A stretch of DNA of 64,000 nucleotides from Halovenus rubra (lineage in GTDB: Archaea > Halobacteriota > Halobacteria > Halobacteriales > Haloarculaceae), in the NCBI RefSeq assembly GCF_026586665.1, contig NZ_JAODIY010000001.1, positions 124,001-188,000 of the forward strand. The letters are read 5' to 3'. Shown in pieces: positions 1 through 64,000 of this stretch; within the stretch, counting starts at the first letter, position 1; the number at the start of each line of letters is the position of its first letter. The position numbers and the translations under genes were made by a program. The notes below the pieces were generated by a model. It did not search any database. It was not told the DNA's origin and saw only the letters and a list, made by a program, of their open reading frames with translations.

Positions 1-1394
1 CGTCACATCGGTTTATTATTCCTCTCAACTCACACTCTGATGTCCCGTTTTTAGACGCTGTTGGAGAGAAACTTCAGAAACGTGGTATTACACCCACTTA
101 TATTCCTCAAAACCGACATATCGCGAAAACGGCGAATGGTGTTATCTCATCGGAACAACATCGAACAGAATATCTGCGTCATGAACCCGTTTCCGAGTTT
201 GAGTCTCTCTGTAATAAGTATAATATTGATAGTCCCAAATCCTTGGTTTTCCCACAGATGGTGTACGACCGGAGTTACGACTCTCCGGCGTCTCGAGGGT
301 ACTGGCTGTCCGGTACAGAGTCGATGGACTATGAATCATATCTCACACTTCTACATCGGACACTCGATTACTTGGACACCTTGTTCGAGAATGATAAAGG
401 TGGAATACCTCTCCAATATCAAGGTGCAGAAGTCATTCGCCGTACGCTCCAGCGAGTGGCAGATTACCACGGCTATCCTTCCGTCCGGACCTCGTTTTCG
501 CCGCTGCCAGACCATGTTTTCTTCCGTTCGACCGAGGAAATGCAACTCCCTGCAATCGAAAGAGCGAGCTACGAAGAGCTAACTCCCGAGGAACGTGACG
601 ATGCCCGAGAGCTTCGGCAAAGAGAGATTGGGGACCAGAGCAAAGTGGTCGGTAATTCCGGAAAGACGGACTCACTTCTGGACAATGTTCGTCGAAAAAT
701 ACAACGCATTCGCGAATACAAACACAGACTTGGCCCCGTTGTATCAAACTGGCTCCGTCGCCGTCTTGCAAAGCCTGTTGTCAGCGCTCTTAGCAAACAA
801 TTGTATCTGGATACACAACGGTCTCGTAACGTTATCGACTCAACTAACTACATCTTTTATCCACTCCAGTATTTCATGGAATCACGGGTGACTATGCGAG
901 CGCCAGCGTTCTATAACCAACTTTGGCTGATTGAGTTCCTTTCACGGTCACTTCCCCCTGGCTATGAACTCGTTGTCAAAGATCATCCACAACAACTCGG
1001 TGCACTCCCATTGAGCCATACACGAGCAATAAGCCGGTACGCAAACGCTATCGACCCAACTATTCCTGCCCGTGAGGTAATCGTACAGGCGGATGCTGTT
1101 GTCACACTGAATAATACAGTCGGCTATGAAGCGATACTGTATGGCAAGCCAGTTGTCTCACTGGGGGATGCATTCTACAGCCACGCGGGATATACGCAGG
1201 ATGTGACAAACATACAGACACTCCAAAGCGAATTGAACCGTGCTGTCCAATCAACTGGATTGACCGACGAAGATGTCCTATCGTTCGCTCATGGTGTCCT
1301 TGACTCGAGCTATCGAGGCTCTTGGGGAAATACTTGTTCGGAAAATGTGGAACTGTTTGTAGAGTCGGTAGAATCATATCTAGAGACACAGTAG
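1..1394 (+). CDS. Capsule/polysaccharide-synthesis-like protein (5' partial)
   Basis: The reading frame that ends at the TAG at 1392-1394 is open to the first bases of the window, with no stop from position 3 onward, so the true start lies upstream. The leading residues (NSHSDVPFLDAVGEKLQKRG) already look like ordinary protein, which is why the internal ATG at 258 is not taken as the start. The C-terminal half resembles the capsule polysaccharide synthesis/export family: KDHPQ near 978-992, a nucleotide-sugar-style VTLNNTVGYEAILYGKPVV near 1108-1156 and a following SLGDAFY. This suggests a GT-B-like surface glycan enzyme. It lies 1 bp upstream of the flippase, consistent with one operon. The exact substrate cannot be read from the sequence. 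Confidence 0.65.
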   Translation, partial: SHRFIIPLNSHSDVPFLDAVGEKLQKRGITPTYIPQNRHIAKTANGVISSEQHRTEYLRHEPVSEFESLCNKYNIDSPKSLVFPQMVYDRSYDSPASRGYWLSGTESMDYESYLTLLHRTLDYLDTLFENDKGGIPLQYQGAEVIRRTLQRVADYHGYPSVRTSFSPLPDHVFFRSTEEMQLPAIERASYEELTPEERDDARELRQREIGDQSKVVGNSGKTDSLLDNVRRKIQRIREYKHRLGPVVSNWLRRRLAKPVVSALSKQLYLDTQRSRNVIDSTNYIFYPLQYFMESRVTMRAPAFYNQLWLIEFLSRSLPPGYELVVKDHPQQLGALPLSHTRAISRYANAIDPTIPAREVIVQADAVVTLNNTVGYEAILYGKPVVSLGDAFYSHAGYTQDVTNIQTLQSELNRAVQSTGLTDEDVLSFAHGVLDSSYRGSWGNTCSENVELFVESVESYLETQ

Positions 1395-1395
1395 A

Positions 1396-2859
1396 ATGGC
1401 GGAGAGCAGAACAAAATTTATTCTGGATTTTCTTGTCTCTACCCTGCCAAAACTGATAAACAAACTCAGGGGAATCATTCTCATTCCAATTGTCACGAAG
1501 ATTCTCGGTCAGAGTGCTTACGGATTATGGACAAACTTTGCAATCGGTCTGACATTACTTTCTGGTATCGCGAGTCTGAGCCTTGGTGCAGCGACAAACA
1601 AACTACTGGTAGAGGCCTCAGACAAACAACTTCGTGAGGAGTTTTGGGCGATTATAACTGTAACAACTGTTTCGGCCAGCTTCCTCGGCGGTATTCTGGT
1701 CGTCTTTCAGAACCAGTTTGCGGCTATCGTATTCGGCGGCACCGATCAGTCTGATCTCGTCGTTATCCTTGCTGCTGTACTCGTTCTTTCCTTACTCACG
1801 AGACAGTCTACCCAGTTCTATCGCTCACAGCGACGAATGGGTATCTTTGCTGGCGTCAAATCTGTCCGTTCTATCGTTGAGCTACTAGTAATCACGGTTG
1901 CTGCAATCCGATTCGAGTCGATTCTCGAAATCTTCATCTCGTATTTGGCGTTTCATGTTGTATTATCTGCGTGCTTTATGGGGTATGTTGTTCTTGATTT
2001 TGGAATCGCTCGGCCTAACTTCGCACGCATGGGCCAATACATCCGATTTGGTCTTCCCCTCGTAGCGACCGGAATGATGTATTGGGTCGTAAACGTGAGT
2101 GACAGATATCTCATAACGTACTTTCATAGCGTCGAGGCAACAGGAGGATACGCGGTCGTCTATGCCACCGCCAGTGGTCTGAGCATCTTTTCGATGGCGA
2201 TTGGAACGGTATTATTCCCTGATTTGGCCTCCCTCCGTCAGGCAAACGAAACAGCTGAATACCGACACAGACTGAACACTGTTCTCCGATACTTTTTCCT
2301 AATAACAATCCCAGCCGCTGCTGGTCTAATAGCTATCACAGAGCCACTGTTACGGGTAGTAAGCACAGCAGACATATTGAAGTATGCTGACCTGATGTAT
2401 CTACTGGCACCAGCGATGGTCGTATACGGGGTATTCAATATCCTTATCCAGTCGCTCCTTTCAGACGGCCGGTCACGAACATCCGCGATGCTATGGGGGG
2501 CAGTTGCCTCTGTAAACCTCGGTGGAAACCTACTATTAGTGCCAGCGTACTCGGCGACAGGCGCCTCGGTAGCGACACTTGCGAGTTTTGTGTCGGGACT
2601 CTGTATTGTTATTTTCTGGCGGCGACAGGTTATCGTACTCTCTTTTGGTCTTCTTGTAAAAATAATCGCTGCATCGGTACTGATGGGTGGTGTTGTTTTC
2701 TCTGTTCAGGCCTTTATTTCGGCCCCATACGTACTTCTCCTCCCTGTGTTGATTGGCACTGGTGTTCTCGTGTATGGCATTTGTGCACTCCTATTTGGCG
2801 TTATAACAAAAGAAGATCTGTTGGGTATGAAGCATTTTGCTGAACAGCATCTCTCGTGA
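1396..2859 (+). CDS. Oligosaccharide flippase (Wzx/MATE-like polysaccharide biosynthesis protein)
   Basis: This 487-residue protein is almost entirely hydrophobic, with about 12-14 predicted membrane segments and short Arg/Lys-rich cytoplasmic loops. The first helix contains KLINKLRGIILIPIVTKILG, the usual N-terminus of Wzx/RfbX-type flippases. Length matches the family. It would move a lipid-linked oligosaccharide across the cytoplasmic membrane before transfer to protein. Its ATG is one base after the stop of the polysaccharide gene, so the two are co-transcribed. The AglB-like transferase lies 370 bp downstream on the same strand. The alternative, another member of the MOP exporter superfamily, is less likely given the context. 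Confidence 0.8.
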   Translation: MAESRTKFILDFLVSTLPKLINKLRGIILIPIVTKILGQSAYGLWTNFAIGLTLLSGIASLSLGAATNKLLVEASDKQLREEFWAIITVTTVSASFLGGILVVFQNQFAAIVFGGTDQSDLVVILAAVLVLSLLTRQSTQFYRSQRRMGIFAGVKSVRSIVELLVITVAAIRFESILEIFISYLAFHVVLSACFMGYVVLDFGIARPNFARMGQYIRFGLPLVATGMMYWVVNVSDRYLITYFHSVEATGGYAVVYATASGLSIFSMAIGTVLFPDLASLRQANETAEYRHRLNTVLRYFFLITIPAAAGLIAITEPLLRVVSTADILKYADLMYLLAPAMVVYGVFNILIQSLLSDGRSRTSAMLWGAVASVNLGGNLLLVPAYSATGASVATLASFVSGLCIVIFWRRQVIVLSFGLLVKIIAASVLMGGVVFSVQAFISAPYVLLLPVLIGTGVLVYGICALLFGVITKEDLLGMKHFAEQHLS

Positions 2860-3229
2860 CTCGGGGTAATGCTTTGTCGTCAGCGAGGCACAGACCACTT
2901 ACTGTTGTCGGGTGGGACTGATACGATTCGTGGGCATTCACGACATTGAGCGTAACAGTAACAGTCACAACACTGTTGCAAGAAAATTAGCGTCGTTGTC
3001 GAGGAACAACACAAGGCAAGATGGGCACCATAGAAAGTACCCAGAAACTAGCCAATTGTCTGTTTCGTCGGCGTCGAAAAAAGGCTCACGAGTTGGACCT
3101 TACCCGCTCCAATACTGATTGTGCGGGAGATCAAATAGCCATTGGGTAGTGCATTCCTGCTGTTAGCATAGATTGTGTTGTGGGTCCAGAGCGAAACCAC
3201 TTTACTTTCGGTGTCCATTCAGACGAGCA
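2860..3229 (+). other. Intergenic region between flippase and AglB-like gene
   Basis: 370 bp without a convincing gene. An open frame of 68 codons at 2912-3118 has no recognisable motif, coding pattern or ribosome site and is probably chance. A T-rich TATA-like stretch (TTTACTTT near 3201) sits about 28 bp before the ATG at 3230, so the next gene probably has its own promoter and a very short or absent leader. Confidence 0.4.
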
Positions 3230-5623
3230 ATGACAGACAAGCGTGTCGAAGAGGCGACGCGCTTATTTATCGCGGAGTATCCTGAGACTGAGGAGGCTTT
3301 AGAAACGCTTCTAGCCCATCAAGATAAAAACGGGTCTTGGACGTTTGGAGATATCTCTCTAGATTCCGGTCAATTTGGCGAGCTTGTCTCCCAGACGTTC
3401 GTTGAGAAGACTGGTGATGGCGACTACCGTTTTGTTGATACTGACTCTATTGAGTCAGGACTTTCCAGTGGGGCAAGTCATTCAGCGACCCAGACAACCG
3501 ACACAGCGACGTTTGATCTCTCACTTCCAACGGTTAATCGCCCTGTCCTTGTTGCGGTCGCGGGAGCACTCACACTCATGGCCACAGTCCGACTGCTGTA
3601 CTATTCTGCTGTCTTTCGGGACGGCTACGTTGTTTCTCCAGCAAATGACCCATATCTTTATCGGTACTTTCAGGCGCAGTTTCTCGAACAATCGGGTGGT
3701 CTGGCTGATGTGGGTATGCTCACTACTGTTGGTGAGCAAACAATTAAACGCCCACTTACCCATACATTGAATTGGTGGTTCGCAGAGTTGTTGGGTGGGT
3801 CAGCTGGAGCGGCTAGTCTTGTTGCAGCGTTGCAGCCTGTTCTTTTCTCGCTCATCTCGGCGGTCGTTCTGTACATGCTTGCCGTTCGACTCACAGCTGA
3901 TTCTCGAATCGCGATTGCTTCACTTATCTTTCTGGCCCTGACGCCAGTCCACACAGTTTATACGAGTCTCGGATTTCTTGAACACCGGTCATACCAGTAC
4001 CTCTGGCTGCTCTTACTCGTGTTTGCGCTTGTCTGGCTCGCAGTCGACTTTAGACGACGCCTGCAGGGAGAAGCCGCTAATTCTGGCAACCATGCGAGTG
4101 ATGCAAGAACAGCTGCCCTCGACCATATTCGCTCTAGCCGAACATGGGGTGTAGTGGCATTACTCGCCTTTGGGGTCGCTGCGTCGGTACACGCTTGGGG
4201 TGGCTCGCCGATTACGTTCGTTCCCGTCGGAATATATTTTGCTCTCCGTGCTATCACAGATTTTCAACGGGGAGTTCCACCAACACTTGCCAATATCCCC
4301 GGCCTAGCCGGCGTTGGAGGTGGTTCGGTTCTTGCTATGTTTGCTCACAGCCTATTTGGGTGGCAGGGACTTCTCGCTGTTGTCACTCCGACCCTCGTTA
4401 CCGCTGGCAGCATTGCTTTGTTACTGTTGGCCAGTGCCTGGCAGTATCTACAACTCTCTCCGAAAATACTGGCTGCGCTTGAGTGTGCAGTCGCTGTCGC
4501 AGGGTTTGCCGGGGTTGCTCAGCTTCGTCCAGATCTTCTTACAAGCATTCAAGAGCGCACTGGCGACTTGTTGGGTCGTGGCGGAATAGCCGAGACAACC
4601 TCACTATTTTCACCTGACCAATCCATCATTTTGGGACCTCTGGCGCAAATTGGCTTCGGATTTTATCTTGGGCTCGTTGCACTTCTTTTAGTCTCTTGGA
4701 TTGCCAGCCGCCGGTATTCTCCTGGATGGCTCGCTGTCGTCTGTTTTGGATGGTCGTACCTGATTCTTGCTGGCTTCCAAGTTCGATTTGCCGCACAACT
4801 GTCGATTTTCCTCTCTCTTTTCGCTGGTATCGCACTTGTGTACCTACTTGGGGCACTTGAGTTGGCACAGCGCCCTACTATCTTTGACAAAGAATCTGGT
4901 GTGAACCGACTGTCTCTCTCATTTCCGAATAGACAGCGGACGATCTATATTGTCGTTGTTGTTCTCTTTGTCTTGCTGCTAAATCTTCTCTTTGTCCCAT
5001 CACTCCTTGGTCAAGTCCAACATAGCAGCGAGACGTTGGAAGCAGCGACCGCAATCGAAACACACAGTGACTCGATTCAGTATGACCGCTCTGATTACGT
5101 CCTCAGTCAGTGGGATAATAACAGGATGTACAACTATTTCGTCAGTGGAAACTCCAGTGCGTACAACTATGCTCAGAATTTCTATGACCGACTTATCACT
5201 AGACACAACCCAGATGAACAATATCGGACAATTCATGAAGGACGAGTCGGCTATGTTGTCCTGACTGATACGGAGACACGTAAAAACACTACCCATCACA
5301 CACTCTTCGAAGAGTTGGGTGCAGGAACTAATTCGCCCGCCCACTATCAACTCATCCATGCCTCGTCGGATATCCGTGTCTTCGCGCTCGTTGAGGGTGC
5401 AGTCATCAACGTTACTACCGACTCAGGTACCACTGTCACTGCCAAAACCAATGTGTCTACTGCAGGACGGTCGTTCGCATACAGCCGAACTGTCACAGCA
5501 ACCGACAACGGTATAGCCAAGATTCGTGTTGCCTACCCCGGTGAGTATAAGATTGGCAATACGACGATCACGGTAACCGAACAGGACATTTACAAAGGAC
5601 TCTCTGTCTCATCTGAGAGCTGA
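3230..5623 (+). CDS. Divergent AglB/STT3-like oligosaccharyltransferase
   Basis: 797 residues from the ATG at 3230; the in-frame ATG at 3173 lies in non-coding-looking sequence. Residues 1-100 are soluble and resemble a small winged-helix fold. About a dozen membrane segments follow, then a soluble C-terminal domain from about residue 600. STT3-type landmarks are visible: NDPYLYRY in the first external loop (about residue 138, metal-binding Asp) and SLGFLEHRSYQY (about 245), where AglB usually has DHH. In place of the signature WWDxG there is SQWDNNRMYNYF (about 625-637), so only the W-D pair is kept. Its place after a flippase and before sugar genes supports glycan transfer to protein or another polymer. 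It could be a second, non-canonical AglB paralogue rather than the main N-glycosylation enzyme. Confidence 0.7.
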   Translation: MTDKRVEEATRLFIAEYPETEEALETLLAHQDKNGSWTFGDISLDSGQFGELVSQTFVEKTGDGDYRFVDTDSIESGLSSGASHSATQTTDTATFDLSLPTVNRPVLVAVAGALTLMATVRLLYYSAVFRDGYVVSPANDPYLYRYFQAQFLEQSGGLADVGMLTTVGEQTIKRPLTHTLNWWFAELLGGSAGAASLVAALQPVLFSLISAVVLYMLAVRLTADSRIAIASLIFLALTPVHTVYTSLGFLEHRSYQYLWLLLLVFALVWLAVDFRRRLQGEAANSGNHASDARTAALDHIRSSRTWGVVALLAFGVAASVHAWGGSPITFVPVGIYFALRAITDFQRGVPPTLANIPGLAGVGGGSVLAMFAHSLFGWQGLLAVVTPTLVTAGSIALLLLASAWQYLQLSPKILAALECAVAVAGFAGVAQLRPDLLTSIQERTGDLLGRGGIAETTSLFSPDQSIILGPLAQIGFGFYLGLVALLLVSWIASRRYSPGWLAVVCFGWSYLILAGFQVRFAAQLSIFLSLFAGIALVYLLGALELAQRPTIFDKESGVNRLSLSFPNRQRTIYIVVVVLFVLLLNLLFVPSLLGQVQHSSETLEAATAIETHSDSIQYDRSDYVLSQWDNNRMYNYFVSGNSSAYNYAQNFYDRLITRHNPDEQYRTIHEGRVGYVVLTDTETRKNTTHHTLFEELGAGTNSPAHYQLIHASSDIRVFALVEGAVINVTTDSGTTVTAKTNVSTAGRSFAYSRTVTATDNGIAKIRVAYPGEYKIGNTTITVTEQDIYKGLSVSSES

Positions 5624-5959
5624 AATGACTAATTAGCGTATAGAAGCGTTTAGCATTTACCGTACTCCCCCGTACTGCAACTCTCCTATTCGTAGGCTGG
5701 ATTAATTTCAGACGCGCAACAAAAAATAGGCCAAACTATATAATAAATTAGACAATATTTCACTGACCAGGGAACACCGATGAGTTTGATATGGTGACAA
5801 TCACGCTGAATCAAGTACCCGAGAAGGCAAGAGGCACCGACTGAACTGCCCTTGGACTCACGCTCGGTACGGCAGACAACTACGGTTTACTGTACCCAGT
5901 ACTACAGTACACAGGCCGAGACCGATATAATTATAATATTTCCACACACGCACAAACCA
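5624..5959 (+). other. Intergenic region with promoter for the nonulosonic-acid forward operon
   Basis: 336 bp with no supported gene. The first part is AT-rich (around 5700-5765). The only signal I see is the TATA element at 5925-5938, annotated separately. Confidence 0.4.
5925..5938 (+). promoter_or_regulatory. TATA-box promoter
   Basis: An AT-only run (ATATAATTATAATA) centred about 28 bp before the ATG at 5960, preceded by a purine-rich BRE-like context (GACCG). The spacing matches leaderless haloarchaeal transcripts, which supports the ATG at 5960 over the in-frame ATG at 5852. Confidence 0.6.
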
Positions 5960-6967
5960 ATGAGCGCTACAAAGACCGCTCTGGTCGTTGGTGGAGGCTC
6001 TATCGGTCGGAGACATACACGGAATCTCCAACAGTTAGGTGCAGACGTAGGTGTTGTAGATCAGGCTGTAGACGTTCGTACCGAACTTGCAAGAGACCTT
6101 GGGGTGACGACGTTTGCAGAACTGACGGATGGGATTGATTCGGAGAACCCAGATATCGTCGTCGTATGTACACCCAACCGCTTTCATATAGATGTTGCCA
6201 CTGAAGCCGCACGAGCGGGCTGTCACCTCTTTATTGAAAAACCACTGTCACATAACATGGACGGTGTTGCTGAGCTTGAATCGATTATCTCTGAGCGAAA
6301 TCTCACCTCTCTCGTTGGCTGCAATCTCCGGTTCCATCCTGAAATCAAAAAAATCCATGAGCTGCTCCGAAACAACATTGTCGGGCCTATCGTCGCAGCA
6401 CGAATCGAAGGCGGAAGCTATCTCCCAGAGTGGTTTAGCGATGCAGACTACCGAGAGTCCTACAGTGCACGAGAGGATCTAGGCGGCGGTGTCATTCTTG
6501 ATTATATCCACGAAATAAACTATGCACGATGGCTTTTGGGTGAGTTCGAGACAGTCTCTGCAATGGCGGGCCAGCAGAGTCAGTTAGAGATTGAAACGAA
6601 CGATGTCGCAGGAATCCTCGCACGAACCAGCGAGGGAACAATCTGTGAGTTTCATCTTGACTATGTACAACGAAAGTACAGCCGTTCATGTCACATTATC
6701 GGCGAGGAGGGGACGATTCGCTGGTCATGGCCGGACGAACAGGTAGAATGGTACGTCGCCGATGAAGATAGTTCAGACTCATTTAGCCGCCCAAATGAGT
6801 GGACGATGAACGATATGTATCTTGATGAGATGAAACACTTTTTATCCAGTATAGAGGCCAGTGAGGAGACAATTTGTCCAGTATCATGTGGACAGAAAGA
6901 TCTCGCTGTGGGGTTGGCTACAAGAAAGTCAGCAACAACCGGTCAACACGTTTCGTTACAACACTGA
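5960..6967 (+). CDS. Gfo/Idh/MocA-family sugar oxidoreductase
   Basis: 335 residues. The N-terminus holds a Rossmann NAD(P) site (VVGGGSIGRRHTRNL). EKPLSHN near residue 95 carries the family's catalytic Lys, and DYIHEINYARWLLG near 180 carries the conserved His region. Members oxidise or reduce NDP-sugars or inositols. Placed at the head of the nonulosonic-acid forward operon, it may oxidise a sugar hydroxyl to a ketone that the class III aminotransferase (8922) could then aminate; this pairing is inference. The start at 5960 is chosen because it directly follows a TATA box at leaderless spacing; the upstream ATG at 5852 would put coding sequence over the promoter. Confidence 0.75.
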   Translation: MSATKTALVVGGGSIGRRHTRNLQQLGADVGVVDQAVDVRTELARDLGVTTFAELTDGIDSENPDIVVVCTPNRFHIDVATEAARAGCHLFIEKPLSHNMDGVAELESIISERNLTSLVGCNLRFHPEIKKIHELLRNNIVGPIVAARIEGGSYLPEWFSDADYRESYSAREDLGGGVILDYIHEINYARWLLGEFETVSAMAGQQSQLEIETNDVAGILARTSEGTICEFHLDYVQRKYSRSCHIIGEEGTIRWSWPDEQVEWYVADEDSSDSFSRPNEWTMNDMYLDEMKHFLSSIEASEETICPVSCGQKDLAVGLATRKSATTGQHVSLQH

Positions 6968-7007
6968 GAGCACAATTCTCATACCCACAGTAATTAAATT
7001 GACAACC

Positions 7008-8021
7008 ATGATTTCATTCGACACACCGGAACGGGTGGTCGCTTACGGAGCCGGAGAGGTCTTAGTTGAGGCAGTTGAAACAGCACGCGAGCTTGGCTTC
7101 AACGTATCCGTCGTAACTGCACCTCGTCAGGCCAACGCTGATATAGAGGGGGAACCGATGGTTGACTTGCTTCGATCACGGGGTATTGAAACTGTTGTCA
7201 CGGAGGATGTAACTCAAAACAGTCGGGTAAACGAGCTGGTTGGGGCACACACAGTCGGTCTCTCTTTTGGAGCGGCGTGGATTTTTGATGACGATCTGAT
7301 TAATGCCCACGACGGTAAGATCGTGAACTTTCATGGCTCGCGGCTTCCACAGGACCGGGGTGGAGGGGGGTTCTCATGGCGAATCCTCCGAGATGATCCA
7401 CTGGGATACAGTCAGGCCCATCTCATTACGCCAACTATCGACACAGGCGAGATCCTCATAACCAACGAGTACCGGTTCCCCGAATCATGTACAACCCCTG
7501 CAGAGTACGCAACGTACGCAAATAAACAAGAAACAGAGATTGTCACAGAACTATTGGAAGGGATTGTTGATGGACGAACGTTTGAGACTACCAGCCAGCC
7601 GGAATATCTCAGCTCCTACTGGCCGCGGCTTTCGACAGAGGAACACGGGTATCTCGACTGGGAGTGGTCACTTGAGGAGATCGTCCAGTTTATCCGAGCG
7701 TTCAGTGATCCGTACGAAGGAGCAAAGACGTTCGTTAACGGGACTGAAGTCCGACTCAAGCAATGTGAGAGCTTTCAGGGAGACGGAACGTTTCATTCAT
7801 TCCAGACCGGGGTTTTGTATCGGAAAGACGACCAACGGGGCTACATTGCCACTCCGGATGGGAGTCTTATCGTAGAGAGTATTGTAGACGAAGACGGAAC
7901 AGATATGCTTCCTACTATCGCTCTCGGAGACCGATTCTATACACCAACTGAACAACTTGAGCAAGCAAAGAAAACAAGAGTGTACTTTACGCCCAAGGGG
8001 ATGCGACGTGAGGAATACTAA
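7008..8021 (+). CDS. Formyltransferase (methionyl-tRNA formyltransferase-like, sugar N-formylation)
   Basis: 337 residues. The 10-formyltetrahydrofolate-dependent formyltransferase core is recognisable: IVNFHGSRLPQDRGG supplies the catalytic Asn and His, and TPTIDTGEIL the Asp of the N-H-D triad. Archaea do not formylate initiator tRNA, so the substrate is almost certainly an amino sugar. It sits 40 bp after the oxidoreductase and ahead of cytidylyltransferase and PseG genes, where many nonulosonic clusters carry an N-acetyltransferase (PseH/LegH). No acetyltransferase is seen in this locus, so a formyl group is the likely N-acyl substituent. The ATG at 7008 is preferred to the upstream frame extension, which overlaps the previous gene. 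Confidence 0.8.
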   Translation: MISFDTPERVVAYGAGEVLVEAVETARELGFNVSVVTAPRQANADIEGEPMVDLLRSRGIETVVTEDVTQNSRVNELVGAHTVGLSFGAAWIFDDDLINAHDGKIVNFHGSRLPQDRGGGGFSWRILRDDPLGYSQAHLITPTIDTGEILITNEYRFPESCTTPAEYATYANKQETEIVTELLEGIVDGRTFETTSQPEYLSSYWPRLSTEEHGYLDWEWSLEEIVQFIRAFSDPYEGAKTFVNGTEVRLKQCESFQGDGTFHSFQTGVLYRKDDQRGYIATPDGSLIVESIVDEDGTDMLPTIALGDRFYTPTEQLEQAKKTRVYFTPKGMRREEY

Positions 8022-8134
8022 TAATCTGTGGGTAAGTTCGACGGCCCTACTGGATAGCTAACGGTCAGTCTACCGTAGCTCCGCAAAGAAAGCTATCCAA
8101 GTTGCTAAATAACTGCCTTGAGAATTCTCTCTGT

Positions 8135-8881
8135 ATGAGCAAGACAGTTGCCATCATCCAAGCCCGAATGGGCTCAACTCGGTTGCCTGAGAAGGTACTG
8201 ATGGATATCGGCGAGAAACCGATGCTGTGGCACGTCCACGAACGAGCAGGCCGTGCATCACTTCTGGACGAGGTAGTGATTGCAACATCGACCGAATCTG
8301 CCGACGATGAGGTCGCAGCGTTCTGTGCTGACCAGGGGATACAGTACGTCCGTGGAAGCGAGGCAGACGTGCTTGATCGCTACTACCAGACCGCCGTAGA
8401 GATGGATGCCGACACTGTCGTTCGACTCACTGCTGACTGTCCATTCCTCTCGCCATCTGTTGTCGACCGCGTTGTCAGAAAGTACGAGGCCGCTGATTGT
8501 GAGTACATATCAAACACCATCGAGTACACGCATCCAGACGGCCTTGACGTTGAAGTCTTCGACATGGAGGCCCTCGAAACAACATGGCAAGAGGCAACCG
8601 AACCGCGTGAGCGGGAACATGTGACCCTTTATATGAGAGAATCGGAGGCGTTCCAGTCAAAAAACGTCGAGAACGTACTCAACATGTCTGCGTATGACTT
8701 TGTCGAGGAAGATATGATTCCCCGATGGACCGTCGACTACCCAGAGGATATAGAGTTTATCCGTGCAGTGTACGAGCGTTTAGCCGGCGACGGGCACTGG
8801 GTGTTTGATCAGCAATCTGTTCTTGAACTTCTCGAACGCACGCCTGCCCTCTGTAATATTAACGAGGACCGCTTCACCTAA
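8135..8881 (+). CDS. SpsF-type cytidylyltransferase (CMP-nonulosonate synthetase family)
   Basis: 248 residues from the ATG at 8135. The N-terminal nucleotide-binding signature AIIQARMGSTRLPEKVL and the LTADCPFLSP metal/sugar region identify the SpsF/KdsB/NeuA-like nucleotidyltransferase fold. Together with PseG and the NeuB-type synthase it should activate the nine-carbon sugar as its CMP ester (PseF/LegF/NeuA role). It follows the formyltransferase after 113 bp and is 40 bp before the class III aminotransferase. An in-frame codon at 8102 gives a short extension without family similarity, so ATG 8135 is used. Confidence 0.78.
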   Translation: MSKTVAIIQARMGSTRLPEKVLMDIGEKPMLWHVHERAGRASLLDEVVIATSTESADDEVAAFCADQGIQYVRGSEADVLDRYYQTAVEMDADTVVRLTADCPFLSPSVVDRVVRKYEAADCEYISNTIEYTHPDGLDVEVFDMEALETTWQEATEPREREHVTLYMRESEAFQSKNVENVLNMSAYDFVEEDMIPRWTVDYPEDIEFIRAVYERLAGDGHWVFDQQSVLELLERTPALCNINEDRFT

Positions 8882-8921
8882 ACACAGCCGTTTATTATCC
8901 AGAGGCCTCTTAGTTATAGCC

Positions 8922-10259
8922 ATGGCTAAAAAGCCGGAACAGACTCGTGAGCCAGCCACCGAAACGCTGGCTCAGTACGAGCGGGCAAAACAACTCATTC
9001 CCGGTGCAACACAGCTCCTTTCGAAACGAGTAGAGCTGTTCGCTCCCGAGCAGTGGCCAGCCTACTATTCAGAGGCTGACGGCGCAACAGTCGTCGATAT
9101 GGATGGAAACGAGTACGTCGATATGAGCTACATGGGTATCGGCTCGTGTGTGCTCGGATACGGTAACAATGATATCGACGCCGCTGCCAAGAGTGCAATC
9201 GATAGCGGCGTCATGAGCACGTTGAATGCACCGGAGGAAGTAGAGCTCGCTGAAACGCTTGTTGGGATGCACGATTGGGCAGACATGGTCCGATTCGGTC
9301 GACCGGGCGGTGAAGCAGCCTCTATCGCAGTCCGCCTTGCACGAGCCTATAGTGGCGATGAAACTGTTGCCTTCTGTGGCTACCACGGCTGGCACGACTG
9401 GTATCTCGCAGCGAACCTCGACAGTGAAGAGAATCTCGAAGACCACTTGCTCCCGGGACTCAGCCCGAAGGGAGTTCCCCAAAGCCTCGAAGGAACGAGC
9501 GTCCCATTCCATTACAACGAAATAGAGGAGTTAGAACAGATCGCCTTGGAAAACGATCTAGGGGCGATTGTCATGGAACCTATTCGAAACGAACCGCCTG
9601 AACCCGGATTTTTCGACCGGGTTCGAGAGATTGCAGACGAGCAGGATGCGCCACTAATCATCGATGAGATCACTGCTGGATTCCGGGAAAATATCGGTGG
9701 CTACCACCAGAAACTCAATATCAAACCAGACATTGCGGTGTACGGGAAAGCCCTTGGGAACGGATACCCGATCTCGGCAGTTGTCGGGCGTGAGCACGTG
9801 ATGGACCATGCCCAAGAGAGTTTCATCAGCAGTACGTTTTGGACGGAGCGAATCGGACCAACTGCGGCGTTGGCTACCATTGAAAAGTATCAAACCGAAA
9901 ACGTCCATGAGCATCTTGTAGAGATCGGTCAATCGGTAACTGATGGGTGGGAAGCCGCAGCCGAGAAACACAGTGTCCCACTCCACACATCGGGAATAGA
10001 TCCGCTGCCACACTTCTCGATAGAACATGACGAAGGGCAAGCAGCAAAGACGCTATTCGTTCAGGAAATGCTTGATAAGGGATATCTCGCGACAAACTCC
10101 TTTTATGCAAGCTACGCCCACACGTCTGAAATGGTAACCGAATATCTTGACGCAGTCGACAGTGTTTTTGAGACGATTGGGACGGCGCTTGACAGGGAAA
10201 CCGTTAGACAACAGCTCAACGGTCCAGTGGCCCACACGAAATTCGAGCGGCTAAATTGA
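8922..10259 (+). CDS. Class III PLP aminotransferase (glutamate-1-semialdehyde aminomutase-like)
   Basis: 445 residues. LIIDEITAGFR holds the PLP-ring Asp and VYGKALGNGYP the Schiff-base Lys; RFGRPGGEAASIAVRLAR and CGYHGWHDWY are typical of this class. True HemL makes 5-aminolevulinate, but the position between SpsF-type and PseG genes points to amination of a keto sugar. With the oxidoreductase and formyltransferase of the same operon it could install a formylated amino group. The ATG at 8922 is used; the frame is open further upstream but only inside the previous gene. Substrate is unknown. Confidence 0.75.
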   Translation: MAKKPEQTREPATETLAQYERAKQLIPGATQLLSKRVELFAPEQWPAYYSEADGATVVDMDGNEYVDMSYMGIGSCVLGYGNNDIDAAAKSAIDSGVMSTLNAPEEVELAETLVGMHDWADMVRFGRPGGEAASIAVRLARAYSGDETVAFCGYHGWHDWYLAANLDSEENLEDHLLPGLSPKGVPQSLEGTSVPFHYNEIEELEQIALENDLGAIVMEPIRNEPPEPGFFDRVREIADEQDAPLIIDEITAGFRENIGGYHQKLNIKPDIAVYGKALGNGYPISAVVGREHVMDHAQESFISSTFWTERIGPTAALATIEKYQTENVHEHLVEIGQSVTDGWEAAAEKHSVPLHTSGIDPLPHFSIEHDEGQAAKTLFVQEMLDKGYLATNSFYASYAHTSEMVTEYLDAVDSVFETIGTALDRETVRQQLNGPVAHTKFERLN

Positions 10260-10322
10260 CCATGGCCGATAAAGTCGAATCCATCGTGAAAAGTCACAAT
10301 ATCATAGCACCGCAATTGTGAG

Positions 10323-11342
10323 ATGTCTCTCTCTATTACAATCCGTGTCGATGGTGGTCCCGAGATCGGCTACGGACACCTGATACGTTCGAACTCTCTC
10401 ACAGAGAAGTTCCTCAGCCGCGAACAGGCGGTCACCATTGCGACGACCACGCCCGAGCCGGCCCGATCGGTATTTCCCGACGCAGTCGAGGTCATCACGC
10501 TCCCGTCGAGGGGCAACCCCGACCCATTCGCAGAGTGGCTCGACGCAAACTCACAGGATATCGTATTCACCGATGCGTACCCAGTCGATACTGAGTATCA
10601 GCACGCGATCCACGATCGGGTCTCGCTTGCGGTTCTTCAGGACGATACCCGCCACGCAGTCTGTTCTGATCTCTTTATCAACGGCAACCTGTCTGCCTCC
10701 GATATCAACTACGAGTTCATCGGCGAGAAACCGAAGACGTGTCTCGGGACCGACTACGCGCTCTTGGGACGTAAAATCCGCAACCGGGCCAAAGACGAAC
10801 CACCCTGGCGAGCACAACCGGAACGTGCGCTCGTTATTATGGGGGGAAGCGACATCGCAAATCTGATGCCGACCGCAGTGCGTGCGTTTGATGGGTTTGA
10901 TATTCACGTTGACGCGATTGTTGGGCCGGGTTTCTCTGCGGCTCAGGAGCGAACCATCCGCGCCACAGCAGAAGATATTTCGGCTGATGTTTGTATCGCG
11001 CGTGACCCCGACGACCTCGTCGAACGAATGTTTCAGGCTGACTTTGCTGTAAGCACGTCGAGTTCGACGACATACGAACTGCTCGCCCTCGGGACGCCGA
11101 TTGTCAGCGTTCCCGTTGTAGACAACCAGGAGCCGATCGCGCAGTCGCTTCGTGAGCGTGACGTTGCCCGCACACTCGACCGTGATGCCGGCAAAGAAGC
11201 GTTTATCAGAGCTATCGAGGCATATATGGCTGACCAAGAGCAGAGACAAGCGTATCGTAACCTCGGTCGGCAACTCGTCGATGGACGAGGTGTTGAGCGG
11301 GTCAGTGCCGAAATACTATCTCTGAGCGAAGACAATGGTTAA
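10323..11342 (+). CDS. pseG: PseG-family UDP-sugar hydrolase
   Basis: 339 residues with the MurG/GT-B-like fold of PseG, the enzyme that removes UDP from a 2,4-diacylamino-trideoxyhexose to free the sugar for NeuB-type condensation. Seen: the N-terminal IRVDGGPEIGYGHLIRS motif, the GGSDIANL nucleotide loop near residue 178 and SSSTTYELLALGTPIVSVP near 245. It lies between the aminotransferase and a ruined formyltransferase reading frame (ATG 3 bp after this stop). Its presence rather than a NeuC-type 2-epimerase suggests a pseudaminate-style hydrolysis step, although the dehydratase of the locus looks retaining. Confidence 0.82.
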   Translation: MSLSITIRVDGGPEIGYGHLIRSNSLTEKFLSREQAVTIATTTPEPARSVFPDAVEVITLPSRGNPDPFAEWLDANSQDIVFTDAYPVDTEYQHAIHDRVSLAVLQDDTRHAVCSDLFINGNLSASDINYEFIGEKPKTCLGTDYALLGRKIRNRAKDEPPWRAQPERALVIMGGSDIANLMPTAVRAFDGFDIHVDAIVGPGFSAAQERTIRATAEDISADVCIARDPDDLVERMFQADFAVSTSSSTTYELLALGTPIVSVPVVDNQEPIAQSLRERDVARTLDRDAGKEAFIRAIEAYMADQEQRQAYRNLGRQLVDGRGVERVSAEILSLSEDNG

Positions 11343-11345
11343 GCT

Positions 11346-11656
11346 ATGAGCGAACAAACCGATATTGTCTTTCTCGGTATAAGCGATGCAGGTCTGCGAA
11401 TTTACGAGTAGCTCTATAATCGTAAGGGAGTGTTCGTTCACTCTCTTTTGACGACCAAAGAGCAGTTACAGGGAATCAAAGATATTCAGCCAGAGTCTCT
11501 CATCTCGTGTGGGTTCCGGCATATCGTACCCGAAGAGATTCTTGCCATCCTACTGAAGGGTGTCTGAATTTTTACCCTGGGTATCTGTCCTACAACAACG
11601 CAAAAATCGCAGTCGACAGAGAAACGCACTCCGCCGATGTCGATATTTCAAAATGA
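11346..11656 (+). pseudogene. Degenerate formyltransferase remnant
   Basis: The frame starts at the ATG at 11346, 3 bp after pseG, and reads MSEQTDIVFLGISDAGLRIYE before a TAG at 11409-11411. It continues in the same frame through LISCGFRHIVPEEIL, the hallmark segment of methionyl-tRNA-formyltransferase-like enzymes, to a TGA near 11565. A one-base shift restores LNFYPGYLSYNNAK, matching the N-x-H...YLPYNRG region of the family but with Tyr in place of the catalytic His, then ends at 11656. So there are one nonsense mutation, one frameshift and loss of most of the C-terminal half. It is a second, dead formyltransferase of the same operon. Confidence 0.7.
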
Positions 11657-11659
11657 GAC

Positions 11660-12709
11660 TCACTCCCTAATATCGTCCCACTGAATCCCGTTACCGGTCT
11701 CAATATCACGTCCAGCAGTCTCGCCAACAATCTCGTCGTAGAACTTGGGGTCAAGACCTGCTTCTTTCTCGCCGGGCCGAAGCACCTTGATGTCCTCGCT
11801 TGAAATGGTTTCTCCAGCCTCAATATCGCAGATGGCATGAATCGCCCGGCGTGCTTTCTCGTATAGCTCTTTTTCAACCCCAATTACACGCTTTTCTCGG
11901 GAACCCAGCACCTGCTCCGTGTCCCGGATCGCGGAAATCATCCGATTAAGTTCGTCCGGTTCAAGTGCAAACTGGTGGTCTGGTCCTTCCATTGACTTAT
12001 CAAGTGTTATATGTTTCTCAACAACGCTTGCACCCAGCGCAACTGCAGCACTCGGAGCCGTTACCGGATCGAGCGTGTGGTCAGACAGTCCAGAGAGCAC
12101 ATCGAATTCGTCTTGTAGCGTTTCGATAACACGAACGTTGATCTCTGATATCGGTGTCGGGTATGCCGCAACACACTGAAGAACGACCAAATCAGAGACG
12201 CCCACATCTCGAAGAGCGGACACGGATTCGGCAACTTCACTGAGTTCGTGTGCACCAGTAGACATAATTATCGGCTTATCGGTTCCTGCGAGGTGCTCAA
12301 GAAACGGAATATGGCTACTCGTATACGACGCGACTTTCCACGCTGGGACGTATTCATCCAGTTCTTTTGCAGAGCGCTCGTCAAACGGTGTCGAGAGAAA
12401 CTCCACGCCTTGCTCGTGGCAGTAGCCGTGTAACTCTGGAATCCACTCGTAGGGCATTTCCATGTCTTTAATTATTTCGTAGATCGGACGCTCATCTTCG
12501 AGATACTCGACATCACCACTGTCTTCGACATACATATCCTCGGCACGGAAAGTCTGGAACTTCACCGCGTCTGCGCCAGCGTCGGCAGCCCTGTCGATGA
12601 GTTCTTTTGCAAGTTCCAAGTCGCCGTTGTGGTTTGACCCGGCCTCAGCGATAACGAAGGTCGGCTCGTTTGGACCAATCGGACGATTCCTAATGTGAAA
12701 TTCAGCCAT
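11660..12709 (-). CDS. neuB: NeuB-type nonulosonic acid synthase
   Basis: 349 residues. The N-terminal TIM barrel has FVIAEAGSNHNGDLELAKEL, AVKFQTF, FLSTPFD and GASVVEKHITLD; the C-terminal SAF/antifreeze-like domain begins near residue 285 (RRAIHAICDIEAGETISSED). This family condenses a six-carbon 2,4-diamino sugar with phosphoenolpyruvate to give pseudaminic, legionaminic or neuraminic acid. It is the last gene of the reverse operon and converges on the pseG side. YPTPISEINVRVI is the conserved substrate segment. Stereochemistry of the product cannot be decided from sequence by eye. Confidence 0.88.
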   Translation of the reverse strand: MAEFHIRNRPIGPNEPTFVIAEAGSNHNGDLELAKELIDRAADAGADAVKFQTFRAEDMYVEDSGDVEYLEDERPIYEIIKDMEMPYEWIPELHGYCHEQGVEFLSTPFDERSAKELDEYVPAWKVASYTSSHIPFLEHLAGTDKPIIMSTGAHELSEVAESVSALRDVGVSDLVVLQCVAAYPTPISEINVRVIETLQDEFDVLSGLSDHTLDPVTAPSAAVALGASVVEKHITLDKSMEGPDHQFALEPDELNRMISAIRDTEQVLGSREKRVIGVEKELYEKARRAIHAICDIEAGETISSEDIKVLRPGEKEAGLDPKFYDEIVGETAGRDIETGNGIQWDDIRE

Positions 12710-12750
12710 ATCTCAACACCGGATGGGAATCGGAATAAAACCTCTCTCTC

Positions 12751-13938
12751 TCACGCGTGGTAGGTTCGCAACTGTTGGACTGCCTTGATTACATCCTGAA
12801 CATCATCATCGCTCATCTCAGGATGCAATGGAAGACTCACCAGTCCATCGTACACTCGCTCAGTTTCCGGAAACATCCCCTTCTCGTAGCCAAACTCTTC
12901 TTGGAAGAACGGATGATAGTGCAACGGAACGTAGTGGACCTGTACACCAATATTTTCTTCATGCATTGCGTTCACAAACGCTTCTCGATCACAGCCAAAC
13001 TCCTCTCGAACCTCGACGGCATAGAGATGATACATCGGGTCAGCATTCTCGGGGGTCGGCGGTGTACGAAGTCCTGCAATGTCAGCAAAGGCCTCGTTAT
13101 ACCGCGCGATAATCTCATCGCGGCGGTTCTTGAGTTCTTCAATTCGGTCGAGTTGTGCTAACCCAAGTGCTGCCTGCATATCTGTGACGTTGTAATTGTA
13201 GCCGACTCCTTCGGTCACTTGGTACCAGGGCTCTGATTTGTGACCATCTGGTTCGTAATCCATATCAAACGACCGTAGTCGTCGCAGTCGCTGTGCCAGT
13301 TCGTCGTCATCAGTGACGACCATTCCTCCTTCACCTGTTGTGATATTTTTGACAGGGTGGAAGCTGAAAATTGCCATATCTCGGTTGGACCCAAGTGACT
13401 CACCATCCCACGTCCCACCGAAGCCATGACACGCATCCCAGATGACTGTCAAATCATGCTCGTCAGCTATCTCCATTAGACCCTGGATATCGGCGGGATG
13501 GCCAGCATAGTGCATCGGAATAAGCCCTTCCGTCTCGTCGGTGATTTGTTCTCTGACCGTGTCTGGATCAAGGGTCCGTCGGTATGGGTCAATGTCCGCG
13601 AAGACCGGCGTAGCACCACAGTAGGTCGCAGCGTGAGCCGTCGAGGCAAATGTAAGTGGTGTCGTAATTACTTCATCACCTGTACTGAACCCCGCTGCTC
13701 GTCCCGTGAGGTGGAGGGCTGTCGTCCCAGATGTCGTTGCGATGGCATGCTTGACACCGACAAAGTCGGCAACGCGCTGCTCGAACGCTTCGACCGTGGG
13801 GCCACGAGTTATGTAATCACCATCGAGTGCCTCAACGACGGCCTCTTTTTCGTGTTCTGTGATACTCTGACTCCCGTACCCAAGAACTTCCTCGCGAACT
13901 GGTGTTCCACCGTACTTCGCTGGATTACTTTCGTCCAC
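12751..13938 (-). CDS. DegT/DnrJ/EryC1 sugar aminotransferase (PseC/LegC-like)
   Basis: About 395 residues. The PLP Lys lies in FSFHPVKNITTGEGG, the form typical of PseC; WDACHGFGG holds the PLP-binding Asp, and TTSGTTALHL the phosphate-binding loop. It should aminate the C4 ketone made by the 4,6-dehydratase at 14881-15909. An ATG at 13989 would overlap the preceding gene by 50 bp. A GTG at 13938, one base after that gene's TAG and preceded by GGTGAT, gives an N-terminus that matches the family better, so it is chosen here. The neuB gene starts 41 bp downstream. Confidence 0.82.
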   Translation of the reverse strand: MDESNPAKYGGTPVREEVLGYGSQSITEHEKEAVVEALDGDYITRGPTVEAFEQRVADFVGVKHAIATTSGTTALHLTGRAAGFSTGDEVITTPLTFASTAHAATYCGATPVFADIDPYRRTLDPDTVREQITDETEGLIPMHYAGHPADIQGLMEIADEHDLTVIWDACHGFGGTWDGESLGSNRDMAIFSFHPVKNITTGEGGMVVTDDDELAQRLRRLRSFDMDYEPDGHKSEPWYQVTEGVGYNYNVTDMQAALGLAQLDRIEELKNRRDEIIARYNEAFADIAGLRTPPTPENADPMYHLYAVEVREEFGCDREAFVNAMHEENIGVQVHYVPLHYHPFFQEEFGYEKGMFPETERVYDGLVSLPLHPEMSDDDVQDVIKAVQQLRTYHA

Positions 13939-13939
13939 G

Positions 13940-14884
13940 CTAATCACCTGCTTGTAACCACGTGCGGAGCCGTGATACGCCTTGCTCAAGGCTCACCTCG
14001 GGCTCCCAATCGAGGAGATCGTCTGCCTTGGATGGATTACAGAGCAGTTTCTGTACCTCGCTTTGTGGATGATGATGTTCGACGTGTTTGATTTCTGTTT
14101 GTTCCGATGCTATCAACTCCGCCAAATTATTGATCGAAATATCTGAGCCGGTTCCTGCATTTATAACCTCTCCAACGGCAGCATCTGCAAACGTGCCTTC
14201 GACGATGAAGCGGGCACAGTCCGTTGCATACATCAGGTCTCGCGTCTGCGTCCCGTCTCCGAATATTTTCAGTGAGTCACCGTTCAGGTCTCGGTTCGTA
14301 AAAATAGACACAACCCCACCGGCCATACCGGTTTTCTGGAATGGGCCGTACGTGTTGAACGGACGAAGGATGGTTACTGGCAACCCATATCCCTGATGAT
14401 AGCTCTCTGCAATATCTTCTGCAGCCAGTTTCGTTCCAGCATACGGTGAAGCAGGCTTTACTGGGTGCGATTCATCGATTCCGTCTTCTGAATCGACCAT
14501 GTCATACACCATACACGTCCCAACAAGCCCGAGACGTGTGTCTGTCTGACGACATGCTTCTAAAACTCGCTCCGTTCCAATGACGTTTGTCTCGAAATGA
14601 GATTGAGGGTCGTCAAGGCTCTCTTGTACGTCAATCTCTGCAGCGAGATGAATACACGCATCTACGTCGTCGTCGAATATCGCTTCGACAGTAGTGCGGT
14701 CTCCAACATCACCAATCGTTAGGTCAAAGTTGTCTTCGGATTCGAACGCAGCAACATTTCGTCTTGAGCCGTTAGATAAATTATCGAGGCCACGAACGTG
14801 ATAGCCCTGTTCGAGCAGTTCACTGACGACCCAACGCCCGATAAAACCAGCTGCACCTGTCACGACGACAGTGCCACGAGTCAT
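13940..14884 (-). CDS. NAD-dependent sugar epimerase/dehydratase (extended SDR)
   Basis: 314 residues. Rossmann motif VVTGAAGFIGRW at the N-terminus, HLAAEIDV, and catalytic Tyr-x-x-x-Lys in ASPYAGTKLAAED near residue 150; RPFNTYGPFQ follows. These define GalE/RmlB-type extended SDRs. Its start overlaps the stop of the upstream dehydratase by four bases (ATGA), so translation is coupled, and it precedes the aminotransferase. It may set the C4 or C5 configuration of the hexose precursor, or supply a different glycan sugar. Exact reaction unknown. Confidence 0.75.
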   Translation of the reverse strand: MTRGTVVVTGAAGFIGRWVVSELLEQGYHVRGLDNLSNGSRRNVAAFESEDNFDLTIGDVGDRTTVEAIFDDDVDACIHLAAEIDVQESLDDPQSHFETNVIGTERVLEACRQTDTRLGLVGTCMVYDMVDSEDGIDESHPVKPASPYAGTKLAAEDIAESYHQGYGLPVTILRPFNTYGPFQKTGMAGGVVSIFTNRDLNGDSLKIFGDGTQTRDLMYATDCARFIVEGTFADAAVGEVINAGTGSDISINNLAELIASEQTEIKHVEHHHPQSEVQKLLCNPSKADDLLDWEPEVSLEQGVSRLRTWLQAGD

Positions 14885-15909
14885 TGTACAATCCCCTCGC
14901 TAAATTCAGTCTGTAGCAACTCAAGAATCGCTTCTTTTGTGAGCTTTTCTGCGTCTTCTGACGAACGTGTCACATCGTCGACCGGCGAAAACCCATCTAT
15001 CCCAGTGTGATCGATATACCCGTTCTCACCGGACTGCTCTGGCGTTACCGCATATAGTGAATCGTTCTCTAACGTTCGGGATTCCTCCCGGCTTGTGAGT
15101 ATTCTCTCGTCGAATGTTTCTCCAACGCGTCGCCCCGTGACCGTAATGTCGATATCTTCTGGTTCGTATCCTGTTGCAGGAGCAAACGCGTCAATCATCG
15201 CTTTGGCAAGGTCTTCAATTTTCACGGCATCCATCTTATGGACAAACACCTCACCGCCCTCAGTATGGTCTATCGCGTCGGTAACAAGTTCCGCCACATC
15301 GTCGTATGTGAGGAAGAATCGAGTCATCCGTGGGTCGGTCAACGTGATTGGACCACCATCTTGAATCTGTTCGCGAAACACCGGGATCACAGATTGTGAT
15401 GAGTTGACAACATTTCCGAACCGGACAGAACACAGCTTCAGGTTTCGGCTACCACTGTATTTATTTGCAGCAGTAACAAGCTTTTCACCGAGAAGCTTTG
15501 TTGTCCCCATCGTGTTTGCAGGATTTACGGCCTTATCACTACTGGTAAACACAAACCGCTCTACATCGGCATCAATCGACACGTCAATCAGGTTTTGCAG
15601 ACCCATTACGTTCGTCTTCACAGCTTCGAATGGGTTGTATTCACATACATCAACATGTTTCATTGCGGCTGTGTGGATGACGATATCGATATCTCTCACG
15701 GCACGGGCAAGTCGATCTTTATCACGAATATTCCCCGAAAGGTATCGGCACCGATCATCATTCAGTCTTTCTTTAAGCGCAGCAAGTCCGGGTTCACTCT
15801 GGTCGAAAATACGGATAACACTTGGGTCCTGATCGAGAAGCCGTCGAATCAAGATCCGTCCAACCGATCCCGCACCACCTGTCAGGAGAATCTTCTTATC
15901 GGCGAGCAT
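14881..15909 (-). CDS. UDP-N-acetylglucosamine 4,6-dehydratase-like enzyme (FlaA1/CapD family)
   Basis: 342 residues, the length of short FlaA1/PseB proteins. Seen: ILLTGGAGSVGR, HTAAMKHVDVCEYNP, and the active-site stretch SSDKAVNPANTMGTTKLLG. In PseB/FlaA1 the active site has Tyr (S-Y-K); here Met stands at that place (S-M-K), the pattern known from WbpM-like retaining dehydratases. That would give the D-xylo 4-keto sugar, on the route to bacillosamine/legionaminic-type sugars rather than pseudaminic acid. It is the first gene of the reverse operon; a TATA-like run lies about 26-35 bp upstream (near 15935). Confidence 0.82.
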   Translation of the reverse strand: MLADKKILLTGGAGSVGRILIRRLLDQDPSVIRIFDQSEPGLAALKERLNDDRCRYLSGNIRDKDRLARAVRDIDIVIHTAAMKHVDVCEYNPFEAVKTNVMGLQNLIDVSIDADVERFVFTSSDKAVNPANTMGTTKLLGEKLVTAANKYSGSRNLKLCSVRFGNVVNSSQSVIPVFREQIQDGGPITLTDPRMTRFFLTYDDVAELVTDAIDHTEGGEVFVHKMDAVKIEDLAKAMIDAFAPATGYEPEDIDITVTGRRVGETFDERILTSREESRTLENDSLYAVTPEQSGENGYIDHTGIDGFSPVDDVTRSSEDAEKLTKEAILELLQTEFSEGIVQ

Positions 15910-16300
15910 TGCTTATAAAATCTATTAGCACGAATAAGTGCGTTTCTATCTTATCAATCTGTCTTCGACTGAACTGGTGGTGTTCAGATACGAGACGAAG
16001 TCGGCGGTATTCCTGTCCAGATACCTGAAAGAGAGAGTTACACATACTTTTCCGTTTTTTGAGTGTTGGTCTGAATGTTACTTCACTCTACTCGCCACTG
16101 GATAGTAAACAAACCAATGGTCTCATTTCGAACGGAGTTGAACGAACTGTCGAGTGGTATCGACAGCAGTAGGGCGGCTCACGATTGGTCGGCGGGTACG
16201 CCCGCCCATCTATCCTCATTTACTGATTTGCCTGTGGGTTACAACCAGCTCCCCCCTAACTCACAACTACTTAATGACGTGATACAGAATCAGCAACGTG
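15910..16300. other. Divergent intergenic region between sugar operon and uppP
   Basis: 391 bp without a supported gene. It should hold back-to-back promoters: an AT-rich segment near 15928-15945 for the leftward operon and ACTTAATG near 16269-16276 for uppP, 26-30 bp before its ATG. An open frame at 16075-16314 shows no motif. Confidence 0.4.
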
Positions 16301-17122
16301 ATGGATTGGGTTGACTTGTCGATCGCGATTCTCGCTGGGATTGTTCAGGGCATCGTCGAGTGGCTCCCTGTCTCCAGCCAAGGGAATCTTGCGCTATTTC
16401 TGACCGCTGTCGGGACAGACCCTGACATTGCGTTGCAGTTGGCGCTGTTTTTACAAGTTGGAACGACGCTTTCTGCAATCACGTATTTTCGGTCGGACCT
16501 GACGACTGTCGCACAGACGCTTTGGCACTGGCGAGGAGAGCCTGGGAGCGAGGAACAGGCGCTTGTAACGTATCTTGTCGTCGCGTGCGCGATGACCGGT
16601 CTCGTCGGAATCCCACTGTACATCCTTGCAGTCGATCTCGCAAGCGAACTAACGGGTGGGGCATTCGTCGGAATAATCGGTGTTTTGCTCGTCGCGACAG
16701 GTGTGTTTCAACTGCGTGCAGAATCAACGAGTGGGACACATCAATCGGAGCCAACCGTTCGCGACTCGATACTCGTCGGTGCTGCACAGGGTATCGCTAT
16801 TTTGCCCGGTGTCTCGCGGTCGGGAATGACGACGAGTGTGTTATTGTTCCGACGATACGAGCCGCCAGAGGCGTTCCGTCTCTCTTTTATCCTGTCGATC
16901 CCGGCTGCGCTTGGTGCGGCCGTTCTTACTGTTGCTGGTGCTGGTGGACTTCCCGGTATTAGCCCTACTGCTGCACTCGCTGCTCTGGTGGTAAGTTCGG
17001 TCGTTGGCTATCTTGCAATCGGCATCATTATGAATGTTGTTGAGCGAGTCCCGTTCTGGGCCGTCTGTTTTGGCCTTGGTGGACTCGCTATCAGTGGTGG
17101 CGTTCTGGCGCTTCTCGCGTGA
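16301..17122 (+). CDS. uppP: UppP/BacA-family polyprenyl-diphosphate phosphatase
   Basis: 273 residues, highly hydrophobic with about eight membrane segments. The two family motifs are clear: GIVEWLPVSSQGN near residue 15 and ILPGVSRSGMTTS near residue 165; the Glu, Ser and Arg of these motifs form the catalytic site. The bacterial enzyme dephosphorylates undecaprenyl diphosphate; in a haloarchaeon the substrate should be dolichyl diphosphate released during protein glycosylation. This fits its place between glycan-building genes and the S-layer gene. A GTG three bases upstream (16298) is an alternative start; the ATG has a TATA-like element at leaderless distance. Confidence 0.85.
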   Translation: MDWVDLSIAILAGIVQGIVEWLPVSSQGNLALFLTAVGTDPDIALQLALFLQVGTTLSAITYFRSDLTTVAQTLWHWRGEPGSEEQALVTYLVVACAMTGLVGIPLYILAVDLASELTGGAFVGIIGVLLVATGVFQLRAESTSGTHQSEPTVRDSILVGAAQGIAILPGVSRSGMTTSVLLFRRYEPPEAFRLSFILSIPAALGAAVLTVAGAGGLPGISPTAALAALVVSSVVGYLAIGIIMNVVERVPFWAVCFGLGGLAISGGVLALLA

Positions 17123-17230
17123 GCGAGCGCATGTGAGATTATACAGGGGTTCCGATGAGCCGCTTTGTGCCTGACTGAACTAATATACGAAGCGTTCGCC
17201 ACGCGTCTACACAGTACCCAGGGAACACTC

Positions 17231-17250
17231 ACCACAAAACTTATAATATA
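17231..17250 (+). promoter_or_regulatory. Distal S-layer promoter (BRE+TATA)
   Basis: ACCACAAAAC directly followed by TTATAATATA. The same BRE-like ten bases precede a TATA box again at 17371, which argues that both are functional elements rather than chance AT runs. Confidence 0.55.
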
Positions 17251-17370
17251 TTGTCAGACTCCCGGAAGTCAGGTGTCAGACGCATCCACGGTGTACGGCT
17301 TTTCGGGTGATAGCGGCCTCATAAATACAAAATTGGTGGTGTGGTGTTGTATATCATCCTGCGTACCGGA

Positions 17371-17390
17371 CCACAAAACATTTATAATCT
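17371..17390 (+). promoter_or_regulatory. Proximal S-layer promoter (BRE+TATA)
   Basis: CCACAAAACA followed by TTTATAATCT, sharing CCACAAAAC and TTATAAT with the distal element. Transcription would begin near 17410, about 118 nt before the ATG at 17528. Confidence 0.58.
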
Positions 17391-17527
17391 CCTGTCGTGG
17401 TATCCGTTGTACCCCTGCCCATGGTGAGAGTAGCGAGTATCCCGGTGTCGCAACATGGTCGGTTTGTTGGAGATGACGATGCCCGGTTGAAAGCTGCTGT
17501 CGCCGGAAGCAAACAACACAGCCAAAC

Positions 17528-20500
17528 ATGACAGACTCAACAGAAAAGCTTCGCGCAGTCTTCCTCGCTGCGATCATGGTGGTTTCCGTTTTCGCCATGA
17601 CCGTGACATTTAGTGGGGCAGCTGTCGCGCAAGCTTCGACAAATGCGAGTGTAGACTTCCAAGATCAGGACTCGCTCGGTGATTCGGTCCTGGTCGACGA
17701 AGTGAATGTAGATAACTATAACACAGGTACCGTCAAGAACGTTACAGTCTTCAACCTATCTGACGGCGACCGTGACATGGAGCTCGGAGACGCCTCTGTT
17801 TCCGGCACCACAACGAACATTCCAGTCACCCTAACCACTGAGATTACAGAGTCTCAGGATCTAGAAGCTGTTGCGTTCAACAACAGCGGTGACGCTATCG
17901 CTAGTTCGACCGCGTCCATCTCCTACGTTGAAGATTACCAGCAGATTCAGGGAGATGCTGATGCACCACGTATCTGGGTCGGCCAGAACATTGTTATCGA
18001 TGGCAACTACAACCTCGGTAACGATTACGACGTGTACTCGACCAGCACTTCCAGCGGTGACTACTACGCAGGAAGCTTCGTCCGTGAAGTCCGCGCAACG
18101 GCTAACGGACAGCTCATCGTCCGCTCGACCACCATCGAGCCGGGTGTCCACGTCACTGAGAATGCAACGAAATCCATCTCCAGTGGAGAAGGTCCGATAA
18201 ACACCGAAAACTTCCCGAGCTTCGAACTAACTGAGCAGTTCCTCGAAGTTGACGGCGTTGAGGATACTTCTGTGGACAGTACTCAGTTCACCATCGGTGA
18301 GATTGACTCCAACCGTGCAGGATACGACCTAGAAGTGCAGCTGGAAGACGGGACTGTTGTCGATACGCTGAACAATCTCGGCGACTACGAAGAAGATGTC
18401 GTTGTTGACCACGGTCTCGGTGTTGGTGACTACAACTTCAGCTTTGAAGTGACAGACACGCCAGCATCTGACGAGTCCGGCCACGAAGTGACGCCGGAAC
18501 TCGACCAGGAACTGGAAATCGTCTCGCCGGAACCACAGACTGACCAGTTCGTCCGTGGTGACATTGTTCCGATCGAACTCGACATCCAGGCTGCAGACAC
18601 TGGAACAATCACCATCGGTGACCGTCAGGAAGGCCAGTCGATCGAACTCAACGTCACGTTCGAAGACAGTGACGGTGACGGCTCGGCCCTCTTCTACCTG
18701 AACACGTACCAGATTGGTGACGACAACTCCAGCTACGGTGCAACAGACGCCGGTAACGGTGTCTACGGCACCTCCGATACGACCATCACGAACGTCGACA
18801 AGAACAGAGTCGAAATTGGCGGTGGCTCGGCCGGACAGGATGTCATCGCAGCTGGCTCCTACGACCTCGTTGCAGCAATCGGCGAGAACTCGTGGAAGAA
18901 TTCGTCGACTCTCGTCCAGGACCGCAGCAGCCTGCGCCTGAACGAGCGTGGAACCCAGGGCGTTAACGTCTACACGGCACCCGGAACGGGTGACGCACAG
19001 ATCCAGCCCGAGACGACCGACGATGTCGAAGCAGCAATCGAGAATGGAGTCGTGACCGCGGCAGACGGCACGATTGCCGACAACGACTACTTCCTTCTCC
19101 AGATTGAGTCCTCCGGTCTTGAGGGACTCCTGCACACGGCAGCACTGGACAACAGTAATGTTGCTGACTTCGGTATCCTCGACCGCAGCGACGACCACAT
19201 CATCAGTGATGCATGGTTCGCTGCTGACGCACTAACTGGAATTGGCCAGCAGGCCGACGCTGGTCCGAACCTAGACGAGTTCTTCCTCGACATGCAGGAA
19301 GAAGTCGAAACTGACCCGAACTCTGATGTCATCGCCGGTACGGACGACACCGGCAACCTCGACTCGTACTGGCTGCCAATCAAGGTTCAGTCCGGTGAGG
19401 AACAGGTTAAGAACCCTGGCCGCAGTCTTGAGGCCGGCGAAGAGATGGTCGGTATCTTCAGTGTTGAACCGCCAATCGACACCGAATACTTCGGTGATAA
19501 CAACAACACCAACCCGGCATTCGCCGATGTCTCCATCAACAAGATTGGTGGCGACGCTGGCAATGACGCAGTCTACGAAAAGAGCTACAACGAGCAAAGC
19601 GTCACGCCGTGGACCTTCGTTAGCGACCAGGCAAGCGTTGTCGTCGAAGGCACCACGCTCGGTGCGATGGACGAGCTCGCAGTGCCACAGGAAGACAACA
19701 TCACGGTCAGCGGCCAGACCAACATCGCAGCTGGCACGCCGCTGAACGTTAACTTCGTCGCAGCGAGCGGCGAGGAGGAAGCCTTCTTCGTCTCGACCGA
19801 AGCGACGGTCGAGTACGTCGAGGGTGCACCGAACACGTGGGAGACCACCATTGACTTCGGTGACCGTCCTGTCGGTACTGAGTTTGAAGTGAACATCCGC
19901 CGTGGCGGCTCTGCACCGCTGCTGAACCCGCAGGGCGAGTCCACGCTGGGTGTCGTTACTGCCGAACCTGCAGTTAACGAATTCACGTTCGCTGACCAGG
20001 ACTCCGGTGGTAGCTCCGTCGTTGTTGACACGTTCAACACGACCCAGGGCGGTTACGTCGAAATCCTCAACTCCGACGGTGACCGCGTTGGTCTGAGCAA
20101 CCTTCAGGACACTGGCGAGCAGAACCGTATCGCTATCTCGCTCGACCAGGACCTCGAAGAGAACCAGGAACTGACCGCACGTGCACTCCGCACGATGGAT
20201 CAGGCCTACATGAACGAGGACGGCAACCCGGTCGAAACCTCGGCAGCAGTTACTGTCGAGCAGCCCGACCCTGCTGAGTTCACCGTGAGCGACCTTTCAC
20301 CGGAGAACGCAGCAACCGAGCAAGGTTCGACTGTTGAAGTCTCCGCAACCATCGCCAACGATGGTGGCGAAGAGGCCGAAACGTCCGTTGAACTCCTCCT
20401 CGACGGTAGCACCGCCGCCACGAAGTCCGCCACCCTGGCGGGCGGCGAGTCGACGACTGTTACCTTCGAAGTGGACACCAGCGACCTCGAACCGGGCACC

Positions 20501-20758
20501 TACGTCCACGGCATCGCAACTGGCGATGACGACGCTTCAGGCGCACTGACGGTCGAAGCGGCCTCGACCCCGACTCCGACCCCGACTGAGACCGCAACGC
20601 CTGAGCCGACTGAGACCCAAACGCCCGAGCAGACCGAGACTGCAACCGCAACTGAGGAATCCAGCGACGGAGACGGTGCTGGCTTCGGTGTTGTCGTTGC
20701 ACTCCTCGCCTTCCTCGGAGCGTCGCTCCTCGCAGTCCGCCGACAGACTCGCGAATAA
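17528..20758 (+). CDS. csg: S-layer glycoprotein (PGF-CTERM-like anchor)
   Basis: 1076 residues, strongly acidic. A Sec signal peptide spans residues 1 to about 34-36 (hydrophobic core VFLAAIMVVSVFAM, then AVAQA). I count at least eleven N-x-S/T sequons (for example NAS near 39, KNVT, TENAT, YNFS, LNVT, NNNT, DNIT, FNTT). The C-terminus has a Thr/Pro/Glu-rich wall-spanning stretch (near 1010-1045), then DGAGFG, one membrane helix and RRQTR: the archaeosortase A signal, but with Ala-Gly-Phe where Pro-Gly-Phe is usual. ArtA is encoded next downstream. The product forms the surface lattice and is the obvious target of the glycosylation genes to its left. Confidence 0.93.
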   Translation: MTDSTEKLRAVFLAAIMVVSVFAMTVTFSGAAVAQASTNASVDFQDQDSLGDSVLVDEVNVDNYNTGTVKNVTVFNLSDGDRDMELGDASVSGTTTNIPVTLTTEITESQDLEAVAFNNSGDAIASSTASISYVEDYQQIQGDADAPRIWVGQNIVIDGNYNLGNDYDVYSTSTSSGDYYAGSFVREVRATANGQLIVRSTTIEPGVHVTENATKSISSGEGPINTENFPSFELTEQFLEVDGVEDTSVDSTQFTIGEIDSNRAGYDLEVQLEDGTVVDTLNNLGDYEEDVVVDHGLGVGDYNFSFEVTDTPASDESGHEVTPELDQELEIVSPEPQTDQFVRGDIVPIELDIQAADTGTITIGDRQEGQSIELNVTFEDSDGDGSALFYLNTYQIGDDNSSYGATDAGNGVYGTSDTTITNVDKNRVEIGGGSAGQDVIAAGSYDLVAAIGENSWKNSSTLVQDRSSLRLNERGTQGVNVYTAPGTGDAQIQPETTDDVEAAIENGVVTAADGTIADNDYFLLQIESSGLEGLLHTAALDNSNVADFGILDRSDDHIISDAWFAADALTGIGQQADAGPNLDEFFLDMQEEVETDPNSDVIAGTDDTGNLDSYWLPIKVQSGEEQVKNPGRSLEAGEEMVGIFSVEPPIDTEYFGDNNNTNPAFADVSINKIGGDAGNDAVYEKSYNEQSVTPWTFVSDQASVVVEGTTLGAMDELAVPQEDNITVSGQTNIAAGTPLNVNFVAASGEEEAFFVSTEATVEYVEGAPNTWETTIDFGDRPVGTEFEVNIRRGGSAPLLNPQGESTLGVVTAEPAVNEFTFADQDSGGSSVVVDTFNTTQGGYVEILNSDGDRVGLSNLQDTGEQNRIAISLDQDLEENQELTARALRTMDQAYMNEDGNPVETSAAVTVEQPDPAEFTVSDLSPENAATEQGSTVEVSATIANDGGEEAETSVELLLDGSTAATKSATLAGGESTTVTFEVDTSDLEPGTYVHGIATGDDDASGALTVEAASTPTPTPTETATPEPTETQTPEQTETATATEESSDGDGAGFGVVVALLAFLGASLLAVRRQTRE

Positions 20759-20765
20759 CTAACTA

Positions 20766-20810
20766 CCGGATTCGTTTCCGGCTTCACGTTCCATTTTTCT
20801 TTGGTGTTTT
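20766..20810 (+). terminator. Hairpin and T-tract after S-layer gene
   Basis: A short stem (CCGGA at 20766-20770, TCCGG at 20777-20781) is followed by T runs at 20793-20798 and 20807-20810, eight bases after the csg stop. Archaeal termination relies on T tracts; the stem may be incidental. Confidence 0.45.
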
Positions 20811-20906
20811 CCCGTCAGTGGCGACGCCGTCGATGTATCGCCTCTGTCTTGAGCGTGCACAGACCGACAAAGCCTATACGCTCCCACCAGATACACACGC
20901 ATAGAG

Positions 20907-21923
20907 ATGTTGGGCCAGCTCAACACAATCTTAGCCGACCTTGGCACCTACGCACACCCTGTCGGCTGGCTTGCACTTGCTGTCTTTCTGATTGGTGTTG
21001 TCGTTGATACGACTGACCGCGAGCACGCACGCCCAGTATTTATTGCTGGCTGGCTCCTGTTCGCACTCTTTTGGGTCCTGCTTATCCAGCCGTTTTTCGT
21101 GGCTGACCAGAGTATTATTCGTGGTGTGGGGGCTGTACTTGCCGCCCCACTCTCGGTGCTTGTCGCGAAAGTCCTCTATGAGGGTCGTGACACGCTGTTT
21201 ACGCTCTCACGAGCGGTCCCAATGATGGGGCTATTTTATGTCCCGTTTTCGTTCTCGCAGACGCTCCGAGAGGAACTAATTCTCCTCGTTACCGGACAGA
21301 CCGCGTGGGTGATGAATCTCATCGGCTACAACCCACCGCTGGTGACTGAACTCTCCGAGGCTGCCCCGGCTGCGCCCGGTGGTGTCGATTACAACCTCGC
21401 CCGTGAAATCGGCGGCAAAGAACTCGCATTCGAAAATACGTTTGTTTTCTTCACTGATGGCGGTGGGACAATCACATACACCATCGTCCTCGCGTGTACC
21501 GGTATCGGGAGCATGGCCGTTATCGGCGGTCTCGTGTTGGCGGTCAAGGCACCGCTACGTCGGAAGGTCAGAGGACTCGCGCTTGCGTTGCCGATTATTT
21601 ATGTGTTGAACATCATCAGGAACGTGTTCATTGGGCTTAGCTACGGACACCAGTACGCCCATTTTTTCCCAGACCCGACGATAACTGTCTTTGCACTGGA
21701 TAACTCCTTACGGGTCTCGTACATCTGGGCCGACCGTATTCTGGCCCAGTCCGGGTCGGTAATTGCGATGGTCATTATTTTCTGGTTAGTCGTGCGCGAA
21801 GTTCCAGAAGTAATGGACCCTGTTGAAGAGGTACTCTACTTGCTCACCGGTGAGGAACTCGACCTGGCAGCAGCACTCAACGTCGACCGTGAGACTGGCG
21901 AGTCAACTGAATCGACGGACTGA
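20907..21923 (+). CDS. artA: Archaeosortase A
   Basis: 338 residues, polytopic membrane protein. The catalytic set of ArtA is visible: Cys197 in LACTGIG, Arg238 in NIIRNVFIG and Arg277 in ADRILA; the spacing Cys to first Arg (41) and first to second Arg (39) fits the family. ArtA processes proteins with a C-terminal PGF tripartite signal and links them to archaeal lipid. Two likely substrates are in this window: the S-layer glycoprotein just upstream and the exonuclease-like protein at 59180. The gene lies 148 bp after csg and is probably transcribed separately, past the T-tract. Confidence 0.9.
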   Translation: MLGQLNTILADLGTYAHPVGWLALAVFLIGVVVDTTDREHARPVFIAGWLLFALFWVLLIQPFFVADQSIIRGVGAVLAAPLSVLVAKVLYEGRDTLFTLSRAVPMMGLFYVPFSFSQTLREELILLVTGQTAWVMNLIGYNPPLVTELSEAAPAAPGGVDYNLAREIGGKELAFENTFVFFTDGGGTITYTIVLACTGIGSMAVIGGLVLAVKAPLRRKVRGLALALPIIYVLNIIRNVFIGLSYGHQYAHFFPDPTITVFALDNSLRVSYIWADRILAQSGSVIAMVIIFWLVVREVPEVMDPVEEVLYLLTGEELDLAAALNVDRETGESTESTD

Positions 21924-21943
21924 GCGGTGACTGTTTTTTGCCG

Positions 21944-22705
21944 TTACTCGAATATCGTGTCGGGAGCATCGCCGAACGTCTGTAGACTCTCGCGTTCAAG
22001 TGGGTGACAATCAGCAGGGAGAACCAGCAGGTGCAACGGCGAGCCAAATGATTCCGTGGCAAGCGTCGAAACTCTGTCTGCCCGAACAGTCGGGTCATCA
22101 CTGCCGGCCTGTGCGACGACAACGCCCAACGGGTCGTCAAGTCGCTTCTCAAGCAGTGCTGCCGCGGTGTCGCCCGACATAAACCGTTCTGCCTCGGCGT
22201 CGATGTCCAGATAGACTAGCGTGTGCAAACCGCGCTCACGGTTCGCCTGAACTGTCTCCAAGACGCTGTCGGGGACACCACCGTGGGTCTCCTCGAAGGG
22301 GAGTGTCGTGGCCTTCCCGAAACGATAGTTCTGGAGACCAGTCAGCGAACTTGCGGCGGTCTGTGCGGTCGTTCCGTGAATCACCTGTGTGTCGATTCCG
22401 TGCTCCCGTGCTCGGGTCCGCAAATCGACGTGCGTCGTCGAAATCATCGTGTCGCCAGCCGTAAGAAAGGCCACGTGTCCGGATTTGGCAGCGGAGAGAA
22501 TCGGCTCGGGCTCTTGTTCGACACCACCGCGGTCACGTACTTGTATGGTAAGGTCGTGTGTCGATTCGACCCGCTCAACGGTCGTTCCGATGAGGCGACT
22601 GGTGTAAAACTCGGCGAAGGCAGTGTCAGCGTCCTGCAGGGTATCTCGGCCACGGAGCGTAATCGAGCGCTCATCGTAGAGACCGAGCCCAATAAACGAA
22701 AGCAT
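21944..22705 (-). CDS. dphB: Diphthine synthase
   Basis: 254 residues from the ATG at 22705 (MLSFIGLGLYDERSITLRG). A tetrapyrrole-methylase-type fold is shown by GLGLYD at the N-terminus, AFLTAGDTMISTTH near residue 90 and QAGSDDP near 200. The archaeal enzyme methylates a modified His of elongation factor 2 with S-adenosylmethionine in diphthamide synthesis. The frame is open to 22750, but the extension lacks family similarity. It converges on artA (20 bp between stops) and follows pstB on the same strand with a 60-bp gap. Confidence 0.9.
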   Translation of the reverse strand: MLSFIGLGLYDERSITLRGRDTLQDADTAFAEFYTSRLIGTTVERVESTHDLTIQVRDRGGVEQEPEPILSAAKSGHVAFLTAGDTMISTTHVDLRTRAREHGIDTQVIHGTTAQTAASSLTGLQNYRFGKATTLPFEETHGGVPDSVLETVQANRERGLHTLVYLDIDAEAERFMSGDTAAALLEKRLDDPLGVVVAQAGSDDPTVRADRVSTLATESFGSPLHLLVLPADCHPLERESLQTFGDAPDTIFE

Positions 22706-22765
22706 ACCTCTGTGTCTGGTTGAGAGCCGGTTAAAAGCCTCGTTCGCCATTACGAACGCACAGCG

Positions 22766-23605
22766 CTATCCGAACTTACCGGTGATGTAGTCTTCGACGC
22801 GCTGGTGTTCTGGGTTCTCGAAGATTTTCTCCGTGTCGTCGAACTCGACAAGCTTACCGCCGGTCAAGAATACTGCCGTCTTATCTGAGATACGGGCCGC
22901 CTGTTGCATATTGTGTGTGACGATTGCTACGGTAAACTCCGAAGCCAAATCCTCGATAAGGTCTTCGATTTGGGAAGTTGCAACCGGGTCAAGCGCTGAG
23001 GCTGGCTCGTCCATCAGGATTACTTCGGGGTCAGGTGCGATTGCGCGAGCGATACAGAGTCGCTGTTGTTGCCCACCTGAAAGGTCCAATCCCGAGGAGT
23101 CAAGTTGGTCTTTGACCTCGTCCCAGAGAGCAGCACGACGAAGTGCGTCTTCGACCTGCTCGTCCAAGTTGTCGTCTTTTCCTTGGACGCGAAGACCGTA
23201 GGCCACGTTGTCGTAGATGCTCTTAGGGAAGGGGTTGGGTTCCTGAAACACCATCCCAACGGAGCGTCGGAGTGCGACGGGGTCAACCTCATTATCGTAG
23301 ACGTTCTTGCCCCGGAGGCGGATTTCGCCCTCGATACGGGCGCTCTCGATAAGATCATTCATCCGGTTTATACACCGCAGGAATGTCGACTTGCCACAGC
23401 CTGACGGCCCGATGAGCGCTGTTACCTGCTGTTCGGGGATATTCATCGTAATATCGTCGAGTGCCTGTGTGTCGTTATACCAGACATCGACAGCTTCAGT
23501 TTCGATTACCGGCTCGTGGTCTTCCATGTCGACACTCCCCGTTGCCACGGCTGCGGTGTCGATTGTCGACTCCATCTCACTGTTCTGTGTGTCTTCCAGA
23601 CTCAT
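22766..23605 (-). CDS. pstB: Phosphate ABC transporter ATPase PstB
   Basis: 279 residues from the ATG at 23605. All ABC motifs are intact: Walker [11 protein letters not shown]-loop VFQEPNPFP, signature LSGGQQQRL, Walker [14 protein letters not shown] and switch [15 protein letters not shown] and [16 protein letters not shown] are specific to PstB. An acidic N-terminal extension of about 35 residues precedes the domain, as often in haloarchaea. The partner genes pstS, pstC and pstA are not in this window; upstream is an unrelated membrane hydrolase. An AT-rich element near 23722-23745 probably holds its promoter. Confidence 0.92.
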
Positions 23606-23780
23606 TGCTCTCTGTTGGTAAGTTTGTGGTCGCAGCACAGTTGGCGCCCTACACCATCGCTGACCAGCAACTCGACGGTTAGGGTTCGCCGTTCCACTAC
23701 CGTTCAGTTGCTCGCTATCGCATAAATATTATGCTATTGAATATATTGATGTCCTCAGAGTACGCTATATCTCTATATAG

Positions 23781-24338
23781 TCAACTCGTCTGTAGGTATC
23801 TGTTGGTAGGGAGTGCTTGCTGGAGCAGCGAGAGGCCAGGGTATCCGTCTGCTCGCCAAACCATCACTGCAACTGCAAAGAGCACGAACTGGCTGAGGAA
23901 ATACGGCTCCGTGAGTGTCGATAGCAACATCTCAACTGGGCTTGGGGCGCTCCCTTCGTATGGTTCGACAGAGAGGTACGGCCACAGGAGGAAAGACGCC
24001 GTCGCGTCGCTACTCCACAAGACAGGTATCGAGTCTGCAAGCGAGTGTGAGATTGCTCCCACAGCGAAGGCAACGCCGTACTCGCTGCGGTCCCGGAGCG
24101 ATAACACACCCATTACAAGCAGACACAGCGGGACGACAAAGAGCAACGAATGCGCGAGTGACCGCCCCGTAGGAAGGACACCTGTATACCAGCCAAGCGG
24201 TTTATCGATGAGGTCCGGTATCTGGCTGCCAATACAGAGTGCGACTGCCGGCCATGCTGGTGGCCGCCCAACTGACCGAATCCGGGTTGACCCGACGTAC
24301 AACAGATACGCGACTGCAACGTGTCCCATCGGCCACAT
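23781..24338 (-). CDS. YdjM/DUF457-type membrane-bound metal-dependent hydrolase
   Basis: About 185 residues (start at ATG 24338, alternatively 24329). GHVAVAYLLY at the N-terminus, SQIPDLIDK near residue 35, GRSLAHSLLF near 57 and AISHSLADSI near 90 supply the spaced His/Asp pattern of the YdjM family, embedded in four to five membrane helices. The family's reaction is unknown. The frame runs to 24449, but the extra N-terminus is not hydrophobic and has no family character. It is divergent from the lipoprotein gene at 24484. Confidence 0.75.
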   Translation of the reverse strand: MWPMGHVAVAYLLYVGSTRIRSVGRPPAWPAVALCIGSQIPDLIDKPLGWYTGVLPTGRSLAHSLLFVVPLCLLVMGVLSLRDRSEYGVAFAVGAISHSLADSIPVLWSSDATASFLLWPYLSVEPYEGSAPSPVEMLLSTLTEPYFLSQFVLFAVAVMVWRADGYPGLSLLQQALPTNRYLQTS

Positions 24339-24483
24339 ATGACTGGTCTTGTGTCTAGGGGTATAATCAACTTTCTGTTCACTCGTCCGGTTGACGTGAG
24401 CATTTCCGGCCCCAAATTCGTCCCAACAGTACTCTGTCCACCGACACATTCAATTGACTGACTAGCAATACTAGAGTAGCAGT

Positions 24484-26505
24484 ATGCGCGGTCACAACCG
24501 ACGAGGACTCATCATACTTGCGGCCGCGCTATTTGTTGTGCTTGCCGGTTGTTCGGGGACTGGCGGCGATGATGTGTCGACACCAGTCCCTGCCGTGACC
24601 CAGACGCCCGAGACAGGCATCTCACCTACACCAACCCCAGAGCCGACAGCAAAACCAAAGGCTAACTACCCGAACATTTTCGATGATGTGATAGCTTCGG
24701 TCGATAACAGAACTGCTGAGAGATTCCAGACGCTCGTTACTGCTGAGGACGGCACGCTCACCAAGGATGGCAAACAGTTCATCGAGCAGTTAGAAGCAAT
24801 CGACGAGTTTGGCACACAACGACGCGATGCGGTTGTCGAGTGGGTCGTAGACGAAGGTCTAGATGGTGTGGTTGCTACATCACTCGGTACGGTACTTGCT
24901 TCGCCAGACTCGTTCACTGAAGCCGTTTTTGCTACCGGCGTTGCTGATACAAGCGGTGATGGACTTCTTGACGGCGAATTAGCGGCAGTGGGGCTGAACA
25001 TATCCGACCCCGACGAGCGGGCTGTCCCGATTGTTCGCCAGTCCCGAGACGGCGGGTACAACGAGCACGAAATTGCATTTTTGCGCCAGCTTGCAGACCT
25101 GAACGAGTTCGGGTGGACACAGGTTACGGAGTTGGGTCTGCTGGACGACACGGCTGGTGGCAATGTGACAGAGGCAGATGTCGACGCGCTCGCAGATGTG
25201 GCTGGCGATGGGCTACTCAACGCGACAGCAACACGTTTCGGTGCCAACCCCAACAGGAGCCATAAACATCTCGCTACTGTAACCGCGAGGCTGGGGACAG
25301 ATGCGTTTTCGTTGCTCGGCCGTGACTATCTCACCCGGCTGGTGACTGTGCTCGATACTGAGGGAACCGCCGAGCAGGTGCTGTTTCTGGATGTACTCGA
25401 CGATGTCGGTAAAACCGTTGCCCGGACAGACTTGGACCCAATCACAGATGACGACAGTGACGGTCTGCTCAACGCGATGGAAGCCGAACTCAACCTTAAT
25501 TCAACCAAGGCCGACCCGGCAATCGGGACGCTCGTGACGACACTCGCACAGGACGGCTATAATGCAACCGAACAAGAGTACGTCAGACGCGCTACTGAAC
25601 TTCGTAAGTATCGCAACCAGACGTACGAACTTTGGTCACAGGCCAAGCAACTCGGACTACTCGATGAGGCGGTTGATAACGGAACAGTAACCGACCGTCT
25701 GCGCTGGCAACTCGCCAACAACGATTCTGATCGCCTGCTCAACGGGATAGAAACGGAGTTCGGGAGCAACCCGAATGCCACAGACACCAGCGGTGACGGT
25801 TACGCGGACCACCTGCTCTGGGGGCCGATGCAAGACCTTGGGCTGACTGTCTCGCCGACCGCGGTCAACGTCTTTGTTGAGGTCGACCTTGCTGAGGGGG
25901 TCAGAGCACCAAGCGATACACAACTCAGGGCTGTACAGAAGCTATTTGCGACAGAACCACCAGACAGTATTGGTCCAATTCAGGTTCGATTCCGCGTGTG
26001 TCACACTGAACAGACCGACGTTGCCGACCCTGAAGAGATGATTGGCCAGACGGCCGACAAGCGTAATATCACTGGGCTTGGCTTTCATTATCTGCTGTTG
26101 TCCAACGGTCTTACTGCAGGCCAAACGCTTGGAGCGACACTCACACTGCCGGCAAACAACACACAGTACGCTGACCTCACGAGTTGGATGGTCGTCGATG
26201 GAACAATCTGGCGAACCGGCAGTGAGCGCAGTCAGGCAGGGACCATCGCACACGAACTGGGGCATACGCTGGGTATCGACGCTACTGCCTATGCTGGCGT
26301 CGACTCGCGGGATATTCCAGCCGATGAGTATGAGAGCATCATGAACTATAACAAACAGCCCAGCGACCTCACCTTCTCGACTACCGCCCCATTCAACGAT
26401 TACGAACACATGGCAAACCAGACGTTTGGAAGCCAGTTCCAGAACCAACGTGCGCTCGAAGCGATGTGGGAAAACGGGAGTGCTGACGAGAATGCGCTCT
26501 GTTAG
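24484..26505 (+). CDS. Metzincin-like zinc metalloprotease lipoprotein with calcium-type repeats
   Basis: 673 residues. The signal peptide ends in a lipobox (VVLAGC, Cys23) followed by a Thr/Pro linker, so the protein should be lipid-anchored outside. Residues 110-460 contain four Asp-rich turns (TSGDGLLDGE, VAGDGLLN, DDSDGLLN, TSGDGYAD), like thrombospondin-type-3 or dockerin calcium loops, each followed by a helix. The C-terminal domain has AHELGHTLGID near residue 590, a HExxHxxGxxD zinc site, and a Met-turn SIMNYN about 20 residues later. It is thus a probable surface protease. No neighbour shows a pathway link. Confidence 0.8.
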   Translation: MRGHNRRGLIILAAALFVVLAGCSGTGGDDVSTPVPAVTQTPETGISPTPTPEPTAKPKANYPNIFDDVIASVDNRTAERFQTLVTAEDGTLTKDGKQFIEQLEAIDEFGTQRRDAVVEWVVDEGLDGVVATSLGTVLASPDSFTEAVFATGVADTSGDGLLDGELAAVGLNISDPDERAVPIVRQSRDGGYNEHEIAFLRQLADLNEFGWTQVTELGLLDDTAGGNVTEADVDALADVAGDGLLNATATRFGANPNRSHKHLATVTARLGTDAFSLLGRDYLTRLVTVLDTEGTAEQVLFLDVLDDVGKTVARTDLDPITDDDSDGLLNAMEAELNLNSTKADPAIGTLVTTLAQDGYNATEQEYVRRATELRKYRNQTYELWSQAKQLGLLDEAVDNGTVTDRLRWQLANNDSDRLLNGIETEFGSNPNATDTSGDGYADHLLWGPMQDLGLTVSPTAVNVFVEVDLAEGVRAPSDTQLRAVQKLFATEPPDSIGPIQVRFRVCHTEQTDVADPEEMIGQTADKRNITGLGFHYLLLSNGLTAGQTLGATLTLPANNTQYADLTSWMVVDGTIWRTGSERSQAGTIAHELGHTLGIDATAYAGVDSRDIPADEYESIMNYNKQPSDLTFSTTAPFNDYEHMANQTFGSQFQNQRALEAMWENGSADENALC

Positions 26506-26528
26506 GACCGGACCGTGTTTGGACTCGG

Positions 26529-26867
26529 CTACTCGTCGGTGGCGTGAGTGTCACCGTGTTCGTCTTGTCCAGAGCCGGCGATATCACTCGTGGCGCTGTC
26601 GATTTCTTGTTCAAACTCTTCTACATCTGTCTCGACGGCTTCTGCCTCCTCTTTGACGGGCTCGACGCTTTCTTCGAGCTCGCCGCGAACGTCGTCGATT
26701 TCTCTTTCAGCAGTGGCCCTGGTTTTACGGACTTTACCGGCGGCCGAGCCTGCATTCCGGGCGATATCACTCGCCTTGGAGCCGAAGATGAGAACGAGAG
26801 CAACGGCTCCTATCAAGAGTAACTCCACACCGCCGACAAAGAGCGGGACTGTCGGAAGGCTACTCAT
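26529..26867 (-). CDS. TatA-like single-span membrane protein
   Basis: 112 residues. The N-terminus GGVELLLIGAVALVLIFGSK followed by an amphipathic SDIARNAGSAAGKVRK is the TatA/E pattern (one membrane span, hinge, amphipathic helix). A long acidic helical tail of about 70 residues follows. It may be a TatA subunit of twin-arginine export or one of the TatA-like proteins of unknown role that haloarchaea also carry; TatC is not in the window. Convergent with the metalloprotease gene. Confidence 0.7.
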   Translation of the reverse strand: MSSLPTVPLFVGGVELLLIGAVALVLIFGSKASDIARNAGSAAGKVRKTRATAEREIDDVRGELEESVEPVKEEAEAVETDVEEFEQEIDSATSDIAGSGQDEHGDTHATDE

Positions 26868-26984
26868 GTTTGAACGTTTCTGGTGAGCAATTGTATGTGT
26901 TTTGGGTTGTCAGATGTCAACGCACAACCCAAAGAACTGTCCCCATTCAGTAGAACAAAAAGCCTCATAGCCTAACTAGCGAGT

Positions 26985-27458
26985 ATGGTCGTTGTTGACG
27001 TTACAGCCCCACTGTCCGTTCCATTCCGGTTCATTGTTGGCGTTCTCGCTGGCATCGTTGCAACGCTGGCTATGGATGGTGTGATGGCACAGCTTCCCGA
27101 AGGAAATACGCCACCATCTATCGCAGCTGGTGTCTTGACAGAAAACCAGCCGGCGGATGCTCCGGACCGGCTTGGAACGGTTGTCCACTACATCGCCGGT
27201 CTGCTGACCGGCCCACTGTTTGTCTGGGTTCTGTTTGGGGCAGAGGCCGTACTCGATGGCCCATCTCTTCTCTCGACAGCGGCGGCCACAGTTACTCTCT
27301 ACGTGTTGATGGTGGGGTTCTTTGCTGTTGTTGTCTTGCCACGGTCACAGGTTGCCGGACAGCGTCTCGGAACAATTCGCCGGGACTGGGCACTCTGTGC
27401 GCTCACTTACCTTCTGGTGCTTGTTCCACTGGTCGAACTCGCCTCGCGTGCCCTGTGA
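26985..27458 (+). CDS. Uncharacterised four-helix membrane protein
   Basis: 157 residues with four hydrophobic stretches (near 12-35, 67-85, 92-112 and 133-152). Not recognised beyond a general likeness to conserved haloarchaeal membrane proteins. It is divergent from the TatA-like gene, with an AT-rich run (AACAAAAAGCC near 26955) in the promoter position for a leaderless start at 26985. No function assigned. Confidence 0.6.
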   Translation: MVVVDVTAPLSVPFRFIVGVLAGIVATLAMDGVMAQLPEGNTPPSIAAGVLTENQPADAPDRLGTVVHYIAGLLTGPLFVWVLFGAEAVLDGPSLLSTAAATVTLYVLMVGFFAVVVLPRSQVAGQRLGTIRRDWALCALTYLLVLVPLVELASRAL

Positions 27459-27583
27459 CAGGCCTCATCGAACCAAGCACAGGAATAGACACATGTGGCT
27501 GCTTGCCTTACTGTTAGCTAATGCTCTCGAAGCTGTTGAACTATCTCCGTGGACGCTGGCGAACGCGACAAAGTAACGCGGAG

Positions 27584-27730
27584 ATGAACCCGACTGAGGT
27601 GCCACAGTACGGCGAGTCGGTGAACTTCATGCCCTGTCCCGAATGTGGCGAAGGCTCGATGCAGTACGACGAGGACGTTGGTGCTCCAAAATGCAGTGCG
27701 TGTGGTGCAGTTGACGACAGACGAACGTGA
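27584..27730 (+). CDS. Small zinc-ribbon protein
   Basis: 48 residues from the ATG at 27584; the frame is open from 27521, adding a basic 21-residue leader that is less likely. Two Cys pairs (CPEC, CSAC) 18 residues apart form a single zinc ribbon. Such mini-proteins are common in haloarchaea and mostly uncharacterised; roles in RNA or protein binding are plausible. It converges on the next gene with a 9-bp gap. Confidence 0.6.
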   Translation: MNPTEVPQYGESVNFMPCPECGEGSMQYDEDVGAPKCSACGAVDDRRT

Positions 27731-27739
27731 TGGGTGCCC

Positions 27740-28051
27740 TCACTCTGTGTGTGTCTCGTCGAGATGCCGTTCTATCGACGCTGCGTATTCGGCAGCTACT
27801 CCCAACTCGCTTTCGTCGGCTGTTGCAACCGTTTCAGCACGCTCACACCCGTGCAACACCTGCTGCCGGAGGTCACTTTCGGGAAGTTTGTTGTCCGCAA
27901 CTGTTGCAGCACTCGTAATTGCCGCTACGCCTGTCTCCCTGTCGCCACGCTTGAACGCAGCGCTGGACTCCCGACACAGCTGTGACAGGACGGATGCGAT
28001 ATCTTCGGGTACGTTCACGGTAAGTAATGATGAACTTGACCGACAAAACAA
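27740..28051 (-). CDS. Small helical haloarchaeal protein of unknown function
   Basis: 103 residues if started at 28051; a GTG at 28018 would give 92 residues starting just before NVPEDIASVLSQLC and looks more natural. Helical and acidic, no membrane segment, no known motif. It is the last apparently chromosomal gene before the degenerate tRNA-end repeat at 28131, so it marks the left edge of the island. Confidence 0.5.
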   Translation of the reverse strand: MFCRSSSSLLTVNVPEDIASVLSQLCRESSAAFKRGDRETGVAAITSAATVADNKLPESDLRQQVLHGCERAETVATADESELGVAAEYAASIERHLDETHTE

Positions 28052-28130
28052 CTCTGTCGCTGTGCTAGTTCGTTACTTTTTGATATCACTCGACAGCAAA
28101 CACGTTCTTTGGTTTCACTCCCAACAAAAA

Positions 28131-28152
28131 GAGCCGGTGAAGGGCATTCAAG
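28131..28152 (+). repeat. Degenerate attachment-site copy of the tRNA-Thr 3' end
   Basis: GAGCCGGTGAAGGGCATTCA matches the antisense 3' end of the tRNA-Thr gene (44362 onward) at GCCGGTG, then AGGG, TT and AA, about 15 of 21 positions. It is in the same orientation as the exact 12-bp copy at 37738, and an integrase-like start follows at 28191, the same layout as at 37738/37806. Interpreted as the decayed left attachment site of an older island. Confidence 0.5.
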
Positions 28153-28190
28153 TAAAACTTTACAATCTCACGTATATAGTATATACCTGT

Positions 28191-28394
28191 ATGTCCGACC
28201 CACGAAGCGAGATTGACCGCCTCCGCGAGCGCATCCAGGCCGGTGAGCGCGGCGGCAGCGAGGCCGACCGGGAGGTAGTCTGTCCCGCCAGTCGCGGCGT
28301 GACAGACCCCCGAGCGCACGTATACGAGGTGCCCTTCCGCGGATCCAGCAAGTCCGGGTCGTACTCGAAGGTCGCCTTTCGATCAGCGGGATAA
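28191..28394 (+). pseudogene. Truncated tyrosine-integrase N-terminus
   Basis: ATG at 28191, with TTTACAATC about 30 bp upstream. The first 30 residues (MSDPRSEIDRLRERIQAGE, then SEADREVV) read like the N-terminal helix of haloarchaeal XerC/D-like integrases. The following 37 residues do not fit that family and the frame stops at 28394; no catalytic domain is present. It is interpreted as the stump of the integrase that brought in the island. The minus strand over 28320-28400 also reads protein-like (DRKATFEYDPDLLDP) and may be part of whatever replaced the rest. Confidence 0.5.
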
Positions 28395-28448
28395 CACGCC
28401 GGTAAACGGACGGCGCACCGATGGGGGCGCCCGCCCGGCACCCACGGT

Positions 28449-30764
28449 TTACTGCTCGACGCCCTGGATTTCCTTGATCCGTCGAGCGTCGCTGTTCGGA
28501 CCGGGGTACACCCAGCCGGCGCTGGTCTCGCCTGCCGCTTTCTTCTGCTGAACGGTGCCTTTCGGCAGTCCGCCGAGTATCTCGCCGAAGGGCCGGTGGT
28601 CGGGAAACTTGGCGTCGACCGGGAAGTGCTTGGCCCGGTAGGCCGCCTGTTCGGCCTCGGACATCTCGTGGTACCCATCCGCCGCGGGATCGGTGTCGAA
28701 CTCGAGGCGTTCGGCGGTCTTCGTCTCGACGGGAACGCCACCGATCTCGATCGCCGTGTAATCCTTCTTGGCGCCGCCCGGCGACTCGACCGTGTCCGCG
28801 TCAGTACGGATGTTGAGGTACTTGTCCTCCAGGGCGATGCGTTCGTACTCGTAGAGTTCCGACTCCAGGTACCATCGTGAGGTCATGTGGCCCGCGTCGA
28901 GTGGCGGCCGGCGGTGGTGGACGAAGTACCAGTCGTCGCCCTTCTTCGGCGTTGTCGACCGGTCCCAGAAGGAGACGCCGTCGCGGTACGTCTCCGGTTC
29001 CTCCTCGGGATTGACGAGTTGCTCCGGGGACTCGGCCGGGCCGTCGGCGTCGCCGCGAACGACCATCGGATCCAGAAGGAAGGCGAGCGGGTGGGGTTCC
29101 CAGCCGTCGGCCTCCGGGTCGCCAGCCTTGATCTTTGCGAGCATCTCGTCCATGAACTTGGTCTGGAGATAGCCACGCGAATACCGCCGATCGTCCGGCT
29201 TCGTCGGGATTTCCGGCAGTGGCGACGGACCACCCGACGGCTCCTCCCCGTGGATCCGTTCCTCGATGGCACGCTCCGCGTTGTACGCGGCGTTGTCCGG
29301 CTGCTGGCCGAAGTACTCGAGGACCGACTGGGCGGCGGTCTGCATCGCCTCCTCGACGGCCTCCCTCGTGGGTGTAAAGCCCAGCATGGACAGGTCGCCG
29401 GTCGGAAGGTCGATGACCTGAGTTCTCTCGATCGGTGTGTAGATCTGGTTTTCGGTCGTCCGGGCGAACAGCGATCCTGACACCGCGCCGACGAAGTCGC
29501 CGAGGTCGCCGATCTCGCCGGCCGGTTCATCGAGGTTGAGCCCCAGCACCGACGGGCTCGCTGCCCGGTCCGGCGGCGTGTAGGCGTGCAGCGGGAAGTT
29601 GTTGATAAGTCCCCCGTCGACCCAGGTACCGGCGTGGGGGCCGTCCGCGACGGTCGTCGGCCGGTAGACGAACGGAATCGCCATCGACAGGCGGATCGCG
29701 TCCGCGACGCCGATGTCGGGCGTCTCGCCGGTGGCGAAGCTGTCGGCAGTCCCCGACGAGAGGTTCGCACCGACGACCGAGAGATCGATCGGCGAGCCGG
29801 CGGCGAGGTCCCGGAAGGTGACGGTGTCACCGGGCGGAACGCCGGCCGACCGCAGGCCGGCGGTGAGCGCCGCGTCGAGGTACTGCCGGGCGAAGGCACC
29901 CGAGAACACGCCGTCGTGGAACAGCAGGTTCGCGACGTACATCGGGAAGTGGCCGGTCATGAACACCTGGCGGATCGTCTCGGCCGGCAGGCCCGTGTCG
30001 AACTTCCACCGGAGGAGCGCACCGAGCCACCAGGCCGGGCTGTCGAGCATCTCCCCCGAGAAGTAGGCGTCACTGACCTGCGAGGCGTCCTGGACCCCCT
30101 CGATGATCTCGTCGACGGTCTCGCCGGTCTGTGCGGTGATGTAGTCGACGACGGACGTCCGGTACTCCTGGAGTTCGGCCGGCGCTGCGTCGGTGCCCAT
30201 GGCCGTCACCAGCGCACCGCGTTCGGCGGTCGGTCGCGTTACCTCGTCGGTTCCCGAGAGCGTCGGGCTGTCGAGCGTCGACAGGTCCGACCGGTCGAAA
30301 AACCGGGTGATCTCCTCGTCGTCGGTGAGGAGATCGTAGGCCTCGCCCAGGCCGACGTTGCCGGCGAGCAGTCCCGCGGTGATGGCACCCGCGGAGGCAC
30401 CGGCGACGCCGTCGATCCGGTCAGGATCGAGGAAGTAGTCGTCCGGCGCGTCCGCGTCGTCGCCGTCCCGCGCGGGGTTGTGTAGGAAGCCGAGCTCGCC
30501 GAGCGCCGCCAGGGCGCCGAGGAAGGCAAAGGCCTTCGCGCCGCCACCGGAGAACACCAGGTAGCGCACCTGGGACGGCATCGGCGCCGTCCTGACCGGC
30601 CGCTCGGCCTCCGCGAAGCTGCCGCCGTCGATGTCGTCCGGATTGACGCCGGCGCCGAAGGGGCCCTCGTTGCCGTCGGTGGTCTCGGCCTGGGGCGGAT
30701 CCTCGAGGAATAGCTCGAGCTGTTCGGGCTCGTCGTCCTCCCCGGACCCGTCGCCGTTAGCCAT
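28449..30764 (-). CDS. Patatin-like phospholipase with large C-terminal extension
   Basis: 771 residues. After an acidic leader of about 65 residues the patatin domain has the oxyanion loop FSGGGAKAFAFLGAL, the nucleophile elbow GASAG (Ser near residue 150) and the catalytic Asp in VDGGLINNFPL near 395. Patatins hydrolyse acyl chains from lipids. Residues after about 500 form a unique tail with many charged residues and Trp/Tyr (for example GDDWYFVHHRRPP) that I do not recognise. No signal peptide or membrane helix, so it is probably cytoplasmic. Its ATG lies 8 bp inside the preceding patatin gene. High-GC codon use sets it apart from chromosomal neighbours. Confidence 0.85.
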   Translation of the reverse strand: MANGDGSGEDDEPEQLELFLEDPPQAETTDGNEGPFGAGVNPDDIDGGSFAEAERPVRTAPMPSQVRYLVFSGGGAKAFAFLGALAALGELGFLHNPARDGDDADAPDDYFLDPDRIDGVAGASAGAITAGLLAGNVGLGEAYDLLTDDEEITRFFDRSDLSTLDSPTLSGTDEVTRPTAERGALVTAMGTDAAPAELQEYRTSVVDYITAQTGETVDEIIEGVQDASQVSDAYFSGEMLDSPAWWLGALLRWKFDTGLPAETIRQVFMTGHFPMYVANLLFHDGVFSGAFARQYLDAALTAGLRSAGVPPGDTVTFRDLAAGSPIDLSVVGANLSSGTADSFATGETPDIGVADAIRLSMAIPFVYRPTTVADGPHAGTWVDGGLINNFPLHAYTPPDRAASPSVLGLNLDEPAGEIGDLGDFVGAVSGSLFARTTENQIYTPIERTQVIDLPTGDLSMLGFTPTREAVEEAMQTAAQSVLEYFGQQPDNAAYNAERAIEERIHGEEPSGGPSPLPEIPTKPDDRRYSRGYLQTKFMDEMLAKIKAGDPEADGWEPHPLAFLLDPMVVRGDADGPAESPEQLVNPEEEPETYRDGVSFWDRSTTPKKGDDWYFVHHRRPPLDAGHMTSRWYLESELYEYERIALEDKYLNIRTDADTVESPGGAKKDYTAIEIGGVPVETKTAERLEFDTDPAADGYHEMSEAEQAAYRAKHFPVDAKFPDHRPFGEILGGLPKGTVQQKKAAGETSAGWVYPGPNSDARRIKEIQGVEQ

Positions 30765-32259
30765 CCGCGGTCACCCCGCGCTCGCCGCTCGTAGCCTTGC
30801 CGCCACTGCCGCGTTGGAGGAACTCGTTCACGGTCGTGCTGGCCCGTTGCTCGGCACGCCGCTTTCCGAAGTACTCGTAGACCGCCTGGGCACTGGCGAC
30901 CAGCGCCGGCCGGATGCGACTCGTGTTCTTCGGCACCGAGAGATATGGCAGGTCACCGACCGGCAGCCCGATCGTCTGGAGATGGTCGCGCGGCCCCCGG
31001 ATCCGCCCGGTGGTGCTGACCTCGACGAACCGCCCGGCGACGGCGCGAGCGAGGTCGACGAAGGAGTCGACCGAGCGCCCCCGCGGCGGCCCGACGTCGA
31101 AGCCGAGTACCGAGCCGGGCAATCCATCACCGCCGTCGAAGGCGTGGAGTGGGTAGGCGTTGGCGATGCTGCCGTCGACCCAGATCCCCTCGTGACTGCC
31201 GTCCTCGACGAACGTCGGCTTTAGCAACAACGGGAACGCCATCGTCATTCGGAGCGCGTCGGCGACGGGGACGTCGGGCGTCAGATCGGCGGAGAAGATT
31301 TCCCCGCTCCGCGTCGCGACGTTGGTCCCGGTCAGGGCGAGCGGCGTGCGAAAGCCCTTGCCGTTGGAGTGGGTGCCGTGCACGTAGCCGGCGAACTGCG
31401 AGAAGGTGAGGTTCCCGAGGTCTGCGATGGCGGTGTAGGTGGCCGTGGTGCCGTCGCCCGGCCCGCGTTCGGAGGCGACCTGGTGCTCGCGTTCGGCCGC
31501 CCGACGGGCCGCCCGCTCATTCGCCTCACCGCGGCGGCCGACCTCGTGCAGCGGCGACTCGGGTGAGCCGAAGCTATGGCGAAGTTCGTGGCCGGAGAAC
31601 AATCCGTAGTCGGTCACGAGGTTACGGACGTATGTCGCCATGTCACCGCTCCCGAGCACTCGGTCGATCAACACCTGGGGCACGCCGTGGCCGACGGTGT
31701 CGTCGACCACCCCGAGGAAGCCCGCGGCGACCGTCCCGCGAATGTTGAGGTCCTCCGTCATCACCGGATACCCGACATCAGCGACCTCCCCCGCGAGTCG
31801 GCCCGTCATCGACGAGACGATCGGATCCCACAGCGCCTCGTGGGGGGCGGTGAGATCCTCCGTCTGAATGCCCTCGAAGGTGGGACGGTGGCGGCGTTCC
31901 CACGGCTCCTTGGCGAGGACGACCGGGAGCAGATCCTGCTGGTCCTCGCCACCAGGGACCGCGATATTGTACGCCGTCTTCACGCCGACGCCCATCGCGA
32001 GCAAGGTCGCCACGAAGCCACCGGTCGAGGAGCCGGCGATCGCCTTGGTCTTTGCCGGATCGAGGTAGTGGTCGACCGCAGGCTGGTAGGGCGAGGCGGG
32101 TGGTGCCTCGACGCGCTTCAGGTATCCCAGGTCGCCGAGGGCCGCGAGCGCGCCGAAGTGGGCAACGGCGCGGGCCCCACCGCCACCGAGGACAAGGTAC
32201 TCGACGTCCTCCGGCGACTCGATGGGAACCGCGTCGGTACTCGGTCGCCCGGCGGGCAT
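30757..32259 (-). CDS. Second patatin-like phospholipase
   Basis: 500 residues. YLVLGGGGARAVAHFGAL is the oxyanion loop, AIAGSSTGGFVATLL contains the GxSxG nucleophile (Ser near residue 77), and WVDGSIANAYPLHAF carries the catalytic Asp with DGS in place of the usual DGG. It shares overall layout with the next gene, so the two are probably an old duplication that has diverged strongly. Its ATG overlaps the stop of the giant gene by one base (TAATG), so translation is coupled. No export signal. Activity on archaeal ether lipids is not obvious; bacterial or viral ester lipids, or protein acyl groups, are possible targets. Confidence 0.85.
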   Translation of the reverse strand: MPAGRPSTDAVPIESPEDVEYLVLGGGGARAVAHFGALAALGDLGYLKRVEAPPASPYQPAVDHYLDPAKTKAIAGSSTGGFVATLLAMGVGVKTAYNIAVPGGEDQQDLLPVVLAKEPWERRHRPTFEGIQTEDLTAPHEALWDPIVSSMTGRLAGEVADVGYPVMTEDLNIRGTVAAGFLGVVDDTVGHGVPQVLIDRVLGSGDMATYVRNLVTDYGLFSGHELRHSFGSPESPLHEVGRRGEANERAARRAAEREHQVASERGPGDGTTATYTAIADLGNLTFSQFAGYVHGTHSNGKGFRTPLALTGTNVATRSGEIFSADLTPDVPVADALRMTMAFPLLLKPTFVEDGSHEGIWVDGSIANAYPLHAFDGGDGLPGSVLGFDVGPPRGRSVDSFVDLARAVAGRFVEVSTTGRIRGPRDHLQTIGLPVGDLPYLSVPKNTSRIRPALVASAQAVYEYFGKRRAEQRASTTVNEFLQRGSGGKATSGERGVTADG

Positions 32260-35200
32260 TACTCGTCCTCCGGCGGGGCGGACTCGTCCGCCGACCGGGG
32301 TGGGGCCGACGAGTCCCAGCCACCGTCGACGGCTGGCTCGGCGGCACCCGAACCCAGGGCGCCCTCGGTGAGCATCGTCGCCGCGGCGGTCGTCGTGTCG
32401 TACAGTTCGTTGACGGGCGTGATCATGTCGGGCAGTGCGTCCGAGGCCTGGAGTTTGATCAGCGACGTCGGGACGGTGTTGAACCAGTGCTCGCCGGAGT
32501 ACTCCGAGCCCTCGGCCGCGCCCTGTTGCTGGCGGAGTTCCGAGACGATGTCGACGTATCGGGGATCGTCGATTTCCTCGATGGTTCCCTCCTTGAGGAA
32601 CGGGATGCCCGTCTGCATGAACCGCATGACGTTGGGCTCGAACCCGGGCCGCACCGGGACGACGAACCGCGCAGCGCCGGCGGTCAGGAACGACTCGAAC
32701 TTCGGATCCGAGTCGTCACGCGTGAGCCGCGTCGTCCAGGACTCCCGGTCCGCCCAGTAGTAGGGGTAGAAGACGTAGGTCCCCTGTTGCCACTCGAAGG
32801 ACTGCTCGAAGAACTGCAGGTCGTCTTTCATTCCGGGGATCGCGGACTCCTCGATCCCGGGGAAGGATAGTGAGTCGTTGCCGTTCTCGCCGGGCATGGT
32901 CACGGCGTCGAAGTCGAGTTCGAAGCGCCGCATCAGCTCGATCGACGCTCGCTTGAGCTCCTTCCGTTCGGTCTCGCGGTTCTGCTTGGGGTTCTCGCCT
33001 TCGATGTTCACGCCGGCGCCAACCTTCGCCGCCTCGACTTCGCTCTCGTACTCGTCGCGACGGCGACGGTAGGCCGCCATGATCTTCCGGTGGACCTCGG
33101 CTTTCCACTCGCGCAGTGCGTCGTCGGTGCGTTCGAGCGTCGCCGTCGCGACGACGTTGTAGTCGGTCGTGTTGCGGGCCGACAGCGTGACAGGGACGCG
33201 GTCGTACTCGTCGCTGTTCAGGTAGAAATACTCCGTTTCGGCGGGGTCTGCCTTGTCGTCGCCGGCGTCGGCGGAGGAATGGACGTTCTGGATCCGGTGG
33301 CTCGGGCCCGAGCCGGGGTCGTCCGTACCGACGTTGACGCGGATGCCAGCACCCAAGCTGTGGTTCTTCCGGTGCATGTAGCCGGAGAAGACGGCGACGG
33401 TCCCCACGCTGTAGCCGTCTGGGACGTCGATGAACTTGGTGTCGTAGGATGGCGCCTCGTCGTTGCCGCTGCTGACGCCCTCCCCACCTTTCATCTTGAT
33501 CGTCTTCTTGCGACGGTGGGCCGGTGGAGCCGGCACGTCCTCGGCCTCGTAGTGGGTGGCGTACCACTGGTAGTTCGACGGAGTGATGTCGTCGTACGAG
33601 AGGCGCTTTTCGTACACCGGCGCCCCCTGCTCGCGCTCGGCACCGGTAGTGACGTCACCGCCGAAGTCGACCGCCTTCGGTTCGATGGGCTTCTCGGCGG
33701 TCTTCTCCTTTGGCTTGGCGCCCTGGGCGTACCGGTACCCAGCGGCGGGATCGGGCACGAGGAACTCGACCATCAGCCGCGGTCGGTCGAACTCGTGGAC
33801 GTCCATCCGGTAGGTCTTCTCCAGCCACCGGTAGATGCCGGTGATGTGGTCGTCGCCGTCGTTCTCGAACGCGTGACGGTTGCGCTCGATGATCTCCTCG
33901 CGGATGCGTTTCGTCGTCTCGGTCGTCACCCGCTCCTCGACGCGACGGGTGGCCTGCCGGGTGATCTCCTGGGCCGTGGAGACGGCCGTCCGTTTGGACT
34001 TCTGCTTGGAATGCTGCCGGGAGTACCCGAAGTTCGTATCGACGGAGACGGGGCCGTACTTCGCCGACACGTTGACGCCGGCCTCGACGCCCCACTGATC
34101 GTTGATCACCGTCTCCGACTCGCGTTTGATCTCGTTGCGCTGGGTCGTCTGGAGGTCCTGCTTCTCGCTTTTGATCGTCTTCTCCTTCCGGCGAGTGGTC
34201 TCCTCGGTCACCTCCGACTCCCGGTGGACCCGCTCGCGGGTCTCGCTCTCCATGACGTTCTCGACGTGGGCGATCTCGCCGGCCTCGTAGCGCGGGCCGA
34301 CCTGCTTGACCACGCGCAGATCGCCGAAGCCGAGGACCGTGACGCCCTCGGCACGGTAGGACTCTGCATCGTCCTCCTCGGCCGACTCGTCGCTCCCCCA
34401 CCAGGCGCCGCCAACGCTACCGGACAGGGGCTGTGACGATCCGGAGGACCGACCCTCGCCGATCAGCATCGGTCCGTCCTCGGTCGCGACCAGCCGTTCG
34501 TACGCGCCGACCGTCTCGTCCAGGAGTCGCTCGTTGATGCGGCGGGCTTCCTCGCTGACGCGCTCGGTCGCGTCGTCGATCGACCCGTCGCCGGGTTCGA
34601 TCCCGAGGCTCGACAGCGTCGAGCGAGCGCGATCGGACAGGTCGGCCATCCGATCCTCGTCGAGCGGCCGACCGCCGCCGGCCCGTCGCTCCGCGAGGCG
34701 GTCGACAAGTTGCTCGATCGAGTCGAAAGCGTCCGCAAGCTGGGCGTTCGTCGCGTCGTCGACCGCCCCGCCAGCGGCCCGCTCGGCGCGACGGATCGCC
34801 GCCGGGACGTCGGTTTCGTCGGCCGCCGACCGCTCGCGCGCCGGCGCCTCGTCCGCAAACTGTCTGCCCTCGCCGTCGGTGAGCGGGGCCTCCAGTGCTC
34901 CGGACGGCGGTGCCGTGGCCGCCGTCCGCAGTTCGTCGGCGGCAGCCTCCAAATCGTGTAATCGGTCTGCGAGCGTCGACCCGTCGGCACGGCGGCCGGA
35001 CGAACCGCCAGCACTCGGCGGTGACTCGACGGGGAGCGCCGAGAGCGCGGGAACGGCCTCGGGGAGCGCGACCTGTCGGTCCAGCACCGCCGGCGCGTCG
35101 ACTGTCTCGCCGTCGGCCGCCCTGCGGATGGCGTCGACGAGCCGCGTTCCGTCCCGAAGCGAGGCGCGGACCGACTCGTCGACCCCGATCGGGTGGAGCG

Positions 35201-36359
35201 ACGCCGCCGTCAGGCTGTCGAGCACCTGGCCAGCGGTCTCCTCGAGCGTGTCGTCGTCGACCAGGGCCTCGGGCGAGGACCCGAGGGCTTCCTCGACGAT
35301 GGCGCCGAAGTCGGCCGCGGCCTCGTCCGCCGTCTCGTCGGCGTCGAGTTCCGCGAGGGCGTCATGCAGTGGCGTCAGGTCGAGCGGCGCCGCCGACAGC
35401 GTTTCGAGGAACGCGTCACCGTCCTTGAACGCCTGCAGCTGTTCGACCACGGCCCCGCGGGCCCCCTCCTCACCGGCGGCCTCCGTCAGCGACGAGACGA
35501 GCCCGGTCGAATACCCCGGATTGACGCGTGCAAAGGCGCCCGGATCCGACTTCTCGGGCGGCCTGACGGTCATAAACTGGAAGAGGTCGTCGGCATCGGC
35601 GGTTGGCGTGGCCTCCTCGTCCGCGGGTTCGCTCGACTCGGCGGCCGCCCCGTCGGGCGGGGTCGACTCGCCGTTCGACGGGTTCGATCGGTTCGATTCG
35701 GCGTCGGTGTCGTCCGATCGATTGGATTCGGCCTCGGAGGCGTCCGATGGTGTGGCGTCCTCCGCGGACTCCTCTGGCTGGTCCGTCCCGCCGTCGGTCA
35801 TGAGGTCGGGTTCGATCGACCGGTCGCCGATGCCGAGGGCCTCGGGCGGGACCGCGACGTCACGAACGGCGATTGGCGTCGTCGCGTCGATCCGGTCGGT
35901 GGTCGTCCGCGTCGCCTCGTCGACGATGCTGACCCGGACCGCCGGCGCCTCGACCGAGCCGAGGCTCTCCGGCTCGTACGACAGGACGAACTCGCCGTGC
36001 TCGCCGGTCGTGTCCATCGCGATTGGCTGGCTGGCCGGCACCGCTTCGCCATCGTAGACCGCAGCGTCGTAGAGGCGGACGGTCACGCCCTCGCGCAACT
36101 GGTCTGCCTGGCGGACCTGGCCGACGATCAGGTGGCGACCGCCCGGTTCCGCCGAGTGGAGGGCGATCGAACTGCCCGGGGACTGCCGGGCGGCGACTGC
36201 CGACCAGTCGAGCGATCGATCGGCGTCGGCCGTCCGGGCGAACCCAGTCGCGCTCGCACGGTCGGCAGTCGCCGAATCGAGCTCGTTCGCGAGCCACTGT
36301 CGCAGTGCTTCGCTATCTGTACCCCACTGCCGCACTCGAAGTAGCTGGTGTTCTGGCAT
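32259..36359 (-). CDS. Giant multidomain coiled-coil protein of a patatin operon
   Basis: 1366 residues from the ATG at 36359. Visible regions: an N-terminal segment; a beta-sandwich resembling carboxypeptidase-regulatory domains (about 75-150, GRHLIVGQVRQADQLREGV); an acidic Ser/Asp/Glu linker (about 200-275); a helical part (300-650); a strongly charged helical coiled-coil region (about 700-830, with ERVHRESEVTEETTRRKEK); GIYRWLEKTYRMDVHEF (about 838); a beta-rich part (930-1070); and a conserved-looking C-terminus with REWKAEVHRKIMAAY and FEWQQGTYVFYPYYWAD (1085-1205). The C-terminal pattern recalls large uncharacterised bacterial proteins, from memory and unchecked. No signal peptide. First gene of the operon; presumably scaffold or sensor for the two lipases. 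Confidence 0.75.
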   Translation of the reverse strand: MPEHQLLRVRQWGTDSEALRQWLANELDSATADRASATGFARTADADRSLDWSAVAARQSPGSSIALHSAEPGGRHLIVGQVRQADQLREGVTVRLYDAAVYDGEAVPASQPIAMDTTGEHGEFVLSYEPESLGSVEAPAVRVSIVDEATRTTTDRIDATTPIAVRDVAVPPEALGIGDRSIEPDLMTDGGTDQPEESAEDATPSDASEAESNRSDDTDAESNRSNPSNGESTPPDGAAAESSEPADEEATPTADADDLFQFMTVRPPEKSDPGAFARVNPGYSTGLVSSLTEAAGEEGARGAVVEQLQAFKDGDAFLETLSAAPLDLTPLHDALAELDADETADEAAADFGAIVEEALGSSPEALVDDDTLEETAGQVLDSLTAASLHPIGVDESVRASLRDGTRLVDAIRRAADGETVDAPAVLDRQVALPEAVPALSALPVESPPSAGGSSGRRADGSTLADRLHDLEAAADELRTAATAPPSGALEAPLTDGEGRQFADEAPARERSAADETDVPAAIRRAERAAGGAVDDATNAQLADAFDSIEQLVDRLAERRAGGGRPLDEDRMADLSDRARSTLSSLGIEPGDGSIDDATERVSEEARRINERLLDETVGAYERLVATEDGPMLIGEGRSSGSSQPLSGSVGGAWWGSDESAEEDDAESYRAEGVTVLGFGDLRVVKQVGPRYEAGEIAHVENVMESETRERVHRESEVTEETTRRKEKTIKSEKQDLQTTQRNEIKRESETVINDQWGVEAGVNVSAKYGPVSVDTNFGYSRQHSKQKSKRTAVSTAQEITRQATRRVEERVTTETTKRIREEIIERNRHAFENDGDDHITGIYRWLEKTYRMDVHEFDRPRLMVEFLVPDPAAGYRYAQGAKPKEKTAEKPIEPKAVDFGGDVTTGAEREQGAPVYEKRLSYDDITPSNYQWYATHYEAEDVPAPPAHRRKKTIKMKGGEGVSSGNDEAPSYDTKFIDVPDGYSVGTVAVFSGYMHRKNHSLGAGIRVNVGTDDPGSGPSHRIQNVHSSADAGDDKADPAETEYFYLNSDEYDRVPVTLSARNTTDYNVVATATLERTDDALREWKAEVHRKIMAAYRRRRDEYESEVEAAKVGAGVNIEGENPKQNRETERKELKRASIELMRRFELDFDAVTMPGENGNDSLSFPGIEESAIPGMKDDLQFFEQSFEWQQGTYVFYPYYWADRESWTTRLTRDDSDPKFESFLTAGAARFVVPVRPGFEPNVMRFMQTGIPFLKEGTIEEIDDPRYVDIVSELRQQQGAAEGSEYSGEHWFNTVPTSLIKLQASDALPDMITPVNELYDTTTAAATMLTEGALGSGAAEPAVDGGWDSSAPPRSADESAPPEDE

Positions 36360-37003
36360 GGGAATCACGTGGTCTGACGGATAGTCAAGACCTATAGGGC
36401 CATGATAACACATCACAATAAGAGGTATTAAATTTTGTCATTGGAATATAATTGTATATAATATTATCAGGCGGGCAGGTCGTTGATCTGTTTCGATATG
36501 AGGCGCTGTGGACGGGCATCGGTCCCCAATTGGTGTTGCCGTTCGCCATTACCATTCGCGATTCAGCAGACTTGACCATGCGACCGACCCGAAACGGTTT
36601 GTCTGTCTCGGGTCGGCAACCACTGCCCTTCGCGACCGGGGGTGTCAGTTTCCTGAAAACGGTCGTGACTGGCGCGTTGGACCGGTCTGAGTGGATTTCG
36701 AGCGCGCCGGTCGCACAAGTGACAGTGGAGAGATTCGAACCATGGAGAGATAGTCCGGGCGTGTGGCGCGTCACGCTGGAAGAAGTTCCTGCTCGCCTCA
36801 CCGCGTTCGGCTCCGCGGGCTGCGTCGTCCGTACCCTCGCTCGCTTCGCCAATGCATCGACCTACTCACGGATGGTGTACTTGACCGTCTCTATGCCCTC
36901 CCCGCAATGTAACGGCACGTTGAGGTACACGGAGTCTGAGAGCTGGTGATTTCCTGAAAATCGATGTGCCCCTCGGAGATGATGTTCCCACCGGGGCGCA
37001 GAC
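36360..37003. other. Intergenic region upstream of the giant gene
   Basis: About 640 bp. The 36395-36475 part is very AT-rich and should hold the operon promoter (on the minus strand, near 36385-36400 for a short leader, or in the run around 36450-36470). Open frames exist on both strands between 36385 and 36950 but neither shows a family motif, and they overlap in antisense, so none is called. A perfect 9-bp inverted repeat (CCGACCCGA at 36584, TCGGGTCGG at 36609) lies in the middle. Confidence 0.4.
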
Positions 37004-37680
37004 CTAAGCGAGTAGCTCCGAAGGGCCCGCTGGTCGCGGCAGTTCGCTCAGTCGAGCGCGCATAGCTAACCGGTGCCTGAACTGCGTCGTGACCAGCGAG
37101 ATGCACGCGTACCCGCATTCGTGGGCCGTGATTGCGTCGGCGATGCCCTCGGTGATGAGGACGGGCTCGCCCGACTCGACGGTCTCAAGGCCGTAGATGG
37201 GCTCGTCGATGGCGACGTATTCCTTCGTGTGGGCGAGCTTGGCGTACTTCCCGCTCATGAAGTCGGCGGGGTGGCCGTCGTACCCGGCCGCGCCGCCGCC
37301 CTCGTTCCCGGTCAACCGCGAGATAGCGTACACCGGCCGACCGTCCATGTCGAAGTATGGGAAGACATAGCGCCCCTGCCAGAGCGGCGTGAGGTCCTCG
37401 GTGAACAGGCCGGTCCCGAGTATCGCGTCTCGGTCGTAGCCCTCCCCCATCAGGTAGTCGAGGAGCGCCGTCTCGTCGGCCGGGGCCCAGCCGAGCCGCT
37501 TCGCGTCGACAGTCTCGGCGTCCTACCCGCGCACGCGCTCGAAGTATTCCGGGATGTCGTGGGGATAGACCTGCTCTTTCGCGACTCCGTGGACCAGGCA
37601 GCGGGGAGGCTCCTCGCGACCGGAATCGAGGTACGGTCCGGTCACGCCGAACTCCCCCGGAACAACCTTACGGGCGACTG
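37004..37680 (-). pseudogene. Broken TOPRIM primase-like gene
   Basis: Reading leftward from about 37680: FGVTGPYLDSGREEPPRC, then DIPEYFERVRG, a TAG at 37524-37522, then in the same frame DAETVDAKRLGWAPADE and on through RYVFPYFDMDGRPVYAISRL and PVLITEGIADAITAHECG, the TOPRIM-type Glu loop of DnaG-like plasmid/virus primases. The frame ends at 37004, far short of a complete TOPRIM domain (no DxD segment), and the N-terminus is lost near the att repeat. One nonsense codon plus truncation at both ends makes it a pseudogene; 37004-37450 remains open after an ATG. Confidence 0.65.
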
Positions 37681-37737
37681 ATCAGTTACCGAACACCCAG
37701 GAACCCTTATACGGTAGGATTGTAAAGGAAATAGTGT

Positions 37738-37749
37738 AAGCCGGTGGAG
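37738..37749 (+). repeat. Attachment site copy (distal end of inner element)
   Basis: AAGCCGGTGGAG, identical over 12 bp and in the same orientation as 44362-44373, where it forms the 3' end (acceptor and start of the T stem, antisense) of the tRNA-Thr gene. The integrase gene begins 57 bp further on. Confidence 0.75.
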
Positions 37750-37805
37750 TGCTTACCGAACAAGGGTTCAAAACTTATTTGGACGTGGCGCTATAATAAC
37801 CAGTC

Positions 37806-39011
37806 ATGCCGACAGAGGACTTTCAGAAACGGATTGAGCAAACCACTGAGAACATCGAAACATCGGACGTAATCAGTGAGGCGAACAAAGAGCTATTGCG
37901 GGACTACAAACGGGATCAAATGCTGAATGGGCTGAGTGAGGCGACTCTACTCAAGAATCTCTCGCGGCTGAAGGTGCTATCCGAAAACTCAGACAAGCCG
38001 TTCAATGAGATGGACAAGTCTGACGTTAAGGATCTGCTTGAGTGGGTACACTCTCAAGACTATACAGACGAAACGATTGATACGTACAAGACGGTCATGC
38101 GTGGGTTTTGGACGTGGTTGAATGACGGGGAGACGCCGGAGGAAATTGACTGGATTAAACTGTCCAACTCAAACGGTAACGATACTCTCCCGAAGGATCT
38201 ACTATCTAAAGAGGATATAGAGGCTCAAGTAGAGGCGGCAAAGAATCCGCGGGACAGGGCTTTCATTTACACTCTCTATGAGACGGGCGCTCGTATCGGT
38301 GAGTTAATTGATTTGACGGTTGGGGATATCGAAGATAGAAAGCATGGCAAGAAGGTAGTGATAGACGGTAAGACTGGTTCTCGACGGCTACCTTTGGTTG
38401 AGTCAGTCCCATACATCAACCAGTGGCTAAACGAACATCCAAACCCCGAGAAAGAAGCCCCTTTATGGTGCAAAATCCAGCAGGGCGGGCCAGACGACAA
38501 ACTGGGCTATCGGTATATTCGTGAGAAAGTTCTCAAGAAGAACATGGACAGGGCGGATATCGATAAGCCGTCAAACCCTCACCATTACCGACACTCTCGG
38601 GCCTCTGAGCTAGCTACTGAAATGACCGAAGCGCAACTCTGTGAATGGTTCGGGTGGGTCCAAGGGTCGGACGTACCCCAGCGTTATGTCCACCTGTCCG
38701 GTCGTGATATCGACAATACGTATGACCAAATGCATGGCCTCTACGAACCGGATGAAAAGGAACAACAGCCGGACGTGATAGAGTGTCCGCGGTGTGAAGA
38801 ATTGAATCAACCAGAGGCGACGTTTTGTATGCGCTGTGGATTCGGCTTAGATCAAGAGCGGGCGGACGAATTCGAGGCAGAGACGGACGAAGATATCAAG
38901 CAAGACTATCAGGATATTGAACCGGGGGCTGACTTAGCAGACAAGCTCGAAACATTGGATAGTCTCATGGACGATCCTGACATTAAGTCGTTTCTTGAAC
39001 AAAAGCAATAG
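37806..39011 (+). CDS. Tyrosine integrase with C-terminal zinc ribbon
   Basis: 401 residues. An N-terminal SAM-like core-binding domain (about 20-115) precedes the catalytic domain with Arg163 (ETGARIGEL), HHYRHSRA near 260 (the His-x-x-Arg pair) and the nucleophile Tyr294 (QRYVHLSG). A zinc ribbon CPRC-x14-CMRC follows at about 327-346, then an acidic tail. It would integrate and excise the element at the tRNA-Thr site 57 bp to its left. A TATA-like ACTTATTT lies about 30 bp upstream. The active-site set is complete, so it is probably functional. Confidence 0.92.
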   Translation: MPTEDFQKRIEQTTENIETSDVISEANKELLRDYKRDQMLNGLSEATLLKNLSRLKVLSENSDKPFNEMDKSDVKDLLEWVHSQDYTDETIDTYKTVMRGFWTWLNDGETPEEIDWIKLSNSNGNDTLPKDLLSKEDIEAQVEAAKNPRDRAFIYTLYETGARIGELIDLTVGDIEDRKHGKKVVIDGKTGSRRLPLVESVPYINQWLNEHPNPEKEAPLWCKIQQGGPDDKLGYRYIREKVLKKNMDRADIDKPSNPHHYRHSRASELATEMTEAQLCEWFGWVQGSDVPQRYVHLSGRDIDNTYDQMHGLYEPDEKEQQPDVIECPRCEELNQPEATFCMRCGFGLDQERADEFEAETDEDIKQDYQDIEPGADLADKLETLDSLMDDPDIKSFLEQKQ

Positions 39012-39038
39012 TGAGCAACGTTAGTAGATAATCAACCG

Positions 39039-39737
39039 CTATTCTTCATCTCGCTCCTGTAGCCTCATTTGCTTCTCGCGGGCCTTATTCGCTCTCGTTT
39101 CAGCCGCCTCATCCTGTTCTTCAAGGATTTCATCATAGTGGTCCATAAGCTCATGTTGCATCTCTCTCAATTCGGTGGGAGATACCGTTGGAGTTCGATG
39201 GAGTAATCTCACAATCGCTTGTGCTTCACCGTCCGTCATGTCGGACATTTTCCCACGTTTGAATTTCCTAATCGCTTTTTTATATTCGACCTCCTCAAGA
39301 TAGTCCACCTCAAGATCAACATCAGCAACATAATACCAGTCCGATTCGGATAACTCTCGTTCTGCTTTATTCACACCCTCAAGCAGAACCTTTTCGAGAC
39401 CACTTTGGAGGCCATAAGGACTATCGGTGTATAACATAGCGACAAGGCCAGCTAGTCCCTCAAGTATGGCTTTGTCGTTAATTGAGTCACCCATTATCTC
39501 CTCCCGTCCTTCTTGATCGTGCTTGTCCCAGTGTTCGTGGAGTAGGGCAAAGTCAAGCAGAGTGTTATATACTCGTTCTTTAATCGCTGTCTTGCGTTCT
39601 GATTGGGTTGATTCGGCAAGTCCGCTTCCGTCCCCTTCCAGAAATTCACGGTGTGATTCAGTGAGCATACCGTTTCGCGGACTATCGTCTTTGGAGCGGT
39701 AGTTGACCTTATACGGCAAGTCGTCTCTGTTCGTCAT
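39039..39737 (-). CDS. Unknown element-encoded helical protein
   Basis: 232 residues, mostly charged helices, no signal or membrane segment. The N-terminus (YKVNYRSKDDSPRNGML) and the region around EEVEYKKAIRKFKRGKMSD are not assigned to any family I recognise. It ends 28 bp from the integrase stop (convergent) and its start is divergent from the AbrB-like operon, with 56 bp between. That position next to integrase and a small DNA-binding protein suggests a role in element maintenance or control. Function unknown. Confidence 0.65.
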   Translation of the reverse strand: MTNRDDLPYKVNYRSKDDSPRNGMLTESHREFLEGDGSGLAESTQSERKTAIKERVYNTLLDFALLHEHWDKHDQEGREEIMGDSINDKAILEGLAGLVAMLYTDSPYGLQSGLEKVLLEGVNKAERELSESDWYYVADVDLEVDYLEEVEYKKAIRKFKRGKMSDMTDGEAQAIVRLLHRTPTVSPTELREMQHELMDHYDEILEEQDEAAETRANKAREKQMRLQERDEE

Positions 39738-39793
39738 TATTACGAACTATCACCGCAATTTGACTTAATACTTTTCCTCACAATCGTACAGAT

Positions 39794-39937
39794 ATGCCGA
39801 CCACAAAACGATGTCCGGCAAAGGTTCTCGATCAGGGGCGGGTAACGATAGACGCCTCTATCCGGCGTGATCTTGAGCTTGAGCAGGGCGACTTTGTCGT
39901 ACTTCAAATTGAACCGCTTGAGGGGGATTCTGAGTGA
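39794..39937 (+). CDS. Small AbrB/SpoVT-like protein
   Basis: 47 residues. CPAKVLDQGRVTIDASIRRD followed by LELEQGDFVVLQIEP matches the swapped-hairpin AbrB fold (x-V-x-x-x-G-R-V-T-I/L-P-x-x-x-R...L-x-x-G-D). Such proteins bind DNA as dimers and act as antitoxins or transition-state regulators. It heads a chain of overlapping genes leading to the Rep gene and may control it. Its TGA overlaps the GTG of the next gene (GTGA). Confidence 0.65.
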   Translation: MPTTKRCPAKVLDQGRVTIDASIRRDLELEQGDFVVLQIEPLEGDSE

Positions 39938-40065
39938 GACCTGCCAATCTCTCCAGCGATACGATAGAGCGGCTTGAGGACAGCCGTGAGGACTTAGAGG
40001 TGATAGCAGAGTCGGACTTGCGGTGTTCAAAATACGCCGAGTCACTGCTTGAAGCTCTTGAGTAG
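39934..40065 (+). CDS. 43-residue element protein of unknown function
   Basis: Starts at a GTG that overlaps the stop of the AbrB-like gene by three bases, so it is likely translated by coupling. The sequence is acidic and helical (SDTIERLEDSREDLEVIAES), ending in LLEALE. No recognised family. Support is the tight overlap, the absence of stops and the shared operon. Confidence 0.5.
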   Translation: MRPANLSSDTIERLEDSREDLEVIAESDLRCSKYAESLLEALE

Positions 40066-40070
40066 ATTCT

Positions 40071-40235
40071 ATGAGTGGTAAAGGGCAGAGAGGCGGGATT
40101 GGTGCAAACCTCTCTGAAAGGCGGGCGTATCCGTTGGGATTCGGGATACAGATGATTGTTTCTCGACCTAGTGACTTGATTCTGTCGCAGGATACGCCCA
40201 TAGTTCGGTTTCTCGTGGGCTATGAGTCAAAGTAA
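40071..40235 (+). CDS. 54-residue element protein of unknown function
   Basis: ATG five bases after the preceding stop, ending 14 bp inside the Rep gene, continuing the compact operon. The sequence (MSGKGQRGGIGANLSERRAY) is basic at the N-terminus and mildly hydrophobic at the C-terminus. Not recognised. It could also be a non-coding stretch carrying the Rep ribosome site, so confidence is modest. Confidence 0.35.
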   Translation: MSGKGQRGGIGANLSERRAYPLGFGIQMIVSRPSDLILSQDTPIVRFLVGYESK

Positions 40236-41871
40236 AGACGAACTATCGGCAAACGAATTCGGTTCGGACGTACCGACAGGCGAAAAGGCAGAAAAACAGG
40301 TCCAAGAGGGTATCCAAGAGTTTCGGGACAAGTATGGACTCCCAGAGACGGACGTAGATACCACTCAGGACGGACTCACGGACGACTCAAGAGATCCTTT
40401 GTCGTCCCAAGGGGATACGCTTAGAGAGGCGACAGCGGACTCTCAAGCGGACTCTACAAACGGGGAAAGGGATACATCCACTCAATCGGCTACCTCTCTC
40501 GCGGGACTACGTCGGTCGGATCATGGACTGGATTCTATCCCATGTCAAAACGGTAGTGGTGGCTCTACTGGATTCACCTGTCCATGGGACGGTGAGCAAT
40601 ATGCGTCGGATAAGACGGATTTCATGCGTACAGTGGTTGAAAACCAGAAACAGGGATATCCGACGCGACTCTCTGAGGCGGTAAAGTCCGTTTACGGTGA
40701 GGATTACACCAATACAGAGTATCAAAGGCTACGTCGGTTGGCAAAACGGTGTAACTGGTTCAAATGCGACAGTAGAGGCGGTTTTGTCCAAATCGAGCCA
40801 AGGTGGATCTGCTTCAAGGCGGACTCTCTCTTGAGACAGCAGTATGAATATTCTCTAAAAGCAAGACGTGGCGGTGATGGACAGTCCACCGCCGGCGACA
40901 GTGAGACAGCCGCCGGCGACGGACAGTCACTCACCCCAAAAGAGAGGGTCCAACGGTTTTGTGAATCGTACAAGACGGTTCAAGCGGATAGTGTAAAGCG
41001 CGACTTGTTCAGAGAGTTCGTAACGTGGCGAGCGTCAATCACCGGGACTTACACAATCATGCAACAGTACCGGGACCGTCCGAACGTGGACAGTGAGTAT
41101 CTACTGATTGAGCAGGAGTCGCGGTTCAAGGACAAGCCTGAGGCGAGAAAGTCACACAACCGACTCACGACAGCGTTAGACAAGGCGGCAGAGAAAGAAA
41201 GCCAAGCGGTAATGGTGACACTCACGCCAGATCCAAAGCGGTTTGAGAGTCACACAGAGATTCTTGAGGCGGTCCAAGACGGCGTCGGTAATTTCATTGA
41301 CTGCTTGGGATATCGGTTAGGTGGACGGCCAGAGTATATCAAGTCCTTAGAGTTTCAACACAAAGGACTACCACACTACCATATCGTTCTGTTCGGGGTG
41401 GACTACGTCAAAGACGGCGAGAGTGAAACGGGCAACTCTACAATCAGTGAGCAAGAGGTACGGGATTATTGGAACCAAAAGAAGGATATCGGCCAACAGG
41501 TGTACGTGCAATCAGTCACTCGACGGGACGGATCGTGGCTACTGCATGATGATAGCGACGGCAAGAGAACACTCTCCTACTATCTGAGTGAGGCAACTCG
41601 CGGCCTCTATGAGTTCGTAGAGGCGTCTGAAAGCGAATTGCGGGACATGCTAGAGTCGGGTGAAACGCGCCTCTGGCGACAAGTCCTGTATTGGGCCTCT
41701 GAAAAGCAATACGTGAGCTGTAGCAACGGTCTCAAAGAATCGAGTGATAGCGACAAGTCCACGGACATCAAGCAGTATGACACTCTTGGGGCGGCAAAGT
41801 TCGGCCAGATACCGTCTCACATTAGAGATGACGCGATCATAGCCAACGGGACAAGGACAGGGCCAGAGTAG
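40222..41871 (+). CDS. HUH-endonuclease replication initiator (Rep)
   Basis: 549 residues. The rolling-circle Rep motifs are present: motif I MVTLTPDP (about 331-338), motif II GLPHYHIVLFG with the metal-binding His-x-His (about 381-391) and motif III SYYLSEATRGLYE (about 451-463) with the likely nucleophile Tyr. A long polar N-terminus (1-120) and a probable DNA-binding part (120-230, with several Cys/Trp) precede it. The family nicks the double-strand origin of small haloarchaeal plasmids and pleolipoviruses. It is the last gene of the AbrB-led operon. An origin is expected nearby; the repeats at 41897 and 43333-43651 are candidates. Confidence 0.85.
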   Translation: MSQSKDELSANEFGSDVPTGEKAEKQVQEGIQEFRDKYGLPETDVDTTQDGLTDDSRDPLSSQGDTLREATADSQADSTNGERDTSTQSATSLAGLRRSDHGLDSIPCQNGSGGSTGFTCPWDGEQYASDKTDFMRTVVENQKQGYPTRLSEAVKSVYGEDYTNTEYQRLRRLAKRCNWFKCDSRGGFVQIEPRWICFKADSLLRQQYEYSLKARRGGDGQSTAGDSETAAGDGQSLTPKERVQRFCESYKTVQADSVKRDLFREFVTWRASITGTYTIMQQYRDRPNVDSEYLLIEQESRFKDKPEARKSHNRLTTALDKAAEKESQAVMVTLTPDPKRFESHTEILEAVQDGVGNFIDCLGYRLGGRPEYIKSLEFQHKGLPHYHIVLFGVDYVKDGESETGNSTISEQEVRDYWNQKKDIGQQVYVQSVTRRDGSWLLHDDSDGKRTLSYYLSEATRGLYEFVEASESELRDMLESGETRLWRQVLYWASEKQYVSCSNGLKESSDSDKSTDIKQYDTLGAAKFGQIPSHIRDDAIIANGTRTGPE

Positions 41872-41896
41872 GACTCGAAAGGTGGGTAGTGGCGAC

Positions 41897-41918
41897 TCTC
41901 GAAAACAAACCCCATGAA
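41897..41918 (+). repeat. Isolated copy of the iteron-like repeat
   Basis: TCTCGAAAACAAACCCCATG lies 26 bp after the Rep stop. It matches the consensus of the array at 43333-43427 (CTCGAAAACAAnnCCATGG) better than most copies of the array itself, so the same protein may bind on both sides of the lipoprotein gene. Confidence 0.5.
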
Positions 41919-42107
41919 AGAACCCCAATCTCTGTTAGGTGATTCGTTTGATTTTGTTCCGTAGAGACTCTTAGGATAGAAATATCCGTGATATAGGAAA
42001 CAATTGGACATGGCTTATCCCCGAAACAAGGCCATGAATGGACGAACTCCCGTGAAACTCAGGAACGATAAGATTCTATAACCAATTGAGAATCCGAGTA
42101 GTAGTTC

Positions 42108-43241
42108 CTACTCCTTTCTTTTGTACCTACTCGTGAACGCAACCATTGTCATGCCAGCAAGTAGAAGTATAGGCACATTTGAGCTTTCATTACTCTCGTT
42201 TGCCCATACTGTATCGTAGAACTCAATTGAAGCCCCCCTTACGTTTACTCCACTTCGATTACAACATTCTTGCCTATTCTCATTCCACTCTGAGAGGTTT
42301 TCTTGAAGCTCTAAGACCCTTTCCTCACTTGGTCCTATAGTAATTTCTTTGGCCTCTGTCGTGTGACCACCATCTTGAAAGTCTAAAGCGGCGTACACTG
42401 TTGTATGTACCTCCCCGGATGAATTTGTCCATACCTTCGCAGTTACTTGGTAGGTGTCATTATTTATCCAGCCTCTATCTTGAACTGAGCCACTGACTGT
42501 TGGATCTGGGCGTGGAGTAGGTGTCGGTGTCGGCGTCGGTGTTGGCGTGGGCGTCGGTGTTGGCGTGGGCGTCGGTGTTGGCGTGGGCGTCGGTGTTGGC
42601 GTGGGCGTCGGTGTTGGGGTTGGTGTAGCAGTTGGCGTCGGTGTCGGCGTCGGTGTTGGCGTGGGCGTCGGTGTTGGCGTGGGCGTCGGTGTTGGGGTTG
42701 GTGTAGCAGTTGGCGTCGGTGTCGGCGTCGGTGTCGGCGTCGGTGTTGGCGTGGGCGTCGGTGTCGGCGTCGGTGTCGGCGTCGGTGTTGGCGTGGGCGT
42801 CGGTGTCGGCGTCGGTGTCGGCGTCGGTGTTGGCGTGGGCGTCGGTGTTGGCGTGGGCGTCGGTGTTGGCGTGGGCGTCGGTGTTGGGGTTGGTGTAGCA
42901 GTTGGCGTCGGTGTCGGCGTCGGTGTCGGCGTGGGAGAAGGTGTAGGTGTATGCGTAGGTGAGAGTGTCGGCGTAGGAGTGGTTGTTGGAGATGGTGTCT
43001 GTGCAGGTGTCTGTGTTGGGGTTAACATAGTAGTCTGAGTTGGAGAAACGGTTTCATTGGGGGAGGACACTGGCGTCTGTGTAGAAGATGTTTCTGTAAC
43101 GGTAGGAGAACTAGGGTCTTGTGTCGGAGTCATAGACGGGCTCACTTCGGTTGTAGGTGAGTCCGAATTAATAGAGAAGGAACAGCCAGCCAATAGAATG
43201 AGAAAAGCTAACACGATGGTCGCTAATTGCGTTCGTTGCAT
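42108..43241 (-). CDS. Lipoprotein with Thr-Pro repeat stalk and C-terminal membrane anchor
   Basis: 377 residues. Signal peptide with lipobox (LILLAGC, Cys20), a Ser/Thr-rich segment to residue 80, about 160 residues of nearly pure Thr-Pro dipeptides (with rare Thr-Ala breaks), then a compact domain of roughly 100 residues ([20 protein letters not shown], beta-rich, with a vicinal Cys pair in ECCNRSG) and a final hydrophobic helix with KRKE. The domain looks like an Ig-like/FxLYD surface fold. The stalk would lift it above the S-layer. It lies between two sets of iteron-like repeats; a receptor, adhesin or exclusion role is guesswork. Confidence 0.75.
42513..42950. repeat. Thr-Pro minisatellite (hexamer-based, 18-bp higher unit)
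   Basis: About 430 bp of GTCGGT/GTTGGC/GTGGGC hexamers, often as an 18-bp unit (GGCGTCGGTGTTGGCGTG), with three spaced copies of the variant GTTGGGGTTGGTGTAGCAG. All unit lengths are multiples of three, so copy-number change keeps the reading frame. The plus strand is G-rich and the minus strand codes Thr-Pro. Confidence 0.85.
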
Positions 43242-43332
43242 ATCTCTCCCAGGACACTATAGGGACATTATAGTTAGGATTCATAATTGATGGAGGTCGA
43301 CAGCCTTCTGTAGCTAACGGCAGAAAATTATA

Positions 43333-43427
43333 TCTCAAAAACAACCCCATGGCAGTCTGAGTAAACAACTCCATGGGTACCTCGGAAACAAACTGCATGG
43401 CTGTCCTGAAAACAAAAGCCATGAGTG
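43333..43427 (+). repeat. Iteron-like direct repeat array
   Basis: Four copies of roughly TCTCGAAAACAACNCCATGG at 43333, 43356, 43380 and 43404, spaced 23-24 bp. Weaker partial copies follow at 43451 (TCTCGAAAACAATCC) and 43548 (AGCGGAAAACGCCCCATG), and one good copy lies at 41897. Regular spacing near two DNA turns is typical of binding arrays such as iterons. No protein-coding explanation is convincing. Confidence 0.6.
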
Positions 43428-43568
43428 AAGCAGGTCTCGGATAAGCCGTATCTCGAAAACAATCCGTTAAGTATCGTTATGGGGGATATCGGACACTCTG
43501 GTAGTTCGGATTCACCCCATGTAACCGTATTCAGCAAACACCTCATAGCGGAAAACGCCCCATGTGTC

Positions 43569-43651
43569 TAACCAACAGAGTCGTAGTCTGTCGAGCGTCC
43601 CTTGGTTAGTTCTTAACCAACACTGTAGGGTTACCGCGGTTCTGTTGGTTA
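43569..43651. promoter_or_regulatory. Nested inverted repeats (possible origin or operator)
   Basis: TAACCAACAGA at 43569-43579 and its exact complement TCTGTTGGTTA at 43641-43651 enclose a second palindrome, TTGGTTA (43602-43608) and TAACCAA (43614-43620). Four half-sites of the same heptamer thus lie within 83 bp, 75 bp upstream of the ATG at 43726 and next to the iteron-like array. Confidence 0.6.
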
Positions 43652-43725
43652 AGGTAGAATAGGACAGGGTTAGAATCAGAGGGCAAGAGTATCTTTAACA
43701 GAGTTTGGAGTCAAATGAGAATACT

Positions 43726-44337
43726 ATGTTAGACAATATCAGAGAGTTTCTTGGCACAGGCAGTCAAGAAGTGCCAGACTATCTTGAGGTGTTAGGGCTG
43801 TCTGAATGGTACTTAGGCTTATCTGAGAGTGAGACAGAAATGTTGTACCAATATAGTGAGTCTATGGGTATGGGTAATTTGCTTGAGGGACCTGTGAAAT
43901 CAACCACACAGGCAGCACAAGGCTATCTTCAAACAGTCGGTTCAAAGGCAATATCCGACAAAAACTATCGGTTCGCTGAAAAGGTTCTTTTGAAAGCGAT
44001 AGAGACTGAAGATAGTAATCCAACCGACCGCCACTTTGTGTATAACGAACTAATCGATCTATTCTACAAGCAACGGGACGAACGAGATGACGCAATCGAG
44101 AAGTGCATTAAATACTGTAAGAGGGACATTGATACTATAGACGAATTCTTGAATGACTTTCTCGAAGAATATGGCGGTGAGCCTCCTCGAATTCCGGCCT
44201 TCAAACGGTTAGCAATTATTTACGAAAAAAGGGGAGAGTATCGAGACGCGCTTGAGATATGCGATATAGCACTTCAATACGAGCAAGAGGGATTTGAGAA
44301 ACGGAAAGAACGATTAAACGAGAGAATTGAGGGCTAG
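43726..44337 (+). CDS. TPR-like helical protein of unknown function
   Basis: 203 residues from the ATG at 43726 (a TTG at 43705 is possible). The C-terminal half reads as helical hairpins with tetratricopeptide spacing: KNYRFAEKVLLKAIE, then RHFVYNELIDLFYKQRDERD and FKRLAIIYEKRGEYRDALEI. No enzymatic motif. It is the last gene before the tRNA and lies downstream of the inverted-repeat cluster, so it may be controlled by it or bind it through a partner. Function unknown. Confidence 0.65.
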   Translation: MLDNIREFLGTGSQEVPDYLEVLGLSEWYLGLSESETEMLYQYSESMGMGNLLEGPVKSTTQAAQGYLQTVGSKAISDKNYRFAEKVLLKAIETEDSNPTDRHFVYNELIDLFYKQRDERDDAIEKCIKYCKRDIDTIDEFLNDFLEEYGGEPPRIPAFKRLAIIYEKRGEYRDALEICDIALQYEQEGFEKRKERLNERIEG

Positions 44338-44361
44338 AAAGGTTCTGAACCCTTTTTCCTG

Positions 44362-44373
44362 AAGCCGGTGGAG
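44362..44373 (+). repeat. Attachment site copy within the tRNA-Thr 3' end
   Basis: AAGCCGGTGGAG, the exact direct repeat of 37738-37749. It spans the discriminator, the 3' acceptor strand and the beginning of the T stem of the tRNA gene, which remains intact. Confidence 0.75.
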
Positions 44374-44437
44374 GGATTTGAACCCTCGGCCTATTCCTTA
44401 CGAAGGAATCGCTCTAGCCAGTCTGAGCTACACCGGC
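44363..44437 (-). tRNA. tRNA-Thr (anticodon CGU)
   Basis: The reverse strand folds fully: acceptor GCCGGTG/CACCGGC, D arm GCTC...GAGC, anticodon stem ATTCC/GGAAT with loop TTCGTAA (anticodon CGT, decoding ACG), variable loop AGGCC, T arm GAGGG-TTCAAAT-CCCTC and discriminator T. 75 nt, no intron. Its 3' end is the integration site of the element to the left; integration has preserved the gene. Confidence 0.97.
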
Positions 44438-44500
44438 ACGCATACAATTGTAGTAGTGATACGGCCAATAAGCGTTGCGAATCCATCCGACGACTGCCAC

Positions 44501-45484
44501 TCAGTCTCGCAGTAATCGTACGTCAAGCACCACGTTGTCCTCGTGTGGTGCGTAGGATCTGACGACGTGCTTTGTCTCGATATCGACGGCGTACTCGGGT
44601 TCCATTATTTCTCGTATTCTCTGAATTCCTGGTTCGAAGGGGGCGTCTTCGTGTTGAATGTCGTAGTAGTGGAGCATGCACTCCTCGCTCGCTAGCCGCT
44701 TGGCAGTGTCGAGGAATTCGTCAGCCGAATGTGGGAGGTTCATCACGAGCCGATCGGCCCAACCTTCGTAATCGGTCGCAATCACTCGAACATCGTCGTG
44801 AGTGGCTGTCACGCGTTCGGCCACGCTGTTGCGCTCGGCGTTTTCATGGAGGTAGTTGATTGCAGTCGCGTTGATATCTGTCCCCACGACCTCCGCACCC
44901 TGTTTTGCGCACGGAATAACAAACGGGCCAACCCCGGCGAACATATCGAAGATGCGTTCCTCAGATTGGACCTGCTCGACGACCCGATGGCGCTCTGTGG
45001 CGAGCCGAGGAGAGAAGTACACCGCCGCAAGATCGAGTGCAAACGCACAGCCATACTCCCGATGAACGGCCTCGGTGTCCGCGCCAGCAAGCACGTCCCA
45101 GTCTCGTATACGTGTCTCACCCTGAATTTTTGAAGCGCGGTTGAGTACGGACTTCATTGGAATATCTGACTCGACGATGGCATCGGCAAGCGCACGTGCT
45201 CGGGCGTCGTCGTCCTCGTCGATAAGCACAACTTCGCCGAGTCGCTCGTAGGAAGCCACAAAATCGACGAGGTCGTCAGGCATCGTCTGGGTCTTGCGCT
45301 CGGGAACTGCGTGGTCGACCACTTCGTGGCTCACAGGCACGGCAGCTGGGTCGGTTACGGGGATATAGAGCCAGCCGTCATCGTGGACGATTTTGTGCTC
45401 TTGGTTTACGAGGTCCTCATCGGCGAGTGCCTGTCGCGTCGCTTCGCCATCCTCGCGTTCGACTTGTACGCACGGCACGTCCAT
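44501..45484 (-). CDS. Trm5-type class I methyltransferase (tRNA m1G37 family)
   Basis: 327 residues. The N-terminal half matches the Trm5 layout (KSVLNRASKIQGETRIRDWD, then REYGCAFALDLAAVYFSPRL). The SAM site is FDMFAGVGPFVIPCAKQGA followed by GTDIN, and MNLPHSADEFL is the NPPY-like motif of this family (N-L-P). It should methylate N1 of G37 in tRNAs to prevent frameshifting. Its stop is 64 bp from the tRNA gene. It is an ordinary chromosomal gene marking the right flank of the island. Confidence 0.85.
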   Translation of the reverse strand: MDVPCVQVEREDGEATRQALADEDLVNQEHKIVHDDGWLYIPVTDPAAVPVSHEVVDHAVPERKTQTMPDDLVDFVASYERLGEVVLIDEDDDARARALADAIVESDIPMKSVLNRASKIQGETRIRDWDVLAGADTEAVHREYGCAFALDLAAVYFSPRLATERHRVVEQVQSEERIFDMFAGVGPFVIPCAKQGAEVVGTDINATAINYLHENAERNSVAERVTATHDDVRVIATDYEGWADRLVMNLPHSADEFLDTAKRLASEECMLHYYDIQHEDAPFEPGIQRIREIMEPEYAVDIETKHVVRSYAPHEDNVVLDVRLLRD

Positions 45485-45572
45485 GTCAGTCTGTCAGATT
45501 TGGCCGGCGGTAAGTCTAACGGAGTTCGCCGTGTGTTGTCTTCCGCAAAATCGTGTGACTATTTTTCCAGCG

Positions 45573-45815
45573 CTAGTGAGTTAATAACAGCACCTCTTGG
45601 TCGGTCCGAACGATACAAAACGGCGACGCAGGATCTCCAAACGTATTCGTACGCTTTTCGGTAACGAACAGGTCCTCAAACGGTTTCTCACAGGCTGGAC
45701 ACGCAAATCCGTCCCGGTTCTCTAGATGCATCGTTTGACGGTCTTCGTTGATGAGTTTCAGTCCGTGGCGGTACTCATGAACGTCGAACCCCTCGGTAAC
45801 GTCCAGTTGTTCCAT
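45573..45815 (-). CDS. Small Cys-pair protein of unknown function
   Basis: 80 residues. FACPACEKPFEDLFV has one CxxC, with another Cys and a His later (PFCIVRT, LLTH), so a zinc site is possible. Compact N-terminal part (DVHEYRHGLKLINEDR) looks conserved. Not assigned to a known family. It is 88 bp upstream of the Trm5-like gene on the same strand and 161 bp from the divergent PhzF gene. Confidence 0.55.
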   Translation of the reverse strand: MEQLDVTEGFDVHEYRHGLKLINEDRQTMHLENRDGFACPACEKPFEDLFVTEKRTNTFGDPASPFCIVRTDQEVLLLTH

Positions 45816-45976
45816 GCCTCTTTTTGTGGCTGTCAGACTCTTAGCTGTTTGCAGGGGCCAAGCTTTCTCTCAGAGCAGTATCGAAGACGGCGAGTGGTAT
45901 CGCTCTTAGCGCCGACGGGACGATAGCTACGTTATCCTCACCATTTTTTGTCGTTTCCTGTCTACGTTGCTGATGA

Positions 45977-46855
45977 ATGGCTCACCCGTTTCACATTGTA
46001 GATGTCTTCGCACAGGAGAAATACGCCGGGAACCAGCTTGCGGTCGTCACCGATGCGGGCGACCTTTCGGGCGAGGAAATGCAGGCGATTGCCGCCGAGA
46101 TGGATTACTCTGAGACGACCTTTGTCACCGGCGCTCCCACCGAGGCGGGCTGGCCGGTCCGTATTTTCACGCCCACTGAGGAAGTCCCGTTTGCCGGCCA
46201 TCCCACGCTGGGAACTGCCTCGGTCGTTCGGCAAGAACTTGCCGATGGAACGCCCGAGGCGGTCACACTCGACCTGCGCGTCGGGGAGGTACCAGTCGAG
46301 ACTCGCCGCGACGGTGGCGACGTGTTTCTCTGGATGCGCCAACAGCCACCCGAACTTCGGGAGCACCTCAGCCACAGCACTCTCGCCGAGGTGCTGGGAC
46401 TCGATACCGACCAACTTGCCGACACGTGGCCGGTGCAAGTCGTCTCGACGGGGCTCCCGACTATCATCGTCCCGTTAGTCGACCGTGACGCGCTCGAAGA
46501 TATCGACCTCGACCGCACGGCATATCATGACCTCGTAGCCGGCAGAGACGCCAAGCTTGTCCACGCTGTCTGTCCCGAGCCACGGTCTAGCGAGAATGAC
46601 CTCGCTGTTCGGATGTTCTCGCCACATTACGGCGTGCCCGAGGACCCGGCGACGGGCTCGGCAAACGGTTGTCTTGCTGCGTACCTCTCTGCACACGAGT
46701 ACCTTGGCTCGCCAACCGTCGATGCGCGAGTCGAACAGGGGTATGAGATGGGCCGTCCGTCGCTTCTTGTCCTCGCTGCCGAGTCTGAGAACGAAGCTAT
46801 CGCGGTTGAAGTCGGTGGTCGCGTTATGCCGGTTGCTCGCGGTGAGTTGTTATAG
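45977..46855 (+). CDS. PhzF-family isomerase/epimerase
   Basis: 292 residues. The PhzF/DAP-epimerase fold is shown by VDVFAQEKYAGNQLAVV at the N-terminus, the catalytic Glu in MDYSETTFV near residue 45, FTPTEEVPFAGHPTLGTA near 62 and DPATGSANGCLAAYL near 227. Such enzymes isomerise small acids; outside phenazine clusters the substrate is unknown. Complete length and motifs suggest it is active. Its stop is 10 bp from the convergent TrmB-type regulator. Confidence 0.85.
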   Translation: MAHPFHIVDVFAQEKYAGNQLAVVTDAGDLSGEEMQAIAAEMDYSETTFVTGAPTEAGWPVRIFTPTEEVPFAGHPTLGTASVVRQELADGTPEAVTLDLRVGEVPVETRRDGGDVFLWMRQQPPELREHLSHSTLAEVLGLDTDQLADTWPVQVVSTGLPTIIVPLVDRDALEDIDLDRTAYHDLVAGRDAKLVHAVCPEPRSSENDLAVRMFSPHYGVPEDPATGSANGCLAAYLSAHEYLGSPTVDARVEQGYEMGRPSLLVLAAESENEAIAVEVGGRVMPVARGELL

Positions 46856-46864
46856 CGCCGTTCC

Positions 46865-47668
46865 TCAAAACGACAGTCGTTGGGCTTGCTGCCACCGATT
46901 TTCAAACGATTCCTCAACAGTTGCCGCGAACTCCGCGTCCTTGAGATTGATGAGTGCGAACGCTTCCTCACGATTCAGCGGATGGGGGACCTCGATACAG
47001 ATTTCGACGTGGTCGATGATAGCAAACGTGCTCCCGATATCGTCGACGACACGCACGCCGAAGTGGTCATGATCCTGTAACTGTTCGCGATACCGCTCAC
47101 CGACTGCCTCAGGGAGACTTTCGACGACAGTGGGATGTTCAAGAAGCGAAATGGGGATTCCCCGTCCGAGAGCGTGTTCGAGTTCATCAGCGATGCGCTC
47201 GCCGACGCTTTCGACGTCGAACCGAGAGGTTGGTGTTGCGGCCACAAACAGTATCTGGTCGTCTGCCGCGGCGAGACGCTCGACGAGCAGGTCGATGCTC
47301 TCTTGAGCTCCAAGCGCTGCGGTCCAGAACTGCTCGTCAACGGGCTCGGACGCCTCTAACTGTTCTTCGAGTTTGCCTGCGATACTCTCGAACTGTGAGA
47401 GTTGCTCTTCGAGGTCCTGTTCCTTGTTTTCCAGCAACCGGTCGAGTGCCGTCTCCGGCTCGACAGCCACATATTTTTTCGGCCGACTTGCTGTCTGGCT
47501 TCGGACCAAATTTTGTGTCTCCAGACTGTTCAACACGTCGTATATCCGACCCATTGGAACGTCGCTGGTACGAGACAACTCCTTTGCTGTTGTCGGACCC
47601 GTCTCCAGAAGCGAGCGATACGCTCTGGACTCATACTCCGACAACCCGAGATCCCTCAGACTTGCCAT
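46865..47668 (-). CDS. TrmB-family transcriptional regulator
   Basis: 267 residues. An N-terminal winged helix (SLRDLGLSEYESRAYRSLLE, then KELSRTSDVPMGRIYDVLN) is followed by a coiled coil (about 80-120, EQDLEEQLSQFESIAGKLE) and a C-terminal sensor region. This is the architecture of TrmB-type regulators that respond to sugars or other metabolites. Target genes are unknown; the adjacent PhzF gene or the decayed epimerase are candidates by position. Confidence 0.85.
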   Translation of the reverse strand: MASLRDLGLSEYESRAYRSLLETGPTTAKELSRTSDVPMGRIYDVLNSLETQNLVRSQTASRPKKYVAVEPETALDRLLENKEQDLEEQLSQFESIAGKLEEQLEASEPVDEQFWTAALGAQESIDLLVERLAAADDQILFVAATPTSRFDVESVGERIADELEHALGRGIPISLLEHPTVVESLPEAVGERYREQLQDHDHFGVRVVDDIGSTFAIIDHVEICIEVPHPLNREEAFALINLKDAEFAATVEESFENRWQQAQRLSF

Positions 47669-47786
47669 TATCTCTTTTTTTTATGCGGAGTGTGATAAAC
47701 TCCCTGTATGTTTTCAATTGTTGCCTAATTTACGACAGTGGAACCACTTTTCTCAATCAGGTTGGCATCACCGCCGTATCGAAGAG

Positions 47787-48322
47787 ATGGACGTACTGGT
47801 AACGGATGGTGCCGGTTTTATTGGTGCCAATCTTGCGAACAGCCTTGCCGCCTCAAACGACGTGACTGTCGTTGACGACTGCTCGCTCGGAACGCCCGAA
47901 AACCTCGATAATTGTGTCACGTTCGAGCACAGTTCGGTCCTTGATGACGACCTCCCAACGGACGTGGACGTGGTCTTTCACCTTGCTGTGATTTTCTTAT
48001 GGGATGGACGAGGAAGACCCGACTCGGAGCACACGAGAAAATATCGAAGGCTTTGTCAACGTCGTCGAGCAGGCGCGCCAAGACGACTGTCAGACCGTTG
48101 TCTATGCTCCGACGCCTCGGTTTAGGGCAGCCAGCAGGACCCTTCACCCGAAGATATAGACATTACAGCCGAGACTGGCTACGAGGCCTCGAAGATGGCT
48201 CGCGAGCGTTACGCCGAGTATTCTGCACAGACTCCTCGAAACCCCACGAAGCGACCGGCTGGGAGCCAAGCGTAAGCTTCGAGGAAGGAATCTGGCGGGT
48301 ATGTTTGGCCCACCAGGACTGA
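47787..48322 (+). pseudogene. Decayed NAD-dependent sugar epimerase
   Basis: Starts well (MDVLVTDGAGFIGANLANSL, then VVDDCSLGTPENLD and DVVFHLAVI). At about 47995 the frame shifts: EEDPTRSTRENIEGFVNVVE continues in another frame. Further on YGS-like QQDPSPEDIDITAETGYEAS and KMARERYAEY are readable in a third stretch, and after a large internal deletion the normal C-terminus (TGWEPSVSFEEGIWRVC) appears, ending at 48322. The first glycine-rich motif also has Asp for Gly (TDGAGFIG). At least two frameshifts plus loss of some 150 residues. Probably once part of the envelope-glycan group that follows. Confidence 0.8.
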
Positions 48323-48324
48323 GT

Positions 48325-49374
48325 CTACTCTGTTAGCGACCCAGTAAATCTTCCCTGAAGCTGTAAGACAACCAGCGTCATGGAGCCGACGACAATCGGC
48401 GTCCAGAAGACTAGTCCACGGCTGAGAATGACTGCGGGGAGTACTGCGTCCTTGGTCACGCCTGCGGTGGCAACCAACATGAGCGCCTGAACTGCTTCGA
48501 CGCCGCCACTCCCGCCGGGGAGCGGGAGTCCCGAGGCAAGCAGCGAGATTTGCACGGTGAAAATAGCCAGTGGAATTGAGATATCGACGCCGATTGCCGC
48601 AAGTGTAATCCACAGCAGACAACCCTGCGCAACGAACGATGACGTTGCAAGCACACTGGCAAGCACCATCGTTTTCTTGCTTCCGGCAACTTCAGCAATC
48701 GAGTCGAGAAAGTTCGTGATACGCGCATCGATGTCCGCAGGTTCAAGACTCGGGAGAATCGGAACGTATGCTGCGAGCCGGTTTCCACCGATGACGAGCC
48801 GCCGGATAATGCCGCGCATGAAGTCTGGATAACGATAGACAGCAAGGGCCACAACACAGATGAACACGACAAACAGCGCAAATGCGGCCACCAGTGGCCG
48901 GATCTGGCTGGAAATCGACTGCTCGTAGACTGCGAGATAGCCACCACCCACTGTAAACACAAAGATAGCGGGGGCGAAACTGACGATATCTTTCATCGAT
49001 ATTGCCGCAAGTGACTCCTCGTAACTCCCTGTAAAGCGCTGAGAGAGTATCACTGCGCCAACCGGTGCGCCGCCGGCTTGGCCAAAGGGTGTCAGATTGT
49101 GGGCGAGACTGACGCTCGTGTTGAGAAAAATCGTCTCGATTAACGAGGCGCCAATGCCGAGACTGCGTGCGATGACGTAGAGACACGCCCCCATCGAAAT
49201 CACGCCGATACTGACTGCAACGAGCATGAGCCCGAAGTCGGGCGCGCTGATGGCATCAAGCCGGTTGATGAAATCGTCGACACCAGTGAGTGTGACGAAC
49301 GCCCCGACAACCAGCGCCCAGATGAGAATCCCCATCAGAGCCTGCTTCCGGTCTATCATGTTTCGGACACTCAT
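48325..49374 (-). CDS. UPF0104/LPG-synthase-type flippase domain protein
   Basis: 349 residues, eight or so membrane helices. NTSVSLAHNLTPFGQAGGAPVG near residue 85 and SGLPLPGGSGGVEAVQALML near 285 are the conserved segments of the lysylphosphatidylglycerol synthase transmembrane (UPF0104) family. Archaeal members without the enzymatic domain are thought to move lipids or lipid-linked sugars. It is followed on the same strand by nothing functional (the epimerase pseudogene converges 2 bp away) and preceded by a GT87 gene. A role in envelope glycan assembly is inferred from context. Confidence 0.78.
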   Translation of the reverse strand: MSVRNMIDRKQALMGILIWALVVGAFVTLTGVDDFINRLDAISAPDFGLMLVAVSIGVISMGACLYVIARSLGIGASLIETIFLNTSVSLAHNLTPFGQAGGAPVGAVILSQRFTGSYEESLAAISMKDIVSFAPAIFVFTVGGGYLAVYEQSISSQIRPLVAAFALFVVFICVVALAVYRYPDFMRGIIRRLVIGGNRLAAYVPILPSLEPADIDARITNFLDSIAEVAGSKKTMVLASVLATSSFVAQGCLLWITLAAIGVDISIPLAIFTVQISLLASGLPLPGGSGGVEAVQALMLVATAGVTKDAVLPAVILSRGLVFWTPIVVGSMTLVVLQLQGRFTGSLTE

Positions 49375-49477
49375 CGGTACTGTACTCTCGTTTGAGGAGG
49401 GCCGGTTTTAGCGTATCGAAATGGGTTGTCCTTCGTGGCTGTTATCGAAGCACACTATTTACCCAGATAGGACACTG

Positions 49478-50776
49478 TCACTCCGGTGATGGCTGTTCGG
49501 TCGCCGTTGTCGATGTCGTCGGTCGCGGGACACGGACAAACCGAATACAGCCAGCGAGAATACACAGGAACCCAATCAACGGAATTGAGCTATAGGTCAT
49601 AAACGCCCGTGCACCCTCGACGAGTATGTCTCCGATTCCTGCCCCAAGGGGCAACGCGTCGACAATCAACTCGATGTGTTGTGGGTAAAGTGGGAGATTC
49701 ACCAGTACAAGACCGGCCACGAATAGCTGTTTCGTGGTCGAGTCTTCGGTCAGGTACAACAGGCCAAGCAACGGGAAATAGAGGTAGACGACGTAGTTCA
49801 GTGTCGAGGGAATAATCGTAATCAGCATCGCAACCATCGTTGCGAAAAACGCAACAATCCGGTCGAGTTCGGAGTTGGCATCCCGGTAGACGAGATAGAC
49901 AAACGGCGAAATGAGTGCAGTCGTCACAACGAACAGCTGATTCCCCGACAACGCAAGGAACTGTGAGAACGGCCGTCGCAGAGTTATCCATTGCAGTGTC
50001 GGGTCTAATCCACCTTGGAAGGCACCTTTCCGACTCCGCTCGTTGACGATAAAGTCGACAAACTCAATGTGGGCATCGATACCGAACACGGCGGTACCGA
50101 GGACGATGAGACCAATTCCGGTCACCATTGCCGCCGCGATTGCGCGATACGCACGGCGGTACAGTAGCCAGACGCCAAGAAACGCAGGAAACAGCTTGAA
50201 ATGCGCAGCAGTTGCCCACAGTGTGCCGCCTTTCCACCCTTCGCCACGTTCGATAGCGAGCAAGCCGACCGAAAGCATGAGCAGCATAATTGGGTCGACA
50301 TTGCCTCTGTACACTCCTAGGACGCTGTGGCCCGAGAACAGGCAAAATCCCATTATGAGAATCCGGTCGACCCGAGAGAGTGACCCACCGTGGCGCTCGA
50401 CGAACGAAATAAGGAGCCGACCGATCATATAAAAGACACTGATAAGCAAAATTACGTTGAGGACATACCCAATTCGCCAATCCGGAAACATTCCATAGAC
50501 AGAGAATATTGGGGCGGTAATCGGTGTATAGACGTAGGCCTTCTCGGTGATGAACGCACCATCAGTAATGGCCCAGCCAACGAATGGCTCACCCTGAACA
50601 ACAGCCTTGCCGGCAAAGTAGTAGGCCTGGTAGTCGATTTCGGTCCCTTCTCTAAACTCGTTTGCCGCGAGCACGACACCAAGGAGGCCAGTAAACAGGC
50701 CATATAGTAGCGTCATCCGTTCTGCCCGCCGAGTCGACACGAGCGAGCGAACTCGCTCAACGAACTGAGCGACCAT
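49478..50776 (-). CDS. GT87/DUF2029-type polyprenyl-phosphate-sugar glycosyltransferase
   Basis: 432 residues with about ten membrane helices. The first external loop holds FREGTEIDYQAYYFAGKAVV, with the acidic residues typical of GT-C enzymes, and VYTPITAPIF follows. YRGNVDPIMLLMLSVGLLAI and HFKLFPAFLGVWLL match DUF2029 mannosyltransferases (PimE-like). It should transfer a sugar from a lipid-phosphate donor on the outer face of the membrane. Same strand as the UPF0104 gene (103-bp gap), divergent from the phosphatase/GT4 operon. Confidence 0.8.
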   Translation of the reverse strand: MVAQFVERVRSLVSTRRAERMTLLYGLFTGLLGVVLAANEFREGTEIDYQAYYFAGKAVVQGEPFVGWAITDGAFITEKAYVYTPITAPIFSVYGMFPDWRIGYVLNVILLISVFYMIGRLLISFVERHGGSLSRVDRILIMGFCLFSGHSVLGVYRGNVDPIMLLMLSVGLLAIERGEGWKGGTLWATAAHFKLFPAFLGVWLLYRRAYRAIAAAMVTGIGLIVLGTAVFGIDAHIEFVDFIVNERSRKGAFQGGLDPTLQWITLRRPFSQFLALSGNQLFVVTTALISPFVYLVYRDANSELDRIVAFFATMVAMLITIIPSTLNYVVYLYFPLLGLLYLTEDSTTKQLFVAGLVLVNLPLYPQHIELIVDALPLGAGIGDILVEGARAFMTYSSIPLIGFLCILAGCIRFVRVPRPTTSTTATEQPSPE

Positions 50777-50959
50777 CTACCAGAGGCAACCTCGGGCGGG
50801 CAATCAAGCTTTCGACTGACACAGCTACCGCCACAATCCTGTCAACTGAGGGTGAGGAATACTGCAGAATACGGGGACACGACCTCTTTGCGGGCTGTTT
50901 TCGTGGATATATGGCAACCAACAAAATTATACAACTTCCACCAAAACCCTCCCAACACG

Positions 50960-51823
50960 ATGAAAGACCAGCAGTTTCTGGAATCTGAGTGGGATTACTG
51001 CTTGGTTCTCGACGCGTGTCGCTACGATGTCTTCAGCGAGATTTACGACGAGTATCTCGACGGGTCGCTCGAAAAGCGACGAAGCCTCGGCTCGTCGACG
51101 CCGGAGTGGGCCTACCGAACGCTCACAGAGAACCACGATATTGCGTACTTTTCTGGAAACCCGTTCATCAACAGCCTTGGCATCCCTCTGAACGAACTAA
51201 AGTGGGGCGCAAGTTGTGACTACGAATGGACTGCGACCGAACACCTCGAATCTGTCATTGATGTCTGGAAACATGGGTGGGATGACGACCTCGGGACGGT
51301 CCCACCCGAAGCCCTTGCAGCGTCACTCCGTGACCATCAAGACGCTGTCGCACGGACTGACCGCACAGTCCTTCATTATATGCAACCTCATGCCCCGTAT
51401 CTTTCTCGTGGGAAGGGTCGCAAGCTCAAGCAGATTCAAAAAGGTATCCGAAGTCAGGAAGACGCCAAGGAAGTCGCCGACGACGACGGCGGTGGTGCAC
51501 TCAGCTCCCTGAGTGACTCGATTCGGCCAAAAGTCGAGAACAAACTTGAAGGGAGTGAACTCGCCCAGAAAGCAGGCCTCTGGCTTGAACTCGACCCAAC
51601 CGATGTCATGAAAAACGGGACACGAGGGGCCGCACTCGCGCTGTACGAGGAGAACCTCCGCATCGCGCTCGAAGAGATTGCCGAACTTGTTTCGGAACTC
51701 GATGGAACGGTTGTCGTGACCGCTGACCACGGAGAAGCCTTCGGCGAAGAGGGTGTCTGGGAACACCACATTGAGACGTACATTCCGCCGCTCATGGAGG
51801 TACCGTGGCTTGAGCTCGACTGA
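50960..51823 (+). CDS. Alkaline-phosphatase/sulfatase-superfamily protein
   Basis: 287 residues from the ATG at 50960. WDYCLVLDACRYDVF holds the first metal Asp, HYMQPHAPYL a conserved His loop and VVVTADHGEAFGEEGVWEHH the second metal site (Asp-His and terminal His). Members hydrolyse phosphate or sulfate esters or transfer phosphoglycerol/phosphoethanolamine. There is no signal peptide, so it is cytoplasmic or acts on a lipid-linked glycan from inside. The next gene starts within its last codons. The in-frame ATG at 50852 is rejected because its extension reads as non-coding. Confidence 0.8.
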   Translation: MKDQQFLESEWDYCLVLDACRYDVFSEIYDEYLDGSLEKRRSLGSSTPEWAYRTLTENHDIAYFSGNPFINSLGIPLNELKWGASCDYEWTATEHLESVIDVWKHGWDDDLGTVPPEALAASLRDHQDAVARTDRTVLHYMQPHAPYLSRGKGRKLKQIQKGIRSQEDAKEVADDDGGGALSSLSDSIRPKVENKLEGSELAQKAGLWLELDPTDVMKNGTRGAALALYEENLRIALEEIAELVSELDGTVVVTADHGEAFGEEGVWEHHIETYIPPLMEVPWLELD

Positions 51824-52883
51824 CGACGGAGCTGGCGTCTCCAGTGCGAACGCCCAACCCGATCAAAAGCCGAGAACTGCCGAGCATACCGGTGACACGA
51901 TAAAAATCAGCCATTACTTTGAATTCGAGGAACATGTCACCGGCGGTATTCACGAGTCGGTCGCCCACCAGCGAAAAATGCTTGACCACGTTGGTATCGA
52001 GTACACGACCGAACCGGTACTCGACGCTGACGTGTTTCATACTAACGTGATGGGTCCGCGCTCGGTCTGGTACGCGAGACGTGCCCGCTCGAACGGTGTC
52101 CCTGTAGTTGCACATACACACGTCACTGCCGAGGACTTCGGGGATAGCTTCCGGTTTACGAACACGCTTGCCCGACCGTTAAAGCCCTACCTCAAGTGGG
52201 CATACAGTCACGCCGACGCACTTGTCTGTCCCTCTACGTACAACCAAGCCCTCATCGAAAAGTACACTGACGTCTCGACAACGGTCATCTCCAACGGCGT
52301 CGACCAAGAGAAATTGGCTGGCTTTGAATCTCTCGAAGCCGAGTACCGGAACCGCTACGACCTCGACCCACCAGTTGTCTTTCTCGTGGGGCACGTCATC
52401 AAGCGCAAAGGGCTCGAAACGTTCGTCGAGCTAGCCAGGCGCAAGCCGGATATCGACTTTGCGTGGTTTGGCCCGCTCGACATGAAACTGAAGGGGCGGG
52501 AAACAACACGACTCATCGAGAATGCACCCGACAACTGTACGTTTACTGGCTTTGTCGAGGACATCCGTGGAGCCTTCGCCGCAGGCGACATCTTCTGTTT
52601 CCCGACACACGAAGAAAACGAAGGAATCGCACTGCTAGAAGCGATGAGCGCGGGCAAGCCACTACTCATCCGTGATATCCAGACGTTCTCGTGGTTGGAC
52701 GACGGCGAAGAGTGCCTGAAAGTTTCCGGTGATATTGACGGATTCGAGACGGCACTAGAGCGCCTTACCGACGATGACCTTCGTGCTCGCCTCGGCGCGA
52801 ACGCGAAACAGCGTAGCGAGGCGTTCTCGTTGTCGGCGGTCGCAGACCGCTATCACGACCTGTATCAGGAGGTAACACGATGA
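51810..52883 (+). CDS. GT4-type glycosyltransferase (first of pair)
   Basis: 357 residues from a TTG at 51810 that overlaps the previous gene by 14 bp and has GAGGT nine bases upstream; the ATG at 51753 would overlap by 71 bp. A GT-B fold is shown by EEHVTGGIHESVAHQRKML in the acceptor half, VVFLVGHVIKRKGLETFVEL in the donor half and EENEGIALLEAMSAGKPL as the E-x7-E motif. Retaining glycosyltransferase using an NDP-sugar. Its TGA overlaps the ATG of the second GT4 gene by four bases. Confidence 0.85.
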   Translation: MSSTDDGAGVSSANAQPDQKPRTAEHTGDTIKISHYFEFEEHVTGGIHESVAHQRKMLDHVGIEYTTEPVLDADVFHTNVMGPRSVWYARRARSNGVPVVAHTHVTAEDFGDSFRFTNTLARPLKPYLKWAYSHADALVCPSTYNQALIEKYTDVSTTVISNGVDQEKLAGFESLEAEYRNRYDLDPPVVFLVGHVIKRKGLETFVELARRKPDIDFAWFGPLDMKLKGRETTRLIENAPDNCTFTGFVEDIRGAFAAGDIFCFPTHEENEGIALLEAMSAGKPLLIRDIQTFSWLDDGEECLKVSGDIDGFETALERLTDDDLRARLGANAKQRSEAFSLSAVADRYHDLYQEVTR

Positions 52884-53965
52884 AAATTGGCTTTTTTACA
52901 GACAGCTATTTCCCCAAAATCGACGGTGTAACGTACACGATTAAACTCTGGCGTGCGGAACTCGAAGCCCAGGGACATGAGGTGTACATCGTATACCCGG
53001 ATGGTGATTACGACCCTGACGAACGCGAAATTCCGGTCACATCGCTGCCAAACCCCTTCTACCGCGGCTACCGGATTCCGCTGTTCAGGCGGCCCTCCAC
53101 GCTGCCAGACCTCGACGTGGTGCATTGCCATGGACCGGCTTCGGTGAGTCTCCTCGGTCGCTACTATGCTTGGAGACACGACCTCCCAACAGTGTACACC
53201 CACCACACGCCAGTCGAGGAGTACTTCGACCAAGGGGTTAAATTCGAGTCGGTCGCCGATGCACTGGCGAAAGTATACCTCCCGATCGAAGAGAGCTATC
53301 TCGAAAGCTTCGACGCGGTGACTGCCTCGACTGAGCGCATCGACCGAGACATCAACCACATCCCGCTCCCAGTCGGCATCGATATGGATTTTTTCGAGCC
53401 GACCCAAACACGCTGGTACGAGGACCGTACAGTTATTGGATACAGCGGCCGCCTGAGCAAGGAGAAAAACGTCGACGAGATTTTGGAGGTCGCCAGACAA
53501 CTCCCCGAGTACGACTTCGTTATCGTCGGCGAAGGACCCTATGCGGAGACACTCAAGCGCAACCCGCCAGCCAACGTGACGTTCCGTGACTTTCTGCCTC
53601 GCGAGGAATTACCCATCTTCTACTCGTCTATCGATACGTTCGTTACCGCATCGACGGCCGACACGCTGGGGCTGTCGACGCTCGAAGCAAACGCCTGTGG
53701 GACACCGATTGCCGCCGCGGATACGCCGCCATTCGACGAGACGATTGGTTCCGAAAACGGTGAGCGATTCGAGTACGGTAACATTGGTGCCATGGTTGAG
53801 GCCATCGACTCGTGTCTCGACAGCACGTACGAGACCAGAGCCGCAGTCAAACGGTACGATGTCGATGATACCATGTCTCGCCTCACCACCCTCTACGAGA
53901 ACCCGCAGGCTACGGCCCGAGAACTAACTGACGAAATCCCGTCGAAAACGCCGCCTGCACGCTAA
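52880..53965 (+). CDS. GT4-type glycosyltransferase (second of pair)
   Basis: 361 residues. MKIGFFTDSYFPKIDGVTYT is the classic N-terminus of PimB/diglucosyl-diacylglycerol-synthase-like GT4 enzymes; DVVHCHGPASVSLLGRYY, IGYSGRLSKEKNVDEILEVA and TLGLSTLEANACGTPIAAAD follow in order. It probably glycosylates a lipid acceptor or lipid-linked glycan. Last gene of the phosphatase-GT4-GT4 operon, joined by ATGA overlap. It converges on the DUF255 gene. Confidence 0.88.
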   Translation: MKIGFFTDSYFPKIDGVTYTIKLWRAELEAQGHEVYIVYPDGDYDPDEREIPVTSLPNPFYRGYRIPLFRRPSTLPDLDVVHCHGPASVSLLGRYYAWRHDLPTVYTHHTPVEEYFDQGVKFESVADALAKVYLPIEESYLESFDAVTASTERIDRDINHIPLPVGIDMDFFEPTQTRWYEDRTVIGYSGRLSKEKNVDEILEVARQLPEYDFVIVGEGPYAETLKRNPPANVTFRDFLPREELPIFYSSIDTFVTASTADTLGLSTLEANACGTPIAAADTPPFDETIGSENGERFEYGNIGAMVEAIDSCLDSTYETRAAVKRYDVDDTMSRLTTLYENPQATARELTDEIPSKTPPAR

Positions 53966-54041
53966 CTTCTCTAATTTCATACGAGTTGTAACCCTGATAC
54001 TGTCGCCGGCTGTCTGCTGTCTGCGTTTGTTCCGTCGAAAA

Positions 54042-55697
54042 CTACGCCGTGAGCAGTGCTTCGAGTTCAGCAGGCGTGCGTGCCTCTCCCTGTCTCTCGC
54101 CATCGGTGAGCAGGCATGCGGCCGCTTCGGGGCGCTCTCGGGTTGTGATTGTGCTCGCTGGCTCAGGAACGACAACAGCTTCGTGATCAGCTAGCCGGAG
54201 AGCAGCGCGGTGGAGCTCGCTTTCCGCCTCAGTTCCAACTGTGAGCACCTCCAGCCCGTCAAGCCTAGCCGCGACCGTCGCGTAGTGTGCGACCTCGACA
54301 CCCATCCGTTCGGCTGCCCCGGCGAAGGTTCCAATCGCGTCGTTAGCCGCCTCTCGGTAGCGCTTTTCACCAGTGAGTCCCCAAAGGTCAAGCAGGCTGT
54401 CTGCGAGTTCGACGGCCGTATCCAGTGGATACTGGGGGTCGGCGAGCAGCGCCGTACCGTCGTCGGGGCTGTCCTGAAACGAGCCATCTGCCGTCTGGAG
54501 GGTGTCAAGCGTCCAGTCAGCGACGGCGACAGCCGGCCCGGGTTCGCCGAGGACGGACCACGAGGTGGTCAGCGCACGCAGAAGTCGTGCCTGGTCGACG
54601 AGCAAGCCACTTGGCCCAGCCGTTTGGCCGTCATGGAAGCGGGTGACACGTCCGCTCTCATCGACGAGCGTGTTAAGAATCGTTTCGCGGGCCTGTCGGG
54701 CGTACTGGCGTGCCATTTCGTCGTCGGTGTACGCGTAGTACCGTAACAACGCGTCGATAACGAGTCCGTTGTGTCCAGCAAAAATCGTCTCATCGACAGC
54801 CGGCGCGTCGGTATTCTCGCGCTCTGTTGGTTCTAACCGGAAGTATTCCTCATCACCGCCCTGGCTTGCGGCGAAGGCTCCGCCGTCTTGGCTACCCTCG
54901 TCGGTCCATAGCGTCGTCGTCAGGAATTCGACGCCGCGCTCGGCGGACTCGCGGTAACTTTCTTCGCCTGTGTAGCGGTAGCCATGTGCCAGCGCCCGGA
55001 CGACTGCGGCATTCTCATCGGCCAACTTCTCACAGCGCGCCGCCCGCCAGTTTCGGTTCCGGCTGAATCGGTAGAACCCACCGTCATAGGTGTCGAGCAG
55101 ATGAGTCTGAACTGCATCGAGTGCGCGGGTGGCTTGGTCTCGCGCCCGGACAAGCGCGAACTCGATAGTGCGGGGAAGCGGGAACTTCACGTCGGTTCCC
55201 CAGCCGCCAAACTCGTCGTCGTGAGTTGCGAGTAACTGCTCGACCATGTGCTCTTCGACACGGGCAGTTACCTCGCCACCAGGTGGCTCCTCACGGAGCG
55301 ACCGTGGAAGCGAGCCGGCTTCCTCGCCGTTGCTGTCCCATGTACGCCTGACACGGTCGAGAATCTCCCGGAAGCCATCGATACCGAGGGTGGTCGCGCC
55401 GGTCAGAATCTGCCCCTCAGGTGTACAGAACACAGTCGACGGAAACCCTCCCATGTTATACCGTTCCCGGATGGCAGGGCGGCGGTCAGCGTCGACCCGA
55501 ACCGGGATGAAGCCGTCGTTGATGTTCGCCGCGATACGTGGCTCGGCGTATGTCGCCGCCTCCATCTTGTGACTCTCTTCGGACCACTCTGTCATAAGCG
55601 CGAGCAACACCGGCTTGCCTGCCTCGCTGGCCTCTTCGAAGGCTTCCTGTCCCCACTCGCGCCACTCGACGTGCGTAACGCCAGAGCTATTATCCAT
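54042..55697 (-). CDS. DUF255 (YyaL/SSP411-like) protein lacking the redox cysteines
   Basis: 551 residues. The N-terminal thioredoxin-like domain (FEEASEAGKPVLLALMTEW, then SEESHKMEAATYAEPRIA and YNMGGFPSTVFCTPEGQIL) corresponds to the DUF255 WCHVM domain, but the motif reads WSEESHKM, so the usual Cys is absent. The remainder is an alpha/alpha-barrel-like region (six-hairpin style, RFSRNRNWRAARCEKLADEN). The start at ATG 55697 is preferred to 55715. Function of the family is unknown; here a redox role is unlikely. Confidence 0.8.
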   Translation of the reverse strand: MDNSSGVTHVEWREWGQEAFEEASEAGKPVLLALMTEWSEESHKMEAATYAEPRIAANINDGFIPVRVDADRRPAIRERYNMGGFPSTVFCTPEGQILTGATTLGIDGFREILDRVRRTWDSNGEEAGSLPRSLREEPPGGEVTARVEEHMVEQLLATHDDEFGGWGTDVKFPLPRTIEFALVRARDQATRALDAVQTHLLDTYDGGFYRFSRNRNWRAARCEKLADENAAVVRALAHGYRYTGEESYRESAERGVEFLTTTLWTDEGSQDGGAFAASQGGDEEYFRLEPTERENTDAPAVDETIFAGHNGLVIDALLRYYAYTDDEMARQYARQARETILNTLVDESGRVTRFHDGQTAGPSGLLVDQARLLRALTTSWSVLGEPGPAVAVADWTLDTLQTADGSFQDSPDDGTALLADPQYPLDTAVELADSLLDLWGLTGEKRYREAANDAIGTFAGAAERMGVEVAHYATVAARLDGLEVLTVGTEAESELHRAALRLADHEAVVVPEPASTITTRERPEAAACLLTDGERQGEARTPAELEALLTA

Positions 55698-55826
55698 ACT
55701 TGAACTTGGCTTCACTGGCTTTAAGAAGACTGTTCGACCGCGAGGGGTCTTTTCTGTCGAACAACTGGCCGCTGAACGACACGGTCAGCGTTTGCCCACG
55801 AAACATCTATTGAACTTTGGAAAAAA

Positions 55827-56255
55827 GTGCCAAAGACAGACATGCTACCTGCCCTCCCATTTCGTTTGCTCCCCACAGCGTGGTGGTTTGCATCTGTCGG
55901 CGCTGTCGCTTCGTTGCCTGTGGCCGTTGTTCTTGGGTACCTGCCATACGCAACTTATGGTGGGTGTATCATGATACTCGGTGCATTCATCGCGGGCGCT
56001 GCCGCGACGGCCCGCTTGGCGGACCCGGCCGACGCCGGCGCACGCGCTGGCTTCCTTGGCGGTGTCGTGGCAGTCGGTACGTCGGTTGCCGGTTCTCTTA
56101 GTGGGTCGCCGTCTACGCTCCTGTTTTTGCCGTTTGCCGGCGCGGTTGTCCTCTCTGTTGCACCTCTGTTTGGTCTCCTCTGTGGTCGTCTCGGTGCATG
56201 GACGAGCACGAAACTCCTCACCGATACAGGTCGAAACGCTGGAAGAGCGAACTGA
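55827..56255 (+). CDS. DUF5518-like small membrane protein
   Basis: 142 residues (GTG 55827; ATG 55842 is equally possible). Four hydrophobic helices with Gly/Ala-rich packing (GAFIAGAAATARLADPADAG) as in the haloarchaeal DUF5518 family. No function known. It overlaps the 3' end of trkH by 38 bp on the opposite strand. Confidence 0.6.
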   Translation: MPKTDMLPALPFRLLPTAWWFASVGAVASLPVAVVLGYLPYATYGGCIMILGAFIAGAAATARLADPADAGARAGFLGGVVAVGTSVAGSLSGSPSTLLFLPFAGAVVLSVAPLFGLLCGRLGAWTSTKLLTDTGRNAGRAN

Positions 56256-57765
56256 GTAGGACCGCTATGGGAATAATTTCCAGCCGCCCAACCCACATAT
56301 TGACTACCAACATTATTTTCGACAGGTTGGGCATCGTCGGCCCGGTAATCCCCGAGTCAAGCCCGACGTTGCTCTGTGCACTCATCACCTCAAAGAGTAC
56401 GTACTCCAGTGGGTGTTCCGGTGAGAGCACCTGTAAGAGCACGACGACCCCAACCAGAAGAGTGCTAAGCCAAAGAATCAACACGACAGCGGCCTCTGTG
56501 TACTCACGGCGAAACTGTGAGTCCTTTAGCCGCCGTTCACCGATTTCGAAGTAGCGGACAGCAGAACTAGGGACGAATACGCGTTTAATCTCCCAGGCTG
56601 TGCCCTTGACCAGCGTGATGGCGCGAATGAGCTTGATACCACTGACCGTTGACCCGGCTGCCGCGCCGGTGAGCATCCCCAAACAAGAGAGCAACACTGG
56701 GCTAGTTCCCCATACCTGCTTGGTGCCTTCACCGATTGTTACCGTCCCGAAGCCAGCGTTCGACGTCGCGGAGACAAATTGAAACAGTGCGACCCTGAAC
56801 GTCTCTTCGAGTGTCTCGTACTGGTTCGCGTGGTGTAAGAGACCAGTCAACAGTACCGACCCGGCACTGAACCAGATGAACACCCACCGCGTCTGGAGGT
56901 CGGTATAGAAATTCCGCAACTCTCCTTTGACGATCAGGTAGTGGACAGGAAACGCGATACTCCCCGCCACCATCACCGGAACGACGGCGTACTCGATGAG
57001 GGGATCGCCGTAGTGGCCGATCGATGCGGCATGAACCGAAAACCCGCCGGTTGCGATACCCGTCATTCCGTGGTTGAGTGCGTCCCAGAGTGGCATTCCA
57101 ACGACCAGAAACAAGAGCACCGATGAAAGCGTCAGTCCGACATAAATCTTCCAGATTTCTTGGACAGTCGAGACGACGCTTGGATGAATCTTTTCCGAGC
57201 GTGCTTCGCTTTCATACAGCGTCAACGAGCCACTTCCCGGCCGAGCCAGAATTGCAACAGTCAGGACGATGACCCCGACGCCGCCGACCCACTCGGTAAA
57301 CGAGCGCCACCAGTGCAAGGATTTTGGCAGCAACTCTTCTTTTGTAGCCATTGTCAGTCCAGTTCCAGTAAACCCACTCATACTCTCGAAGACGGCATCG
57401 ACCGGTCGCAAGAACACCGAAACTGTGTCATTCATCACGGGCGTATTCGCCACCGCTGGGTACGGGTCATACTTAATTGTCGCTGCGATAAACAAGAACG
57501 GGAGCGAACCGAGCAGGCCTGTAAGCGCCCAGGACATCGCGGCTGTTACCATTGCTTCGAGTTTTCCCGGTGGCTCTGCATCTTGGTAGCGCGTGCTGAG
57601 GGCGGTCCCGATGCCGGCCATTACAACTGCGGTCAGTGCAAACGCAGGGACTGCGTAGAACTCGCCATGAACGGCGGCAATCCCTATTGACACCACGGGC
57701 ATGAGCGCAATTACTCGGAGGATTCGACCGACGTCGCGTGCGGTAGTCTGAGCTGAAAGCATCAT
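56218..57765 (-). CDS. trkH: Potassium uptake channel subunit TrkH
   Basis: 515 residues. Four pore-loop filters are readable in order: SGFTGTGLTM, GMTGIATGGFS, SATSNAGFGTV and SAQSNVGLDSG, each with the selectivity Gly. About ten membrane helices and the RSFTEWVGGVGVIV segment fit TrkH/KtrB. Haloarchaea balance salt with high internal K+, so this is a core function. Gene starts 28 bp after trkA on the same strand. The start could be either of two adjacent ATGs. Confidence 0.93.
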   Translation of the reverse strand: MMLSAQTTARDVGRILRVIALMPVVSIGIAAVHGEFYAVPAFALTAVVMAGIGTALSTRYQDAEPPGKLEAMVTAAMSWALTGLLGSLPFLFIAATIKYDPYPAVANTPVMNDTVSVFLRPVDAVFESMSGFTGTGLTMATKEELLPKSLHWWRSFTEWVGGVGVIVLTVAILARPGSGSLTLYESEARSEKIHPSVVSTVQEIWKIYVGLTLSSVLLFLVVGMPLWDALNHGMTGIATGGFSVHAASIGHYGDPLIEYAVVPVMVAGSIAFPVHYLIVKGELRNFYTDLQTRWVFIWFSAGSVLLTGLLHHANQYETLEETFRVALFQFVSATSNAGFGTVTIGEGTKQVWGTSPVLLSCLGMLTGAAAGSTVSGIKLIRAITLVKGTAWEIKRVFVPSSAVRYFEIGERRLKDSQFRREYTEAAVVLILWLSTLLVGVVVLLQVLSPEHPLEYVLFEVMSAQSNVGLDSGITGPTMPNLSKIMLVVNMWVGRLEIIPIAVLLSSLFQRFDLYR

Positions 57766-57793
57766 TGCGTATTATCTCCAAAAGCCACGCTCG

Positions 57794-58480
57794 TCATTGC
57801 GGGTCGTCTTCGACGTGGCCAAAGAGGTCCGTCAACTCAGGGTCTGCGCCGAACCCGGAGTACACTGTCAGCAGGTCGCCGGCCGCAATTTCGATGTTTC
57901 CTCGCGGCGTAATCGGCGGGTCTTGTCCGCCGCGCTCGATTGCGACAATGAGCACATCTTCTGGGATGAGATGCTCGTTTGCGGCCTCTTGAAGTGTCTT
58001 CCCAACCACGGGTGCACTCTCCGTGACAGTTATTTCGAAAACCTCCGCCTCCTCGCCAATTTTCATATAATCGACGATAGCCGGGCGTGCGACCGACCGG
58101 TAGAGGTAGTCCGCGATAAGCTGCTGAGGATTTTCCATCGTGTGCACACCAATCTGCTCGTAGAGTGCCATATGCTCGGGGTTATGGACAACTGCCACGA
58201 CAGAGGGAATTTCAAGCTCCTTTGCAAGGAGCGATATCATAACATTCGTCGCATCCTTGGCTGTCGTCGAAATAATCGCATCGGCCTGGTCTGCTCCAGC
58301 ATCCTCAAGAACGTCCTTTGTCGTCGCATCGTCGTTGAGGACCAGACAGTCGTACTCGCTTGCAATCTCGTCTGCGCGCTGTGAATCGTTCTCGACGACA
58401 ACGACATCGTTTCCCGAACGGGTAGCGGTCTCGATGAGTGGACCGCCGATATCGCCCGCGCCAACGATAATCAAATACAT
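57794..58480 (-). CDS. trkA: Trk system regulatory subunit TrkA
   Basis: 228 residues. RCK/TrkA-N domain (MYLIIVGAGDIGGPLIETA, then VVVVENDSQRADEIA) binds NAD(H)/nucleotides; the TrkA-C domain follows from about residue 140 (EVFEITVTESAPVVGKTLQE). It gates TrkH encoded next. Promoter is in the 106-bp divergent gap to 58587, where a T/A-rich run (ACCAACTAAGATG on the plus strand reversed) lies before the start. Confidence 0.92.
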   Translation of the reverse strand: MYLIIVGAGDIGGPLIETATRSGNDVVVVENDSQRADEIASEYDCLVLNDDATTKDVLEDAGADQADAIISTTAKDATNVMISLLAKELEIPSVVAVVHNPEHMALYEQIGVHTMENPQQLIADYLYRSVARPAIVDYMKIGEEAEVFEITVTESAPVVGKTLQEAANEHLIPEDVLIVAIERGGQDPPITPRGNIEIAAGDLLTVYSGFGADPELTDLFGHVEDDPQ

Positions 58481-58586
58481 CTTAGTTGGTTTTTTTCACA
58501 ACTCGGTGAAAAGCTATCGATGCCAGTGTCGGTGGGGTGGTTCTGTGAAGGCACAACTTATATCGGTCCGATGGCAACGTCGAAAC

Positions 58587-58931
58587 ATGCCAGACGACAA
58601 GCCGGAGCCGCCGAGCATGCTTCCCTCGACTGTCGTCGAAGCCGTCGACGACCTAAACGAGGCGGAGCTACGAGCGATTATCGATTACGTGCACGACCGA
58701 CAGGAGTTCCTTCACACTGCTGTCGCCGACCAGATAGAAGCCGCGCCGGGTGAAGAGATTATTCGTATCGAGGAACGACCCGGGCACACGAAAGTACTCA
58801 AGCGTGAACCCTGTGGTGAAAAATGCCAAGACTGCCCACACGGGCCGTATCTCTATCACGTCCGGGAGGAAGCTCGTCCTGACGGTGAGACACACCTCCA
58901 GTGGCATTATCTCGGTCACTCCGAGGAGTAA
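58587..58931 (+). CDS. Small Cys-cluster protein of unknown function
   Basis: 114 residues from ATG 58587, where the leaderless-type start follows AACTTATATC at about 28 bp. An N-terminal helical part (VVEAVDDLNEAELRAIIDYV) is followed by PCGEKCQDCPHGPYLYHVRE, a Cys-rich knuckle probably binding zinc, and a YLGH end. Not assigned with certainty to a family. Divergent from trkA. The long upstream open frame (from 58257) is antisense to trkA and not real. Confidence 0.65.
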   Translation: MPDDKPEPPSMLPSTVVEAVDDLNEAELRAIIDYVHDRQEFLHTAVADQIEAAPGEEIIRIEERPGHTKVLKREPCGEKCQDCPHGPYLYHVREEARPDGETHLQWHYLGHSEE

Positions 58932-59179
58932 CCGTAGGGGTATTGTCACACTGCATAGCAGACACGCGTGTTTGCCCCTCGATAAACTACTGGACGGGCA
59001 AACAGTTCAATGTCTCTGCGGTCAGAATACCTGAACAGTCCCATCACCGACTGGCTTGTACTGGTGACCGACTGGTCAGCCCCCGCTTTAATGGGTGCCC
59101 AATCTGGCTTGAAGTTGTTCGGTCTGTCGGTTTGCTGTTTGGCTGACCGTTTTGTGTCTTCGCATCGTACGCTCGCTTG

Positions 59180-60493
59180 ATGCCGTCTCCAGTGGACCGT
59201 CAGCCGACAGCGACACGCCGTGGGGTGCTTCGAGGAGCCGCCGGGGCCGTAGCGGGCGTCGCGGCCGTCTCTCGCCGGACAGCAGGGCAGACGCCTCCAA
59301 CCGCTACACCGACGGTGATGACACAGAACGTCTATGTCGGCGTCGACCTGTTTGACCTCGTTGATGCCGACTCGACTGCAGCGTTACTCTTGACTCTTGG
59401 CCGGTTTCTTGACCAGTTGGACCCGGACCGGTACGCGGCGCGTGCGCGTGGCATCGCGGCCTCAATCACGACTGCCCAACCCGATGTTGTCGCCCTCCAA
59501 GAGGTCACACAGATAGAGCAGTTGGGAGAGGAAGAACGCGAGACTATTGTCGATATGCGCTCCCAAATTCAGTCGGCACTTGCTGTTCAGGATCTCTCAT
59601 ACGAAATTGCCGCCCAGACGGCGACGGCCGACCTTACACTGCCAACTCTTGGCGACCAGGCCGGCCTGCGTGTTGCGAACCGGGATGTCTTGCTTGTCCA
59701 GGAGGACCATTCGACGGCCAACGTGATGACCGGAACGTACGACGCCACGGCCTCGGTTGCCATTCCTGATAGCGACCGCACATTCTCAATCGAACGAGGA
59801 TATGCGGCCGCCGACGTGACAGTCGAGGATGCCACGTTCACCGCGATTTCGACACACTTCGAAGCCTCTTCGCGGTCGACCCGCGAGACACAGGCAACAG
59901 AGTTACTCGAACTTGTTCCCACAGACCGGCCAGTCGTTCTCGCGGGGGATTTCAACAGTGGACCGGGGACGACGACTGACGCGTACACCCAACTCACCGA
60001 CCGCTTTGAGGATCCATTTGCCACACTCCATCCGAACGAGGACGCGTTCACATGCTGTCAGGCGGGAAATCTGGAAAACGAACAGTCACAACTGGAGAAG
60101 CGAGTTGACACCATCCTTTCTGATGGAGACATGCAACCGACGGCCGTCCGTCGGGTTGGCCATCGACGAAAAGACCGCATCACGTTCGACTCCGAGGCTG
60201 GGCCGGTCGAGCTTTGGCCGTCAGACCACGCAGGGGTCGTCGCAACCTTCGAGATGGAAACGCAAGACGGTCAGACGCCGACTGCGACGCCCACAACAAC
60301 ACCGACACCCGTATCGAACACCCAGACGGCGACCGAATCGGATGCGTCGCCGGAGACAACAAACACTACTCCGATAACAGATACCGTTGACTCAGATGAC
60401 GGCAACGGCCCGGGGTTCGGGGTGATAAGTGCTCTTGGCGCAGTCGGTGGGCTGGGGTATGCACTGCGTCGTCGACTCGGCAGAAACGAGTAG
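59180..60493 (+). CDS. Tat-exported endonuclease/exonuclease/phosphatase protein with PGF-CTERM
   Basis: 437 residues from ATG 59180 (TTG at 59177 adjacent). Twin-arginine signal TRRGVLRGAAGAVAGVAA near residue 12. The EEP domain has MTQNVYVG, ALQEVTQ (metal Glu), AGDFNSGPG and WPSDHAGVV (Asp-His), as in sphingomyelinase/DNase I-like hydrolases. After a Thr/Pro stalk comes the archaeosortase signal NGPGFG, a membrane helix and RRRLGR. It is therefore exported folded, then processed by ArtA and lipid-anchored. Substrate (nucleic acid or phospholipid) is undecided. Confidence 0.88.
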   Translation: MPSPVDRQPTATRRGVLRGAAGAVAGVAAVSRRTAGQTPPTATPTVMTQNVYVGVDLFDLVDADSTAALLLTLGRFLDQLDPDRYAARARGIAASITTAQPDVVALQEVTQIEQLGEEERETIVDMRSQIQSALAVQDLSYEIAAQTATADLTLPTLGDQAGLRVANRDVLLVQEDHSTANVMTGTYDATASVAIPDSDRTFSIERGYAAADVTVEDATFTAISTHFEASSRSTRETQATELLELVPTDRPVVLAGDFNSGPGTTTDAYTQLTDRFEDPFATLHPNEDAFTCCQAGNLENEQSQLEKRVDTILSDGDMQPTAVRRVGHRRKDRITFDSEAGPVELWPSDHAGVVATFEMETQDGQTPTATPTTTPTPVSNTQTATESDASPETTNTTPITDTVDSDDGNGPGFGVISALGAVGGLGYALRRRLGRNE

Positions 60494-60531
60494 CAACCGC
60501 TCGTAGCTACAGAGACAGCCGGGAGAATCGC

Positions 60532-61644
60532 TTATTTACTCGTGATGATGCGAAGTACGTCTTCGTCGGCGAGTTCGTGGCCGGTGCCAACCTGCTGTTC
60601 GTCGTGTTTGGCGCTCGAACCGCTCACGCGAGCGAATCGGAACCGCTCGTCGAAACTGCCGCCGAGTTTCTCACAGGCATCCTCGACAGTTGCGCCCTCG
60701 AAGAGCATCAGTGGCTCATCGTAGTCGACTCCTCGACCCGGCTTGTCCATGTAGATGCGAATGAGACCGAGCTCATCCCAGATACGCTCTTTGAGCGCGT
60801 CTATCCCTTTCTCCTTTACTGCGCTAATGAAGATTGCCTCCTCAGGGTCGATATCGTGGTCACAAAGCTGGCTGTCGACAGTTTCCTTGTAATCCGGTTC
60901 GATGAGGTCAGCTTTGTTAACTGCTACCAATGAAGGCAAGTAGACGCGGTTATCGCGGATACCGTCGATGAGTTCGTCGATGTCGACTTGTTCGCCGATA
61001 GTTACGTCGGCGTTTGCGTGGCCGTGTTCACGGATAATCTCCGAGACGGTCCCCTCGTCGAGATTGAGGTCTACAGTCGAGTTGATAGCAATACCGTCCT
61101 TTCCTTTGGGGCGGATAGAGATACGTGGGGGCTGTTGGTCGAGGCGGATCCCGTTTTTATAAAGCTCATCGTAGAGTCGCTGGTACTGGTCGATTTCAAA
61201 CACCGAGAGTACGAACACAACGAGGTCGGCCGTTCGGACAACCGACAGAACCTCCTGTCCATCACCCCGCCCGCCAGCTGCACCCTCGATGAGACCGGGC
61301 ACATCAAGCATCTGGATGTTTGCGCCGCGATACTGGAGCATCCCCGGGTTCACATCGAGTGTTGTGAACTCGTAGGAGCCCGTTTTGCTGTCCGCGTTTG
61401 TCATGGCGTTGATGAGCGTCGATTTGCCGACGCTCGGGAAGCCGACAAGAGCGACTGTTGCGTCGCCGTGTTTTTCGACGGCGTATCCAGGACCACCACC
61501 CGAGGAAGACTGGCGCCTTGCGAATTCCTCTTTTTTCTCCGCAAGCTTGGACTTCAGACGCCCGATATGTGCCTCTGTCGACTTGTTGTACGGGGTTTCC
61601 TGAATCTCCTGCTCGATGTCGGCTATCTCCTCTTCGAGCCCCAT
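60532..61644 (-). CDS. DRG-family GTP-binding protein
   Basis: 370 residues from ATG 61644 (MGLEEEIADIEQEIQ). An N-terminal helical hairpin is followed by the GTPase domain: ALVGFPSVGKSTL (G1), LDVPGLIEGAAGG (G3), AVNKADLIE (G4) and FISAVKEKG (G5); the C-terminal TGS domain begins near residue 285 (IRIYMDKPGRGVDYDEP). Typical archaeal DRG, thought to act in translation. Ordinary core gene. Confidence 0.93.
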   Translation of the reverse strand: MGLEEEIADIEQEIQETPYNKSTEAHIGRLKSKLAEKKEEFARRQSSSGGGPGYAVEKHGDATVALVGFPSVGKSTLINAMTNADSKTGSYEFTTLDVNPGMLQYRGANIQMLDVPGLIEGAAGGRGDGQEVLSVVRTADLVVFVLSVFEIDQYQRLYDELYKNGIRLDQQPPRISIRPKGKDGIAINSTVDLNLDEGTVSEIIREHGHANADVTIGEQVDIDELIDGIRDNRVYLPSLVAVNKADLIEPDYKETVDSQLCDHDIDPEEAIFISAVKEKGIDALKERIWDELGLIRIYMDKPGRGVDYDEPLMLFEGATVEDACEKLGGSFDERFRFARVSGSSAKHDEQQVGTGHELADEDVLRIITSK

Positions 61645-61707
61645 TATTCGCATGTAGGACTGTCGACAGTCAAAAGGGCTTTTGTCCGGAGTTGTCCCAC
61701 TGGTTGC

Positions 61708-62973
61708 TCACAGCACAACGAACACCAGTAATCCTGACAGTCCAATGACGACCATCGGTAAAATAGCTTGTCTCCGCATCTGGTCGTTGAGCAACTCAAC
61801 CAGCACAATCTTCGCAACTAAGCTGGCGACGATGGCGAGTAGTATCATCCCGGCGGCCGGTTCGGCTTCAATTGACCCGTCCGAAAAAAGCGTTGCAGCC
61901 GAGACGGCAACGGCAGCCGAAGAAACCAATCCCCCCGCAAACGAGGTGGCATACAGCCCTAACTGTCCGAACAGCTCCTCGCCAGCGACGCTGGCTAGAA
62001 CGATGCCAACATACGCAAGAGCGAATTTCCCGGCCGCGACAAACGAAAACGGGGAATCGAAGTCGAAATCGTACTCCTCCTCTGTTTGGCCACGCACCAG
62101 ACTCAGGTAGGCAAGCCCAACTGTGAGCACGAGCATGACGGCCACGGGGAGCCAAAGAACCCAGAGCAGCGGGACCGCAAGCACTGACGCGATAACGGCG
62201 TTCCGGACAATCATCGAGCCCGAAGCAAGCAACAGCGCCGAGGAGGCGGCGTCAACAGTTTTACGCGACTGGTTTACCATCCGAGCAAGGACACCCGCAG
62301 TTGCAAGCGAGTTTGCGCTCCCAGCGAGTACGCCCGTCACCTGTAGCCCGGTCGAGCCACCGAACTGACGCATCGAGATGTAGGCCCCAAACTGGATGAG
62401 GAGAACAAAGATGGCAAAGACAAGCACCTCACGCAGGTTCACAACACCGTAAGGGTCAATCGGCTCCGTCGGGAGGATGGGATAGAGGATAAAAACGAGT
62501 GCGACGAGTTTCATCGAATCGGATAGTTCCTCGTCAGTGAGCCGGTTGATATAGCTATGGATAACCTCTTTTTCGGCCAGCAAAACCGCAGTGATGATAC
62601 CGATGGAAGTCGCCTCGAACAACAGCCCGTAGCCGACAAGCAGACCAAGCACGCCGACCAAAAAGACGGTGACAGTTGTGGTAAATCCGAGTTCGTCACC
62701 CCGAAGCCGGAACCGGACGTAGGCAATAGCCAACGCGAGCGTGCCGACGAGAGTTAGATAGACAACGACCAACATCGGCAACTCTGCGCGGTCTGCAACT
62801 GCGACGACTGCTGGCGCGGTCCCCGCTAGCAGTGCCATTGTTCGAACACCCGCGAACTTATCCATCCGCTCGCGTTCGAGGCCGATGAGACCCCCGATAG
62901 CGATAGCGATGGTGACAGAGACCAACAGGTCAGGGACGGCAAACACGTCCTGTACAGGCGATACATCCAGCAT
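61708..62973 (-). CDS. MgtC/DUF4010 membrane protein
   Basis: 421 residues, about 12-13 helices. The N-terminal third is MgtC-like (VTIAIAIGGLIGLERERMDK, then GVRTMALLAGTAPAV); the rest is DUF4010 (TGLQVTGVLAGSANSLATAG and SFAGGLVSSAAVAVSAATL). The combined protein is widespread in archaea; transport function is unproven. Gene ends 54 bp... upstream of the DRG start on the same strand, so both may be co-transcribed. Confidence 0.85.
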   Translation of the reverse strand: MLDVSPVQDVFAVPDLLVSVTIAIAIGGLIGLERERMDKFAGVRTMALLAGTAPAVVAVADRAELPMLVVVYLTLVGTLALAIAYVRFRLRGDELGFTTTVTVFLVGVLGLLVGYGLLFEATSIGIITAVLLAEKEVIHSYINRLTDEELSDSMKLVALVFILYPILPTEPIDPYGVVNLREVLVFAIFVLLIQFGAYISMRQFGGSTGLQVTGVLAGSANSLATAGVLARMVNQSRKTVDAASSALLLASGSMIVRNAVIASVLAVPLLWVLWLPVAVMLVLTVGLAYLSLVRGQTEEEYDFDFDSPFSFVAAGKFALAYVGIVLASVAGEELFGQLGLYATSFAGGLVSSAAVAVSAATLFSDGSIEAEPAAGMILLAIVASLVAKIVLVELLNDQMRRQAILPMVVIGLSGLLVFVVL

Positions 62974-63201
62974 GAGCGGTCACGCTCGTCGGGTTGCTGG
63001 TGAGAGATTCAGCCTCGCCAAACGAATCACCAGCAAGTCTACATTGTATAACTATCCATTCGCCTATAAGTCGTGGGGCGGGACAATCTCATAGTGATTA
63101 TCGCGGTAATTTTCGTGACCCTGTCACAGGACTAGCCGTGTCATCTCGTGTGAAATTTGTCTAATGTTGCCACGGCGGTAACGACTCGCAATAATCAGTA
63201 T

Positions 63202-63416
63202 CAGAGGCTGGTGCGGGCAGGCCGTTCGTCGGCGACTCTACTGGTATCGACGTGTTCTTTGATGAGTTTTCTCTCCGTGCGGTGAAGCGTTTCGCTGATT
63301 GTCGACTTCGCACGACCAACTTCGTCGGCGAGTTCTGTTACCGAACATTGTCGTGGTGTGTCGTAGTATCTCATCTGGATTGCCTGTTCGACGAATGTCT
63401 GTTGAGGGCGACCGGT
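63202..63416 (-). pseudogene. HTH_10 (bacterio-opsin-activator-type) regulator remnant
   Basis: In this frame the minus strand reads RPQQTFVEQAIQMRYYDTPR and VTELADEVGRAKSTISETLH, the C-terminal helix-turn-helix of Bat/HTH_10 regulators, and ends at 63202. A TGA lies directly upstream (63419-63417), and the sequence before it has several stops in all frames that fit the normal N-terminal domains. Either a solitary HTH fragment beginning at the internal ATG or, more likely, the last piece of a dead gene. Confidence 0.6.
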
Positions 63417-63789
63417 TCACGATAGAGAACTCGACTGGCTTGCTGACGATTGACCTTGCCTTTCGACTGGTCGAGACGGACGCTACGCTGCGTACGAACA
63501 GGTAGACGGTATCTTCGAGACGATGGAGACGCGGTACGTCATCGACGAAAGAGAGGAGCGGCAACGACCGAGTTTGCACTCGATACGGCTCTCGTCGGCC
63601 CGTTACTCGATGCGACCGTCATCTCCAGACAGCGTCGAAACGAACTCACCAAAACAGTTCGACTACATCGAACGTACTGTGGCATAGCGGGCTTGTTTCC
63701 CGTCTGTACGAACAGCAGTCGAACCGATGTCACATCTTGTCATACCGGGCCAATTTTTATCGGACTGTCGTGACTGGCAGAATATACGT
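63417..63789. other. Non-coding or decayed region before the GNAT gene
   Basis: 373 bp. Short open frames on the minus strand (for example 63238-63579 in another frame, with VYLFVRSV) may be relics of the N-terminal part of the HTH_10 gene; none is convincing. TATA-like TTTTTATCGG near 63755 could serve the GNAT start at 63790. Confidence 0.35.
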
Positions 63790-64000
63790 ATGGAGATTCG
63801 CCACATCGAGGACCGGCAAGAAGTGAGGGAACTCATTAGAGCCCAACGGGCTGGCGTGGCGCGAGGCCTACGATGGACTCCTCCCTGCTGACGTACTGGA
63901 GGCACAGCCGGTCGACCCGGATGAGGCCGAGGTCGACCGGTGGATGGCGGGTATCGAGGCGAACCGTGAGGGCGTGTTGGTCGCCGTCGTCGATGGGGCA
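63790..64000 (+). pseudogene. GNAT acetyltransferase, frameshifted and cut by window end
   Basis: ATG 63790 opens MEIRHIEDRQEVRELIRA; this frame soon stops at a TGA near 63889. From about 63845 a different frame continues smoothly as GLAWREAYDGLLPADVLEAQ and on to VLVAVVDGA at the window edge, the expected GNAT N-terminal course. One extra A in GCCCAACGGG (near 63841-63850) explains the shift. It is either a real inactivating insertion or a sequencing error. Confidence 0.65.

What the first reader, a model, noticed from the sequence alone, without database searches (positions are those of the whole stretch)
28449..36359. Coupled giant-protein/patatin/patatin operon as a possible uncharacterised conflict system
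Three genes overlap by 1 and 8 bp, so they form one translational unit: a 1366-residue protein with coiled coil and several domains, and two strongly diverged patatin-like lipases (GxSxG and Asp-Gly-Gly or Asp-Gly-Ser both present). None has an export signal. Patatin lipases are established membrane-attacking effectors in several antiphage systems (for example CapV in CBASS), but no cyclic-nucleotide synthase, TIR, STING or NTPase motif is visible here, so known systems do not explain it. The operon sits in a tRNA-anchored island with clearly different base composition. My reading is that the giant protein senses or scaffolds and the two lipases act, perhaps as a heteromer. This is inference.
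Basis: partly seen in the sequence, partly recalled or inferred. Interest (0 to 1): 0.85.

Follow-up and report, generated by a model that had tools for sequence, protein, structure and literature searches.

The report
Mobile carrier-plus-toxin operon in haloarchaeon
A salt-loving archaeon carries, on a mobile DNA insert, a copy of a widespread but undescribed two-part module: a very large conserved protein followed by an exchangeable enzyme that is often a toxin (here two fat-cutting enzymes, one fused to a toxin-like tail), which looks like a weapon against other cells.

Summary
The operon is real: three minus-strand genes (giant 32259-36359, patatin-1 30757-32259, patatin-2 28449-30764) overlapping by 1 and 8 bp. 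The giant has no Pfam, NCBIfam, PHROGs or PADLOC match, yet its ~640-residue core has at least 494 relatives in bacteria and archaea. In 84 loci examined, 64 have a tightly spaced same-strand gene downstream, and that slot is variable: patatin (14 loci), pre-toxin-TG polymorphic toxins, Het-C/phospholipase C, phospholipase D, arginine deiminase, lysine oxidase, M23 peptidase, amidase. Some loci carry toxin-tail cassettes and immunity genes. The operon lies in a tRNA-Thr island (28132-44362), absent from two congeners, bounded by att-like 13-mers; its GC3 (0.87) differs from the flanks (~0.6). Best reading: an outward-acting, polymorphic-toxin-like module in which the giant carries or translocates a swappable effector. 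A conserved amphipathic hairpin hints at a pore, but fold evidence is weak. An antiphage suicide role is poorly supported: known defence genes are not the partners, and archaeal ether lipids should resist patatins. The conflict interpretation is partly supported; the patatin-specific antiviral one is not. Export route is unknown.

The parts
28132..28144 (+). left att-like site (AGCCGGTGAAGGG), one mismatch to the tRNA-Thr 3' end
   Evidence: 3 matches in the window, 0.13 expected; preceded by AAAAAGAGCCGGTG as at the empty site of congener L109
28449..30764 (-). patatin-2 with Ntox5 tail (771 aa), putative effector
   Evidence: similar to ExoU and VipD; GASAG and DGG
29583..30560 (-). patatin domain of patatin-2 (residues 69-394)
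   Evidence: PF01734 E 2.5e-26
28704..28973 (-). Ntox5 domain (residues 598-687), polymorphic-toxin family
   Evidence: PF15543 E 1.6e-5, 25.3 bits against cut-off 25.0; 28 bits in the genome search, the only match in 292 haloarchaeal genomes
30757..32259 (-). patatin-1 (500 aa), diverged sister of patatin-2, putative effector
32259..36359 (-). giant protein (1366 aa), conserved carrier or translocator candidate; alternative start at 36416
32406..34346 (-). conserved core of the giant (residues 672-1318) with at least 494 relatives
   Evidence: alignments A2 and A3
34023..34088 (-). conserved amphipathic beta-hairpin (residues 758-779) flanked by helices
33129..33521 (-). predicted jelly-roll (lectin/CBM-like) domain of the giant (residues 947-1077)
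   Evidence: best Z 8.2, a common arrangement
37004..37450 (-). DNA primase fragment, same high GC3 (0.87) as the operon
37739..37751 (+). middle att-like site (AGCCGGTGGAGTG)
37806..39011 (+). integrase of the neighbouring unit
   Evidence: phrog_1 E 2e-26
44363..44437 (-). tRNA-Thr(CGT); its 3' end (44363-44375) is the right att site

Best explanation
The operon is a horizontally acquired, outward-acting toxin module. Shown: a conserved giant protein family is followed by a variable effector slot, and here that slot holds two patatins, the second fused to an Ntox5 toxin-family domain. Inferred: the giant is the constant carrier. Its jelly-roll would bind a target surface, and its long beta/helix module with an amphipathic hairpin would oligomerise and insert into a membrane to let the effector through, as in two-component toxins. 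Inferred: the patatins then hydrolyse ester-linked lipids of a bacterial or eukaryotic neighbour, while the producer is spared because its own membrane consists of ether lipids, which would explain why no immunity gene is needed. How the complex leaves the producer is not known.
For: Giant core: at least 494 relatives in bacteria and archaea, none in Pfam, NCBIfam, PHROGs, PADLOC or PDB sequences. Downstream coupling: 64 of 84 loci have a same-strand gene of at least 100 aa within -60 to +200 bp, against 28 of 84 upstream. Slot content recognised in 42 of 84 loci: patatin 14, pre-toxin-TG group 7, Het-C/PLC 5, M23 4, toxin-cassette group 3, lysine oxidase, arginine deiminase, PhoD and PLD 2 each, amidase 1. 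Polymorphic-toxin hallmarks: L094 and L011 carry orphan tails sharing 42-99 residues (59-89% identity) with the full toxin before diverging; EndoU and SUKH families occur among neighbours. Own patatin-2 carries Ntox5 and resembles the injected effectors ExoU and VipD. Hairpin residues 758-779 alternate hydrophobic/polar in 57 giants. Mobility: empty site, att-like sites, GC3.
Against: No immunity gene between the operon end and the att site, no recognised trafficking domain and no recognised secretion system: the PF04984 sheath is absent from the genome. The pore-former matches are not significant (Foldseek E at least 0.014, best Z 3.9) and the models are of moderate to low confidence (pLDDT 69.5 and 66.3). 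Half of the loci have downstream genes of unknown function, and a few carry ordinary enzymes (polyphosphate kinase, thiolase). The 84 loci are mostly the best-scoring ones, so frequencies are biased. No shared docking domain among effectors was detected (families stay separate at E 1e-6).
Confidence: 0.55

Rival explanations
1. Intracellular antiviral (abortive-infection) system: the giant senses infection and activates the patatins, which destroy the cell's own membrane, as CapV does in CBASS.
For: Patatin, PLD and nuclease-type effectors are also used by defence systems; none of the three proteins has an obvious export signal; the operon sits on a mobile island.
Against: No significant PADLOC match for the three proteins, and among 71 downstream neighbours only one subtilase. 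M23 peptidase, amidase, lysine oxidase and pre-toxin-TG toxins with cassettes and immunity genes make little sense as self-acting effectors. Archaeal ether lipids are not patatin substrates (established knowledge).
Confidence: 0.15
2. A non-weapon envelope or enzyme-scaffold module: the giant presents various hydrolases or oxidases on the cell surface or in an assembly for nutrition or envelope maintenance.
For: Some downstream genes are ordinary enzymes (PhoD phosphatase, amine oxidase, polyphosphate kinase). The jelly-roll is lectin/CBM-like.
Against: Toxin-tail cassettes, pre-toxin-TG, Ntox5, EndoU and SUKH families; very patchy distribution, 1 of 292 haloarchaeal genomes.
Confidence: 0.15
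3. Cargo of a contractile injection system (PVC/eCIS or archaeal T6SS) encoded elsewhere, with the giant as adaptor or spike-loaded effector.
For: Ntox5 was described from PVC-type toxins (PMC3482391); haloarchaeal contractile systems kill neighbours (PMC11566945); some relatives lie beside prophage tail-sheath genes (L094).
Against: No PF04984 sheath in this genome nor in 7 of 12 genomes reached through giant-carrying loci. T6SS-type sheaths of other Pfam families were not searched.
Confidence: 0.1

Closest known systems
Polymorphic toxin systems (Zhang et al. 2012, PMC3482391)
   Same: Variable toxin domains at a fixed position, orphan tail cassettes and immunity genes in several relatives; Ntox5, pre-toxin-TG, EndoU and SUKH families present
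   Different: The constant part is a separate giant protein with no known trafficking domain; the window operon has no immunity gene
Patatin effectors ExoU, VipD and VpdC
   Same: Patatin family by sequence with Ser-Asp dyad motifs
   Different: No type III or IV secretion context seen; here paired with a giant partner and an Ntox5 tail
Two-component pore-forming toxins (protective antigen, CDTb, iota Ib)
   Same: Separate putative translocator and enzyme genes; long beta-hairpins; weak, non-significant fold matches to the pore states
   Different: No sequence similarity found; effector identity varies widely; no visible signal peptide; found in both archaea and bacteria
Haloarchaeal contractile toxin systems (PMC11566945)
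   Same: Cell-cell antagonism by haloarchaea with variable toxins
   Different: No PF04984 sheath in this genome; no PVC metallopeptidase domain matched in the three proteins
VARTIG modules of Thermococcales (PMC8416519)
   Same: Large upstream protein plus variable downstream genes, compared there with polymorphic toxin systems
   Different: VARTIG protein has Ig domains and the module is described only from Thermococcales
CBASS with CapV patatin
   Same: A patatin effector
   Different: No cyclic-nucleotide synthase among the operon proteins; no significant PADLOC match

Membership tests
Polymorphic toxin system | toxin-family domain at the C-terminus of a multidomain protein | tested here: met
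   Ntox5 at residues 598-687 of patatin-2, just above the curated cut-off
Polymorphic toxin system | adjacent immunity gene (in the window) | tested here: not met
   no downstream same-strand gene between 28449 and the att site at 28132
Polymorphic toxin system | orphan toxin-tail cassettes and immunity genes (in relatives) | tested here: met
   L094 and L011 cassettes, SUKH families
Polymorphic toxin system | recognised trafficking domain or signal peptide | tested here: not met
   no such Pfam or NCBIfam match in the three proteins; no signal-peptide predictor was available
Patatin-like phospholipase | patatin domain with GxSxG and DG[GS] | tested here: met
CBASS/CapV | cyclic-nucleotide synthase in the operon | tested here: not met
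   no such match among the operon proteins
PVC/eCIS contractile system | phage-type sheath (PF04984) in the genome | tested here: not met
   other sheath families were not searched
Two-component beta-pore-forming toxin | pore-forming translocator fold | tested here: inconclusive
   best Z 3.9 and Foldseek E at least 0.014 on a pLDDT-66 model
Two-component beta-pore-forming toxin | oligomeric membrane pore that translocates the enzyme | not testable with these tools
   needs biochemistry and cryo-EM
Integrative genetic element | tRNA insertion, direct att repeats, empty site in relatives | tested here: met

The most novel reading that the evidence does not exclude
An undescribed class of toxin-delivery system found in bacteria and archaea: a self-assembling giant pore-forming carrier that works without a contractile machine and delivers whichever enzyme is encoded in the next gene.
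Probability: 0.28. Interest if true: 0.92.

Novelty: new variant of a known kind. Interest (0 to 1): 0.74.

Why it matters
A protein family with at least 494 relatives in two domains of life, absent from the family libraries searched and not found in the open-access papers searched, sits in front of a swappable toxin or lytic-enzyme slot. If it is a carrier, it would be a further toxin-delivery route, would give a handle for finding new toxins (the next gene), and would give haloarchaea a weapon outside the known contractile systems. The ether-lipid argument makes a directly testable prediction about target range.

Tried and rejected
A first genome-contig scan with the full giant found nothing, because the peptide patterns chosen from one sequence were not conserved; the core alignment succeeded. 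No phage record matches the giant. PDB sequence searches with the giant gave only chance-level matches. Foldseek of the whole giant found no PDB match at E 1e-3; the one viral-library match at 8.5e-4 has a TM-score of 0.08 on the model and an rmsd near 30. The Ntox5 tail has no plasmid relatives. The 95-103 aa ORF at 27740-28051 was considered as an immunity gene: it lies outside the att site and has no plasmid relatives. Contractile-system dependence was considered and not supported. An exact long att repeat of the tRNA was not found; only a 13-mer with one mismatch was.

Full report
Observation. The three genes exist exactly as described: giant 32259-36359, patatin-1 30757-32259, patatin-2 28449-30764, all on the minus strand, overlapping by 1 and 8 bp. 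Both smaller proteins are patatins and keep the nucleophile and acid motifs. Patatin-2 carries a C-terminal match to Ntox5 (PF15543, E 1.6e-5, 25.3 bits against a cut-off of 25.0). The genome search gave the same match at 28 bits and found no other in 292 haloarchaeal genomes. This is a borderline but above-threshold match; Ntox5 was described from polymorphic toxins of the PVC type (PMC3482391).

Island. tRNA-Thr is at 44363-44437. In two genomes of the same genus the sequence that is at window ~27.7 kb lies 30-37 bp from tRNA-Thr, so the intervening DNA is absent. The 13-mer at the tRNA 3' end occurs three times in the window with at most one mismatch (28132, 37739, 44363; 0.13 expected). 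I infer two att-bounded units: 28132-37738 with the operon and a primase fragment, both with GC3 0.86-0.88, and 37739-44362 with an integrase and GC3 of 0.47-0.57. Flanking genes have GC3 0.59-0.68. The operon unit has no integrase of its own; mobilisation by the neighbour's integrase is an inference. The 403 bp at 27729-28131 are not explained by this scheme.

The giant family. Single-sequence searches of Pfam, NCBIfam, PADLOC, PHROGs and the PDB gave nothing significant. A plasmid tblastn search showed that residues ~676-1311 are shared with Natronorubrum, rhizobia, actinobacteria, Cupriavidus and Chryseobacterium. An alignment of that core found at least 494 relatives in the species-representative genome collection, in many bacterial phyla and in Halobacteria, Methanoperedens and Methanosaeta. 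Nine bacterial giants also lack significant Pfam and NCBIfam matches. Within 292 haloarchaeal genomes sampled, only this one has it, which fits horizontal spread.

The effector slot. Genes were called mechanically in 84 loci (own genome excluded). 64 have a same-strand gene of at least 100 aa starting between -60 and +200 bp of the giant's stop; 28 have one at the corresponding upstream position. The downstream genes fall into many unrelated families. Recognised ones cover 42 of 84 loci: patatin 14; a group with pre-toxin-TG 7 (five of nine aligned members reach PF14449); Het-C/phospholipase-C-like 5; M23 peptidase 4; a group with toxin-tail cassettes 3; lysine oxidase, arginine deiminase, PhoD-like and phospholipase D 2 each; amidase 1. 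For several groups only one representative was scanned with Pfam. The patatin tree joins patatin-1 and -2 as sisters near the other haloarchaeal proteins, but with long branches.

Polymorphic-toxin hallmarks. In L094, two orphan cassettes share their first 42-78 residues (59-69% identity) with the pre-toxin part of the full toxin and then diverge, and small genes lie between them; in L011 one shares 99 residues at 89%. EndoU and SUKH families occur among the downstream genes. These are the textbook signs of polymorphic toxins, seen in relatives and not in the window operon itself, which has no immunity gene.

Structure. AlphaFold2 on 57 giants gave a moderate model (pLDDT 69.5). Residues 947-1077 form a jelly-roll, closest to BcsB carbohydrate-binding domains and TNF-like lectins (Z about 7-8, a common arrangement). 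A second model of residues 655-960 (pLDDT 66, pTM 0.27) shows long beta strands, flanking helices and a short hairpin. Its Foldseek list is mostly pore-forming toxins (lysenin, aerolysin, epsilon toxin, CDTb, iota Ib, protective antigen), but no match is significant and extended hairpins may explain it. More robust is the sequence: residues 758-779 alternate hydrophobic and polar across 57 sequences, the pattern of a membrane-spanning or stacked beta-hairpin.

Mechanism. Shown: conserved giant, variable effector slot, patatins with intact catalytic motifs, toxin-family tail, mobility. Inferred: the giant binds and translocates the effector. Inferred from established lipid chemistry: patatins hydrolyse ester-linked acyl chains, archaeal membranes are isoprenoid ethers, so the likely targets are bacteria or eukaryotes, and the producer needs no immunity protein. 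Not known: the export route. This genome lacks a PF04984 sheath, and so do 7 of 12 genomes reached through giant-carrying loci; other sheath families were not tested.

Rivals. Antiphage defence is disfavoured by the partner spectrum and by lipid chemistry, not excluded. An enzyme-scaffold role is compatible with some partners but not with cassettes and immunity genes. Contractile delivery is not supported in this genome.

Novelty. I found no description of this family in the searched open-access papers, which do not cover most subscription literature or preprints. I file it as a new variant of polymorphic-toxin-like systems, not as a member of the classic type, because the immunity and trafficking criteria are not met in the window.

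Noticed in passing
window 37739-44362: A second att-bounded unit with integrase (37806-39011) and a gene matching an uncharacterised phage family (40222-41871), in tandem with the operon unit; the operon unit has no integrase.
   Followed up: partly
window 42108-43241 (-): Lipobox-like secreted protein with a very long Thr-Pro repeat linker, inside the integrase unit.
   Followed up: no
window 27729-28131: 403 bp with a possible 95-103 aa gene (27740-28051, -), absent from two congeners, between the chromosomal flank and the left att-like site; origin unexplained.
   Followed up: partly
window 37004-37450 (-): DNA primase fragment with the same high GC3 as the operon, suggesting the operon arrived with a virus or plasmid of a GC-rich haloarchaeon.
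   Followed up: partly
window 17528-21923: Large S-layer-like surface protein followed by a multi-pass membrane protein resembling an archaeosortase (by eye only).
   Followed up: no
L094 11631-17802; L011 12215-16497: Arrays of orphan toxin tails and small genes downstream of the giant; L094 is a viral-collection contig with a prophage tail-sheath gene at 1-1179.
   Followed up: partly
L032 9813-12753; L044 9810-12751: Giant followed by a LodA-type lysine oxidase and an FAD enzyme; LodA is known elsewhere as an antimicrobial protein.
   Followed up: partly
L033 10060-11154; L042 9856-10968; L051 9868-10965; L008 11795-12880: Unnamed partner family with conserved FFSHA and WGCAFP motifs, no Pfam match; possibly a new hydrolase.
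   Followed up: partly
L058 and L066 (Legionella): The giant is split into two overlapping genes (about 350 and 642 aa), with a gene of the pre-toxin cluster on the opposite strand upstream.
   Followed up: no
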